DNA from: Castor canadensis
Lineage: Eukaryota; Chordata; Mammalia; Rodentia; Castoridae
Length of the DNA stretch: 64,000 bases
Assembly (NCBI RefSeq): GCF_047511655.1
Contig: NC_133400.1
Coordinates: forward strand, 6,716,001 to 6,780,000
Direction: 5' to 3'
Below, piece by piece: positions 1 through 64,000 of this stretch. The first letter of the stretch is position 1. Each line of letters begins with the position of its first letter. A program made the position numbers and the translations under genes. Below the pieces are notes generated by a model. It saw only the letters and a program-made list of their open reading frames with translations, was not told the DNA's origin and ran no database searches.

Positions 1-482
1 GCTTTATTTTACAGCTTTATTTATTTACTTATAGCTTTATTTTATTTACTTTCTCCTGCTCGCCTCTTTTTTAAAGCTTGCTGTTGGTGTTACCTCTGCA
101 CAAAGCTAAGATGGAGGTACATTAAATTCCTCTGAGGACAGAGAAGCTGTAGCAATTAGCTTCTGTGCAACCTAAGAAGGCTTTGGAGAAGGGGTTGATA
201 TTTGAGGTGTTCTGGGAAGAGTGTAAGTCACTAAACAAGCATAGAAGAGATGTGGAGGAAACAGCACGTACACATGGCAAGCCGCTCAGTGGAAGGTAGC
301 TGGGGTGACTAGTTTATCCAGGTTTTGAAGTACTGATGAGAAGGAAGGCCTTGACATTCTGGACTTCTCCCAGACCCTTTCCACTAGCTTTTTCCACCAC
401 CAACTTCCACTTGCATTCCATTTTGCATGACTAAGGTCTTCAAGGTACGGTTTACCAGCCACCCTCTAAAAATAACCAGCTA

Positions 483-936
483 TGGACTTGGATCACATGA
501 CAAGGGGAGAGCACATACAGGAGATATAGGAATAGGTAGAAAACCCAAAACATGAAAGTGTTTGATGTCCCCACTCCAGAGGAACTAATACAGAAACCTT
601 AAAGCGACAGAGGTTATCATGAGAAGGGGATCAGGAACCAGTGTAAACATCAGTTAGAGATGAATCAACTTGGGTTGTAACACATTTGTACATGGAAGCA
701 ATGCTAGGAATCTCTCTGTATAGCTATCCTCAACTCAACTAGCAAAAACGCTTTGTCTTCCTTATTGGCTTGTGTCTTTTTTCCAACAAAGTTAGTAATA
801 AAGGCAGAACAGGACCTGCCTGGAACTGAGGGTGGGAGGAGAGGGTGGGGGAGGGGGGACAGGGTGGAGAAATGACCTAAACAATGTATGCACATGTGAA
901 TAAATGAATAAAAATAAATAAATTAATTAAATAAAT
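483..936 (+). mobile_element. 5'-truncated L1 (3' end only) with 15-bp target duplication
   Basis: The insert is bounded by AAAAATAACCAGCTA at 468-482 and again at 937-951, a perfect 15-bp target-site duplication. It contains a purine-rich G-rich tract (about 825-860), the string ATGTATGCACATGTGAATAA and an A-rich tail. The same 3'-end sequence occurs antisense at 31320-31744 and as a short tail at 57841-57925, defining one L1 family. The perfect duplication implies a young insertion. Confidence 0.85.
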
Positions 937-1020
937 AAAAATAACCAGCTAAGCATATGTGAGCAAATCTGTAGGGCTCACCTACATACAGTTTTTTAAA
1001 AGTCCAGAGAGCCCCGCTTG

Positions 1021-1227
1021 CTGGGTGCTGGTGGTAGCTCACACCTGGAATCCTAACTACTTAGGAGACTGAGATCAGGAGGATCACTGTTCAAGGCCAG
1101 TTGGGGTAAATAGCTCACAAGACCCCATCTCCAAAATAACCAGGGCAAAATGGACTAGAGGTGTGGCTCAAGTGGTAGAGTGCCTGCTTTGCAAGTGCGA
1201 AGTCCTGAGTTCAAACCCCATTCCCAC

Positions 1228-1230
<3 letters not shown>
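1021..1230 (+). repeat. B1-ID dimeric SINE
   Basis: The left half has the B1/7SL-like pattern (CTCACACCTGGAATCCTAAC, GATCAGGAGGATCACTG); the right half has the tRNA-derived ID-like pattern (GTGGCTCAAGTGGTAGAGTG, GAGTTCAAACCCC). It is followed by a GA microsatellite instead of a poly(A). Confidence 0.85.

Positions 1231-1258
<28 letters not shown>
1231..1258 (+). repeat. (GA)n microsatellite
   Basis: An uninterrupted AG dinucleotide run of about 14 copies directly at the SINE 3' end. Confidence 0.95.
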
Positions 1259-1261
<3 letters not shown>

Positions 1262-3550
1262 TTCCAATGACTGAGGTTGTTATTGTTATTCCTCAGAGAT
1301 GAACCCCAAGTGTTGAATGGAAGCTGTGAGGAAAGCACACGAGATGCCGCTCAGCCGGCATGCTTCCCAGGACTTGGTCTGCAGTGTGGGTCTTCAGGTG
1401 GGATCAGCAGCATGTGCAATAGAAAGATAATTAATTTGGCTTAAATAGGGCATTGAGTCCATAGCCAGAATCATGGAGCTATTCATTGCCCAGGCTCCAG
1501 TTATCCCAGTTCCAGCAGTATCCCCGTCCATGCTTGGGCTCCCCTAGAAACATTCCACCCCCAAGACAAGAATTCCGGTCCAACAAGTTGATTTGGGAAG
1601 TAAACCCAGGAAATATCAGCAGAGGGACAGGAAGTGACAAGACAGGCAATTAGCAATAACAAGAATAATGACATAACAAGCAGACATTATTACATTACAA
1701 ATAACACTTATAAGATGTTATTTATGAGACTATAAATAATGATAGCAAGAAGACACTGATAATACCTGGTCAAGCCTATTTCCATCGAGGACAACTGCAG
1801 CACAGTGTGGTGGGGACCTCTAGGACACTGTGTGACATGCCTTAGCATGATCTTGAGGGGGTCGGGATATCAGCCCACCACTTGTGGTCCCTCGAGGTTG
1901 AATTTCTCCTGAAGAACTGACTTCTGACCTTCCATCTTCCGCACATATGCAGAGGGAGTTAAAAAGTCCCAGGTGCTTGCTTTTAGAAGCCTTCCATGGT
2001 AAGGGTGGGGGCTAGGGCAGAGCACAGAGAATAACCAATACAGTCCTGGAGAGATAATTCTGCCGGGGCTAAAAGGTCCATGCAAGAAAATGTTCATCGC
2101 AGTGTTGACCAAAATAGCAAAGTCAACACAACAAAGAAAAATGGATGAGCAAACATCACCCAGCACACACAGAAACACGAGAATGTATGGATCATACCCA
2201 CTTCATGAAAAGAGGCTGGGCCACCACCGTGTCGAATGAAGCCCGTTAGTAATGGGGAGAAGGCTCACTGTTTAATGCTAGGCAGAAATGCAGGAAATAC
2301 CACATGAACTAATCAGGGGTGGGAACAGGTGTGTGAATGATCCACAAAAATGCAGTGTGCTAGGGGGATGGGAGAATTCATGAAATTCTTTTGCTTTGCT
2401 ATTACTTGTTCCTAAATCCTTGCCTATATCAGCTTCTAGGGGCCCAAGCTAAAATGGATAAAGTCCCCAGATCGGAATATCTGCCATAGGGAATATCTCT
2501 ATGGTTCTTTTCATGGGCCCAAATGCCCAATTTGCAGTCTTTCTGCTTTCACATTGCTGACCCCACATGGAGGCTCAAATGGCTGGATCAGATCGCTAGA
2601 AACATACGTACATAAGGCCAGCTATGTTCCGCTTACTTGTATCTTGAGCCTCATGGACACAGAGGTTAAGGGATATTGTGAACTGACATCACCAAGATGA
2701 ATCCCATGTCTGGGAGCCTGCAATTTATCAGAATGTAAAGAATTCAAAAATGGAATTTAGCCTGCAGATTTGCGTGTGTTATCAAATGTCTCCCAGCATG
2801 TTCCATTAGGGGACATAAATTAAGCCTTTACCCAAGAGATATATTATCACTGCTTATGGCCTTCCACATGGTTTTCCAATGGAAGTCATTAGAAGTTTGG
2901 CCTCTGGAGATAACAGAGCAGCTCTGCCCAGCCTGGCAACAGCCTGTGAGTCAGCAATGACACTGTGTTCTGCCGGATTGCGGGCCCTGCCCTATCTCTG
3001 TCTGGCACCCTCTGAGCAAAAAGGCTCAGAGGGTTTGTAGGAAGGGGGGAAGCCAAGGATCTGTCTCTGGACCTGGGAGCTGGGGTCAAGCAAACGTTCA
3101 TTGAATCTTATAAGCCAGTTATGGAACTGACAGGAACAAAGAGTTGTCCTTCCCCCAAGAAACTCCTGGAGTCAAATAGCTCAAATGTCCACTAACCAAA
3201 GATGCAGAAACAAAATGTGCTCTGTCCTTGTAACAGTCACAAAAAGGAATGGAGTGCTCTCACCACGACGCTGAAGATGCCATATTACAAATCGGGTGAG
3301 TCTATTTGCATGAGGTGTTCAGAATAGGCAAATCCATATAGACAGGGTTGCCAGGAGCCTGGGAAAACAAGACAAAATAAACGTCACAATGTCAGAGCAA
3401 GTTGACAAAATCAGATATTAAACAGTTGACTCCTCTGAAGTCTCTGGACACACAAGAAACTTTACTTGAGACCCCCCCCTTTTTTATATTCCAGGGTGCT
3501 ACTACACTGCATGGCTCCCTTCTTTAATTTCAAATTACTACCTTTTTATT

Positions 3551-3618
3551 TTTGTAGTGTTGGGAATCAAACCTAGGGTCTTGCATATGCTCTGCCATTG
3601 AGCTCCATCCTCAGCCCT
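3551..3618 (-). repeat. ID-like SINE fragment, antisense
   Basis: The reverse complement shows the tRNA-derived A/B-box style head and GGTTTGATTCCCAACAC end. Confidence 0.6.
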
Positions 3619-3713
3619 CAAGCTTCTAATGCAGACCATTTCACCCAGCTCAGGGTTTTGATTTAACAGTATAAACCATGGTATGTGAGTACTTTCTAAA
3701 GGAAAAGTTCTCA

Positions 3714-3808
3714 GGCTGGTGAAGTGGCTCAAGGGATAGAGCACCTGCTTAGCAAGTGTGACTTCCTGAGTTCAAATCCCAGTACCGCAAAAAAAAAAAG
3801 AAAAAAAA
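3714..3808 (+). repeat. ID-like SINE with A-rich tail
   Basis: GTGGCTCAAGGGATAGAGCA and GAGTTCAAATCCCAGTACC followed by poly(A). AGTTCTC occurs on both sides (before 3714 and after the tail), a likely short target duplication. Confidence 0.85.
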
Positions 3809-4029
3809 AGAGTTCTCTTTTCAAGAGGAACTCTGGTATACCAGTTAAAATAAATTTTCTCACCATTAAAGTAACAGGAATTTTGTCAAATTTAATTTGG
3901 GAAGTTAACATGAACAAGAGATGTTAGTCAGGCAGTCAAAGACCTAAGGTAGGGTTATGTTAGTTTTGTGGACTCCTTCCTTCAACATTTATTCAGTAAA
4001 CTTTTATTGAGTGTCCCTTTCCAGGCAGG

Positions 4030-4370
4030 AATGAGGATGCATGCTACAACATGGATGAACCCTGGAAACATGATCTGGTGAAAGAAACCAGGCAAAAACA
4101 GCCACGTGGTGTATTATTCCAGCTGTGAGTGAAGAAGAGGAGAATCCACAGAGAGTCATGAATGGTTGTTTTACGATGGAGAGCAATTTCTCAGTGGGCA
4201 GAAGGTTTTCTTTTAGGGTGATGAAATTGTTCTAAAATTATCGTGGTGATGGTCACACAGCCTTGTGAATATACAAAAGGCCACTGAATTGAGCATTTTA
4301 AATATGTGCATTGTATTGTATGCAAACCCTACGTCCATGAAGCTGTTATTTAAAAAAAATAAAGGAAATG
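4030..4370 (+). repeat. Old L1M-type 3' UTR
   Basis: GGATGAACCCTGGAAACATG, later GGTCACACAGCCTTGTGAAT, GCCACTGAATTG and a final GCTGTTATTTAAAAAAAATA follow the order of ancient mammalian L1 3' ends. A related fragment lies around 3160-3350. Confidence 0.55.
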
Positions 4371-5387
4371 CACAGAGGAGGGAGGCACATCACATGAAGA
4401 AAGTTCTACAAAGTCCCAAAGGAAGCAGCTTTTGAGCTGAGCCTTAAAGGATAAGAATGAGGTCAGGGAAGGGCTGGGGATAAAGATGTCCCTGACAAAG
4501 GGGACAGAAAGACAGAGATGTGAAGGAGGTTCTAGCGGCCTGTGTGAGCTTACCCTAGACACCTCACTGGGGGCAATGGGAGATTAAGAAAGAACAAAAG
4601 ACAGAAGACAAGCATGCAGAAAGCTGGGGTCAGGTGGGCTGGACACTCTGATGGAGACACACAACAGCAGTGACCACATCTAGCGAGTTTATTATATACA
4701 GCGGCAAACCAGGAAGTAGAGCAGCAGTGCAGGGGTCGGTGGATGGTGGGGCATGACGTTGTAGTTATCAGGAAACAGGAGGAACCTGTGAGTGCTATTC
4801 TGGATGTAAACATCTTAGGAAAAGCAGCTGTGCTGCATTTTGCCCTTACCCCTTCTGCAGCTGGGGCTGTGCCAACTCAGCCTGCAGATTATTCAACACA
4901 GTTGTGCTTTTGTCAAGTTCTCATAGGCTTCTCATACTCCACTCCCCACAGGAGGTCACAGCTATGAATTATGATAGGTAGGAAGAGCTATGACTTTGAG
5001 CCTGTGGGGGAATGAGAGGCCCATGAGATTTTTTTAAAAGAATTTATTATTTTTGAACAGGTAATAACATTCCCATGGAACAAAATAGAAAAACCCTAGC
5101 CCTTAATTCGGAAGTCTCTTATGCCCTTGTAAAATTACTGGAAGTACTGAATAAACATTTTTAGGTTTATTTTAGTAGATTATTATTTGTGCAGAAAAAG
5201 GCACTGAAACTAATAATAAATAAATACTGATGTGTGACAGGGTGGGGGATATCCCTAAATATAAAATGAAACTCCTATCTGGGAGAAAAATAATTTACTC
5301 TCAGAGTAAATTTTGTTGCTTTTAACATTAACAAGAATCTCAGAAACCCTTCCAAACCTGTACAGGAAGGCTTTGTTCATTTTTAAA

Positions 5388-5440
5388 CTGGGTGCGTGGG
5401 GAAAATAGCTCGGTGGTAGAGCATTTGCCCAAAATGGTTT
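5388..5440 (+). repeat. ID-like SINE fragment
   Basis: GCTCGGTGGTAGAGCATTTG matches the tRNA-like head of the ID family; the rest has decayed. Confidence 0.45.
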
Positions 5441-6465
5441 GCGGTGTGCGGGATGCTTCTTAACCAGTTTCCTATCAATCTGTGTTAGGTTTCCTCCAGT
5501 TTCTCTTTTTACAAGATTTTGCATTGCGTATCCTTAAACATATGACGTGTGACACATGTATGAATTGATCCATGATTAAAATTTCTAGTAGTGGAAGGGC
5601 TACATTATAGAGTCTGTGCTTTTCAAGTTTTGGTAGCTATTGACACACTACGCACAATCATACTAATTTATACTCTGAGGTGCAAGGAGGGAGAGAGGCA
5701 GTTCCTTCACACTTGGAGAGATTGGATAGCTTGCTAGGGGCCAGACTATACAAAGCAGTATACAAAGCTAAGAAGTTTGAATTTGATCCATTGACCCCGG
5801 AAAGTCCCTGGAGGGTCTGGGTAGTGAATGAAGATGGGCAGGCCTGAGTTTTGAATGCAAGTTTGTTTTCATGGCAGCATCAAATAAATTTTGTAGAGCA
5901 TTTTTATTCTCCAGCAGACACAAGTGATAACATCATGAATCAGAGTGGGGCCCGAATGTCTCTTAGGATTTTGGCCTCACCAGGGAGAGGATGGCTATCA
6001 TCTGGGTACAGCTGCCTATCTACACAGGAAGACAGCACGGGAGCTCCACTCTGTCTTTACCATCCCCTAACTTTAAATATCCTGCTAGTCTTATCACACA
6101 TCCCACATGCTCACGGTGTCTCCTGAAACGTGTGGCCCTGAGGTAAGGGCATAAATCAGTGAGAAGGAATGGTTACTGAACACTAATGGTGGACCAAATG
6201 ACAAGCAGACGGGTGAGCCGACATGTTACCTTTCTCTAGAAAACCTTTGGGAATTACTTGGCTTTGGACCAGGCGTTGAACAAAGAGCCAGGTGAAGCAA
6301 AAATGCAGACACATTCACCCTGAATCTTTTGTTTCTTAGACAAAAGGGAGCTGCTGTTGTGTGCTACAAAGAGAGAAGGGAAGATGGATGGTGGTGATTG
6401 TGTAGGCAACAGAATATGAAAGACCCGAGAGGGAGTGCCATCATAGCCCCAGCAGTGGTTCGAAG

Positions 6466-6766
6466 ATGAACACAGTAGGCTTGGTACTCTTGGGGCTCTC
6501 TCTGAGATTTGGGGCCACCACTGCTAAGCCAGAAGAGGACGGTTTTTGCTCTAAGAACCAGGTGGCCTTCAGAGATGCTTGCTATGAATTTGTGCCACTT
6601 GGACGTCCCTTCCATGGGGCTCAGAGCTGGTGTGAAGGGCAAGGAGGCCATTTGGTCTTCATCCATGATGAAGACACCCAGCAGTTTCTGCAAAGGCACA
6701 TCCCTCAGGACAGGGAATGGTGGATTGGACTCACAGGGACCTCGGCACCCAATGGGACCTCAGGAG
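6466..6766 (+). CDS. PKD1L2: PKD1L2 exon 1: start codon, signal peptide, first half of C-type lectin domain
   Basis: The ATG is preceded by an in-frame TAG at 6403-6405 with no other in-frame ATG between, and has A at -3, so the start is well supported. Residues 1 to about 20 form a hydrophobic signal peptide ([20 protein letters not shown]). The rest is the N-terminal half of a C-type lectin fold, with paired cysteines and the hallmark WIGL motif near residues 87-90. The exon ends after codon 100 plus one base at a GTAGGT donor (phase 1). This domain would bind carbohydrate or another ligand outside the cell. The exon is intact. Confidence 0.95.
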
Positions 6767-7274
6767 GTAGGTGCTGCGTAGCTGTGTTTTACAGGAAGCT
6801 TGTGATACACCTTCTCACCCAGAGCAAATTAACGTGTCCTAATGCTCATGGTAAGGCTACCTTCTCTCTGGTTGTTTTTGTGGATCAAATAAAATGACTC
6901 ATACACCATACATAGCATGGAAGATAGTCTAGAAACATCCATTTGCGTGCAATTTGTATGCTTGCGTGGCAGGGAGGAGGACTGGGGTTTGAGTCCAGAG
7001 CTTTGGACATGCAAGGCAAGTGCTCTCCCACTGAACAACATCCCCGCCCTGCAGGCACCTAACAAAACTAGCTCTGATGTCTTTGATTCTTGCTAGAATT
7101 GTACCAGGCACTCTCCTGAGTGCTTCATGGTCATTGTCATGTTGATCCTTACATTAACCAGTGAGAAAATTATTATTGTTGTTCTCATGACAAAACAGCC
7201 TCAGAATATAATGGCCTAACTATTTTCAAAGCATGCCCTTATGTCTTTTTCCAGTTGTTATGAGATTGAAGCAG

Positions 7275-7450
7275 AAACCAAGAGCAGCAGTGTATGCTTG
7301 TAATCCTAGCTACTCAGGAGGCAAAGGCAGGAGGAGGGCAAGATCAGGGGCAGCCCAGGCAAGGTAGTGAAATCCTATCTCAGAAACAACATACAAAGAA
7401 AGGGCTAGGGGCATAGCCTAACCTGAGGTCCTGGGTTCTTCCCCAGTATA
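7275..7450 (+). repeat. B1-ID dimeric SINE, diverged
   Basis: TGCTTGTAATCCTAGCTACT and GTGAAATCCTATCTCAG mark the B1 half; the shortened ID half follows and ends GGTCCTGGGTTCTTCCCC, leading into the GGAA repeat. Confidence 0.65.
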
Positions 7451-7536
7451 GGAAAGGAAGGAAGGAAGGAAGGAAGGAAGGAAGGAAGGAAGGAAGGAAG
7501 GAAGGAAGGAAGGAAGGATGGAAGGAAGGAAGGAAA
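7451..7536 (+). repeat. (GGAA)n microsatellite in intron 1
   Basis: About 20 nearly uninterrupted GGAA units, a single GGAT variant, directly after a SINE tail, from which it probably expanded. Confidence 0.95.
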
Positions 7537-8537
7537 GTGTTTAGCATAGTTCCACTCACATTTCATGGTGTCATTTGATGAGACCTGAAAATTCTCCCTT
7601 CCCCTTCCCTCTGGGAGGACCCCTTCCTCTACCCCAGCGGCCAGATGAGCCCTTCTCTGTGCACCAGTGGGAACCTGTCCACTACCCTTTACAAGAGCAC
7701 TTAAAGCATGGCTGAGATTTTTCAGGTGTCTAGACTATGAGCCCAAGAGAAGGAAGCACTTCCAAAATGGGATCCTCATACTCCCTCACAAGGCAGGCAT
7801 GGCTACTCTTGTTTACTGACCAAGGGAAATGAGGAGAGGAATTGACTTGCTCCAGATGACCCAGTTGAGCACGGGCAGTGTAGTCTACAGCCTGTCAGAC
7901 AGCAACTCCTAAGCCTAACTTCTGATGTGTACCACTGGTGGCCAGGGGCTCCCTTTGCTCCTGTATAAACTACTGGGTTTTAGAAATGAGTAACTTGGTC
8001 CAAGCTGAGCACCCACAGAAATGTACCAGTTGGATGGAAATGTCTTAATAAACAAACACTTGGGGAAGCTCATTTAGGGAAACTCACAGCCAAAGGGGGT
8101 TCAAATCCTTAAGATGCCTGTTCAAGCAACGTCTCTTGAATGGTCTCCTGACTTATGGCAATTGTGACTTTGTGTGCATGGAGCGTCCAGAGTCGTGTTT
8201 ATTAAAGTCTCCCAGGGGAGACTTTTACAGAAAATGATGTAGCTCTACTTGGCTAATTTGTAGCAATCTGCAAGACTTAATGTGATTTAAGAATCCAGGG
8301 CCAGAACCCTGTGAGCAACACAACAGCACTGACTTACATAGATTTCAGGCACTCCAAAATGCTGATATGTGGGTAAGGCTCAGCCTGGAATGATTTACAA
8401 GAAACTAATTTATGGGAGTAGCACAGAGCTTGGGAGAGGGAACATGTTTCCATTTGCACCCTTTCAGAGCACTTGAAATTTTAAAAATTTCGGCATGACT
8501 TCTCTTTTTTAAATTTAATAATCCTCTTCTTTGAGTC

Positions 8538-8735
8538 TTTTTTCTAGTACTGAGGATTGAACTGAAGGCTTGCACGTGTCAGGCAAGCACGATACCACTT
8601 GAGAGATGGTCCTAGACTTGCCTTTGAGACAGGGTCTCACTATCTTTGCCCAGGCTGATCTTGAACTTGAGATCCTCCTGCCTCCACCTCCTGAGTGGTT
8701 GGGATTACTTACAGGTGTGTGCTACTGCACCTGGG
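8538..8735 (-). repeat. B1-ID dimeric SINE, antisense
   Basis: Reads as the reverse complement of the ID half (GGATTGAACTGAAGGC...CCACTTGAG) followed by the B1 half (GAGACAGGGTCTCACTATC, GATCCTCCTGCCTCC). Confidence 0.75.
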
Positions 8736-8808
8736 TTTTGAGTCTTAATAGTAACTTTCTATGTCTGTGTTTTCTAGCTCACTAGTACCTTCAAAATGCT
8801 TCTCTATT

Positions 8809-8850
8809 ACACACACAACACACACACACACACCACACACCCACACACAA
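8809..8850 (+). repeat. (CA)n microsatellite, imperfect
   Basis: A CA run with several CC/AACA interruptions. Confidence 0.9.
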
Positions 8851-9195
8851 TCTCTTCTCCTCAAAATCTGCAGCAGTATTTTTGAGTCTTAGAGATATCC
8901 TGAAGCAGGGCGAATGGATTCATCTGAACCCAGCCCTGCCCAGACACATGTGACCAGGGGATGGAGCACCTGTTATGGCTTTCCAATCTGGAGACCCAGA
9001 TTTTATGTCTGAGTGTTCAAAGCTAAGGGGGAGGAAGGCCCCTTCACTTGTGTGGAGAAAGGAGGTCTTTTCCCAGCCGCAATGATTGATCACCTATGGC
9101 ATACCAGGAGTTGAGCTGGGTTGAGGTAAACCCTCCACATGAAGGAGGCTAAGAAGGGATTTCTGTCAAGTCCTGGCGATCCTATTCCCATCCAG

Positions 9196-9360
9196 GGCCT
9201 GGGATATGGCTGGACACCTCAAACGTGAGCTACAGCAACTGGCGGAGAGGCCAGGCCACGCCTGCCCCCCATACCTGTGGCTACATCGAGAGAGGCCCTT
9301 CTTCTGAGTGGGCAGCCTCGGAGGATTGCATACAGGCCTTTGCCTCCATCTGCGAGTTTG
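9196..9360 (+). CDS. PKD1L2: PKD1L2 exon 2: second half of C-type lectin domain
   Basis: The acceptor CCAG precedes GGCCTGGGATATGG; the phase-1 junction gives G-P-G-I-W-L-D. It contains NVSYSNW, and cysteines in CGYI, EDC and SICEF complete the lectin disulphides. It ends phase 1 at GTAAGC. The next intron is only 420 bp and strikingly pyrimidine-rich. The exon is intact. Confidence 0.93.
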
Positions 9361-9780
9361 GTAAGCTGGCTCCTCCTTTGGCTTCCATCTCTCTGACCTC
9401 TTTCTCTCTCCTTCCTTTTCTGACTCAGGTTTCTCTTGATCTTTCTTTCCTTCCCCTTTCCCCTTAACGCTCTCTAGTTCTTTGCCTCTGCCTCTGCCCT
9501 GTGCCTCTTTGTGGGTCTCACTGTCTCCCTCCGCCTTTGTCTACCTTGGTCCCAGTGTCTCCTTCTTTCCCTGTTTAAGTGCCTGTCTGTCTTTTTCCTA
9601 CTTCACTTGTTTTTCTGGAACTTTCTTTTTGACTCTGGTTCTCCCCCACCCTCTGCCCCAACTTCTGCCCTGTGAAGCTCTGTATCTCTGCCTTGATTCC
9701 TGTCTCTAGCTCCCAGGTTTCTCCTTCCACCTACCATCCCACTGTGTGCCCCCTAAGGTGTCACCTTCCCTTTCCTGCAG
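9361..9780. other. Short pyrimidine-rich intron 2
   Basis: The whole 420-bp intron between exons 2 and 3 is dominated by C and T (runs such as CTCTTTCTCTCTCCTTCC), not just the last 30 nt before the acceptor. No repeat family was recognised. Confidence 0.7.
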
Positions 9781-9949
9781 GAGTGGGCCAGAGCTTGGCC
9801 TGTGAAGGCCTCAATGCCACCATGCACTGAGGATGTCCAGGATGCCTTCTACGGGCGACAGACCCCCCATTATTGCACCCAGGGCACCTGGCATCCCTCA
9901 GACCTGGAGGAGGAATGCAGCTGGGTCAGTGTCAAGGATGAAGTGGCAG
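9781..9949 (+). CDS. PKD1L2: PKD1L2 exon 3: SUEL lectin domain, N-terminal half, frameshifted
   Basis: This exon encodes the start of the SUEL/rhamnose-galactose-binding lectin domain. The normal frame gives SLACEGLNATMH and then TGA at 9828-9830. The conserved continuation VQDAFYGRQTPHYC lies in the +1 frame from about 9832 and runs to the donor GTAGGT with the phase exon 4 needs. Compared with the SUEL domains of latrophilins, about six residues between the second Cys and the YGR motif are missing, so a deletion of about 17 nt (net 2 mod 3) is inferred. The exon length, 169, is not a multiple of 3 although its neighbours require that. Skipping it would restore frame. Confidence 0.9.
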
Positions 9950-10299
9950 GTAGGTCCCCAGGGCTCCCAGGCCTGGCTGGAGCAGAGGGCAGTTGCTACT
10001 TTTCTGTGCCCAGAAAAGGGTTCTGGAAGGTTCGAATGCTGTTCAGAGATGACTCAGGCCTTCAAAGTGTGGAAAAACTGGCCAGTTTCTACCCACAGTG
10101 CTGAGCAGGACAGCTCACATCAAACCCAACCCTCCTTAACCTAATTTTTAAATTTTTGAAACATTTCAAATATATAGAGAATAAAAAATATTGTGAAGAA
10201 CTCCTAGAGAGCTATTAGCTGTCTTTGTTAGATCTTAACATCAAGCCACACTGGCTTTAGATTCCCTCAAAAAACCAAACCCATTTCAAGACCACTGTG

Positions 10300-10640
10300 T
10301 AGACCTCCCTGGTCCTGGTTCTGTCATGAATTCAGGGTTGATTAACACATGTACGATTCTCTATTCTCCCTTTTATTTATGTGTCCCAAACATTGTACTG
10401 TTTATAGGAATGGCGCCATCTTGGATGTGTCATTCTGCAATGCTGTTTTTTCCGAGACGTATGGTCCATCTTGATCTATGTTGCTCTAGTCCATTCGGTA
10501 CATTTATTGTCCATTTGTACCATAATTTTCTCTCCTGCTGAGAGATGAATGGGTGATTTCTCAACTTTTGAATCGTGAATAATGCTGGGCGGATATTCCT
10601 GGTGGTGTCTCTTGTTCCTGTGGGAGAGTTTCTCTAGGGC
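10300..10640 (-). repeat. Probable old L1M 3' UTR, antisense
   Basis: Phrases such as GTGAATAATGCTGGGCGGATATTC with the preceding T-rich text resemble the antisense 3' region of ancient L1. The family call is tentative. Confidence 0.4.
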
Positions 10641-11727
10641 TTTGCTTTTTAAATCAGATGAAATTTCCTTTGCTCAGCAACAAAGATTGTATTGCAGGAA
10701 CTTTAGGGGCTCCCCACACCCTCCTGGGATGTGTGCAGTCCTCAGAGACTTCCATCAGCCAGGACACAGGAAGTTTTCTGCTGTGGTGATCACTGTCCAG
10801 CCCACAGGGACCTGGGAAGGCAGGTGGTCTAGCAATGTGTGCTCAGACGGGGAGCCCAGTGTACCCACACATGACCTAGGCATTTCCCCTGTGAGGTTCT
10901 GCCTCCATCCTAAGACCCTGTGAAGACTCAGGGAGTGATTTCCAGTCCTCTCTGAGCCTCTTCTTCCTGGGGGGAGCATGGCTCAGCCTCTTAGAACTGC
11001 CCCCTTGCTCCTCTTGCCACCATGTGTCCACCATGTTCCCTTGCTCCCTTCAGAGCAGGCGTGGAGAAAGGAAATGCTGAAATCAGCTCAGTGGCTCTCA
11101 GCAGCTCTCCTTGGTGTCCAGCAATCCTGAGCTGTGGCCTCCAAGGAGGAAGGGCCTTGGCTGGGCAGGTGATTGATGGAGGAGCCTCAGCACCAAGACC
11201 TGCCGGGGCTGGGCAGCCTGTTTCCTCAAAGGCTCAGCTGTAAGTCTTGGAAACTGGCAGCCACTTCCAGAGAGCATGTTAGAGGTGATCCTTGCACCCT
11301 GTTGGGAAGGGTCAGTGGAGAAGACCTGGGAGGACCCTGGGATCCATCTATATACAAGGGCCCTGATTACGGATTCATTCAGTTGGCCAATAAACATTTA
11401 TTGAGCACTGATACCGTGCTATGTCCTATCCTGGCCTCTGTGGATATAGGGTGAATCAAACACACTTTGTTTTTCAAAGAGTTCAAAGTCCAGTGGGAGA
11501 CAGATGTGTCTGTGCAGGCAGTTACTTAACAGCATAATAAATGCTACAGTAGAAGGGAGCAAAAGGTGCTATGGATTTACTCGTGCAAAAACTACCTTGT
11601 GTGCTGCATGCAGGGTACAGTTCTATGTGGTGGAGACAGGTTAGTGAACAATACATTTATTAAATGTCCCACTCCTTTGGAGATGATAGCCTAGTGCTAT
11701 GGAATCATATAGGAGTACCTAACTAGG

Positions 11728-12045
11728 AAGAGTATGGTGGTACATATCTGTAATCCCAGTTACTCTGGAGGCAGATATCATGGTTCAAGGCCAACCAAGG
11801 CAAAAAGTTAGTGAGACCTTTATCTCCACATCAGGCCAGTTATGGTGGTACATGTCTGTAATCTTAGGTAAGTGGGCATAGATTGGAGGATTGTGGACCA
11901 ATGTCAGCTGTGGGCAAAAATGTGAGACCCTATCCAAAACATAATTAAGCAAAAAAGGGCTAGGAGCATGGTTCATGTGGTAGAGAACCTGCCTAGCAAG
12001 TGCAAGGTCCTGAGTTCAAACTCCACTACCACAAAAAAAAAAAAA
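11728..12045 (+). repeat. B1-B1-ID trimeric SINE arrangement
   Basis: Two successive B1-like heads (GGTGGTACATATCTGTAATC at about 11736; GGTGGTACATGTCTGTAATC at about 11843) precede one ID half (TGGTAGAGAACCTGCC...GAGTTCAAACTCC) and a poly(A). Confidence 0.75.
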
Positions 12046-12136
12046 AGGAAAGAAGGAAAAGAGAAAAGAAAAGAAAGAAAAGCATCCAACTGGGTCTCAT
12101 TAGAAACCATGCAGGGTGGGGGGTGAAGGAGTGGAG

Positions 12137-12205
12137 AGGCTGGGGGTGTGTCTCAGTGGTAGAGCACATGCCCAGCCTGTGCCAGGCCTGGGTTCAATTC
12201 CTAGC

Positions 12206-12243
<38 letters not shown>
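12137..12243 (+). repeat. ID-like SINE ending in (AC)n microsatellite
   Basis: TCTCAGTGGTAGAGCACATG and GGGTTCAATTCCTAGCA, then about 19 AC units (12206-12243). Confidence 0.85.
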
Positions 12244-12245
<2 letters not shown>

Positions 12246-12271
12246 TCAAAGAACCAGTTCTCACAAGTGTT

Positions 12272-12391
12272 TTGAGCTGGGTATGCCTATAGTACCAGCT
12301 TCTCTGGAGGCTGAGGCAAGAGGATTGCTTGAGGCCAAGAGATCAAGGCCAGCCTGGACAACAGAGTGAGACCCGATCTCAAAAAAAAAAA
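12272..12391 (+). repeat. B1-like SINE monomer
   Basis: GCCTATAGTACCAGCTTCTC, GAGGCTGAGGCAAGAGGATT and GTGAGACCCGATCTC followed by poly(A). Confidence 0.8.
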
Positions 12392-12477
12392 CACAAACGT
12401 TTAGTCTTTCAACAGAGTTTAAGTGGGAGATTGTTTTCCCAAGTCATGGAAGTGCTGAGAGGCAACACAGGGGCTGT

Positions 12478-12985
12478 TCTGCCACCCTAATCCCTGGAAC
12501 CGTGGGTCAGATAAGACACCATGCCTGTGGCTATGCCACCTCACATGGCACGGGAACTTTTCAGATGTGATCAAGGGTGCTACTCAGCTGGTTTTAGGAG
12601 AGGGAGCCTGCTTGGGCTTATCCAGTTGGGGACACAATCTGAACACACTAGCCCTTAAAAACAGAGAACGTTCTCCGGCTGGAAACAAAGAAAGACATGG
12701 AAGGAGGAGAAGTCACAGCAGTTTTAGGTGTGAGACAGATTTGATGCACTAATGCTGGATCTGAGACACAGGGACCACATGCAAGGACTGAGAGACATTT
12801 AGGATCTGGGGGCAGAATTCTGCCAATAAAAATGCTATTGGAAGCAGAGCCCTCCCCGGAGCCCTCAGCAGGAAGAGCAGCCCTGTGATACCCCAAGCAG
12901 AGCCCAGCCCACTTGGACTTCTGACCTCCAGAACTGTGAAGTAATGCATTTGAGTTGTCTGAAGCACTAGTTTGTGGTGGTGTGT
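12478..12985 (+). repeat. Old dispersed repeat, copy 1 of a shared family
   Basis: Shares CCTCCAGAACTGTGAAG-type endings and the AATCCCTGGAACC-type opening with 49655-50100, and in reverse complement with 43330-43750. LTR-like in layout, but the family name is not certain to me. Confidence 0.55.
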
Positions 12986-13659
12986 TGTAGTGGCAGTTGG
13001 AAATGAACACATGGCCCTCCACTCCTCTGCAGTGCCTGCTTGGCCAAGCCCACCCGGAAGCCAGTGGGCCAGGGAATGTGGGAAATACAGCTCCCTGCAG
13101 TGTAGAGCAGGGAAGGGGGAGAGAGAACTGGGCACCAAGAGTCTACTGACTGGCCAACTTCCCAGAGGAGGTGAGAGGTAGGAGATAGCCAGAAGCACAG
13201 GTATGTGCTCAGGGAAGTGGGAAGGACATGTGTAAGGTGCTGGAGGTGAGAGAGAGCTTGGTGGGGCAGGAATTGTAATAACACCTAGTAGTACTAATGT
13301 AGATAGAGATGAGGACCCAGCCAAGGAACTTGTACTTTATTCCACTGACATCGTGAGGCACTGGAGGATCCTGAGAAAGGGAGGGATGCAGAAGTTGGTT
13401 TTAGAACCACCCTAAGGCTGCTGTGAGTCCCTGGGAGACAAACAGGGAGGCTGATAGGTAGGAGATGATGGTGGTGCAATGGCAGCTGGAGAGAAATGGG
13501 AGGATTCTAGACCTAGAGGAAAACTGGAAGGATGGTTCGCTGATGGAAGTCTAGGATGACCATTCTGTGTCTAGGGAGGCTGGACTAAAGGAGAGGCTGA
13601 GGGAGGGAGGAAGAGCAGAGGACAGAGGTGGAGGGGTCAAAAAGGGAGAGCAGATGAGT

Positions 13660-14100
13660 GTTCTAGGGCCAGTGAAACTGAGACCACAACTGGGAGGAGG
13701 GCATCAGACTACACAACTCTGTTCCCTCACAGTTCTGGAGGTCAGAGTCCAAAACCTAGGTGTCAGCAGGGTCACGCTCCAGGAGAAATCTCCTTTGCCT
13801 CTTCTGGTGTCTGGTGTTTGCTGATGACCCTTGGCGGCCTTGGTTTTTGCATGTGCCATTCCAATCTTTGCTTCCTTTTCTTCATGCTGCTCTCTCCCTG
13901 TGTGTCTGGTGCCCATGCCCGTTGTCTCACAAGGATGCCAGTCATATTTGATTAAGGGCTTACTTACCCTAATGACCTCATTTTAACTTAATGACATCTG
14001 CAAAGACATTATTCCTAAATAAGTTCCCATTCACAGGCTCCAGGGTTTAGGACTTTGACATACCTTTTAGGAGGCACAATTCAGTCCATATCAGAGACCA
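13660..14100. repeat. Probable old interspersed repeat
   Basis: CACAGTTCTGGAGGTCAGAG, then a pyrimidine-rich middle, then CATTCACAGGCTCCAGGGTT and GCACAATTCAGTCCATA resemble the reverse orientation of a common mammalian repeat. The rest of 12990-14600 shows nothing else recognised. Confidence 0.45.
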
Positions 14101-14617
14101 AGATTTGGGATATGAGGTGTCTGGATATACTGTGATGATCATGTAGAGATCTCAAGGCAATTAGACATACAGGTGAGGCACTCGTGAGAGAGCTGACTGG
14201 GGAGTCAGGGGCAGATGGTTAACAACAGGGCACAGGAAACAGGGAAAGCAGGGCAGGAATTCAGGCCCAGGGGAGCATCTGAAGGTGCCTGGCTAAACAA
14301 TTACGTATGCATTTAAATATTTCAAGGCCTGGAACAAGTATGGACTTCTGAGAGGCAGAGGATGCAGGGTCACAAGGATACTCTCAGGTCACAGTGTCAC
14401 TGTCCCCTTCTCCCAGGCTCCTTTGCAGGCATCTAACACATGGGCAGGAGGGAGAAGTGTTGGATGACTGTGGTTTTCCTTGGGTGGGTTCCCCATTCCT
14501 CCTTTGCAGGTATCTGATACCCCGATGCACACAGGATTCCTAATCTTACCCACCCTCGCTGGTTCTCAGCATGTAAGTTTCTACTTAGGCCATCTGACTA
14601 GATGCTAGTGGACCAGT

Positions 14618-14800
14618 GAGTCTCAGAATGGGTTTCTAAGTCAGCAGTACCAGCACCACTCCGAAGCTTGTTAGAACAGCAGAATCCTGGACCTCACCCA
14701 GACCTGCTGAATCAGAACCCCTGCAGGTGGACCTAGAGCTCCATGTCTACCCAAGATCTCCAGGGGATCTGGCACATGCTAAGGTCTGACAGCAGTGTGC
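14618..14800 (+). mobile_element. MER5A-like hAT DNA transposon relic
   Basis: ACCTGCTGAATCAGAACCCC, the flanking CTTGTTAGAACAGCAGAATC and the GCACATGCTAAGGTCTGA end follow the MER5A order. Confidence 0.55.
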
Positions 14801-15014
14801 CAGACCTGGGCTGCTACAGGGCAGGAATCCAACTTCCCTGTCCTCTTAGTCCTTAGGCCAGGGCCTTGTCTCCAGTAGCTCCCAATAGACATTTGTTGGG
14901 CAATGCTTGTAAGAGAACACATGAGGAGAAAGTCATGTGTGAAGCTCTGCTGAGGGCATGTCCTTTTGTCTTGCCCACCCTTCCTGCTTCCACCGGAATG
15001 GGGGGCCTTCCTAG

Positions 15015-15125
15015 GACAGTGCCAGGGGCTGCAGGCATGCCAGGTGGCAGCAGATGGAAGCTACTTTGGAGACCTGTGTTCTACTCTGGGCAGCTACCTG
15101 TGGGTCCACTACCAGTGCCAGGAAG
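15015..15125 (+). CDS. PKD1L2: PKD1L2 exon 4: SUEL lectin domain, C-terminal half
   Basis: The phase-1 acceptor CTAG gives [11 protein letters not shown], then SYFGDLC and SYLWVHYQC. These match the C-terminal half of SUEL domains (FGDxC and YLxVxYxC pattern). It ends phase 1 at GTGAGT. The frame is open and the key cysteines are present. The upstream intron is about 5 kb and repeat-rich. Confidence 0.93.
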
Positions 15126-15999
15126 GTGAGTCCCCAACTTGCTTGGGCTTAAGGATTTCTTTTTTTCCATAGTATGTCAGGATTTCCGGGGCAGGAGGCA
15201 GGAGCCACCCACCTGGGCCAATCTACTGTATGCTGAGAGACTTCTTCCCCCAAAACAGTCTCTCGGGGTAAAGTTTTGCAGCTTCTACTGCAGAAGCTAG
15301 GTCAGAAGCTAAACGACAACAAAATTTAACCCAGGACTCTTCAAAGGAGATGTCATAGGGGTGGCCCAATGACAAAAACAAGGTTGCTTGGTTGGAAGAG
15401 CCAAAAGATCTCTTGCTTTAGATAAATGCAAATCTTAAACATCATAAGATAACCAACACTATCACAACTTATGAAAGTTTTATAATTAAGAAGGAAAAAT
15501 TCTTCCCTTCAATGATCCTACTCCCCATAAGGAAACACCATTAATTACTTAGAAAAATAAACTCTTTCCTGCTTTTAAAAATGTTTGCATAGACACATAT
15601 GATTGAATGTATTTATGCATACTTTTTATAAACTATAAAAAATAAACAGGCATCAGTGGCTCAAAAAACCACATATGTGCTTGTGTACCTGTAGCTATCT
15701 CTGGGTATGGTAGCAGTGGCAGCAGAACGGGGGCCGAGAGATGGACAGATGTGCAGGGAAGGCTTGCTTCTCACTCTATATCCTGGATACATTTCCAGTT
15801 CTGTGTCATTGTCATGTATTACCTATGCATGAAACATAAATCTCAAAAGAAATTTCAAAAGTAAAACTAAAACAAAACATTACTTGCCTCACTTAAAATA
15901 GCAGCCAGGTGGATCGAGGACAGTTAAGTTTTAAGCAGAATGTGGAACTTTGCTCTGAGAGGGCATGAGGCATCTTGGACCTTGTGTTTGGATCTGCAG

Positions 16000-16147
16000 G
16001 CCTGAGGCTGGTTGTGCCCAGTGTAAGTTTTGTCTTTGACAACGTCACCATCTCTCTGACATGGCTCCTCTCTCCCTATGTCGGAAACCTGTCCTGTGTA
16101 CTCAGCATGGGAGATGGCCGCACTCTGGATCCCTACTACCCTCCCAG
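16000..16147 (+). CDS. PKD1L2: PKD1L2 exon 5: PKD-like Ig fold, first part
   Basis: The acceptor CTGCAG precedes GCCTGAGGCTGG. It encodes [19 protein letters not shown] followed by MGDGRTLD, the strand and D-G pattern of a PKD domain. It ends phase 2 at GTAAGA; the split codon reads through to Ser with exon 6. It is intact. Confidence 0.9.
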
Positions 16148-16159
16148 GTAAGAGCCTTG

Positions 16160-16460
16160 AATCAGGTTGTATCAGTCAGTTTTGGCCTCTTAACAAGCTG
16201 CCCCCAAACTAGTGACTTAAAACAGTAGTTATTTCCCATGGTTCTTGGAAGGAATGGATAGCTTTTCTTTTCTGGGCTGACTCTGCTGGAGCTGGCTGGT
16301 CAAAGAAAGCCTTGCTCCCTCACTTGTCTAGTGATCAGCTGAGTGTCAGCTGCAGACCTGTGCCATTTATCACCCACAAGGTTGTCCTGGACTCTTTCCT
16401 CTAGTGATGGAAAGGTTCTTAGCAGTGAGAATGAACTGTTATGAATTGTATTTAGTTTCT
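16160..16460. repeat. Probable old interspersed repeat in intron 5
   Basis: GTGACTTAAAACAGTAGTTA with the following text resembles the beginning of a common mammalian element. The remainder up to 17030 shows nothing recognisable. Confidence 0.4.
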
Positions 16461-17034
16461 TTCTATAAAGGTGGAGAGTTAACTCTGCTCCCTGGAGGAT
16501 TCAGAACAGTGTCCTCAGGCCCAGTGCTGCACGCTGTGCCCTAAGGGGCTGAACATCAATGCTCACTAGTCCTGGCTTGCATCAGTTTCTACCGCTCCAT
16601 AGCTGTGTGTCTTGGGCAATGCTGCTGTGTTTCTGTGGGCCTCAATTGCTTTGTTTCTAAAAACCAGGGGAAAATTATCTTGCACAGCACCACCCAATGG
16701 AAACAAGAGAGTGAGGCACATGTGCACCACAGACATTGCACCACAGTTCCAAGTAAAATGGGCTCCAGCTGGAGGTCCTGAGGCTGGGGTTATGATCCCA
16801 GCTGCTGCTAATGTGATTCAGACCCTCACAGCTCCTGGGCACTGCTGGCTTTCCATTTCCTTCCCTGTCATATCTATTGATGGCTGCCATATTGTTTCAT
16901 GGTAGAAAATGAAAAACTATACGTGATGATGCTGTGAGAGGGGAAATGTCTAAATGATACAAAATCCCACGTTTTCTTTTTTTTCTGCTTGCTACCATCT
17001 ATAAAGGAAATAATGGACGCTAAGTTACACAATC

Positions 17035-17262
17035 TTGTGTGTGTGTATGTGTGTGTGTGGTACTAGGGTTTGAATTCAAGACCTTACATTAATTAGGCAG
17101 GTGCTCTACCACTTAAGCCAATCTCCTAGTCCTTTTTAAAATTTTTTTGCTTTAGTTATTTTTTTGAATAGGGTCTCCTGGCTTTGCCTAGGCTGGCCTG
17201 GACTGAGATCCTCCTGTTACACTTCCCTTGTAGCTGGGTCATAAGCACGAGCCACCCTGTTA
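17035..17262 (-). repeat. (GT)n run followed by antisense B1-ID dimer
   Basis: A short GT repeat (17035-17060), then GGTACTAGGGTTTGAATTCA (ID half, reversed) and a B1 half with AGGCTGGCCTGGACTGAGAT. Confidence 0.75.
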
Positions 17263-19460
17263 AATTGCACACTTTCAGCCCTCAAATCTTACACAACTTG
17301 AGTTTGTCATAAGTCAAAATTGACTGTGTGCAGCCCTACTAAGACCTTTAAGTGACAGGAGCACTTTCCAGTGATAAACAAACAACGCTTTCAGAAGCAA
17401 ATGGGGAAGATGCTTATATTTGTTCATTTTAGACAGCGAGTTCATGTGATTGAAATCTAACAGAAACAATAAGAATGCCATTTCTCTGGGCATTCGCTCT
17501 AAGTAAAATACCCTCACATTTAAAAAAAAAAACTCTCTTAAAAGGAATAGATGATGTCATACCCTTCTTCCATGACCACACCGGAGCGATCCAATTTCGT
17601 CTCCTTAAAGATTTGGTGAACCTTGAAGCTACCACATAGCTTCTTCCGTCATCTTATTACTGGGGGAGGGGTGTTTCTGATGCCTTCTCATCCATGTGAG
17701 CAGCTTCAGCATTCAATTTGCAATGTGGAAAACTGCATGAATTTAAAGCACAGCAGGATCCACACACCTTATGTGACTATCACTGTACTTTTCTTTCATG
17801 TGTTTGTACAGACTCCTGCTTTTGCTCACTCCTCATTAGTCCAAGAGGTAGAGATTTTAAATTCGGATCCTCTGTGTCCATCATAGATACATGGCTGTGC
17901 TAAAGTGTGTGGGGGGCTGGGGGTGGAGACGATCCACCCTCAAGTGGAACCAGCAGAACAAAAGGCAGAGCCTTCTCTGTTAAAAGCCATCTTCTCTCTT
18001 CACATGCTCCATGCCTCGTGTTCATTTGCATGGTGGGCTGTTTTGTTTCTCCGTCCTGGAAAGCTTTACTGCATTTCTGAGATTGTGTTATGGACCTAAT
18101 GGGACAATTTGCCTGAGGCAGAATTCGTCCAACTCCAGCGTTGGGTAACTAGGCGCCACCTTCTGGCAGATCTGGGGATTGATGTTCTTCTTCTGCCCTT
18201 ATTCAGAGCTGCCTAAACTGGAGCAGTCTTGAAGGGAGGGGCTGACACAAGCCTTTGAGTGACTCAGATGTAGCAGGATGGTGATGGTCAGAGAGCCCTC
18301 TAGAGCAGAAGTACTTTGGGGGTGGAGGCAGGTCTCTAAGGCAGGAACAGTGGGGCTAGGGAAAAAGGCCAGCCTGGGCCTGAAAGAGCACAGTGTATTT
18401 GGATAGCTCTTCTTCCACCTGGAGCCAGCTGGGATTATGGAGATTAAGCACTAGGAAACAGGAATGCAGGAGGTGGGGGTGCTATGATGGGGCATTGGGA
18501 TGCGGTAATAACAGAAGCCCTGCCGATCCCACAGAGCCCCTGAGCTGAGGTGGCTCTCAGAGTCGTCCTAAATTGAGGCCAGAGGGTGGACATTTATACC
18601 CCAGCATTGAGCAGTCCCTGGAGGCAGAATGTCCCCGGGGAGGGGACATTTCCCTGTGTGAGTCCACTCCCTTTGCCTGGAGATGGATTCCACTGTGGGT
18701 CCTGGAGGCACTCGTGCCTCAGTCTTGAAGGATGGAGTCTGGACAAGACACTGCAGCATCCAGAGAGAAGAATCTTTAGGCCTGGGAATTCCCTGATCTA
18801 TGTTGTAATATTATTGCTAGTGTTACTAATATTTACTAGTCAATTTTATGGAGTATAAGAGACTACGACAAAAAAAAATAACTGGCAGAGTTGATCCTAA
18901 AAAATAGGCAATTCTTACTATTGTATTAATATTACACAAGAGTATATAATACTTTTATTTTAATAGGCTAAGTGGCACATGTCATCTTACTATAAAAAAA
19001 CTGAAAGATTTGGAATTCTTGCATAGCAGATAATTTGTCAACCTTTGTCTCCTCTAAATCTTACAGCAGCTTAGCCAAGATTGGGATTGCCTTCATTTTG
19101 TGGCCTAGGAAACCAAAGCTCAAGAGAGGTTAGTTGTGATAAATATCACACTCGTTATGCAGATCACCCGTGGGTCCCAGGAGATGTAATTTCCAGCTTC
19201 GACCCTTTCTGCTCTTTCATACTGCCCAACTTGGCCAGATGGCTTCATCTGCCAACCTGGATGGCCACTTGTAGGTGATTAACAAAATGGCACCGGCTAT
19301 GGTGTACCTAACAGTCAGACATTCATTATTTGTCAAGACCAGAAATGTGAATTTTCTTCTTCATGTTCTTTTCAAAGGAAAGCTACATCCCATTAAAGGC
19401 AAATATAACACCAATAAGTGCAAATCAGTGAGTGACAGTCTTGAACTAATTTTTTAACTT
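17263..19460. other. Intron 5 interior: nothing recognised
   Basis: No exon, RNA gene or clear transposon was identified except a possible MIR trace near 19060-19135. Short open frames here lack conserved motifs. Confidence 0.5.
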
Positions 19461-19463
19461 TTT

Positions 19464-19675
19464 TTTGTGGTAGTGGAGTTTGAATTTAGGGCCTCACGCT
19501 TGCTAGGCAGGTACTCTGTCTCTGAGTCACTCTGCCAGCCCAGTTTTGTGTTGGGTATTTTGAAGAAAGGGTCTTGTAAACTATGTGACCAGGCTAGCTT
19601 CAAACTCCCCCATCTTCCTGATATCTGCCTCCTCAATAGCTAGGATTACAGGCATGAGCTACCAGCACCTGACTT
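19464..19675 (-). repeat. B1-ID dimeric SINE, antisense
   Basis: GTGGTAGTGGAGTTTGAATT (ID half) and CTCCTCAATAGCTAGGATTA, CATGAGCTACCAGCACCTGA (B1 half). Confidence 0.85.
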
Positions 19676-19737
19676 TTAAGTTTCTCTTGCAATACAGCAT
19701 ATGTATGGAAAAGTGCATAAAAATACAGCTCATCTCA

Positions 19738-19812
19738 GAGCTGGGGATGTAGCTCAGTGACAGAGCGCTGGGCTGGCATGTTCAAGGCCATGGATTCAAC
19801 TCCCAGCACTAA
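19738..19812 (+). repeat. ID-like SINE
   Basis: GGGGATGTAGCTCAGTGACA and GATTCAACTCCCAGCACTAA. Confidence 0.8.
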
Positions 19813-19859
19813 AAAACCCCCACAATCCCCACCCCCATAAAGCTCAACTCACTTTTACG

Positions 19860-20350
19860 CAATGAACACACACATGTAACCAGCACTTAGATCAAGAAAC
19901 AAACATGGCCAGCCTCTCTGAAATCCTCCAGGTCCTTTCCAGTCTTCCATCCCAAGGATAACCCCTATCCTAACTTCCTAATATCACAAGTTAGGGTATC
20001 TGTGTTTGAAATGCATTAAATAGAATTATGAAGTATACATGCACTCTGTGTCTGATTTCTGTTCAACACTACGTTTTTGGGATTATCCATGTCCTATATA
20101 ATTGTGATTTCTTTTTTCCTCACCATTGTATAACACTCCACTGTGCTAATATACCTCAACTTTCTTATCCATCCTAGCCTGGATAAAAATTTGTTTGGTT
20201 TCTTATTTTTGGCTATTACAAACTGTGCTGCCATGGACATTCTAGTGCATCTTTTGGTGTTTATATATACATATAAGCACATGATACTATTGGATTTATA
20301 TTCAAGAAAGGAATTGCTGGGTCATAGGATCACTGAATGGATTTTTAAGT
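19860..20350 (-). repeat. Old L1M 3' region, antisense
   Basis: TTTTTGGCTATTACAAACTG, CATGGACATTCTAGTGCATC and GGAATTGCTGGGTCATAGGA are the typical antisense landmarks of ancient L1 3' UTRs. Confidence 0.6.
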
Positions 20351-20663
20351 TCTTGTCTCCGTCTTTTTATATTCTGAGCATGTCTCTGCTTTGCTGGCAG
20401 CAGTTTCTAAAACCACTTTGTAGTTTTCTCCCTTGGGTAAGATCCCTGGGAGAGAAATTGGGAAAAATCTATTTCTCTGCCTTTAGTCCTGGGCAATTTC
20501 AGTTGACATCAGACTTCAGAGAATGGGATAAATGGCTTCTTCCAGTCAGATCACTGAAATGCAGACTGACTTTTGCTATTCAAAAGCATCCTTCTCATTT
20601 CCATAGAAGGTTATTGTTTTCTTGTTCTAAAATCTACATTTTCTGATATTGTTCAACTTTTTC

Positions 20664-20745
20664 TTTTCTTTTTGCAGTGCTGGGGATCAAACCCAGAGCC
20701 TTGTGAGTACTAGGCAAGTCCTCTATCACTGAGCTACATCTTTAT
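20664..20745 (-). repeat. ID-like SINE, antisense
   Basis: GTGCTGGGGATCAAACCCAG, then TATCACTGAGCTACATC. Confidence 0.75.
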
Positions 20746-20759
20746 CTTCCTTTCCTCCT

Positions 20760-22720
20760 TTTACTTTAATCTAGCTATATCATTGTGTTTAAAGTGAATT
20801 TCCTGCAGAAATCATGTGGTCGGGTTTTTTTTTTTAAGATCCAATGTGGTACAATTAGAGTGATTAACCCATTTACAATTAATGTAATTGTTGAAAAAGT
20901 TATATTTAAGCCTTGCATTATATTTATTTACTTGGTGGTTCTGGGGTTTGAACTCAGGACCTCATGCTTGGGCCAGGCAGGTGCTCTATCATTTGAGCCA
21001 CTCTGCCAGTGTTGGGTAGTCTCATATTTTATGTTGGATATTTTCATTTTGAGATAGGGTCTCAAGAACTATTTGCCCAGGATGGCTTTGAACTGTGACT
21101 CTCCTGATCTCTGCCTCCATCCAAATAGCTAGCATTATGGGTAAGAGCCACCAGCACCTGGCCTAAGTATACCATTTTTAAAAATTGCTTTATGTTTGCT
21201 GCCTCTGTTTATTTTTTCTTCTGCTCCCCCTTCCTGCCTTCTTTTGGATCATTTGAGTCTTTCTGGCATTCCTCTTTAACTTACCTATTGGCTTTTGGCT
21301 GTATCTCTTCATGTTACTCTTTTAGTAGTTTCTGCAAGGCTTACAGTATTCACACCTAACCTTTTGGGTCTGAGCAGGGTTAACACTGTACCACTCCAAG
21401 TCAAGTATTGAAGCCTTACTAGAAAATAGGTCTTCCTAACCCACCCTCCTGTATGCTATGATTCTCCATCCATGTACATTGAAAACACCTTTCAACAGCC
21501 ACCTGCATTTGAAAGAATTTAAGAAGAGACAAATAGTCTGTTTATTTATGCAGATCTTTAGCATTTCTTGTGCTCTTCCTTCATCCCTGAAATTCCACAT
21601 TTCCCTCTGATGTTATTTCCCTTCCACTGGAAGAACTCTCATTAGTGTTTCTTTTAGAAACAAATTCTCTTAGTTTTCCCAAAAATGTCTTCAGTTGCCT
21701 TAGTTCCTGGAAGATATTTTTGCTGAACCTAGAATTCTATGTTGACAGCTCTTCTTTTAGCTTTTTAAAACTGCTGTTTCACTGTCCAACCACTATGATT
21801 TCTGATGAGAAAGTCACAGTCACTCACATCCCTGTTTTCCTTACATGCAACATGCCCCCTTTTCTTCTGGCTACTTTTAAGGGGGTTTTCTCCCTTATTT
21901 TGACTTTTTCCTCAGTTTCATTATTGTGCATGTGAATGTAGTTTTCTTTACATCCCTCCTCCTCATTTGGAGTTCACCAAGTTTCTTAAATCTGCAAATA
22001 TATGTCTTTGTCATGTTTGGGAAGTTTTCTACCATTATTTCTTTAAATATATTTTATACAACATTTCTTTTCCCTCTCTGGTGTTCCAGTGACACAAAAG
22101 TTAGACCTTTTGATATTATTGCACAGGTTGCTGACACTGCTCATTTAAAATTTTTAATATTTTTCTCTCTGTTCTTCAATTGGATAATTTCTCTTGATCT
22201 ATGTTCAAATTCACTGGCATTTCCATCTTTCATCCTGATTCTGCTATTACATCTATCCAGTAAGTTTATATCCAGTAAGTCATTATGGTCTGCTAGGAAC
22301 TCTACCACTTGAGCCATCCATATCCCAGCTCCATCCAGAGAATTTATTGCAGACACCATGTTTTCAAGTCTAAAATTTCTATCAGGTTCTTTTTTTTAAA
22401 AAAAATGTGTTTTGTTGTTGTTGTTGTTTCTCTGCAGAAATGTTTGTCATTCCACTTATTTCAAGAGAGTTTACTTGTACCTAATGGTGCATGCTTATAA
22501 CAACTGTTTTTAAGTCTTCATCTGATAACTCCATCAGCTCAGTCATTTCAAGGCTGACCATCTATATGTTTTCCCTTGAAATTTGGTCACATTTCCTTGT
22601 TCTTTGTATATCAAGTAATTTTGGATTGTATTATGAACATTTCAAGCAGTAAGTTCTGAGATTCTGGGTCTTGTGAAATTCTTCTGGATAATGTTGATTT
22701 TAAAATTTACTTGTTTTGTT
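20760..22720 (-). repeat. Old L1M, antisense, interrupted by a SINE
   Basis: GATCCAATGTGGTACAATTA, TGATTTCTGATGAGAAAGTC and TTGGGAAGTTTTCTACCATT occur in the order of an antisense ancient L1 body/3' end. The dimeric SINE at 20932-21163 splits it. Confidence 0.6.
20932..21163 (-). repeat. B1-ID dimeric SINE, antisense, nested in L1
   Basis: TTCTGGGGTTTGAACTCAGG (ID half) and AAGAGCCACCAGCACCTGGC (B1 end). Confidence 0.85.
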
Positions 22721-23542
22721 TTAACAGGCAGACTTGGGTAGGTTTAGAGCATGCATGTGGCTTTTCTTCTGTGTGCAGTGGTGTCAAGTTGGTTCAGTGT
22801 TCAGAGCTGCTCAGGTCTGTCCCTCTCATGCACCACGCAGGTCATGGCTCAGGTTGCAGTGTAGTCCACAGAGCCTTTTCACTTTCTTCAGGTCTGTTGT
22901 GCACATGTGCAGTTTGGGGGGTGAGTTCATGATTAGTGCTGGCTCACACATGGGATTAGGGGATTTTTTTCTCTATGTCTCTTTTCTCCAGTGTTTTCTA
23001 ATAACCAGAGTCCCCTTTTGTGTTCCCAAAGTGAAAGGTCTGGGAATCTTTGTGGGTCACATGAGAATTTTTTTAGCTAGTCCTCTGGGTAAAATGAGAA
23101 GCAAAACATGCCCGTAACTTGGATACGTTCAGATTCTGATCCCATTTTTTAGATGGAGAAAGTAAGGCTGAGAAAGGTAGTGTGGAACACTGTATTTCAC
23201 AGATGGAGCAAGAAGGCCCAGAGAGCATGTGTGTGGGGTGTTGGGGGTGTAGGGGGTGGGAGAGCTTACATGACTCACAAGAAGCCAATAGCAGCAAAGG
23301 GACTTGCAGCTGACACTCACCTCCCTGCTCCCTGCCCTTTAGAAACAGCTGTGCTGTTTCTACCACACCTGATCTGCTCTTGGACCTGTCAGTGTGACCT
23401 TCCCTAACTCTGAGGTTGGGCATGGCAGGTAGCATCTTTTCCTTTCTTGTTTCACTTTTGCACAGCAGGGGAGGTGTGAGTGCATGTGTGAATGTGTGTG
23501 CTTGTGTACCCAGCATGATAACGTTCTCACTGTGGCCGGCAG

Positions 23543-23772
23543 TGTGTCCAGCAACGTGACCCACCAGTTCACATCTCCTGGGGAATTTACTGTGTTTGCT
23601 GAGTGCACAATGAGTGAGTGGCATGTGACAGCTCAGAGGCAGCTGACACTGCGAGACAAGATGGAGAGCCTCAGGGTCACTGGGTGTGCTGGCCTGTCCA
23701 GGTCCGGGGCCAGCCTTCTCTGCCGGACTGTCTTCGGGGATCCCCTGTGGATTCAGGTGGAGCTCGATGGAG
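23543..23772 (+). CDS. PKD1L2: PKD1L2 exon 6: end of PKD-like fold and linker
   Basis: The phase-2 acceptor CGGCAG gives [10 protein letters not shown]. It continues with [11 protein letters not shown] (the PG-x-YxV-like strand of PKD repeats), then a linker with SLRVTGC and [11 protein letters not shown]. It ends phase 1 at GTGAGT. The preceding intron of 7.4 kb is full of old L1 and SINE sequence. The exon is intact. Confidence 0.9.
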
Positions 23773-23902
23773 GTGAGTCTGCAGGACTGAGAAGGTCAAG
23801 GCAAACGGCTGAATTCTTGATTCCCTCCAAGTCTATCTGGCTAACTCCAGGCTTTAATAAAGAATAACAGCAATCACTTACTGAGTGGGCCTTTTAGCTA
23901 CC

Positions 23903-24045
23903 ACTTATTCATTTATTTAGCACCTATGTGTGCCACGCACTGTTCTAAGTGCTTTGCCCACCAGTACTATTTCCATATTGTAGATGAAGAAATGGCAGCA
24001 AGGTTCAGAAATTTGCCCAAAGTCAAAGTCTAGTAAGCCCAACAT
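23903..24045 (-). repeat. MIR-like SINE, antisense
   Basis: GCACTGTTCTAAGTGCTTTG and TGTAGATGAAGAAATGGCAG with TTTGCCCAAAGTCAAAGTCT follow the reverse MIR core. Confidence 0.7.
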
Positions 24046-24276
24046 TCCCAAGTCCTTCTTTTCATGCACATAGCCCTGTCTCAGGAACTGAACTGTCACC
24101 CCATGTCTTGTTGGGGGTTTGAATAGGATTAGGTGAGACTGGGAGCACTGCCAGCTGAGTCTGAGCCCATCTCAGCACAGTCAGAATCAACCAGCTTTGC
24201 ACAAAGATGCTGCTCCAGTCAGGGCCAATGCTCAGCTGCACAAGCTGGTACGGCCATACAAGCTGTTAGGCCTTGA

Positions 24277-24481
24277 GTCCATTCTGATTGGTCACAGAGG
24301 CCATTCTCATTGGTCATCATGTCTATTTTGATTGGTCAAGGTGGCCATTCTAATTGGTCATGGCATCTATTCTGATTCACTCTGATTGGTCATGGCATTC
24401 ATTCTAATTTGTCCCCAAATTCATTCTGATTGCCACAGTGTCCATTCTGATTCCTCAGAGCATCCATATTAATTGGTTGGT
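24277..24481 (+). repeat. 22-bp minisatellite, about 9-10 diverged units, ATTGG-bearing
   Basis: Units follow CCATTCTGATTGGTCANNGNNT. The first four are exactly 22 bp apart; later ones vary or are shortened (24370s, 24450s). Most contain GATTGG or AATTGG, the reverse of a CCAAT box, spaced by about two helical turns. Confidence 0.85.
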
Positions 24482-24909
24482 GCTCACACAATTTCACCAC
24501 TTCTCTCAATAGAGACCTTCCTGGTTAATACCCATCCTTATCCAAGGCAATATCTTTTGATGAGGTTTGGTTTGGTTTGAGATCTGAACCAAAACCAGCT
24601 GACCTAGCTGGTACAGCACAGAGCTATGGAGACGAGGACATGACTCAGTTTGACATCTCTCGCCACCTGGAAAATCTCACTCTAGCAGTCACTTAATGGA
24701 GTTATCATGGGTTTTGCCACAGTGCTCATGGGACTCCTTTACTTGTGGGTTTGTTGACTGAAGATGACTGATATGTGCAGATGGAGAAACTTTACACTTA
24801 ATTTATTCAGTCTAAAAATACAGTTAAGTGCCAACTCTTTCCTAGGTGCAAAAGAGGCAACAGTAAACATGAAAGCTTGGATGGCATGTCCAGCTCTCAT
24901 GGAGCTTAT

Positions 24910-24964
24910 GTCATCATCATCATCACCATCATTGTCATCATCGTCACCTTCACCATCACCATCC
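24910..24964 (+). repeat. (CAT)n/(CATCAC)n imperfect microsatellite
   Basis: CATCATCATCATCACCATCA-type run with variants. Confidence 0.9.
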
Positions 24965-25561
24965 AAACAAGAAATAAACTACCTCGGTTTCTCTTGGGAA
25001 GACTCCTAATTTGTTGGTATAAGTCAGATTTTCAGGTCAACCACAGTGTTTAGCAACTAGCTATGACAACCATCTGTGTACCGTAAGGGAGCCCCCACTT
25101 ACAGAAAACAGGCTGAGTGCTCATTGGTCAGCTTTGAGGAAGTCACCAGTGGAGGTTGAAGGAAACACCTTCACCCACTCCCCTGCAAAAGCAAGATATG
25201 AGGCTCATACTTGTGCACAAAAATCAGTCCACCCAGGAGATCCTGCCTTTTCAGCTTCCTCCCCAGGGATATCCCTAGCAACAGCCTTCTAGGTTCAAGG
25301 ATAACACATGCATAGTATAAATAAATTAGAATATGCAAATGCACAGAGAGGACCCAAAGAGGAAAAAATCATTTATTAACCCAATACCCAGAGATGACCT
25401 CTGTTAACATTTGGGAGGGTGGACTAGCCTTCCATATTTCTTTAAATCCCTGTCCATGTCTATATCCAGAATCCGACATCAGTACTTGACTTTGAATTAT
25501 CACAACACAACCAGCTGCATAGTGGTTAACAGTCTTCTTACATTTTTCTTACCCCATCTAG
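24965..25561. other. Intron 6 end: nothing recognised
   Basis: Only the T-rich run and CATCTAG acceptor of exon 7 are evident. Confidence 0.5.
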
Positions 25562-25966
25562 GGACAGGGGTGACTTATACTGTGCTTTTGGGTAACATAA
25601 CTCTGGCTGAGTTTACCTCCCAGAGGGATTTGCTACCCTACAATCTGACCCTGGACAAAGAAACCCAGGAGCTGATGGGCCCTGGGACACACCACCTGGA
25701 GATCCAAGCCGTCAGCAACAGCACCACCTCTGCACCTTCTGGAAATGTCACCGTCTACTTTGTGGAGTTGTTGTCGGGGCTGGAGGCCTCCTGGGGTTCT
25801 GACCATGTGCAGCTTGGACAGGACCTATTGATCAATGTCTCAGTGGCTAATGGAACCCTGGAGGAGCTAACCTTTGAGGTGGTGGGACTCAATGCAAACT
25901 TCTCCCAGAAGGAAGAGCGTTTTGGGGAGCCATCTGGGACTTACCATGTGACACTTCCTGTTGAAG
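25562..25966 (+). CDS. PKD1L2: PKD1L2 exon 7: Ig-like/REJ ectodomain segment
   Basis: At 405 nt this is the longest exon in the window, acceptor CATCTAG. It contains several N-glycosylation sequons (NIT, NLT, NST, NVT, NVS, NGT, NFS), as expected for an extracellular region. The stretch [15 protein letters not shown] and the strand-rich sequence after it resemble Ig-like and REJ-type folds of polycystin-1 proteins. Phase 1 in, phase 1 out, donor GTACTC. The reading frame is fully open. Confidence 0.92.
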
Positions 25967-27589
25967 GTACTCAGGGTTGGTGGCTCCCCTTCCAAACTTC
26001 CCTCTTCTTCCCTCTCTGACTTGGTGCCAGAGCAGCTTTTGGTGGTGTTTTGGGTACCACCATGGCTCACTTGGCTATCCTACCTGAGTCCTTCCTTCCA
26101 AGTAGAGAGAAGACACATATTATCTGCCTTCAAAGAGCTTACAGCTGCACGGGCTCTCTACCTGGAAAACTCCTCATAAAGCAGGGGCTGTCCTGTGTGC
26201 GGCAGGACATTCAGCACCAACCCTGATTTCCACCCACTAGATGCAAGTAGCATCAGAGCCCCAAGTCATGACTGCTAAAAATGTCCCCAGACTCTGCCCA
26301 ACAGCCCCTTTGAGCACTACTGAAAGAAAGCAGGTGGGTTCAGATTTCTTCCCACATTTCTGGAGGAGAGGATGGTTTCAGAAACTGTGGATATGCCATG
26401 GAGAGAGGTGAAAAACTGAATGGTTTGCACTAGACAGGGAGTGGGGAGAGGAAGTGTCGGGATGAGGCTGGCACCAACCGGGGGCAGAGATCACAGCACA
26501 AATTTGCATCTGGAAGCAACTGAGGGCCCTCGAGGGCAGAGGGATGAGATCAGCAGGCAGCAATGAGACAAGACTCTCCTGCATACCCAGGACCTTCCAT
26601 GCAGCTCCCCCTAGAGGTGTGTAAGGAAATGGTAACTTGGCAGGTGTGGGGTTCCCAGGCCCTCAGCTTGGTGCCTAGCCGAAGGAACAGTAAATTCCTG
26701 AAACTGTCAGATATTAAGGGTCCCACTTGAAACAGGAAGGACACACAATGCAGAGGCTACAACCCACGTGCCAATTGGGTTTTGTTTCCCATCACTACTA
26801 TACAAGTTACTTGGTGGGGGAAATTTAAACCTTACTGATTGACATTCTCACTCATGCTCAGATGATGACACAATTTTCCTTTCCCTAAGACAAACAGAAT
26901 CTGGTTTACTGCAGGGAAAGGGCAGCTGGAGGGTGGGATAGGATGGACTGTTTGCACCTGGTGGTATCAGTTTGGTCCTGCCTGGCTGTCTCCAGCCCAG
27001 CAAATGTTTGAAGCTGCCTCTTGTGGGAGTGACTGTGGGCTCCCAAGGCCCCTTCCGGGCCACAGCTCCCACAATGGTCACTCAGCTGGCCATATCTGCA
27101 CAGCAGGTGCCTCTCCTGGCCTTTCCCTCCTCCCTCCCAGCTGCAGCAGCCTCACTCCCTAAGGCCCTTATCTGGCACATAGGAAAATCTTACCAATTCT
27201 GTCTACTTCTAGCCAGCCCTGGGTATTTCCCAGTCACTGACCAGCCCTTCACTCTCTCCCTTCACCTTTTCTCTCCCTCTCTGCCCTCCACCACAGACTA
27301 CTCCTACAAGGCATAAGGAGCCTGCCTATGGCATCCCAACCTCAAAGAATACAAGCTAGCTTTCCAAGGAAAGGTCTCTCTAGAAGACCTCTCTAGGCTG
27401 GGAACAGAAGGAAGGCCCCTCCTCATCACTCTGTCCCACAAAGGGAGAAGGAATGAGATGTGAATGTGTTAGTCACCTTCTCCAAATAAACCTTCCAAAC
27501 CTCTCTCTCCTCTTGACCCTGTCTACAATCCTGTCACATCTTTCCCTTGCTGGAATCTCTAATGTGACTCATCCTTTAAAATGTAGTTC
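25967..27589. other. Intron 7 left part: nothing recognised
   Basis: No conserved coding block or clear transposon was identified. Composition is ordinary unique-looking intronic sequence. Confidence 0.5.
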
Positions 27590-27815
27590 CAGCTCTGGCT
27601 TCAACCCATGAACCATTTCTTTCTCTCTTGAGGTCGAAGTGATCTGTACCCCCAAGCCCACTATGTCCCTATGTCAAGTCCTTCCAGGGTGTGGCACCTA
27701 CTGTCTGTGTATCACTAGATAGATGATATGGCCCCTGAGGACAGGGACCATGTTCCTTCATCTCTGTGTCCCCCCAGAGCCTTGCCATGCTCAGTGTACA
27801 TACAGCAGGGGTTCA
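27590..27815 (+). repeat. L2-like LINE 3' end
   Basis: CCCTGAGGACAGGGACCATG, then CCAGAGCCTTGCCATGCTCA and GGTTCATTAAATGCTGA follow the order of L2 3' ends. Confidence 0.65.
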
Positions 27816-27927
27816 TTAAATGCTGAGAGAGATTCAGAAACACCCCTCTGACTGGACAGGGGAAACCCTCACTGGCAGAGATGTCTCAGGAAGGGTTGAG
27901 CTGTCAGTGATGGCGCCGTAACTCTAG

Positions 27928-28146
<219 letters not shown>

Positions 28147-28179
28147 TAAAGAGGCAATGATAAAAAAATACTATGAAAA

Positions 28180-28400
28180 GCTGGGCACCGGTGGCTCATG
28201 CCTGTAATCCTAGTTACTTGGGAGGGTGAGATTGGGAGGATCACAGTTTGAGGCTAGGGGTTTGAGGCAAATAGTTCACAAGACCCCCATCTCCAACATA
28301 ACCAGAGCAAAATGGACTGGCAGTGTAGCTCAAGTGGTAGAGCACCTGCTTTGCAAGCGTGAAGCCCTGAGTTCAAACCCCAGTCCCACCAAGAAAAAAA
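28180..28400 (+). repeat. B1-ID dimeric SINE
   Basis: GCACCGGTGGCTCATGCCTG, then TAGCTCAAGTGGTAGAGCAC and GAGTTCAAACCCCAGTCCCA. One of the least diverged dimers in the window. Confidence 0.9.
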
Positions 28401-28528
28401 AATAACCAACTGCACTGAATAGGTACTTTTCTCATCATTGTTCCTTAAAAAGCACAACTGTTAATGTGACATTTGCATTATTTTGAGCATTATAAGTAAT
28501 CTAAAGATGATTTAAAGTATATGAAATG

Positions 28529-28606
28529 GGCTGGGGGTATAGCTCAGTTGTAGAGGGCTGCCTATCACATAGGAGGCCCTAAGTTCCATCCCCAGCACTG
28601 AAGAAA
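28529..28606 (+). repeat. ID-like SINE
   Basis: GGGGGTATAGCTCAGTTGTA and TTCCATCCCCAGCACTGAAG. Confidence 0.8.
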
Positions 28607-28779
28607 AACAACCAAAAACCCTACAAGATGATATGCACATGTTTTATGTAAAATACAATGCAGTTTCATATAAGGGATTGAGCATCCTCAGATTTTGATA
28701 TCTGTCCCCTCAAATTCTGGGGACAACCATACAGGAAAACATTCAACCACTGACATGAGTTCTAAAAGAGGAGAGCTTG

Positions 28780-30640
28780 TATTAGTTATGGTGTTTAGGC
28801 TGTAAGTAACAGAAAATCCAAGCCAAGTGGCTTTAAATTCAGAGCTTTCTTAGCTCACATAACAAGAAGTTAGGAGGTAAGTAGTTCCAGGGCTGATTCA
28901 GTGACACTAGCAGGGACCCAGGCTTAGTCTGTCATCTTTCCAGCATCCTCAGAGCTTTGTCTTTGTCTTTAGTCCTGTTTCTCATGGAATCAAGGTGGCT
29001 GCTATAGCTTCTGACATCATATGTCAACCCAGCCTTATTCAGCATCAGCCAAAGGAAGTTTCCTCGTAAGCATTTCTTTTTATTAGGGGACTTTCTCACT
29101 GGCACCTAGCAGTCTTTCCTCAGACACTAATGCCAGGAAAGCAGGTATGCAGAATTTTTGGACTCCGTGGTAGAAGGTGGATTCCAGCTGTCAAGAGGAA
29201 GGGTGGGGTAATGGCTGGGCTAGCCAGCTATCAGGAGCCATCCCAGAGCTGAAAGTTAATCGTGAATATGTTTGTTGCCAGGACTTTTTGGTAGCAAGGG
29301 ACAGGAAAGCAGTACAAAGTGGTTCAAGTCAAAAGGAAATTTTATTAATTCATAAAATGAAAAGTCCAGGGGATACATATCATGTTAAGTACTGATGTAG
29401 CAGCACTCAAGCAGCATCTTCAGAAACCTGCCCCTTTCCATCTCCTGTTCTGTGTCGGCTTCATTCTCATTCTCCCTTCCCCAGCAACAGCAAGATGGCC
29501 CACATTTGGATCCTCACCCACAAAGGAGTAATCCCACCCCATGCTGGACGCTTCGAGCAGAAGTCCTGAAGCTACTTTGCTGGTCCATGCTCAGTGCATA
29601 TTCCCTCCTGGCCCAGCTGCTGAGACCATAGGAGCTGGCACTCAGTTTGGGCAGGACAGGACCACAGGTACATCCTGGAGCTCAGTGAAGCTCCACCCAC
29701 TCGAAGGATAGAGATTAGGGATGGTTCTCTGGGAAATGTCACTCATAGGTGCTCTTGTCAAAAGAAGGGGGCATAGATGCCTGCATGGAGGGAAGACACT
29801 ATCAGATGTTCATTCAACTGTCCACAGCCCTCCTTTTTCATGTACAGGATTTGAGGCTCAAAGAGGTTAACAGATTTTGCAGACATCACTCAGCTAATTT
29901 GTGGTAGAAACAGAGGCAGCAGCTATTTTGCTTGATATCTTCATCCAGGCTTGTTGAACTGTCTTTCTTCTCAAGGTATTAGAGGCTACTTTGGCATCCT
30001 AGCTTTGCTTTGTACAATTTCACAGAGCTTCACAGTTGTAGTTGTGTGAATGAGAATTCCCTGGGAGAGAATCTTTTAAAGATCAATAGTGCATGGCTCT
30101 TAACATATTCCATGTCACTGGCTATCCCTCTCTTAGTCACTACCCTTTAGTTAGGTATTAATCCTATTAACATTTCAATATCCTCTGAGATATCAATGAA
30201 ATATGCCTTTTCATTTTGCTATACGCCACACTTGCCTTCTATACAGATGTAGAGTGTATGAAGCAATGGTATAGACGGCACTGCATTTAGTAACCCTGGA
30301 GTGCTCAGAACCAGGAATTGCTTGAGTCTTATTTGCAGATGAGGAAACCAAACTTAGAAGGAACAACTAAGCTGCCAAGTTCACAGAACTAATAAGGGGC
30401 CAGAAAAAGATGTAAAAACACAGCATTGATGTACTGTGGCTGCACAGTACACATGACACCCTCAGTAATGTCATGTTAGTAGGATGAGATCCACCTTGCT
30501 GAGAACAGTCACACCACAGAATTCAGCATATGCTAAAGGTCAAGGCTCCTGCACCCATCCCTCCGTTGGCAGTTCAATGTCAGGGGCACACAGATGTGCG
30601 GGTCTGACTCCAAATCCATCTTGATGGCTGACTTGATTGG
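28780..30640. other. Intron 8 interior: old repeats, no gene
   Basis: 28785-29040 and 29280-29640 look like degraded interspersed elements (AAGTGGCTTTAAATTCAGAG; CAAAAGGAAATTTTATTAAT) that I cannot name. MIR-like antisense pieces lie near 29850-29930 and 30335-30400. Confidence 0.4.
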
Positions 30641-30644
30641 ATTC

Positions 30645-30990
30645 AGAGATTCCTAGGAGATTTGTAAAGTACACCTTTGAGTGTGTTGGTGAGGGTATTT
30701 CCAGGGAGGATTAACTAAGGGGGTAAAGACACACCCTGAATGTGTGCTACCCACATAGGCTGGGGGCTCTAATGAAATGCAAATGCAGGCATTTCTCTTT
30801 CTCTCTCTCTCTTCCTCCCTCCCTTTTTCCCTCCCATCCCCCTTCCTGACCACCATGATTTGAGCTGCTTTGCTCCACCATGCCCTTTCCACCATGATGG
30901 ACTGAAACCTCTGAAACTGTGAGCCAAAATAAATCATTCCCCCCTTTAGGTTGTTTCCCTCAGGTGTTTGTCACAGTGATGAAAAGTCTG
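30645..30990. repeat. Probable LTR-type interspersed repeat relic
   Basis: TCTCTTTCTCTCTCTCTCTT with a later GTGAGCCAAAATAAATCATT and GGTGTTTGTCACAGTGATGA is a recurrent rodent repeat tail. The family is uncertain. Confidence 0.4.
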
Positions 30991-31167
30991 ACAAAGTTCG
31001 CATTGGTAGCTGTGTCTTCCTTAACTACCAAAGAGGTATCCTTAGTCCAGCGGTAGACATGATGGCTTTGCTTTTGATCCGCTTCCCTATGAACCAAATG
31101 GTTGCTCTGTTCCCCTGAGCCATTCTCCAAGACATGATGCCTCTGGGACATGTTCCGCACGACCCTC

Positions 31168-31281
31168 TGACTCTGCTTTTTTTTGTTTTTGAGAGGTCTC
31201 AAATTCCTGTGCTCAAGTGGTCCTCCCGCCTCAGTCTCCTGAGTAGCCGAGACTAACTACAAGCACATGTCATCATGCCCA
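31168..31281 (-). repeat. B1-like SINE, antisense
   Basis: TTGAGAGGTCTCAAATTCCT, CTCAGTCTCCTGAGTAGCCG. Confidence 0.65.
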
Positions 31282-31319
31282 GATCACACTTCCTTTTGAC
31301 ACCTTTCACAAGGGTTTTC

Positions 31320-31744
31320 TTTTTTTTTTCTTTTATTATTCATATGTGCATACAAGGCTTGGTTCATTTCTCCCCCCTGCCCCCACCCCCTCCCTTACCA
31401 CCCACTCCACCCCCTCCCGCTCCCCCCACCTCAATACCCAGCAGAAACTATTTTGCCCTTATCTCTAATTTTGTTGTAGAGAGAGTATAAGCAATAATAG
31501 GAAGGAACAAGGGGTTTTGCTGGTTGAGATAAGGATAGCTATACAGGGCATTGACTCACATTGATTTCCTGTGCATGGGTGTTACCTTCTAGGTTAATTC
31601 TTTTTGATCTAACCTTTTCTCTAGTTCCTGGTCCCCTTTTCCTATTGGCCTCAGTTGCTTTAAGGTATCTGCTTTAGTTTCTCTGCATTAAGGGCAACAA
31701 ATGCTAGCTAGTTTTTTAGGTGTCTTACCTATCCTCACCCCTCC
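31320..31744 (-). mobile_element. Antisense 5'-truncated L1 3' end with 13-bp target duplication, next to exon 9
   Basis: CACAAGGGTTTTC flanks the insert at 31307-31319 and 31745-31757. The insert begins with poly(T), continues with TTATTCATATGTGCATACAA and a C-rich tract (the complement of the purine tract at 825-860), and contains the complement of CTGTATAGCTATCCT seen at 717. Only 36 bp separate the right duplication from exon 9. Confidence 0.88.
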
Positions 31745-31793
31745 CACAAGGGTTTTCATAAAAGCTTAATGTTGGTTTCCATTGTGTTCACAG

Positions 31794-31843
31794 CCCCTGC
31801 TAGTCTCCAAGAGCCATCTGGAATGAGTACTGAAGAAAAGAAT
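31794..31843 (+). CDS. PKD1L2: PKD1L2 exon 9: short ectodomain linker
   Basis: The acceptor TTCACAG precedes CCCCTGCTAG; the peptide APASLQEPSGMSTEEKN links exon 8 (phase 1) to exon 10 (phase 0) at donor GTGAGT. An antisense L1 3' fragment (31320-31744) ends only 49 bp before the exon, so the usable branch-point and pyrimidine region is confined to that gap. The exon is assigned by phase and position more than by a domain signature. Confidence 0.75.
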
Positions 31844-31929
31844 GTGAGTATCTTTTTTTAGACATTTAACTTAACGAGAAAAAGGTGTCCAGGCACTCCA
31901 CTCTGGATGTTTCAGGAGACACTGAGCCG

Positions 31930-32300
31930 TAGGCGCCACTGTTTTTGGTATCAATAGCAAGATCAGTAGGAATTCCCAAGCTTCTCCAGAGACCCAGAAA
32001 GAATGAAGTCTAACAAAGCATGCTCTCCAACAACAGAAGTACATTGTAGATCAGTAACAACCCATCTAGGTAATGTAGACATTCCACATATCTTAGAAAT
32101 TAAACAGCACCCTTCAGTAAAAAATTCATGGGTCAAAGAAGAAATCATATGAGAAATTGAAAAGCATTTCTAGCTAAATGATAATACAACGTAGCCCGGG
32201 TTGTGGGATGCAGCTAAGACAGTACTTAAAGGGAAATTTGTAGCCTTAACTGCTTCTATAAGAAAACAATCACTGCTCTTCGGTGTTTACAGAAAGACCG
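31930..32300 (+). repeat. Old L1 ORF2 fragment
   Basis: TTGTGGGATGCAGCTAAGAC and AAAGGGAAATTTGTAGCCTT, with the upstream AATTAAACAGCACCC block, match a conserved stretch of L1 ORF2. The translated piece is short and broken. Confidence 0.65.
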
Positions 32301-32359
32301 GTCTTCAAACCCTTGCCATTGACATAGTTCATGCATACTCGAACAGTAACAAAGGCCTA

Positions 32360-32629
32360 TTGTTTCTCAGCCTCTTGGCTAAGATCAAATCTAGTATCTG
32401 GGCTGACAGAGCGGCTCAAGTGGTAGAGCACCTGCCTAGCAAGTGTCAGGCCCTGAGTTCAAACCCCAGTACTGCAAAAAAAAAAAAAAAAGTATGTTTT
32501 CTTACCAGTTTAGTGTCTGACATATCCTCTACCCAGGACAACCATATGAAATGTATTTTTGAAGCAGGAATGGGAATAGGAGCTTGGTCCATTGTACTTT
32601 CAGGAATGTTTCCCCTTAAGGAAGAAAAA
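32360..32629 (+). pseudogene. RNU2 (pseudogene): U2 snRNA retropseudogene, split by an ID-like SINE
   Basis: 32362-32400 matches the U2 5' end (CTTGGCTAAGATCAA, then TAGTATCTG). After the inserted SINE (32401-32490) the U2 body resumes: TCTTACCAGTTTAGTGTCTG, TCCTCTACCCAGGACAA, GAATAGGAGCTTGGTCC, and a shortened 3' end before an A-rich tail. AGTAACAAAGRCCTATT flanks the unit at 32345-32361 and 32630-32646 (16 of 17 identical), so it arose by L1-mediated retroposition. U2 normally base-pairs with the branch point; this copy is truncated in its 3' stem and interrupted, hence non-functional. Confidence 0.9.
32401..32490 (+). repeat. ID-like SINE inserted in the U2 pseudogene
   Basis: GCTCAAGTGGTAGAGCACCT and GAGTTCAAACCCCAGTACTG plus poly(A). 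AGTAT lies before (part of AGTATCTG) and after it, consistent with target duplication inside U2. Confidence 0.9.
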
Positions 32630-33427
32630 AGTAACAAAGACCTATTATGTATCTAGGATGTTCAAGGATTGATTGATTGATATTAGGGCTAGGAATGCAA
32701 TGGTGAACAAATAAGTGTGACCCCTATCTTCATGAAGCTGAGTGAGACAAATTAGAAGAACTAAGAAATTAAGAACTGTGATATGAATCCAATAAGGACC
32801 TCTGGCGTGCAGTGATTGCAGCTATCAGAGGGTGGTGTAGCAAATGTGGTCAGATGAGGCCTCTCAAGAGGTGACATGAAGACAAAACAGCAGAAGTATT
32901 GCTTTCTGAGTGTGGGTGGGACCAGAGGGCCTGCAGCTAGAAAAGCCTGAAGCCTGGAGCCTGGCCAGGGAGGGAACTAGGAGATTACAGGGCTGCATGG
33001 AGGCCCCATGGCACTGAGCTGTGGGTGCCAAGGTAAGGAGTCTGCATTTTATTCTTGGGCAATGGGAAACCATCAGAGGTTGAGTTCCATTGTAGCCTTG
33101 TCCTCTAGGCTTAAGCAAGAAGCTCCAAGGCCTGAGTTGTTCAACAGGTCTCACCAGAGTTTACTCCTAGAACACACTGTGCGTGTGTGGATCCCTCTTC
33201 ATAGAACCTGCATGCTCATTGCTGAGCCAGCTCTCCCTCCTCCTTCTGATTGCTCTGGGAACCTGTCCTCCCAGGAGCTTCCCCAGGCTCCCTGTCCCAT
33301 GTGTAAAGGTAACAGATCTGTGCTTTTCACAGAATCCACAGCAACATCTGGAGACAAATGCTATCAAATCCGTGGAGGAACTGGCCAATAGCCACAGACT
33401 AATCCACTCTGAGATTTGGCTAGCTCC

Positions 33428-33632
33428 AAGGCCTGCAATCCTTTTCTTGAGCATGCTAGACAAGTGCTCTATCACTTGAGCTACATCCCCTTCCCTTTGG
33501 AAGATTTTTGTACTTTGTTTTTGAGATAGGGTCTTGCTAACTTTGCCCATGGTTGGCCTTGAACTCGTCATCCTCCTGCCTGACTTCCCCAGTAACTGGA
33601 ATTATGAGTGTGTGCTACCAAGCCCAGCCAAA
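33428..33632 (-). repeat. B1-ID dimeric SINE, antisense
   Basis: CAAGTGCTCTATCACTTGAG (ID half) and GAGATAGGGTCTTGCTAACT (B1 half). Confidence 0.75.
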
Positions 33633-34058
33633 GGCCTGGATTATTAACCTACTGCCTCCCTCTTCCCAGTCTCCTGATTCCTTGGGACCCACTCTATTAG
33701 GACAGTCATCACTCTGATTTTTAACTGTCAGTTTGTATCCCTAACTTCAGGGCAAGGGCTGGGCCTTTGTTCCTGTATCTCCGGCAGCCTCTGTCTGTGC
33801 AGTTGAATGCATAGTGGGCCCTGAGCCCACCCTTGGAATAAAGTTCCTTCCCTAGTGATGCCAAACAGTGGGCTCCAGGTCCCACCAGGGCAGCAAGCTC
33901 ATACAGGGTCTTTCTCTGTCCTAAGCCTCATACTGTGGCCAGTCTTGGCAAGCATTGCCCTGGGGTGGAGGGTGGGTTAGCAGGGTGGCAGCAGCACTCC
34001 ACAGAGAGGCTAGGATAACTGTGGAGCGGTGCCTTACCACTGACCACTTCTTCCGCAG

Positions 34059-34176
34059 AGACACAAAGGGGATATAGAGGTGTATGTCAAGCCTGGTCTA
34101 TACGTGGATCCTTTCACAACAGTTACTCTGGACTGGCCAGGCGAAGACAAGGACTTACGCTTCCACTGGTCATGTG
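34059..34176 (+). CDS. PKD1L2: PKD1L2 exon 10: REJ-like region, start
   Basis: The acceptor TTCCGCAG starts in phase 0. The peptide includes [18 protein letters not shown], which resembles the L-D-x-S/W...F-x-W-x-C opening of REJ-like modules in polycystin-1 proteins. It ends phase 1 at GTAGGT. It is open. Confidence 0.9.
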
Positions 34177-35188
34177 GTAGGTGGTATGAGAGTGCTTGGA
34201 TTGTCATTTGTCACTCAGTGATGAGTAACAGCAGGTTTTGCTGTTTGTTTCTTCATCTTCACATCGACATTACTTATGACAGACATTTTGTGTAACTTGG
34301 ATCTCCCAAAGATTGTTAGTTCTGTGGAAATGGAAGCTAGGGGAATAGTGGCAAACCAAGGAGGGAGGATGGTCCCAAAGGCAGGTGGCAAGGGGTGTAG
34401 AGAATCAAATCCAATAATGCTAAAAGTCAGTCTGCTTTTCTATTACCAAACAAGTTCTGTAATGAAATATCCTTCCCCTCTGGGGTGGATCCTTTCCTTT
34501 GCCCCCACACCCCATATCACTGGGGAGAGTCTAGAAGGGGCATGGGTCAGGCATACTTTGACAAACCAAGATGGCAGCCCAAGCTTTTAGAAATGGGTGA
34601 CCTCCTTTTCATAGGGATACCCTAGCTGCATACACATTCTTTTAGAAATAAAATAAATGTCATCCATACTGTGCATGTTGTTGTTTTTTTTCATGTGGGG
34701 TGTGGATGGATAGACATCAATCAACAGAGATGAACTCACAGAGTTGCCCTCAAAAAAGCAGGTGACACATCACCCACAGATGGAAGTGCATAGCACCCAT
34801 GGGGACGTAGAGCTGTAGACAGCCTCCTGTATGTGGCATGACAAGGGCACTGAATTGAGGAACTGCCCTGGGTCTTCTCCCAGGGAAGAGATTCTGCTGG
34901 GGCTCTGTCCTGCCTCATGACTGCCTGAGCACCCAGTGAATGTCACTGGTGCAAACCTTCCAAGCAGATTCAGCAAGTTTTCTTGGCATCTGGGAGCAGT
35001 GTGGGTCTGTTCCAAAGTGACCCTCTGCAGCACCATTCCTGCAAACTACAAGTAACATTAAATACAATCTCTGGAGAGGGTGCTGTTAGTCGTGACCCCT
35101 TTCTTCTAAAAATCTTGAGCCTGAAGGTAGCACCTTGTGCCAGATTTGGGGTTTCTAATGGATAACAGCATCTGCTCATCTCTTTCAG
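34177..35188. other. Intron 10: nothing recognised
   Basis: No transposon or conserved coding block identified; ordinary intronic sequence ending in a TTTCAG acceptor. Confidence 0.5.
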
Positions 35189-35386
35189 GGCATTGCTGGG
35201 CCCAGTGGAATGACTGTGTTGAGAGGCGGCAGCTCCGCACAGACCAGAGGGAGCTGGTGGCCCCACCATTCTGCCTGCCACCGCCTGACTCTGCTGTCAC
35301 TCTGCGTTTGTCCATCCTGAGGGGCCAGGAGCTTGAAAATGAGACAGAGCAGTGTCCACCCCTCTGGACCTCAGGCCTAAAGTCAG
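35189..35386 (+). CDS. PKD1L2: PKD1L2 exon 11: REJ-like region, frameshifted near its 3' end
   Basis: The acceptor TTTCAG gives [12 protein letters not shown], then [19 protein letters not shown] and ELENETEQC. From about 35353 the frame switches: the last codons make sense as L-R-P-K-V in the frame that exon 12 needs (phase 2), whereas the upstream frame reaches the donor GTGGGT in phase 1. Joining to exon 12 in the upstream frame gives a TAA after about eight codons. A deletion of 1 mod 3 bases (about 10 nt by recollection of the human protein) in 35352-35372 is inferred. Skipping this exon alone does not restore frame. Confidence 0.87.
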
Positions 35387-36650
35387 GTGGGTGAATGGGT
35401 GTGTTCCTCCAGAGTTGTCATTCATTCATCAGCCAACACTCACTGAGAGCCAACCTAGAACAGCCCTGCCTTAGGGATGAGGCTTGCAGGGGCGAGCAAA
35501 CCAACCCATCTCTATTTTCATGGGGAGGGCGGGGAAGGGGGTGTCACTACCTGGGGGTCAGCAATGATTGCCACAAAGGAAGGAAGGGAGAAAGCACATA
35601 TCTAAGACAATTTCCCCAGTGTGTGTTGGAGGGGGTGGGTGGGGAGGACTCAGATAGGGCTCCCCAAAAGAGCTGTAGCTCAGCAGAGATACAGAGGGGA
35701 AGGAAGAGGAGGAGGAGGAGGAAACAGCCAGAGAAAGTGGGGCTGAGAGGCAACAAAGGGATTAAAGAGAGAGCAGAGAAGACTCAGAAATGAAAGAAGC
35801 CAATCTCTTTCAGTATGGAGAAAGAGAGAGGGGTAAAAAGGAGCCAGAAGAGTAGGCAGGACCTGGCTCAGGCAGGGCCTTGCAGGACATGTCAGATTTG
35901 GGTCTTTTCCCTAAGAGAGGTACAGAGAAAGTTGTGTAGGAATCCTGAGCAGGACGGCACATAATCACATCTTGCTTCAAAACACTCTGGTGGCGAACAG
36001 ATGCAGGAGGGCAAGAGTTCCCCTGGGAGACTTTTTAGGCTCTTGCAAGAGTCAGGGTAAAAGCTCAAGGCAGCTGGCCTGTCGGCCGAGTCCCTGAAGA
36101 AAGCGGGTGGCTTACACTAACTGGGAATCAACCCCAGACGGATGAAGATTCTACTTACAGGTGTGGACAGGGCTAAAGGAACAACCCAGGTGACAATGCA
36201 GGATTTTATCAGGGGAAGCCATCTCTTCTAGTATTGCAAAGGTGGAGAGGGTGTGTGGCTGCAAGCCCCTGTGAGCTATAGCTATGGGAAAGGGACTTCC
36301 CAATAGGATCCTATTGGCTACAGGATTACAGTCTCTGGCCAATCAGAGTCCTCCCGGGGAAGGAGTAGAGAAAGCAGTAGTTAATACCCCACTCTCTCTC
36401 CTTGCACCCACCAGTGCTTTCATTGGTTGGACCCAAGCAGAAGCTGGAGGGTGTGGGAGCTGAGGTGTCACAGTCTGTAGAGGTCAGTCTCTGAGGGGAA
36501 CAGCCACAAAAAGCTGGAGGATGGTCTGTAGGGGTCAGTGGAGACCATCCAGAATGCTTATACTAGGGCAGTCTTGAACCAAGATGTGAGAAGGCTTGTG
36601 GAGCAGGATCCAGGGGATGGATTGGACATACAGCAGATGCTAAAGTGACC
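35387..36650. other. Intron 11 left part: purine-rich, no gene
   Basis: A GA-rich stretch with a (GGA)n run near 35705-35725. No named repeat was recognised. Confidence 0.5.
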
Positions 36651-36659
36651 TCTCAGGGG

Positions 36660-37035
36660 CTCCAGGAAGGAATAGGACATCACAGAGAAGGCCCAGGATT
36701 CAGACCCAGTCACGTGAGCCTTTGTTACCTCCACCACTCAGTTGTGTCACCTGGGACAAACCATGTAAGTCCCTGGGCCTGCTGTGCTTGTGTGTGCTGT
36801 GAGGATTCTGACGTGTCACTCACAGGGCTGCTGTGACCGTTGCATGTCATTTATGCATGGAGTGCATGCTGTAAAAGCCCAGCATTATTTACTATTATTA
36901 GAACCAAAAAGAATCACAGAAAGAGTCTAGACTTGTCCCCTCACTTTGCAGGTAGGGAAACTGAGGCCAGAGAGTTTAAGTGACTCACACAAGGTGACTG
37001 TTCTTAAGTGGCAGAGATAGGACATAGCCTGCTGA
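36660..37035. repeat. MIR-like elements (one sense-like, one antisense)
   Basis: 36660-36860 shows TTGTGTCACCTGGGACAAAC; 36890-37035 shows GCAGGTAGGGAAACTGAGGC, reverse MIR core. Confidence 0.6.
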
Positions 37036-37280
37036 ACTTCCCATGTCATTAACCTGTGCAGTGAGCGAGGTGGGAATTTTGTCAGGCCATGAATCTATCT
37101 GCAAGACCAAGGCTGGGTGCTGGTTTTGCTTGGAGCACTGACAACTTTTCTACCATCTTTCATTTGGAAAAGGCCGTCTCCCGTTCTCTCAAAGGACTTG
37201 AGAAGAACTGGGCAGAAGACAAGGCATCTGGTCACAAGGCTAAGAGAGCTTCCTTGCTCCTTTCTCTGTGTCCCTTCCAG

Positions 37281-37401
37281 ATGTGAGAAAAACTGCTGGC
37301 CAGTAAATGCAGATGAAGACATTCTGCTTAGGGTCACTTTGGAAGATGACACCCCAGTGGCCATGTTCAGCTGGTACTTAGATGATTCGTCACCATACAA
37401 G
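37281..37401 (+). CDS. PKD1L2: PKD1L2 exon 12: REJ-like region
   Basis: The acceptor CTTCCAG needs a phase-2 predecessor; in that frame it reads CEKNCWPVNADEDILLRV, then DTPVAMFSWYLDD, characteristic of the REJ region (C-x-x-NC and F-x-WYLD). It ends phase 0 at GTGAGG. The coding sequence is intact, but the frameshift in exon 11 puts it out of frame with upstream exons. Confidence 0.92.
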
Positions 37402-37834
37402 GTGAGGACACTAACACTACACAAAACAGAAACTACCTGCGTTGAACCAGGGCAGGTCAGTGGGGGTCAACAGCACTCAGAGAAATAGGGTAGTTGGGGG
37501 TATCAAGCAGTTTAGCCCTCTCACCTTGGATAAGGCAATTTCTGCAGTGCACCTTACGTTGCAGAACTCCCCCACAGAGCCAGGCTGAGGCTGGACACCT
37601 CTCCTGAAACTGCTTCTTTGCCTCCCTCCCCTGCTGCTTTTCCCTGCAAGCTTTCCCTAAGTGACCTACACACAAATCCCACATCCAGGCTCTGCTTCCA
37701 GGGAACCTGATCTCAGATGGCACCCTAACAAGAGATAAGTCAGACAGGCCTTCTGGGAGTCAGAAACCATTGTCCTATGGAGGCTCAGGGTTCTGACTAT
37801 AGACTCAGAGGCCCTGGGCGCTGCTCTCTTGCAG

Positions 37835-37976
37835 GTCCAGCACGTCCCAGCTGCCTGCAGACTCATGGGGTTTTGGCCACGCTCTCTGACTCTCCTTCAG
37901 AGCAACACCTCCACACTACTGCTGAACAGCAGTACCCTGCAGACCTGGGGTCAGGTAATCCGGATTTGGACCACAG
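37835..37976 (+). CDS. PKD1L2: PKD1L2 exon 13: REJ-like region
   Basis: The acceptor CTTGCAG, phase 0, gives ACRLMGFWPRSLTLLQ and SNTSTLLLNSSTL, with two N-glycosylation sequons, ending VIRIWTT at donor GTGAGA (phase 1). It is open and in frame with exons 12 and 14. Confidence 0.93.
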
Positions 37977-38059
37977 GTGAGAAGCTGCCCCTCCACCTCT
38001 GTCAGGAAACCAAGACAAACCAGAAACACTAAACTATGGGGTTTTGGCAGACCATGGGA

Positions 38060-38180
38060 TAGGGCATAGGCCCTGGAATGAATTCTGTCACTACCACTCT
38101 CTACCTGGGAGACTTTGGAAAGTGGATTGAACATCTTGGTGCCTCAGTGTCCTCACATGTAAACTGGAGATGATACAAGT
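38060..38180 (+). repeat. MIR-like SINE
   Basis: GGTGCCTCAGTGTCCTCACA with the preceding CTGGGAGACTTTGG. Confidence 0.6.
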
Positions 38181-38315
38181 GCCTTCCCCAGAATTGCTAT
38201 CATGCAGGATCAATGACAATGACAGTGGAATAAGGATGTCATTCTGGGGTTGTGTCACTTGCCTGTCCAGCCAGGAAGTCAGAGCTACTCATTTAAAACC
38301 ATCTAGCTGCTAAAT

Positions 38316-38515
38316 GCCTGTGGCTCACACCTGTAATCCTAGCTACTTGGGAGGCTGAGATTGGGAGGATCACAGTTTGAGGCCAGCCTGGGCAAATAGT
38401 TGGTGAGACTCCATCTCCAAAATAACCACAGCAAAATGGACCAGAAGTGTAGCTCAAGCAGTAGAGTGCCTGCTTTGCAAGCACAAAGCTCTAAGTTCAA
38501 ACAACAATCCAACCA
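38316..38515 (+). repeat. B1-ID dimeric SINE
   Basis: GTGGCTCACACCTGTAATCC and TAGCTCAAGCAGTAGAGTGC; followed by an AACC-rich tail. Confidence 0.88.
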
Positions 38516-38544
38516 AACCAACCAACCAAACAACAACAAAACAC

Positions 38545-38660
38545 AACCTACCCAGGCATGGTGACACACACTTGTATTTCCAGCAGTTAGGAGGCTGAAG
38601 CAGAAGGATTGAGAATTTGAGGCTAGCCTGGGATACACAGAGAAACACAGACTCAATCAT
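38545..38660 (+). repeat. B1-like SINE
   Basis: CAGGCATGGTGACACACACT and GAATTTGAGGCTAGCCTGGG, directly after the dimer at 38316. Confidence 0.75.
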
Positions 38661-38729
38661 ACCAAATAAACCAATAAAATGGGACCACTGTGGGAAATGT
38701 AGATTCCGAAAACAAAGAATCAAGTGATT

Positions 38730-38942
38730 TTTCTTCTTTTTTTGGTAGTACTGGGGTTTGAACTCAGGGTTTCTTGCTTGCTAGGTAAGTGCTTATACTA
38801 CTTGAGCCACTCTACCAGACTTTTTTTGTGTTGGGTATTTTTGATATGGGGTATTTGCCTGGGCTGGCTTTGAACTGTGATCCTTCTGATCTCTGCCTCC
38901 TGAGTAGCTAGCTTACAGGCATGAGCCACCAGCACCTGACTC
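38730..38942 (-). repeat. B1-ID dimeric SINE, antisense
   Basis: GTAGTACTGGGGTTTGAACT and CAGGCATGAGCCACCAGCAC. Confidence 0.88.
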
Positions 38943-39499
38943 AGGTGGAAGAATTCCTTTGATTCTATGTTTCCTAAAGTGGCCCATAAAACACCCACGG
39001 CTGTATAAACTGAGATACAAGTTAAATGGACACTCCTGGTTCACTCCAAGTCTTCTGAATTGAGTTTAGACTAACAAATTAGTTGTAATTGATTAAAGTT
39101 ATCCTTTGCTCAACTCTTGTGGGCATATGCTCTTAAAAAAAACCAAAAAACAAAAAAAATTAGGCAACTATGCCAGGTGACATGGGATATTGTTGCAGGT
39201 CAGCTGTGGGCTTTGTGCTTGTGCCAGGGGGGGACCTGGAAAGAGGTGGGCTTCTGGGTGGGGTCAATCTGCTTCCAGATCCTGGCTCTGGCCCTTCCTG
39301 GCTAAGTGACCTTGAATGAGGCATGATTTCCCCATATGTTTAGTCCTCAAAGTCTGTACAAGGACTTCTTGTTATTGGTCCCATTTTATAAATGACCCTC
39401 GAAAAGGTCAAGTCCAAGGTCACTTGGCTGGTAAATGTCTGATTGTCTTTCTCTGTCTTTGTCCACTTTCTCTCTCCTCTCCTCTCCTCTCTCCCCACC

Positions 39500-39595
39500 T
39501 CTTTTTTGGGCTTTTGAGATGGGATCTCACTATATACCCAGCCTGGCCTAGAACTCTCAATCCTCCTACCTCAGCCTCCAAAGTGCCTGCCCTAT
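39500..39595 (-). repeat. B1-like SINE, antisense
   Basis: GAGATGGGATCTCACTATAT and CCTCAGCCTCCAAAGTGCC. Confidence 0.75.
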
Positions 39596-39596
39596 T

Positions 39597-39757
39597 TCTC
39601 AAAGTGGGACCCTGGGACCCCCTGCATCAGGGGGTGTTCTTAGATATGAATATTTGGGGGCCTGCCTCAAAGATCTCCAGAGAAATGTAAGGCTCTGAGT
39701 CGGATAAGGGCCCAGAAATCTACATACTTCCTAAGCTCTATGAGTCACCCTAAAGCA
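39597..39757 (+). mobile_element. MER5A-like DNA transposon relic
   Basis: TCAAAGTGGGACCCTGGGAC, CTCTGAGTCGGATAAGGGCC and the GAGTCACCCTAAAGCATGG end are in MER5A/Charlie order; it ends about 60 bp before exon 14. Confidence 0.5.
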
Positions 39758-39814
39758 TGGTGGCATTTCATGACCCTCCCAGCCCCCTAAGCCTGATCTG
39801 CCTTCATTCCACAG

Positions 39815-39991
39815 CACTGACCAGGCACGCCTATGGGGAGGACACCTATGTGATCAGCTCTCTGCCTCCCCTCGAGATGCCCACTTGTGTGATTGTCCCA
39901 GAGGAGGCCACCATACTGACAAGCTTCGCCATTCTCTGTAATGTCTCCATGACCCTGCACCCCCTGGAGTACTGCTTCTGTCTGGAATCAG
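39815..39991 (+). CDS. PKD1L2: PKD1L2 exon 14: REJ-like region, followed by weak GC donor
   Basis: The acceptor TTCCACAG gives [19 protein letters not shown] and [12 protein letters not shown]...YCFCLESG, a cysteine-rich block typical of the family. The donor is CAG|GCATTG (GC at 39992-39993). Unlike functional GC donors it lacks AAGT at +3 to +6, so splicing is probably weak or lost; reading on reaches TAG at 40000-40002. The exon is 177 nt with phase 1 on both sides and could be skipped in frame. Confidence 0.92.
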
Positions 39992-39999
39992 GCATTGGC

Positions 40000-41110
40000 T
40001 AGGGACTGCTCTCTCCACAGCTCCTAGACTCATCCTCTCCAAGAACATCTCTCTGGGACCTGCAAAGAATGTGTTCTATGTGTGACAGAGGTTGGCAGGA
40101 TAAGGGATCCCCTAAACCCTGGCCACGCTCAAGGCACTGCCCTTGCTATCACACCATGGGGACATGAGAAGCAGATCCCACCAGCAGCTCCTGCACAAGC
40201 CCAGAAGCCAAAATGACCTCTGTCCCAGTGTAAGGGATAGGAAAGGGTGAGATGGATGAGGAGACCCAGAAGTATGACAGGTAAAGACTTAGTAGGACAC
40301 TGTCCCCCAACACACATACTGAGAGTAGCCGTGACTCTGAAAGTCCGGAGCTACTCAGGAAGACAGAGCAGGTCTGGTTCACAGAATCTTCAAGGATTTC
40401 CTTGACCCTGCTTTGCAAAGCAACTGCAGAGAATGGCTATGTCACAAGATAAGCTGAGCTGAAAGGAGAAGAGCCTTGCAAAAGTTTATAGAGGACGAAT
40501 ACCAAAGACCTCATCCACATTGCACAAAACCCTATACAGTCACCCATCGCCGTAACAGCCCACAGCCAGAAAGCAGTGGTCATTGGCAGGGGAGATGGGG
40601 TATGCAGTCCACATCCTTTTTAGTCTCTCATTTTGGTGCTAGTTGGTCCTTGGAAGGCTCATCTGATTCCTTGTCTCCTAAGGGCTTAGCATTTTGTGAC
40701 ATGAAGGTCACAAGCAAGGATTCTAGTTGGATTGGAATGTTCCTCCAAACCTAGGCACCCTGAGTGTCATAGGGATGTTTCTGAATATCCACAATGACAT
40801 AAACTGTGCATCTTGATCAGGGAAAGATGAGCACAAGCTCTTCTATGGCCTGGGGAGTATAGTTTTCATTGGGTACCCTGTCAAAGACTGTGGAAATGCA
40901 GGGCTGTTAAGAAGGATGTGACTGATCCAAGCCTGGAAGGGGAAAATCCAAGCCTGGTGAATAGATTTCATTTCCAACCTACATCCCAACCCCCAAAGGG
41001 AGAGGCCAGGTCAGCCACTCTAATTTTGATTGGCTATTTTCCTTACTACCTTCCTCATGCTCACCTCTTACAGGTGAGCAAGCAGGCAAGGAGGTGTGAC
41101 CATATAAACA
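40000..41110. other. Intron 14 left part: nothing recognised
   Basis: No repeat or gene was identified between the weak donor of exon 14 and the B1 at 41118. Confidence 0.5.
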
Positions 41111-41117
41111 TAAGCAT

Positions 41118-41270
41118 TCATCCACGTATGGTGATACATGTCTATAATGCCAGCACTCAGGAGGCTGAGGCAAGAAGATCAAGAGTTTGAGGCCAGCCTG
41201 GGCTATAACAGTAAGTTCAAGGCCAGCTTGGGTTTTACATAGTGAGATCTTGTCTTTAAAAAATTAAAAC
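41118..41270 (+). repeat. B1-like SINE
   Basis: GGTGATACATGTCTATAATG and GAGTTTGAGGCCAGCCTGGG, with a duplicated AAGGCCAGC block. Confidence 0.8.
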
Positions 41271-41612
41271 AAAAATGTGTGTTCAATTGCAAGTCAATAA
41301 CATCACAATTGCCTGCATGCTGTAACGATGACTGGCAATGCCAATGACAGGTGGTTCTCATTTAAGGATGCAAAGGACATTCATTCATGTGCTCATTCTT
41401 ACAATACCTACATACTGAATGTCACCTTCTGCTCTAGATGCTACATATATATCACCGAACAAAATAGAGGAAATCCTTGACCTCATGGTCTTTACAGTCT
41501 AGTGGCAGAGATAACTGGCACCAAGACATCTATGACAGGGGCTGCTGTTTGGGAGAGCAACCAGAGAGAAGAGGGCCTTGTTAAAGAAGGGATATTCGAA
41601 AGAGCTCGAGGG

Positions 41613-41695
41613 AACTGGGGATGTAGGTAAGCAGTGGAACACTTGCCTAGCATATATGAGGCTCTGGGTTCCATCCCCAGTACTAGCAAAAAGCA
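41613..41695 (+). repeat. ID-like SINE
   Basis: GTGGAACACTTGCCTAGCAT and GGGTTCCATCCCCAGTACTA. Confidence 0.8.
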
Positions 41696-42070
41696 AAACC
41701 AAAAACTCCAAGAACATTTCTGATTCTTAAGAGAGCTTGGATATACTTTTAGCTAAGCTTTAAGTCGTTGTTTCTCACCTCCCTTCTTTTCCTTCATTTT
41801 GTAACTTGGTTTACCACTTTCAATTTTAAAAACTGTAAATGGGGGGTTTTCCTGATGTTTTTCATGAATTTCAGGAAAACTCTTCCAAAGTTACTTAGAG
41901 AGGACGATGGATCTGTATATATGGCTGTCTTCTCCCTGACAATATGGAATCCCAGAGTGTCTGCCACACCCTCCAGAACTGTGGCTTTTGTGTCCTTGTG
42001 ACCAGGTGAGTTGCAGTCTCCCTGGGGCTTTGGAGATACCACCCTAATTTCTCAATTTCCGTTTTTCCAG

Positions 42071-42213
42071 GTTCCTGCCTACACTGTGGCCCTGAGCCAG
42101 CCCTCCCATCTGTTTACCTACCACTTGGAAAAGACAATGACTATGTGCTTACAGTGGTCATTTCTGTCACTAATCAGGCAGGAGACAGACAGCAGACCAA
42201 TGCAAAGGTTAAG
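42071..42213 (+). CDS. PKD1L2: PKD1L2 exon 15: ectodomain, [19 protein letters not shown]
   Basis: A strong pyrimidine tract and CCAG acceptor. The phase-1 junction to exon 14 rebuilds Gly-Ser-Cys. The peptide includes [25 protein letters not shown] and a basic end. It ends phase 0 at GTGGGT. It is intact. Confidence 0.93.
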
Positions 42214-42849
42214 GTGGGTGGTTGTGATAGCCTTTGTTTCTTTCTTGAACTTTACCACAAGGGTGACTGGGTGGAAGGCAGAAGAGGGCATAGCCAGTGA
42301 ATCACTTATTTTACTCATTCCTTCAATAAATATTTACAGGGTGTCTACTAAGTGCCAAGCCCTAAGGATATGTCCACAAACATATAGACCTGGGCTCTAC
42401 CTTTGTAGATCTACGACTAAGTGACAAGGGTGGGAGGCGCAGAAGGATTCAAGCATGAGTTAGGCTAGTGTCTTCAGAGAATACAGGGGAAGGAGGACCA
42501 AGATCAACCAGCAAGGACACAGGCAGCCTTGTGCCCTGGGCAGGACTATGCAATGCAGAGCCAGGATAAATCCCAAGATTTCAAGGTCCATAAACCAGGT
42601 AGAGATGGGAGGGATGGATAGGATGAAGAGGACAGCTAGAGGTGAAATGAGAGTTTGCCCAAGACTTGGTTTTGGTGGTTGTCAGCTGCCTGGAACAAGT
42701 GGGTCCTAGTGCCCTCCAACCTCAGGAAGTATCCAGGAGCCCCATGCCAGGCCTGCTCTGTTTCCCCACATGAAGACCACGATTTCAGGCATCAAGTTCT
42801 TGAAGAAGGACCACTGAGCCCGTTTCCCCATTTCTGGTTTTCCTGTCAG

Positions 42850-43044
42850 GTGGGACTTGGTGACACAGGTGTGAAGAATGGGGCAATCCAGGCTGCTATG
42901 TTGGAAAGAATCGCTGTTGCTCTGCAAGGCGAGCATAGCCCTGAGCAGCTCCTCCAACTGGCCAAGTCTGTGTCTTCTGTGCTGAACTTGGAGGACCCAG
43001 ACCAGAACTCCGAACAGCTGCTGGGAATGGACATGAGATGGAAG
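42850..43044 (+). CDS. PKD1L2: PKD1L2 exon 16: helical ectodomain segment
   Basis: The acceptor TGTCAG, phase 0. The sequence QAAMLERIAVALQGEHSPEQLLQLAKSVSSVLN is cut here for length only; it is a helix-rich segment upstream of the GPS, as in GAIN-like subdomain A. It ends phase 0 at GTGCTT, a weak donor at +3 to +6. The reading frame is open. Confidence 0.9.
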
Positions 43045-43329
43045 GTGCTTGAGACAGCTTCTTTGATTCCTTCTGCTGGGGTCTCCATGGTCTCTATGAA
43101 GCCACTTGGGGTGGGGTGGGGGCAGGGTTCATGGACCAGTGGAGAAGCCTTTAGTGTCTCCAAGTGGTTGCTGTCATCTCCCACTCTGATCCTTCCAGTG
43201 AGGGACATACAGTGAAAAAAATGCCCTTGTTGTTGATAACCTGTGTTCTCTGCTCACTGTCACCAGTCCTAGGCTTCTGGAACTGGAAGGGAATGTAGAC
43301 AGTATTGCTCTAACCCCTTCATATCAAAG

Positions 43330-43750
43330 ATGATGAAACCAAGGCCCAGTATGCCTAGGCAGGACTGTGAAACTTCTAGAGGTTCTGGGGAAGAATCAAC
43401 TCCTTGCCTTTTCCAGCTTCTAGAGGCCACCTGCATTCCTTGGCTCATGGCCCCTTGCTCCACCTTTAAATTCCTTTCCTCTTCCCCAAGCCCCCCACCT
43501 CTGCCTCTGTCATCTGTCTCCTTCCCTCAGTCTTACCCCCCTGCCTTCCTCTTACAAAGATCCTAGGACCACAGCATCCCGCCTGTTAATCCAGGACTCT
43601 CTTCCCATCTCAGGATCCTTAAATTAGCCACAGTTCAAAAGTGATTTTGCCAAAGTGACTTTTGTCCTGTGAAGTAACATGTTCACAGGATTGGAGGATT
43701 AAGACATGGACGTCTTTGGGAGATCACCATCTGGCCTACACACATCCTAT
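43330..43750 (-). repeat. Old dispersed repeat, antisense copy of the shared family
   Basis: CTTTTCCAGCTTCTAGAGGC and GGAGGATTAAGACATGGACG are the reverse complement of landmarks in 49655-50100. Confidence 0.6.
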
Positions 43751-43887
43751 GAGGCAAATGCAGGTTTATGGGGCTTGCAAAACCTGGATGAACCTGACCA
43801 CTCCTCAGATTCCAAATCTTCCTGAAATGCCTCTATGGAGTCTCTGGAATTACATTTCTTCTCCTGGCCTTTTCCCCCTGTGCCAAG

Positions 43888-44019
43888 GTCAGAGAGTGTG
43901 TGCTGGGGTCACTGTCCATGATCACTGCCAGCCTGGAGGATATGCAGAGGGTGCAGGGGCTAGCCGAAGTACTGAGAGAGGTGACCCACTTCAGTGAGGA
44001 GCTCACACCCTCAGCCCAG
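43888..44019 (+). CDS. PKD1L2: PKD1L2 exon 17: helical GAIN-like segment
   Basis: The acceptor TGCCAAG, phase 0 in and out (132 nt, donor GTAAGA). It encodes [20 protein letters not shown] and [20 protein letters not shown], amphipathic helices as in the region before the GPS of polycystin-1-like proteins. It is intact. Confidence 0.92.
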
Positions 44020-45487
44020 GTAAGAATTTCTACTTGCTGAATCAGGCCATGGCACACACACCTTCATGGCAGGAGGGTGACAACCCAGAGGGGCATAGTT
44101 AAGGGGTCTCTCAGTCATGGGCTCTCTTGGGGTTGCCAAGACTTCTGCCATCTTCTTTCCAAGAGTCCTGTATGGGTGGTGCAAGTGAAGGTGCCCCCTG
44201 GTTGCATAATAGGTGTGGTGGCCTGTCTGTCCTCACCCCTCACCCCTCACCTGCTAGTGAGCAACTCAAGGGAGTACCTGAACGTTATTCATCTTTAGGC
44301 ACCAAGGGCATGTCCAGATGCTGCTGCTGACCCACCCTGTCCTCGCACCTCAGTACATACCAGACTGGTGTCCAGCTGCCAGCTCCTACCTTTCTAGCCT
44401 GGGACCCTTTCCTAACCCCCAAAGACCCTCCACCTGCCCCCATTGCAGGAAATTAATGCAATGCCCAGTGACTGATGAGGCTGGTGCACAGATACCCCAG
44501 CTCCTTCACCCCTTTTGGAGGATAACTTCCAAGCAGGACCGAGTCCCAGGTAATGGGCTTGATCACATCTCCCAAACTGGATTCCCACCCTTGCCTGTCT
44601 AATATCCCTACGCCTCTTTGGATGGTCCCTGGAACCACCTCCAAATAAATGACTTGCTCCCAAATCCTGGTCTCAGCATCAGCTTCCTGAAGAACTCAAA
44701 TCAAAGGACCACATTCCCAGGGTTAAAAAGCAGCCATAAAATCAGCAAAAGGGGAGAATTGCCCTGGCCCTGTCCCACCCAACCCCCCACCCCAGCCTGA
44801 AGCTCACAAGGCTGGAATTATTTCAGGGGCCAAGGCACTGTTCATGTAACATTTGATGCACCATGTGTTCATCCATCTGTTTTATGTGCATCCACATATT
44901 TGTCCCTATGTGCCTCCATTTCTCCATCCTCTGTGCATTTATTCATGCATGAGTTCATTCACTCAACAAATGTTTCCCGAATGCTTATGTGCTGGGTGCT
45001 GAATTCCTTGAGAATTCAGTGACAAGTCACACACATGGACTCTGTCCTCATGGCACTTTCAGACTATTAGGGAAGCCAGACATTAAACAAATAATTTTGC
45101 AAATACATATATAATTATTAAACTGGAATAAGTGCTATGTCCATCTATGCATCCTCCATCCATCCATCTGTCAATCTTCCTTCTGTCTATCCTTCCATCC
45201 TCCATCCATTCAGCAAGTTACTGAGACCTACTATGTGCAGACTTAGGGAAGGATTCAGAGGCAGATCAAGCTATTTTCCTGGAGGATCTTAGATCCTTGT
45301 GAGGAAGGAGGACCAGGTCTCAAGTCAGGAATATAGGCTGCTTATGTGATGGGCCTGGTCCAGCCCTTTCCTGGCTTTGGGCCCTGCCTTGCTCCCCTCT
45401 ACTGCATCTCTTGTTATTGAATGGCATAGGGACTGATCTGTCCCAGGCAGGGGCTCACACTGCTTTTCCTTCTTTTGACAAACCCAG
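44020..45487. other. Intron 17: nothing firm
   Basis: (CCAT)n-like text near 45140-45210 and a possible MIR/L2 trace around 44945-45000. No coding block seen. Confidence 0.5.
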
Positions 45488-45670
45488 TGGGAAGCCAGCC
45501 AGGCTCTGTGGCAGGCCAGTGAAGCCCTCTTGACTGCAAGTGCCAAGACCCATCCTGAGGACCAGAAGCACCAAGCAGCTACCAGGGACTTGTTTTGGGC
45601 TGTGAGCAGTGTACTGGAAGCTTCCCTGAGCCATGGACCAGAAGAGGCTGTGGAGACCAATAGCAGCCAG
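45488..45670 (+). CDS. PKD1L2: PKD1L2 exon 18: helical GAIN-like segment
   Basis: The acceptor AACCCAG, phase 0, 183 nt. It is alanine-rich helix (WEASQALWQASEALLTASA) followed by QAATRDLFWAVSSVLEASLS. The donor is CAG|GTGGTT, weak beyond +2. It is open and conserved in style with exons 17 and 19. Confidence 0.92.
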
Positions 45671-45840
45671 GTGGTTGATCCAGGGCAGACACAGATCTCA
45701 TGTCCACTGTATGTCCAGCTCACACCAGCATTTCTAGGGGATCTTTCTCCCCATCTTACAGATAAGGCAGCTGAGGCACAGAAGATTAAGTATTTCCCAA
45801 GGAACCGGAAGAAAGGGTTCAGAGAACAAAATCCTTGAGA

Positions 45841-45993
45841 GGCAGTGTGGTGGAGTGGGCAGAGTGCAGGCTCTGGGACCTGGCAGCCTGACTCTGAATC
45901 CTGCCTCTCACTTATAAGCCTCATGACTCAGGCAAGTCACACAATTGCCCTAAGCCTCATTTCCTCATCTGTCCACGGAGGCACCCTGCCTCA
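45841..45993 (+). repeat. MIR SINE
   Basis: GTGTGGTGGAGTGGGCAGAG, TCTGAATCCTGCCTCTCACT and CCTAAGCCTCATTTCCTCAT follow the MIR core in order. Confidence 0.75.
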
Positions 45994-46261
45994 TCCCAGA
46001 TCAGCTGCTGTTAGAGAGGTCATATGTGCCCCCTTGAAAGTTTGAGTGAAGTCCTAGTTTATATAGACAAGAACACAGAACATTTTTAGAAGAGTCAGCC
46101 ATCCAGGACGTGAATAGGTGAGACACAGGTGGCCCCCTGATGGGGCACAGGATGAGGTTTCCCAGGAGAGCATCGTGACGGAGCTGCAAAGCCCAGTTCT
46201 AGCTTCTCCGCAGTCCCTTATCCCAGAGTCCACCCTTCCTATTCAGAAAGACCCGAAGGAC

Positions 46262-46715
46262 AGTGACATGCAAAGATGCCTACATACAGAGTCACATGCT
46301 CACACATGACCACACGTCAGACACACTCCAACACATACACATTCACTCTCACCCTCATCCTCTCCCTGTCCCTCTCTCTCACACACACTCAAACACAGAT
46401 ACACACTCACACCCCTCACAAATAAACATTCACACCCACAGTCACACACCCACACACTCACACACTTAGGGGCACCCACTTACTCTCTCACGCCCTCAAG
46501 CATGCTCTCTCACAATCTTCACACATGGCAATGCCAGCACACACACAGGTTGTTACATACAGTGTGCTCACACACAAAATCCCCTACCCACACCCAACAC
46601 CCACAGTCGCACACACCTGTGTACACCGACATACATTCACACGCTCGTCCTTGCAGAGACTTGCATGCACATACCCAAACACTTGTGCATGCATGCACAC
46701 AGGCACACGTGCACA
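46262..46715 (+). repeat. CA-rich degenerate simple repeat block
   Basis: Some 450 bp dominated by ACAC/CTCACAC variants with almost no G on this strand. It generates spurious long open frames on both strands. Confidence 0.9.
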
Positions 46716-47248
46716 CAATGGGTCCATCAGCCCTCTGCAAATGCCCACCCTTCATGGGTCCTCATCTCAGCCGTGGCATCATGAGAACATGTCTTATCTG
46801 GGGGTTTGGATGGTGGCCCATGGAATGGCCTTGGCTGTGGCTCTCTACCTGGAGAGAGTATCACCTGGGTCAGGTGTGGATGTCACCAAGCACAGATCCC
46901 ACACAGCATGACTGCTCAGCTCACAGGCCCTGAGCCAGAGGCTTACTCACAAGCCTTTGCTCTTCTTCTTGTCAACATGTGACCAGTCGCCTTTCCTCTG
47001 TGCCTCTGCTTCCTCTTCTGCCAAAGGGGAGGATAAAGCACCTACGTCAGAGAGATCAGGAGGGTGAGAAAGGTTCACATGAGCTGGGCATTTGGAATCT
47101 CTAAGTGCTGCTCTTACCATCACCCACAGGGCTCTTTCTCCCTTACTCTGTCCCCTCCTGCTGAGGGCCCCACACTAGCCTGGTGACAGTAATCAGAAGT
47201 GGCCTAGGGTGGCAGTCCACAGTTGTATTCTTCTGCCTCTCTTTCCAG

Positions 47249-47373
47249 GCTGCCACAGTGGCCCAGCTGCTGGGGGTTGTGGAGCATGTGCAGACTGCCC
47301 TCCTGCTTGGGACACTACCCAGGGGCCTTCCAGTCACCCTGGCCACCCCTGCCATCTCTGTGTACACAAATAG
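47249..47373 (+). CDS. PKD1L2: PKD1L2 exon 19: GAIN-like segment
   Basis: The acceptor CTTTCCAG, phase 0. It encodes VAQLLGVVEHVQTALLLGT and LPVTLATPAISVYTNR. The ISVYTNR stretch marks the passage into the beta-rich part before the GPS. It ends phase 2 at GTAAGC. It is intact. Confidence 0.93.
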
Positions 47374-47478
47374 GTAAGCAGCTATACTGTGTGTCCTCAA
47401 GGAAGCTCATACCCTAGTTTCCTCATTCTATGCCCATGAGGCCAGCCTTGGGGGGCTAAAGTGCCAGGACCTAGAACT

Positions 47479-47497
47479 GGGGGGGGGGGCGGCGGGA
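47479..47497 (+). repeat. G-run
   Basis: Eleven consecutive G, then CGGCGGG. Confidence 0.95.
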
Positions 47498-47804
47498 TTC
47501 ATCGAGAAAAGCCACCCCCACCAGGGTGGGCATTTACACTCTCAAAAAAATATTTGTTCACCACCTATTAAGTGCCTGACACTCTTCTAGAACAAAGCCT
47601 GTCTTCATGGTGCCTCCAATCCCACATAGGGGCATCATCTGCCTCTGAGGCTGCTTCTACTGATACAAACATGCAGAACCTGCTAAAGATGGCAAAAGAC
47701 AGCTGCCCACTCTGATGGCAAGTGGAATCTCCCTGAGGCTCAGGAAGCATGGGACTTGCCCTCACACTGATTTTCCCCTCCCTCCGTTCTTACCCCATGG
47801 CCAG

Positions 47805-47931
47805 AATACAGCCGCAGACGTGGCGAGGCTCCTCTGTGCACATTGCCACTACCAACTCTGTGACCTTCACGCTGCCTGCCACCATGTCCCTCTGCCCTAT
47901 GGAGGATGGCCGGGAGCCTGTGGACATAAGG
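47805..47931 (+). CDS. PKD1L2: PKD1L2 exon 20: GAIN-like beta segment
   Basis: The acceptor GGCCAG; the split Arg codon is rebuilt with exon 19. The peptide IQPQTWRGSSVHIATTNSV then VTFTLPATMSLC and GREPVDIR. It ends phase 0 at GTAACA. It is open. Confidence 0.92.
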
Positions 47932-48298
47932 GTAACAACAGCAGTACCTCCTTGGGGACAGCCCTTTACAGCTTGCCAAAGCATTCTCACTTGCGTTTGC
48001 TCGATGGTGTTAAGAGCAGTCCTGTCTTACAGGTGAGGGTCAATGACATGTCAGAACCACACAGTAAGTAGCAGAGCTGGGATGGGGACTCACAGCTCTG
48101 GGCATACAAATCTATCCTGTTCTCGCCGTGTTGCAAAATTTCTCCCACAAACTTGTCTTCATGAGTCATTGGGAAGAACGCTCTTCAGGTTCAGTTCTGC
48201 CACTAGGTACTCCCAAGGCCCATCCCCAATTAAGGCACATGTGGCTCCTGACTCCTTGAGCCCTAATGAAAGTAGGCCAGGACCTTTCTCTTTGAGAC

Positions 48299-48585
48299 TT
48301 ACAGTCATCCCTTGGTATCCATGGGAGTTAAGCTCTGTAAATATCAGAATCTGTGGATGCTGAAGTTCCTTCCGTAACACGATGCAGTGTTTGCATGTGA
48401 CCTATGCACCTCTTCCGGTACACTTTAAATCATCTCAGGATCGACACAACGTAAATTTAGGAAGAATGATAAGAAAAAGTCTACGCATGTTCAGTACAGG
48501 TGCAATTTTTAAAAAAATAATATTTTCCATCCATAGTTAGTTCAGTCCACAGATCCAGAACCAAGAGACAAGGAGGTCTGACTAC
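48299..48585 (+). mobile_element. MER2-like (Tigger-type) DNA transposon relic
   Basis: CCCTTGGTATCCATGGGAGT, AATCTGTGGATGCTGAAGTT, ATGTTCAGTACAGGTGCAAT and TCAGTCCACAGATCCAGAAC follow MER2 from end to end. Confidence 0.75.
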
Positions 48586-48860
48586 ATTGACTTTTTGGGA
48601 AGAAATATTTCATACTCCAGTAATTGCTCAACCAAGGAAATCTGACTTGGGTTCTCCAGGACCAGCCCTCTGAGGCCACAGCCTTAAAGGGTAGAAATGT
48701 GTCCTGAAAACCAGCAGCTATTGAAGGTGGGGTCCTCTCTGCACCCCACAGGACAAGGGTTGTTTATCTACCCTATCTTAGGATCTAGTCATTCACATAG
48801 GGACCTGTTACCCTCTACCTCTTGGGAGCCTGGGCCAATGCTTTCTGCTCTTGCTTTCAG

Positions 48861-48992
48861 ATGATGAGTCTCTCAAAGAGCCCCTTTCCAGTCCAGAGTC
48901 GCTTTGATGTCAGTGGGACCATTGGTGGCCTTGTTCTGACCAGCCCTAGTGGACAGCCCATCCCTGTGAAGAACCTGTCTGAGAATATTGAG
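48861..48992 (+). CDS. PKD1L2: PKD1L2 exon 21: GAIN-like beta segment
   Basis: The acceptor GCTTTCAG, phase 0, 132 nt. MMSLSKSPFPVQSRFDVSG, then GGLVLTSPSGQPIPVKNLS, and ENIE at donor GTAGAA. The P-V-K-N-L-S-E-N-I-E motif is typical of the segment preceding the GPS in this family. It is intact. Confidence 0.93.
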
Positions 48993-49304
48993 GTAGAAGT
49001 TGGGGTACTGTCAGAGGCCAGATGGCACTTAGTCTTCTTTTTCAACTTGATTAGGACTCAAAGTTGGCTGGTTATGAAAGCAATGGCTAAAGAAGTGAAT
49101 CATTCAAAACCATCCTTACCCTACCTTAAACACGTTATTTAATTTCAAACCATAAATGTATGGCCATTTGCACATCTTTGGGTATCTAACAAGAAGTTTT
49201 CCTGGGATATGAATCTGTTGATTGGAATTTTAATCATCTTAGTTGTACAAGTCACCCATATAATATAGCCTCTAAAACACCTGGTTAGATTCTCTTTCTT
49301 TCTT

Positions 49305-49538
49305 TCTTTTTTTTTTTTTTTTTTTTGGTGAGACCGGGGTTTGAACTCAGGGTTTTGTGCTTGCAAAGCAGGAGCTTTGAAGGTGCTTGAGTCACACCTT
49401 CAGTCCATTTTACTCTGGTTATTTTGGAGATGATGTCTCTCAAACTATTTGTCAGGGGTGGCCTCAAACTGTGATCCTCCTGATCTCAGCCTCCCAAGTA
49501 GCTAGGATTACAGGTGTGAGCCACTGGTGCCTAGCTTA
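49305..49538 (-). repeat. B1-ID dimeric SINE, antisense, long poly(T)
   Basis: A T run of about 18, then GACCGGGGTTTGAACTCAGG and CAGGTGTGAGCCACTGGTGC. Confidence 0.88.
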
Positions 49539-49654
49539 GATTTTCTTTAAAGTTAAGCAAAAGCAGTGCAGTATGAGTTTGAATTCTTTTAGAATATTAA
49601 TGATTTATATCTAGTCATCTCATCTATTTTCTCATTCATGACTAATTCAATAAC

Positions 49655-50100
49655 AGTTGGTAGGGTGTCCACGTCCCCATCCCTGGAGCCTGTGTATATA
49701 TTACCAGGGACTCTGCAGATGTGACTTAGCTAAGGACCTTGAAACGGGGAGTTAAGCCTGAATAGTCTAGGAAGCTCATTGTGATCATGAGGGGCCTTGG
49801 AAAAGGGAAGAAGGGGGTGGACATTGACTACAGGCAAGGAAAAGGTGACTTGGTGACAGAAGCAACAGGTCGGAGCAATGTGAGGGAGGGGCCATGAGCC
49901 TAGGAATGCAGGTGGCCTCCAGAAACTGGAAAAGGATGAGAAAATGGATTCTCCGTAGAGCCTCCAGAAGGAACCAGCCCCACCAACTTCAGCCCTATGA
50001 AACTGACTTTCAACTTCTGACCTCCAGAACTATAGGATAACAAATTCATATTGTTTTACGTTATCCAGCTTGTGGCTGTTTGTTCTAGAAACCATAGCAC
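49655..50100 (+). repeat. Old dispersed repeat, copy 2 of the shared family
   Basis: GTCCACGTCCCCATCCCTGG, TGCAGGTGGCCTCCAGAAAC and CTTCTGACCTCCAGAACTAT; ends about 100 bp before exon 22. Confidence 0.6.
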
Positions 50101-50200
50101 AGCATGGATTTCAGCTCCCAGATGCTTCCCTGCCCAGGTCTGTGAGGGGTGTGATGCCACCTGGCTGCCACTTTCTTGATCTCATTGTTTCTGGTGGCAG

Positions 50201-50423
50201 ATCCTGCTGCCCCGTCATTTGGAAGGACACAGCGAGCCGACTGTCATGAGCCTGGCCACACCTGAAACACTATGGGTGAACGTGACCACAGGGGAGGTGG
50301 CTCTGGGGGTCCAGCTACACTGGAGACCTGACGTCCCACTCACACTCAGCCTGGGCTATGGCTACCGCCCCAATGGGACCAGTTATGATGCCCGAACACA
50401 ACTGCTACCAGCCACTGCTCCAG
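50201..50423 (+). CDS. PKD1L2: PKD1L2 exon 22: pre-GPS beta segment
   Basis: The acceptor GGTGGCAG, phase 0. It encodes ILLPRHLEGHSEPT, LWVNVTTGEVALGVQLHW and LTLSLGYGYRPNGTSYD, beta-rich with two sequons. It ends phase 1 at GTAGCC. It is open. Confidence 0.93.
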
Positions 50424-50922
50424 GTAGCCCTGCTCCCCGGGCTATTTCCTTGAGGTGGGGTACCTTCAAACTTGAGGATCAGAGCAAAGAAAAACCACCT
50501 GCCATGTAAAGGGGCTTACTTATGTTGGTCGTATTGGTATTATTTTTATTTGCCAACATGAGGTGAGCACTTACTGCATGCCCTGACAATGCTAACAAGC
50601 CCTTCCTGAACTATCCTTAATGTGGTGCTGGTGACAACCCTTGAGATACACACCACTGAAATCTCCCCTTATTAAACAAAAACAGAGAGGTTCAGTAGCT
50701 GATCTGAGATCTCACTGCCTATAAGGAGTAGAATTAGCATGTGAGCCCTTGTCTTTTTGACTAGCTCTGCACACTGACCAGGGGTGCCCTTTCTTCTGTG
50801 CTCCTACAACAGAGAGACCTTTGGGGTCTTCTTCCCTGCCATCTGCCTTGGTCCTTCTCTTCCATGATGTCAACTGCAATCTCACTGAGGCTTCAGACTA
50901 ATCAGAGTCCCCTTTGCTGCAG
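50424..50922. other. Intron 22: nothing firm
   Basis: A possible MIR-like trace (CAGAGAGGTTCAGTAGCTGA) near 50685; no other element recognised. Confidence 0.45.
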
Positions 50923-51116
50923 GTGAGCCATCCACATGGATCCTGGGCCCTGACGACTTGCCTTTTGGAGAGGGTATCTATTATTTGACTGTGGTTCCTG
51001 AGTCCAACCTGGAGCCAACCTCTGGCAGGGACCTCACAGTTGGCATCACCACCTTCCTGTCCCATTGCGTGTTCTGGGATGAGATCCAGGAGACTTGGGA
51101 CAACTCTGGGTGCCAG
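50923..51116 (+). CDS. PKD1L2: PKD1L2 exon 23: first half of GPS motif
   Basis: The acceptor TTGCTGCAG, phase 1. The sequence IYYLTVVPESNLEP and TVGITTFLSHCVFWDE, then TWDNSGCQ, holds the first two GPS cysteines (C-x-F/W-D and G-C). It ends phase 0 at GTAAGG. It is intact. Confidence 0.95.
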
Positions 51117-53160
51117 GTAAGGAGAGGGAAGCAAAGAAAAAGATACTGTGACTTGGTGGGGTTCCCCTTCTGGACTCTTTAGAGCAGTGTCTTGTGCCCA
51201 TCCATGGGACCTTTGCACATGCCATTCCCTGTGCCCAGAGTTCCCCTTGCCAAAACACAGCTTCCTTAAGAAAAGTACTCTTGACTCTGACTAGAACAGG
51301 GTCAAGATTTTTTGTTGTAAACTCACACGCTCCTTCTTCAGAGTGCTGAGCAGCACAGTCATCTGAACCCTGGGTGAGATCATTTGAATTTTGTCTGATC
51401 CCTTGGTGCACTGGGGGCCCCAGGAGACAGGAACACTATGCTTTACCCCTGGGGACAAATGACCATCAAATGAGTGGACAACCTCAGGAAACCCTGTGGA
51501 CTGTGGGTAGCCAGGGAAGGCCAGAGTGTCATTTCCAAGGAAATAGACTCAGCTGCTCCTTTATTTTCTGCCAAGTGTTGCATTCCCTGCTTGACTAGCT
51601 TCATATAATCACATTGTCACACGAATCTCCTAGAGCCGCTACTCTGTTTTACAGGTAATGAGATGAAGGCTTGGGAAACTCAATGAACTTGCCCCAAATC
51701 CCACATGTTGTATGAGGAAGAGCTGGGGCTGTAGGCCAGGTCTGTCTGTGACCATGGCATGTCTTCCCCAGTGCTCAGAGTCCTTTTGAACACCAGATGG
51801 CTTTAGTAAGTCCAATCAAATCCTCAGCTCAGCTCAGCTCTGCCCCCAGGGCACTGAGGCCCATGAGAGGGTGGTGCAGACATGCATCGACCTTGAGGCC
51901 AGCAGAGCCCTTTCTGGGGAATCTCTGTCCTGTCCCTTTCCATGAGCTGTATATGTTGCCCTCTTCTCCTGAATGCCCTTCTTACCTACCCTTGCCCAGA
52001 AAACACCTATTACCCTATGTCTCTCACTCCAGAGCCCTCTTCCTGGGAACTCTTCCAGGTGTCTTGAGTCCCCTGCTGTTGGACTTCCACAATTTATCAC
52101 CCATCTGTCTCCATCTACAGACCACAAGTACCTTCTTTCATTTATCCACCAAATGTTCACCATGTCCCAGTGATGGGGCCATACAGTGAGCTCTCAGCCT
52201 AGCAGTGGATGCAGAGCAGAAGCAAATGGTACGCACTCGTCTAATGGCAACCATCACAAGCGCTATAAAAGCCATGGCCCACCAGAGCCAGGAAGGAGGA
52301 CACTCAAGTGGAGCTCCTTCTGGGCTGTCTCTGTTCTGGTCACAGTTTCCTCTTCAATTCCTGTCCTGGCTTCTGGATACCAACTTCAGGGAGCCCCACA
52401 AAGCCCCAGAAAGAAACAAAAGCACACAGAGCTGTCCAAGAGACAATGGGGTCCCCATGCTCATAGCACAATCCTTTGTACCTCTGGGAAAAGCCTGGGT
52501 ATTGTGGCATCCTCCCAGAATTCTCTGCTTCCAGAACATTGGACAAGTTGCCCCACCTCTTGGAGCTTTCCCATCTTAAAATAAGGATAAGGAGTGGCTG
52601 CCATGTAGAGTTAGGTGGGGCTTTGTCATACAGAGTACTTAGCACCATGCCTGGCATAGCGTGCATGGCCCATAGGCTAAAGCAATTGCTGTGTTAAACA
52701 CTCACTGTCTATAAAACAGATGCCAAGGAAACAATGACTGAGAAGTCAAGGATGGTGGTTGGGAGGGGGTGGGAACAGGTTGGGGGAGGTCCACTTAGCT
52801 AATCCTAGGCTATTGGGAAGTTTCTAGTTGTGAGTTTACAGATGCTTATTATGTTATTAAAAAATTCGCTTTTTGTGCAGACACACATGATAATGGGATA
52901 TGCAGAGGTCATATGTGGGAGCATTCATGGACCCCAAATTATGATTGATGTAATATTAGCTACTTGATGCTCATTATAGATACAGCTTTAGATATATGGG
53001 ATTGTTACACAGACCATCAAGTTTGGATAGAAAAACTACCACTGAATTCTCTAAGCAGCCAGAGCAAGGTTCTGTATGTATCTTTTCTCAAAGGATACTA
53101 AAAGTGCAGTTGTTGCCACGGGAAGATCCACAGATCAATCTCTGATGTTCAAAGAATTCT
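51117..53160. other. Intron 23 left part: old L2/MIR traces, no gene
   Basis: Phrases such as CCTTTGCACATGCCATTCCC (51212) and CTTCTTACCTACCCTTGCCC (51979) suggest diverged L2. AGCTCAGCTCAGCTC is a short repeat at 51827-51841. No conserved coding block. Confidence 0.45.
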
Positions 53161-53164
53161 TGTG

Positions 53165-53235
53165 GTCTGGGGGTGTAGTTTGGTGGTAGAGCACTTGCCT
53201 AACATGCACCAGGCTCTGGGTTCTATTCCCTAGGA
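53165..53235 (+). repeat. ID-like SINE
   Basis: GGGGGTGTAGTTTGGTGGTA and GGGTTCTATTCCCTAGGACC. Confidence 0.75.
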
Positions 53236-53321
53236 CCTTCCTGCCCTGCCCCCCAAAAGGGACCCTCATGCTAGAAAGGGCTGGGAATGCCACTGACCTC
53301 AGGGATTTGTGAAAGCCCTGG

Positions 53322-53430
53322 AGGTGCCAGACATGGTAGCATGTGTCTAAAATACCAGCACTGAGGCAGGAAGATAGAGAATTCAAGGTAATCCTAGGCA
53401 ACATAGTATGACCCTGTTTCAAAAAAAAGT
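53322..53430 (+). repeat. B1-like SINE
   Basis: AGACATGGTAGCATGTGTCT and GCAACATAGTATGACCCTGT, A-rich purine tail. Confidence 0.7.
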
Positions 53431-54555
53431 GAAAGAGGGAGAGAAAGAAAGAAACAAAGAAACAAAGGGAAGAAAGGAGGAAAGAAAAGAAAGAACCCTG
53501 AAGGACAAAGATATTGGGCATAAACGAAGACGGGTCCCTGACTCCAGCACCAAGGTCTGATCACCAGCACCTGCTTGGATCTCTTCTCTGAAAGCAGCAA
53601 CACCCCTTCCTGGTGCCAGGTGTTCCCGTAAGGCCCACAGCTGTGGGTCAAATGCTGAGCAAGGTGAGGTAACAATGAGAAACACCACAAAACAAACATA
53701 GAACCAAGAGCCACCTGAAATTCATAATAAATAGCTGGCCCCATGCCCATGTGTAGGGCGAGCCTTTGCTGGTGGTTCATTAAGGGAAAGAGGCAGAATT
53801 ACCTATTGGGTCATAATTGGGCTGCAGAGAGGTTCTTCCTACCAGGTGTCGAGGGGAGAGCTTTCCAGATGCGAGTCTCTTGTGCCCTTTCCTTCCGTCC
53901 CACTTTGTGGCAGACCCTGGAATGAAAAGTGGTGCTGCACTGAAGGGCTAAATTGACTCTTCTTCACCCCTCAAATGGTTCTAGAGTGAGAGACCAAGCT
54001 GGCTGAGGCATGTGGGGACGGCTTGCCTTAACCATGCAGGAATGAAGCACGAGTACACCCAGACCAGCTCCTCTCTGCCCACCTGCTGTTCCACACCTTC
54101 CTGGCATTGAGATGCCAGCCTAAGATTTGAACACTTGTCCTTTCCTTTTCTTTTCCATGACTCCCAATCTGGCTCTTTGCTCTTCAGTATAAACTGACCG
54201 ACTATCCCAGTTTACTGACAAGAGTTCCTGGGACTCAGGACTTTGAGTTAGAAAAGCCTGAAAGTCCCGGGCAAACCGAGACAAGGTGTTTACCCAGATT
54301 GCTTTCAGCTGTGCTCTCAACTGGCATGTGGCCAGGCACAGTGTTAGTACCCAGGAAATGATTGTCCTGTGAAAGAGCATCAAGTGGGCCAACGATGGGA
54401 GGGACACAGGACAAGTCTGTGGATGCTTTTGGGGGTGGGGACAATGGAGACTCCAACCTCACCTGCAACACTTCTCTAAAACAGGCAAAGCAGATTGACA
54501 AACTGTTCAGACTTCCCAAGAGGGTGCTGGGTTTGTTAAAATGATATTTATTCTC

Positions 54556-54632
54556 TGGGCTGCAGACATAGTTCAATGGTAGAGCTCTTGCCTACCATGC
54601 ACAAAGCTCTGGGTTCCATCCTCAGCATCATG
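54556..54632 (+). repeat. ID-like SINE
   Basis: CATAGTTCAATGGTAGAGCT and GGGTTCCATCCTCAGCATCA. Confidence 0.8.
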
Positions 54633-54741
54633 AACTAAAATCATATTCTTTGAATTTGCAAATTGATTTTAAATAAGAAAGCCCAGGGGAATCCCGAAGC
54701 CTGGGTCTCAGCAGTCTGAACAGTCCCCCCCCTCCCCAGGT

Positions 54742-55010
54742 TAGTTGTTCCTCTGTATCCAAGGGTCATGAATTCCAGGTCTGCCTGTGGATGCCAAAAT
54801 TCATAGGAGCTCAAGTTCCTTCTATTTTAAAAAGGTGTAGTATTTGCATGTAATCTGCACACGTTTTCCTGTAAACTTTAGCTCATCTTTGATTAGTTTT
54901 GATAACGTAACACAGTGTAAATTCTGTGCAAATAGTTGCTATACAGCACAGACACATTTATTTAAAAATACATTTTTCATCTGAGGTTGACTGAATCTGT
55001 GGCTGACTAT
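54742..55010 (+). mobile_element. MER2-like (Tigger-type) DNA transposon relic
   Basis: TTGTTCCTCTGTATCCAAGG, GTAGTATTTGCATGTAATCT and TGAGGTTGACTGAATCTGTG; same family as 48299-48585, ending about 100 bp before exon 24. Confidence 0.7.
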
Positions 55011-55114
55011 AAAATGTTCATCCCAAAGTGGATGTCATTTTTCTCTCCTGGGGCTCAAGTCATCCAGGGATGAAGTCCCAAAGGTTTCTACCAATGACCA
55101 TTTGTGGGTTGCAG

Positions 55115-55345
55115 GTGGGGCCTCAGACCACCGCCTCCCAGACACACTGCTTGTGCAACCACCTCACCTTCTTTGGAAGCACATTCCTGGTGATGCCCAA
55201 TGCTGTTGACGTCCGTCAGACTGCTGAATTCTTTGCCACCTTCGAGGACAACCCTGTGGTTGTGACCACTGTGGGCTGCCTCTGTGTGGTCTATGTGTTG
55301 GTGGTGATCTGGGCAAGGAGGAAGGATGCAAAGAATCAGGCCAAG
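55115..55345 (+). CDS. PKD1L2: PKD1L2 exon 24: GPS cleavage site and first transmembrane helix
   Basis: The acceptor GGTTGCAG, phase 0. It begins VGPQTTASQTHCLCNHLTFFG: the last two GPS cysteines and the autoproteolysis tripeptide H-L|T (codon-equivalents about 1305-1307) are present. Helix 1 follows near 1337-1357 (TTVGCLCVVYVLVVIW) and is closed by the basic cap ARRKD, so the C-terminal side enters the cytoplasm. Phase 0 out at GTGAAG. It is intact, so the cleavage chemistry is preserved. Confidence 0.96.
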
Positions 55346-56548
55346 GTGAAGTTGAATGGCCTCTGGGAATGGGAGGGAAAAGCAAGGGGCATCCTCATGC
55401 AAGGGCTCTGGGGGACAGAGCCCAGGTGGGTTGCTGAAAGGCCAGCTGCTGTCCAGGCCTTAATGTCTGGGGTCATCTTAGCCAAACTAGCCCATTTCCC
55501 TAGTTATCTACAAAATGTCCTTTTCATCAAATTATCAGGAAGAATATGCTGCTGACCAATAACTGAGGACTTATTAAGAGTCATGCATTAACCCACTTAA
55601 TGCTCACAGTAGCCCTAGGAGAAAGGTGCCTGTGTTGAGGGTCTTAAGACCGCTCTCAGGCTCAATGATTTGCTAGAAGAACTCACAGATCTCAGAATGG
55701 TAAATGAACTCATGGTTAGGATTGATTACAGCAAAAGGACACAGGTTAAAATGAGCAAAGGACAAAGAGACCAGATTTGGCTTCTGGTTGTTCTCTTCCC
55801 ATGGAGCCTACAGAGGCAGTGTTTAATTTTCCCGTGATGGTGTGTGATGACATGCAGGAAGTATTGTCAACTCACCTGAGTTTTGGTGTCCTTGGAGTCA
55901 GACACCCTAGTAGGCAGTGCCTGACTGCCTGACCTCAATGACTGTCTCCAGCCTCCCCCAGCAGAGATCAAACTGGCACAGTCAGCCCAAGGCTCAAGGC
56001 TTCCACCATAAATCTCATTGTCAGCATAGGCTGTCTGGCCTGCCCCAATGCCTCAGGTACGCACGGGATATTCCATTGACTTCGAATTTATCACCTGGGA
56101 CCATGGCCAGTCCTTTCTTTGGAATGTGCAGGGTTTGAACACCCCAAGTTTGCTGAGTGTACCCTACACTGCATAGCAGCTCTGTCACCTCAAAGAGGAG
56201 GCGGTCAACAATGGAAAGGTCAATCAATTGGCCTAAAGTTACCAAATGGGAGCCAGAATTTAAACTAGATCTGACAGCGTAAGATAGGGCTGAAGGTAGA
56301 AATGAGATCAAACAACAAATTGCTCAGCAAATTATTTGAAACAACAAAATTATTCATTTTAATTTTGTTTTACTGATATGTTTTACTTGGAACCTTGTAT
56401 AAAGAAGCATTCTCACCTGATGGAATGAATACATAGCACATGGGGTTTTTTGCCCTTTATCTGTCTTGAACACCCCATTCGTTGTTGGCCAGCGTGTGAT
56501 GAGTGAACTCACTGAGCAGAGTCCTCCTGACACTGTCCTTCTGTCCAG
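55346..56548. other. Intron 24: nothing recognised
   Basis: No named repeat or gene-like block seen; ordinary sequence with a good acceptor tract at its end. Confidence 0.5.
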
Positions 56549-56650
56549 GTGAAAGTCACAGTGCTGGAGGACAATGATCCCTTTGCCCAGTACCACTACC
56601 TGGTTACAGTCTACACTGGACACCGACGAGGAGCAGTCACATCCTCAAAG
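56549..56650 (+). CDS. PKD1L2: PKD1L2 exon 25: start of PLAT domain
   Basis: The acceptor CTGTCCAG, phase 0, 102 nt. The peptide VKVTVLEDNDPFAQYHYLV then TVYTGHRRGAVTSSK is the opening strand and loop of the PLAT/LH2 domain (the Y-x-V-x-V-x-T-G signature). It ends phase 0 at GTACCC. It is intact. Confidence 0.94.
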
Positions 56651-57736
56651 GTACCCACAACACGACCCCTTGGTCAATCTGCATGTCCACCCAGCAAAGC
56701 GTTCCTCTGCTATTGAGGAGTGACCTTAGCACAGTGGATAGGTGTTGGAAGTTTTTCTCTCTTTTGACTTTGTTCGTTAGAGGAAAGGATCTTTTGTCAA
56801 ACAAAAGATTACCTTAAGCCCCAATACTTGAAAGGACAAAGGAGGAGTGCTTCAGAAAGGGCCAAGTCTACCCATGAGCTCTGAGCATCTCTCCCCCTCC
56901 ATTCGAGAATCACCCAGCATTCAGTTTGTTGCCCAAAGGCAGGTATGCTCACAGATGAAGCAGCCAGTCAGTAAACGTATCAAGAAAAATGGGGGAGACA
57001 CAATTCCTGAGTGAGAAGGAAGAAAGGAAAGAAGGAAAACATTTGAGAACAGCCAGTCTTGATCTAGACTTGAGGTGCATTGAGCCAAGAAGTCAGGTGC
57101 AGCTGCCTATCCTGGCTGACGAGAGGGATGGAGGAAAAAATTCCAACTGTTTGTGGAGTCTCTGCGATGCTTGAGTGTTTAGCCATGTTGCATGTAGCAG
57201 GCTTCTCCGTACTGTCCTAGCCTCCTTAATCAAGCCTGGCCTGGGCCATGTCCTCATCTGAATACATCAATCATCCCTGCAGCAGCCTCTGAGATTCCCT
57301 TGTGAGAGCTGAGGGGTTCATGGGATGCAGTTTGGGAACTAGGAACTATCATGGCTTGTGTGCATAGTACTGGAGAAAATGCCATTGTTTTCAAATATGA
57401 AATTAGATTTTATGAGGGTAGGGTGTTTATTTTGTTTTTTAAATTATGTTATTTTATTATGTGCATTTTATTTTAAAATTTAAACATTTTCATTTACTGC
57501 CATGTGTTAGGTCCTAGATCAGCTGTGTGACTGAGTCAGTGCTTGGTAACTATTTGTTGAAGGAACATAGGGCCCATTTTCATACAACCGGTGACATACC
57601 ACTCCCTTCCACTTGATCCTGAAGAGTCAGCCTCAGTAGGAGAGCAGTGAAAAGTCTCTCGTTCACAGGCCATTTCTCTTCATGGAGAGTTGTCACACTT
57701 CAACCTGATATTGCCTGAGTTTGTGTTCACCTAGAA
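56651..57736. other. Intron 25 left part: nothing recognised
   Basis: AT-rich region around 57400-57490; no clear repeat family. Confidence 0.5.
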
Positions 57737-57840
57737 CAGTGGTTCTCAACTAGAGGTGATGTTGCCCCTGGGTACCATTGGCAGGGCCGGAGACATCCAG
57801 GCCCCAATGTCAGTAGTAGAGGTAGAAAAACCCTGCTGTT
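57737..57840 (+). mobile_element. MER20-like hAT DNA transposon relic (internally deleted)
   Basis: It starts CAGTGGTTCTCAACTAGAGG, continues GGGTACCATTGGCAG and ends near GAAAAACCCTG, the MER20 termini. Its end is duplicated by the L1 insertion that follows. Confidence 0.65.
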
Positions 57841-57925
57841 GGTGGGGAGGAGAAGGAAGGTGGCACAAACAGTGTATGCACATGTAAATAATGTAAAAAT
57901 GATAAAATAAAAGGAAAAAAGAAAA
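57841..57925 (+). mobile_element. 85-bp L1 3' tail with perfect 17-bp target duplication
   Basis: AGAAAAACCCTGCTGTT occurs at 57824-57840 and again at 57926-57942. Between them is a purine-rich start, CAGTGTATGCACATGTAAAT and an A-rich tail, the same 3' end as the L1 at 483-936. Confidence 0.88.
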
Positions 57926-57942
57926 AGAAAAACCCTGCTGTT

Positions 57943-58798
57943 AAAGCTGAACCTGAAATAAGGATTCCAGTACAAGTGATTTATCTGAGATGGGATCCCA
58001 GGAGACTCCCTGGGAATCCACATAAGGGAAGGAAGACAGCCAATAAAGGGTGCAGGGTCAAACTGTTACTCCATGGGGCCTGGAGCCTAACCCCACTGGG
58101 AGACTCAAAAAACAGTAAGAAACATGTGCCCTGAAGGCATCCCAGCTGGGGGAGGGGGAACTGGGCTCTCTCCAGTTCATACCAGTCACTGGCTGAACAG
58201 CCTGCAGGGGCCATACGTCTCTGCCCCTCTGACTGCTGCTCTAACAGCCAAAGAGAACCCCTGGAGAAAGAGGGCAGCAGCTGGCAGTTGGTGTGGGTGC
58301 AGGGAGGCTGCACTGGTGGGCACAGGCAGAATCTGCCAAAGCTGGCTTTGACTCCATCAGTCAGTCACTGCCCACTAGCACCACTTGAACAGCTTCAGAA
58401 AGACACATATCCTGGGCCTGGTGGCCAATATTCTTACTTGGTAAGAATGACCTAGGGTGGTGGACCCTGGGAATGTGCATTTTCAACACAGTGGGCATTC
58501 TTTCATTCACATCTCAGGACCAGGCTCTCTGAGAGGCACTGAAATATCGTCGTTAGGGGAGCGCAGTTCCTGCCCTTAGCCCTTACAAATAAATATGTAA
58601 GTTTGTAAAGGTCACCAGCAAGCATTTTAGGAATTTAGTGTCACACCAAATCAGCATGCAACTGAAAAAAAAAAAAACACAGGCAGGTCTAAGATGGGAA
58701 GAGAGGAGCAGGTGAAAGGGCCAGGCCTCATTGTTTTTTGTTGGTTTCTGGCCACCCCAATGAAGTAGAAGTGGCCATTCCTAGTCTCTGGATTTCAG
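57943..58798. other. Intron 25 right part: nothing firm
   Basis: A short diverged DNA-transposon-like trace near 58440-58500; an A run at 58664-58676. Confidence 0.45.
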
Positions 58799-58977
58799 GT
58801 AACTGTCACCCTGTATGGCTTGGATGGAGAGAGTGAGCCCCACCACCTGTCAGACCCCGACTCCCCAGTTTTTGAGCGAGGAGGAGTGGATGTCTTCTTG
58901 CTTTCTACCCTGTTTCCCCTGGGAGAGCTGCAGAGCCTCAGGCTATGGCATGACAACTCAGGGGACCGGCCATCCTG
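58799..58977 (+). CDS. PKD1L2: PKD1L2 exon 26: PLAT domain core
   Basis: The acceptor GATTTCAG, phase 0. It encodes VTVTLYGLDGESEPHHL, FERGGVDVFLLSTLFPLG and LRLWHDNSGDRPSW, the L-x-x-W-H-D-N-x-G signature of PLAT domains. It ends phase 2 at GTGAGT. It is intact. Confidence 0.95.
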
Positions 58978-59657
58978 GTGAGTCTGGAAAAGGAAAACCA
59001 TGAGGACTTTTCAAAACTTCACACTTGCCACCTTCTTGGCCTTCACAAGCCTCCACAAAACACCTGGTCTGCACAAACCAGACCAGTAGGTAGAAGGACT
59101 GATGGGTTAGTCCCATGCTTGGTCCTGTTGCAGCATCAACCTGAAACCTAGCCAGGTTTCAAGCTGCAAGTTCAGAGCAGAGCTCTTCCCATGTTCTCAG
59201 AGGTCAAGACTCAAATGAGTGGAGTCAGTCTGACCAGCCACCAGCAGCTGGCAGCTTTAGAAAAACACAGCGTTTGTACTGCTGTCTTTAATTCTCCAAA
59301 TTCCTGGGATGCAGACTCCTAGATGGAGTTGAACATGTGGGGTGTCTGTTATGGGGGTGCTGGGATCAGCATCTGGGAAGGGAGGGCAAAGCACAGATGG
59401 GCACAGAGGCATGTCAAACTGTGATGCTGTCCTGCAACAACTGGGTCCCTGGAGCTGTCCCAAGTTGGATCAAAATGCCCAGGTCCTGATCACACCAGGC
59501 CCCGCTGAGTGTTGGCCACCCCAGGAGGGCATGCAACCTTAACACTGGGGGCCTTTGCATCCCTGATGCAGCGGTCCTCCTGAAACAAAAGATGTGGAAG
59601 GCATCTCAGTGGGGTGCCCATTGCTGACTGAAGGCTCAGGGAAGGGCAGCTTGGCCA

Positions 59658-59850
59658 TTTTTTTTTTTTTGGTAGTACTAAGATTTGAACTCAAGGTAGC
59701 TGAGATGACAGGCGTGTACCACCAGGCCTGGCTTGTTGGTTGAAATGAGGTTGGGCTAAATTTTTGCCCAGGCTGACTTTGAACCTTCATCCTCCTGGTC
59801 TCCGCCTCCCAAGTAGCTGGGATTAGAGGGTGCAACACCATGCTTGTTCT
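59658..59850 (-). repeat. B1-ID dimeric SINE, antisense, shortened
   Basis: TTTGGTAGTACTAAGATTTG and CCTCCCAAGTAGCTGGGATT. The ID half is truncated. Confidence 0.75.
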
Positions 59851-60376
59851 TCATGACTATTCTTACTGGTTGGATGATGACAGGGAAGAGCTGCTGCTGG
59901 ATCTGACCTCTCTGACAGGCAAGGTAATGTCATTTCCTCTGAGGCCATGAAGTTGAAAAGATGAGACCTTTTAAGTCCTGATTCCCAGATAGATGGTGGC
60001 CTGTTGTCTGATTAGAAACACAAGAGAGAGTCATGTTCTGTGCTCCAGCCTGCATTTGCCTGAATACACATCCTTTGGACAGCTTGGCTTTGCTCACTCG
60101 TGACTGGATGCTGGCCCTGGGCTGGGTGCCATATGTAGGGGATCATGGTTTCCAAATGTGTCCTCTGCAAATGTGCCTTCTCTTGAACAGGTGGCCACCT
60201 CGCAGAGCCAGCTCTCCACTCACCTCCCCACAGGACAGTAGTTTTCATCTAGGCCCCAAGAATAATGAAGAAAATACAGTCTTTCTAGGGTTCAGGTTCA
60301 CAAAGGTTTTGCTTCTGTGGTGTCTCAGGAAGTTTTACCCCAAATCCTTATCCTCAAAATGAGCTCGCCTTTCCAG

Positions 60377-60523
60377 GTGCGTAAGCCAGGTGCTGGTCTA
60401 TGACCCGGCAATGAACCAGAAGTGGTATTTCCTCTGTAACTCATGGCTGTCCATTGACGTTGGAGACTGTGTCCTCGACAAGGTGTTTCCAGTGGCCACG
60501 GAGCAAGACAGGAAGCAGTTCAG
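60377..60523 (+). CDS. PKD1L2: PKD1L2 exon 27: end of PLAT domain
   Basis: The acceptor TTTCCAG; the split Trp codon is rebuilt with exon 26 to give W-C-V-S-Q-V-L-V-Y-D. Family members usually have W-Y/F at the junction, so Cys is a substitution at a conserved aromatic. It continues KWYFLCNSWLSIDVGDC and VFPVATEQD. Phase 2 out at GTATTT. The frame is open. Confidence 0.93.
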
Positions 60524-60934
60524 GTATTTTTTTCTTCCTTTTTAAGTGGCCTCACAGTCCAGGTGTAACCAAATAAAAGCAAATTTCAGCCAGTGGACTG
60601 GGCGTCTTTGAATACATGACTGTCATGACCAGGCTGTCCTGTCAGGAATGAGGGCTCTGGAAGGAAGACACTTCTGTCTTCCAGGCATGGGAATGGTTAG
60701 CCGTATTTCTGATCAGTGTCACAAGATAGAGCTTTTCTACATCAGTGGACACAGGCATTTGAATGGAGACTCAGCAGCTGGGCCTTCGGGGCTCCTTTTC
60801 CATGTGTTTACCCCAAATGTATCTTCCACTTCTACTACTCTTGTGTCTCCTTCCACACTGGTCTGCAAATGCATTTAAGCAGATGCTAGTGTAAGCACAC
60901 TCACACACACACGCACACATGTAGATTGATATTT

Positions 60935-61262
60935 TTAGTGGTATGGGGTTTGAACTCAGGCCTTGAGCTTGCCAGGCAGACACTCTACCACTTGAAATAT
61001 GTCCCTACACCTTTTTGCTTTAGCTATTTTTCAGATAAGGTCTAGCGTTTGTGCCCAGGCTGGTCTGAACCCCTGATCCTCCTATCTATACTTCACTCTT
61101 TGTTGGAATGACAGGTATGTACCACGGCATCTAGCTTATTAGTTGAGATGGGGTCATTTGAATTTTTTGCCTGGGCTGGTCTTAAACATCAATCCTCCTA
61201 ATCTCTGCCTCTCTAGTAGCTAGGGATAAACCTAGCTACAGCGTTAACCACTGCGCCCAGCC
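60935..61262 (-). repeat. ID-B1-B1-like SINE cluster, antisense
   Basis: GGTATGGGGTTTGAACTCAG (ID half), then two B1-like blocks (GTGCCCAGGCTGGTCTGAAC; TTGCCTGGGCTGGTCTTAAA). The sequence preceding it is a short CA run. Confidence 0.7.
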
Positions 61263-61839
61263 TTATATCTTTTGAAGTGGCACGTTACTCTAAATGTGTT
61301 GCCTTTTTCTTTAATAATGTATGGTGACCATCCTTTTGGGAGATGATGTTTGGGTCAAGGTATTTTCTTACTGGTTTTGTAATAGTCCACAGAATGGACG
61401 TCACACAGTGAATTCATCCAGTCTTATCAATGGGCAGTAGTCTGTTTCCAGAGTGTTTGTGCAGGTGGCTTTCCTTCCAACTGCCCATTAGGGCCTCCAA
61501 GAGGGAAGAACCTAAATTAGAGACTTGGACACAGCAAGAGATACAACACAGACAGTGATATGGACGGTGCATCCCTCATGCCTGCCAGTGGCTTGCTATA
61601 TGAACATGGACAGTCACGTAACCTCTGAAGGGCTCAGCCTCTATATCTAAGAGTTGTTCAATGTCCCCACCCCAGGGGACATGCACATCCCATGGAGTGA
61701 CATTTGTCACGTGTTTAACATGGTGTGTGGCTCGGAGTAAGTTCTTCACCCCATGAACAAGTACTATGACTCTGCTGCATCAGAGGATGGGGTGCCTGGA
61801 ACCTAGAGAGGAGCTCTCTGAAGATAGGGCTGGGTCCTC

Positions 61840-61920
61840 CTTGCCATGGATCCCTGGTACCCAGCACAGTGCCTGGCACACAGCACTGGGCTCAACATAT
61901 ATTTGTTGAATGAATAAGGC
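61840..61920 (+). repeat. L2-like LINE 3' end
   Basis: CCCAGCACAGTGCCTGGCAC and ATATTTGTTGAATGAATAAG. The rest of 61263-62380 shows only a possible MIR around 61560-61660. Confidence 0.65.
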
Positions 61921-62384
61921 AATGTAGAAAATCACTGTTGGCAATTGGCCTCTCTCTTCGTGTACCTTTAAAGATAGTCCACTCACAAGCCCTAGAGTGG
62001 TGGTCAGGTTATTGGATGGCCTTAGAGAGTGCTGACCTTGACCAAGCGGTATAGGCTCCAACTGGAAACCCAATTCTGAAGATGCTCTGAACAATTTAGG
62101 CCCTTGGGTCACCCTTAAACTATATTCTACTCCCAGGGAAACAACACGGTCTTAATGATAATGGGGCGCCATTTTCAGAGACTGCCTTGTAATTTTTATT
62201 CTCTCAAACGGAGCCCAGTTTGAACCCAAATCTGGGGATTTTTAACCACTATCCTCTAGTGCTCTAATTACAAAAAAACTAATGATACTGTGATTATATT
62301 GTAATTATTATAATTATAGTAAAAATAATAATATGGATACCAATTGAACACTCACCTGCGTGCTAGTACTGTCTCAAATGCTTT

Positions 62385-62560
62385 ACAAAAATGGTGGCTT
62401 TGAATCTTTTTGACCATCTACTGAGGTAGGTTCTGTTATTATCTCCATTTTATAGACAAGTAAACTGAGGCACAAAGGGTAACATCACTTGCCTGAAGTC
62501 ACAGAGCTGGTAAGAAGACAGGCTAGGATTACAACACAGCTCATTTCAGAGTTCCTATCA
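62385..62560 (-). repeat. MIR SINE, antisense
   Basis: TATCTCCATTTTATAGACAA, ACTGAGGCACAAAGGGTAAC and GAAGTCACAGAGCTGGTAAG; well-preserved reverse MIR core. Confidence 0.8.
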
Positions 62561-62746
62561 TTAACTTCTGATGCTGATAGGATGCTGGATTTCATCTATA
62601 ATAGAAAAAATGTATAGGGCAAATCTTAGGAGCAAATCCTTCTCTTTCTTCCTCCCTCTCATGCTAAGAGTGCTCCAAAGAGACCAGTCCCTCTCCACCC
62701 TGTCCCTCTAAATACCTGTTCTTCCCTCTCTCCCTCCTGCCTGCAG

Positions 62747-62946
62747 CCACCTGTTTTTCATGAAAACCTCCTCGGGCTTCCAGGAAGGGCACCTTTGGTA
62801 CTCTGTCTTCAGCAGCTTGGCTCGGAGCAGCTTCACGCGTGTGCAGAGGGTGTCCTGCTGCTTCTCCTTGCTCCTCTGCACCATGCTCACCAGTATCATG
62901 TTCTGGGGTGTCCCCAAAGACCCAGCTGAGCAAAAGATGGACTTGG
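62747..62946 (+). CDS. PKD1L2: PKD1L2 exon 28: post-PLAT loop and second transmembrane helix
   Basis: The acceptor CTGCAG gives S-H-L-F-F-M-K-T-S-S-G-F-Q-E-G-H-L-W-Y-S, then a basic FTRVQR turn and hydrophobic helix CCFSLLLCTMLTSIMFWGV. It ends phase 1 at GTAATT. The F-T-R-V-Q-R...C-C motif before helix 2 is conserved across polycystin-1 proteins. It is intact. Confidence 0.95.
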
Positions 62947-63337
62947 GTAATTCTGGCTGTCACGATATTCAGGGCTAGTGCCTGGTGGCTATCAGACTTC
63001 ACTGTCCCAGCAATGCTACCGTGATCCAGAATTTTCATGGAGGCTTGGTCACGTGTGGAAAGTGGCTGCCCACTGTGTGACTGACCTTAGCCTCCAGCCC
63101 ATCCAGAAGTCATGCATTTGGCTCAGGTCCACTAGAAACCATATTCTTAGCACCGACTATCTGATGTAGCCCAAGGCCCCAGGTAAACAAAGACCCTCTT
63201 ATCAGGCAGGACATCCCAGACTTACAGGAATTGGGCCTGGCTGAGACTTCAGTGCTCAGCCACCTTCTGTAAGGGTTGGGCAGGCCTGGGCTCTGGGTGC
63301 TATCTCTCTCTTTGACCTGTCCCTCCCTCTTCTCCAG

Positions 63338-63555
63338 GCAAAATTGAGTTCACGTGGCAAGAAGTGATGATTGGACTGGAGAGCTCTGTCCTCATGTTCC
63401 CCATCAACCTCGTGATCGTCCAGAGCTTTCGAAATGCCCGTCCTCGGGTCACAGAGGATCAGAACCCTGGGAAAAAAGACCACGGGCTCCTCAGCCTGAC
63501 TCCCTCACCACAGCCAGTGGAGGATAGCCTTCTGACCCCTGAAGCAGTGACCAAA
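63338..63555 (+). CDS. PKD1L2: PKD1L2 exon 29: third transmembrane helix and cytoplasmic loop; gene continues
   Basis: The acceptor TCTCCAG, phase 1. It encodes KIEFTWQEVMIGLESSVLMF with the helix running on through PINLVIVQSF, then a polar loop with a K-K-D basic patch ending LLTPEAVTK. It ends phase 0 at GTATAT, a weak donor. The rest of the gene lies to the right of the window. Confidence 0.93.
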
Positions 63556-64000
63556 GTATATCCTCCACCTCAGCTGGTGTGTGTGTGGTGTGACAGAAGT
63601 GGGAGTGCAGCTGAGGCTTGGGGCCTGGCATACCTGTGTTGTATGACAGTCTTAGTGCTGAGATTCCTCAGCAGGAGCACATATGTGCGTGTACACATAC
63701 GTGCACATGCAGATTTTTGAGTATTTATTGTGTGTAAAATATTCCACCCTCATTACAGACTCCCAGACTGAAAGCCCACAGGAGAGACTCCTCCCCTGCA
63801 CTCATGTACTGCACAAGTTTTTATTGAGCACTTACTGGGTGCTCATTTTGAGGAATACAGCCTTGAACCCTAGAAGAGGGATTTTAGAGGTGATGGAACA
63901 GAGGTTCAAGGAGGTCAAGATTGTGCCTCAGTAGGCAGAGCTGGGGTTCAAAGGCAGATCACCAGGCCCAAGATGCATGCTCTTGAGTGCTTCACTGCAC
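63556..64000. other. Start of intron 29, up to the window edge
   Basis: GT/CA-rich text and a possible MIR-like trace near 63830-63950; no further exon recognised. Confidence 0.5.

Follow-up and report, generated by a model that had tools for sequence, protein, structure and literature searches.

Does the gene PKD1L2 still encode a protein in the animal from which this DNA comes? The question is raised by one exon near the left end of the window, as we call the whole stretch of 64,000 nucleotides analysed here; a sequence-only reading had identified it as exon 3 of PKD1L2, encoding part of the SUEL lectin domain, and had seen in it a frame-breaking deletion followed at once by a stop. That interpretation is supported by the analysis reported here and is best widened from one exon to loss of the whole gene, because there is a second frame-breaking deletion, and two splice sites may be lost as well, one probably and the other possibly. 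Very probably this is a unitary (single-locus) pseudogene of PKD1L2, inactivated recently in a castorimorph rodent that is almost certainly a beaver.

PKD1L2 lies on the + strand, from an ATG at 6466 to beyond the right end of the window, and 29 exons spread over about 57 kb could be placed by eye with the aid of splice-site scripts, after which their phases were tabulated (Table 1). With introns present between these exons the locus is not a retrocopy. Joined and read through, the exons give 1648 residues, of which the best match is the protein of Dipodomys merriami (78% identity), and 57 of the first 60 matches span 99-100% of the joined exons (120 listed of 457 matches). Exons 15-29 encode the end of the REJ region, the GPS region, the PLAT domain and the first membrane part, as placed by ortholog alignment; one codon is absent from exon 15, in frame. 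Two other exon models were rejected: an earlier start for exon 6 proposed by a script, since the phases fit a start at 23543, and a candidate exon at 26996-27106, since orthologs pass from LPVE directly to GTFLVTV.

Table 1. PKD1L2 exons and candidate lesions mapped in the window (positions are those of the window).
Feature	Position	Strand	Description
Exon 1	6466..6766	+	ATG at 6466; encodes the first half of the C-type lectin domain and, as judged by eye, a signal peptide; no lesion, ends in phase 1
Exon 2	9196..9360	+	Completes the C-type lectin domain; no lesion, phase 1-1
Exon 3	9781..9949	+	Encodes the first half of the SUEL lectin domain; length 169 nt, frame broken
Lesion 1, TGA at the break	9828..9830	+	17 nt net lost after TG of the conserved second Cys codon
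Exon 4	15015..15125	+	Completes the SUEL lectin domain; open, phase 1-1
Exon 5	16000..16147	+	No lesion, phase 1-2
Exon 6	23543..23772	+	No lesion, phase 2-1
Exon 7	25562..25966	+	No lesion, phase 1-1
Lesion 2, probable	27948..27949	+	Exon 8 acceptor GG, not AG
Exon 8	27950..28027	+	Open, phase 1-1; donor GC (CAG/GCAAGG), possibly an ancestral GC-AG intron
Exon 9	31794..31843	+	No lesion, phase 1-0
Exon 10	34059..34176	+	No lesion, phase 0-1
Exon 11	35189..35386	+	Lesion 3: 10 nt missing near 3' end, between codons for EQC and PLDLRPKV
Exon 12	37281..37401	+	Open only from phase 2, the ortholog frame
Exon 13	37835..37976	+	No lesion, phase 0-1
Exon 14	39815..39991	+	Open, phase 1-1
Lesion 4, possible	39992..39993	+	Exon 14 donor GC, weak context (CAG/GCATTG)
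Exons 15-29	42071..63555	+	Open, phases chain, AG/GT at mapped sites; gene runs past the window

The exon table and the ortholog matches agree with the earlier assignment of the gene, the domain and the exon number. The domain order is that of PKD1L2 (C-type lectin, SUEL lectin, REJ, GPS, PLAT, channel), with REJ and GPS assigned by ortholog alignment and the channel lying beyond the window. Pfam places Lectin_C on exons 1-2, where the domain is complete (4-107 of 107), and PLAT on exon 26, and finds SUEL_Lectin only below its curated cut-off, the second half of exon 3 matching profile positions 11-43 with an E of 0.015; the Dipodomys ortholog matches the same profile over 1-80 of 80 (E 8.4e-16). 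Exon 24 alone, which carries part of the GPS region, has no Pfam match. The best 60 of 144 matches to solved structures are named C-type lectin-like proteins and their receptors. The nearest protein matches are named PKD1L2 and the protein tree follows the species within rodents, which strongly favours an ortholog of PKD1L2 over the paralogs PKD1L3 or PKD1L1, although some of the matches listed are labelled polycystin-1-like 3 and the tree includes no certain paralog. In camel (P0066) and opossum (P0068) the PKD1L2-like models additionally have a glycine cleavage H domain (PF01597) or are named for one, presumably because annotation has fused neighbouring genes.

Rodent origin, which had also been proposed at the outset, is borne out by phylogenetic reconstruction. 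In a protein tree of 26 sequences the window stands beside Dipodomys, Thomomys and Perognathus (UFBoot 94), and a FastTree reconstruction of 63 sequences returns the same placement beside Geomyoidea with a local support of 0.82, so that the sequence falls within Castorimorpha and outside Geomyoidea. Castor is the only living genus of Castorimorpha outside Geomyoidea. The nearest species in the tree, Dipodomys merriami, Thomomys bottae and Perognathus longimembris, share 78, 75 and 74% identity with the joined read-through but, unlike the window, have full-length models, of 2447, 2459 and 2527 residues respectively, with all of the domains listed.

In the expected frame exon 3 reads SLACEGLNATMH and then TGA, the peptide before the stop being GVGQSLACEGLNATMH, whereas the +1 frame from 9829 reads EDVQDAFYGRQTPHYCTQGTWHPSDLEEECSWVSVKDEVA and reaches the donor at 9950; this remainder is coding and meets a sound donor in phase 1, as the sequence-only reading had described. 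Because the end of exon 2 and the start of exon 4 are both in phase 1, the length of exon 3 should be a multiple of three, and it is 3n+1. The size of the loss can be read from orthologs, which typically have MHCGSGEVIQxQDAFYGR at the break: the spacing from ACx to YGR is 20 residues in all 108 sequences that fit the search pattern used among the 120 listed of 457 matches, the other 12 being outside that pattern and uncounted (mouse, one of these, has the same length in a 19-species alignment). Exon 3 retains the TG of the second Cys codon, and against this spacing 17 nt net are absent, the very number estimated beforehand; comparison with relatives, made here with ortholog proteins, thus confirms the missing stretch.

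The exact event is reconstructed from proteins and permits several readings. After the retained TG the exon continues AGGATGTCCAGGATGCC, and Dipodomys has IRMQDA at the same place. One reading would be a deletion of 19 nt with two extra bases before CAG, since AGG ATG would encode R-M, and the repeated AGGATG would also allow for a filler that was copied from sequence downstream; the event was probably not a simple deletion of 17 nt, which would require additional substitutions. Nor does splicing offer an obvious repair, in keeping with the earlier observation that no splice pair sits at the break. The true sites of exon 3 score 9.6 and 6.1, and all in-frame alternatives score low: acceptors at 9758 (-0.6), 9902 (-1.2), 9944 (-10.2) and 9794 (-12.8), and internal splice pairs that start from a donor scoring -1.8, with no alternative donor preserving the frame in the splice-matrix scan. 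These scores come from a rough matrix of our own, which gives the true acceptor of exon 4 just -5.8.

A second deletion breaks the frame in exon 11. Orthologs read, with variation, EQC-LYVSAPLDLxPxVS-CE in the 19-species alignment, and here GAGCAGTG directly adjoins TCCACCCCTCTGGACCTCAGGCCTAAAGTCAG, such that 10 nt are missing within the stretch at 35330-35386; the deletion plausibly lies between two TG. As a consequence exon 11 ends in phase 1 and clashes with exon 12. Compared with the 62 near-full sequences among 67 mammalian orthologs, columns are missing just in exons 3, 11 and 15, and two residues scored as insertions fall in the shifted end of exon 11.

Two splice sites are also candidate losses, with different degrees of confidence. 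The junction at the start of exon 8 is fixed by ortholog proteins (LPVE/GTFLVTV), and the two bases that precede GTACC are GG in a context that otherwise scores 7.3; this is a probable splice-site loss. The junction at the end of exon 14 (CLES/GSCLHC) is likewise fixed by orthologs, and its donor scores 0.7 even with GC counted as GT; because 7 of the other 26 scored donors score 1.0 or less, and are thus as weak or nearly so, we grade this splice-site loss as just possible. The GC donor of exon 8, at 28028-28029, was rejected as a lesion: its context is strong (7.5), and 6 of 67 mammalian models read through it as TGK, which is what a weak or GC donor would encourage, a read-through which hints that it may belong to a conserved GC-AG intron. 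The remaining mapped splice sites are AG and GT. We do not argue for a clustering of lesions within exons 3-14, as the events are few and private amino acid changes do not cluster there.

Private changes were counted at 442 columns that are invariant but for at most one sequence, with the shifted residues near exons 3 and 11 excluded. The window carries 10 such changes where 59 reference sequences lead one to expect 2.9 (Poisson P about 0.001), which points to relaxed selection on the protein; exons 1-14 hold 4 of the changes and exons 15-29 the other 6. The reference rate was taken from 59 of 62 sequences, leaving out aardvark (P0060), humpback (P0063) and the marsupial outgroup (P0067), the three with higher counts. 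Of these, humpback whale has 24 private PKD1L2 changes against 3.3 expected and aardvark 13 against 3.0, both in models marked LOW QUALITY; it is possible that these are further losses of PKD1L2.

This relaxation is not matched by any long-standing excess of divergence. The root-to-tip length of the window in the 26-sequence tree is 0.252, compared with 0.289-0.365 in the three sister species, and exon by exon the window mostly diverges from the mammalian consensus no more than the sister species do. As branch length is not raised and exon divergence mostly is not, PKD1L2 was constrained for most of the history of the lineage, and the loss would have come late, since constraint has been relaxed without an accumulated excess of protein change. 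By a hand estimate, an excess of about 7 changes in 442, if it reflects free drift, corresponds to about 0.7% neutral nucleotide change and hence to some millions of years, an order of magnitude with a wide margin that depends on the neutral rates assumed. The absence of a raised root-to-tip length counts against a pseudogene, as do the 25 of 29 exons that are without a lesion.

The reading that we propose is as follows. The net loss of 17 nt brings the TGA of exon 3 into frame and the loss of 10 nt shifts exon 11, and the dinucleotides at the exon 8 acceptor and the exon 14 donor would have changed from AG to GG and from GT to GC. Spliced at the mapped sites, the transcript would specify a product of 171 residues, made up of a signal peptide (judged by eye) and the whole C-type lectin domain. 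With more than 29 exons in the gene, a stop as early as exon 3 is expected to expose the mRNA to decay, and such a transcript would presumably be cleared by nonsense-mediated decay, so that no polycystin would be made. No near-identical full-length protein is present among the 120 listed of 457 matches to the joined exons (best 78%), nor among the 120 listed of 489 matches to exons 16-29, where the best match over the full region is 80% and identity reaches 86% over 45% of it; this is as expected if annotators found no intact gene, provided that beaver is otherwise represented.

Of the alternatives, a functional gene in which exon 3 was misassembled or its bases miscalled survives best, although we regard it as improbable. 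The sequence comes from one assembly, and an early beaver assembly was reportedly built from uncorrected long reads of moderate coverage (PMC5295618), which may not be the present one. Against such an error, the net loss of 17 nt, the loss of 10 nt and the two odd splice dinucleotides differ in kind, and private changes at invariant positions are raised as well. Moreover, a protein predicted from metagenome contigs (P0148, with sources jgi and lgn, the latter taken as Logan) is identical to the translation of 6466-6894 at 142 of 143 residues, indicating that the sequence is good there at least, the match covering exon 1 and the start of intron 1 only. It was the one near-identical sequence among 28 matches in a search for the short product, and this identity indicates that a public metagenome contains host DNA from this animal or a very close one.

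Survival of the gene by joint skipping of exons 3, 8 and 11-13, which leaves a single frame open for 1412 codons in the window, seems to us most improbable. Exons 8 and 14 are frame-neutral to omit, as is exon 3 by the phases of its neighbours, three of nine skip sets are open (3 and 11-13; 3, 8 and 11-13; 3, 8 and 11-14), and exons 15-29 are free of lesions. However, several unrelated skips would be required together, exon 11 alone cannot be omitted in frame, good sites flank exon 3, and exons 15-29 hold 6 of the 10 private changes; skipping 3, 8 and 11-13 would also cost half of the SUEL domain and some of the REJ region. Equally slight is the chance that the truncated secreted C-type lectin of 171 residues is a retained product, for although its domain is complete, exons 1-2 are lesion-free and short models occur elsewhere (Myotis davidii, 260 aa; Microtus ochrogaster, 196 aa; maybe mere annotation pieces), a stop so far upstream should trigger decay and, in exon 2, an otherwise invariant F at residue 151 of the joined protein is privately replaced by S.

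An inactivated PKD1L2 has precedents. As described in one study, longer human PKD1L2 transcripts are polymorphic pseudogenes according to Ensembl (PMC5318412), and another, working with a set selected around an allele frequency of 1%, includes PKD1L2 with the genes that have two or three premature stops (PMC4773809). The human case concerns the same gene, but its lesions and lineage differ, and in the window the two deletions sit on one assembled sequence. PKD1L2 is also discussed among the candidates in a screen that looked for gene losses in mammals of low visual acuity, where a lens phenotype of knockout mice is noted (PMC9355568); the words 'Beaver' and 'Castor' are absent from its main text. 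No report of PKD1L2 loss in beaver was found in the literature searched, which leaves subscription papers and preprints largely outside it. The one paper in that literature with both PKD1L2 and beaver concerns colorectal cancer. Loss in beaver would therefore add a new lineage to an already known kind of loss. A more tentative proposal, which we consider possible though rather doubtful, is that beavers represent a further independent loss of PKD1L2, fixed and common to both Castor species, that joins the convergent losses in mammals that depend little on sight. If it is true, the suspected role of PKD1L2 in the eye or lens could be tested by a natural knockout that can be dated, in an animal with working vision.

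A unitary pseudogene of PKD1L2 at this locus would amount to a naturally occurring knockout of a polycystin that is poorly understood and is decaying in humans too. It would be a clean example of decay at an early stage in a large multi-exon gene, most of whose exons are still open, and, if fixed in beavers, it would provide one more independent lineage in which the function of PKD1L2, its suspected role in the eye included, may be tested.
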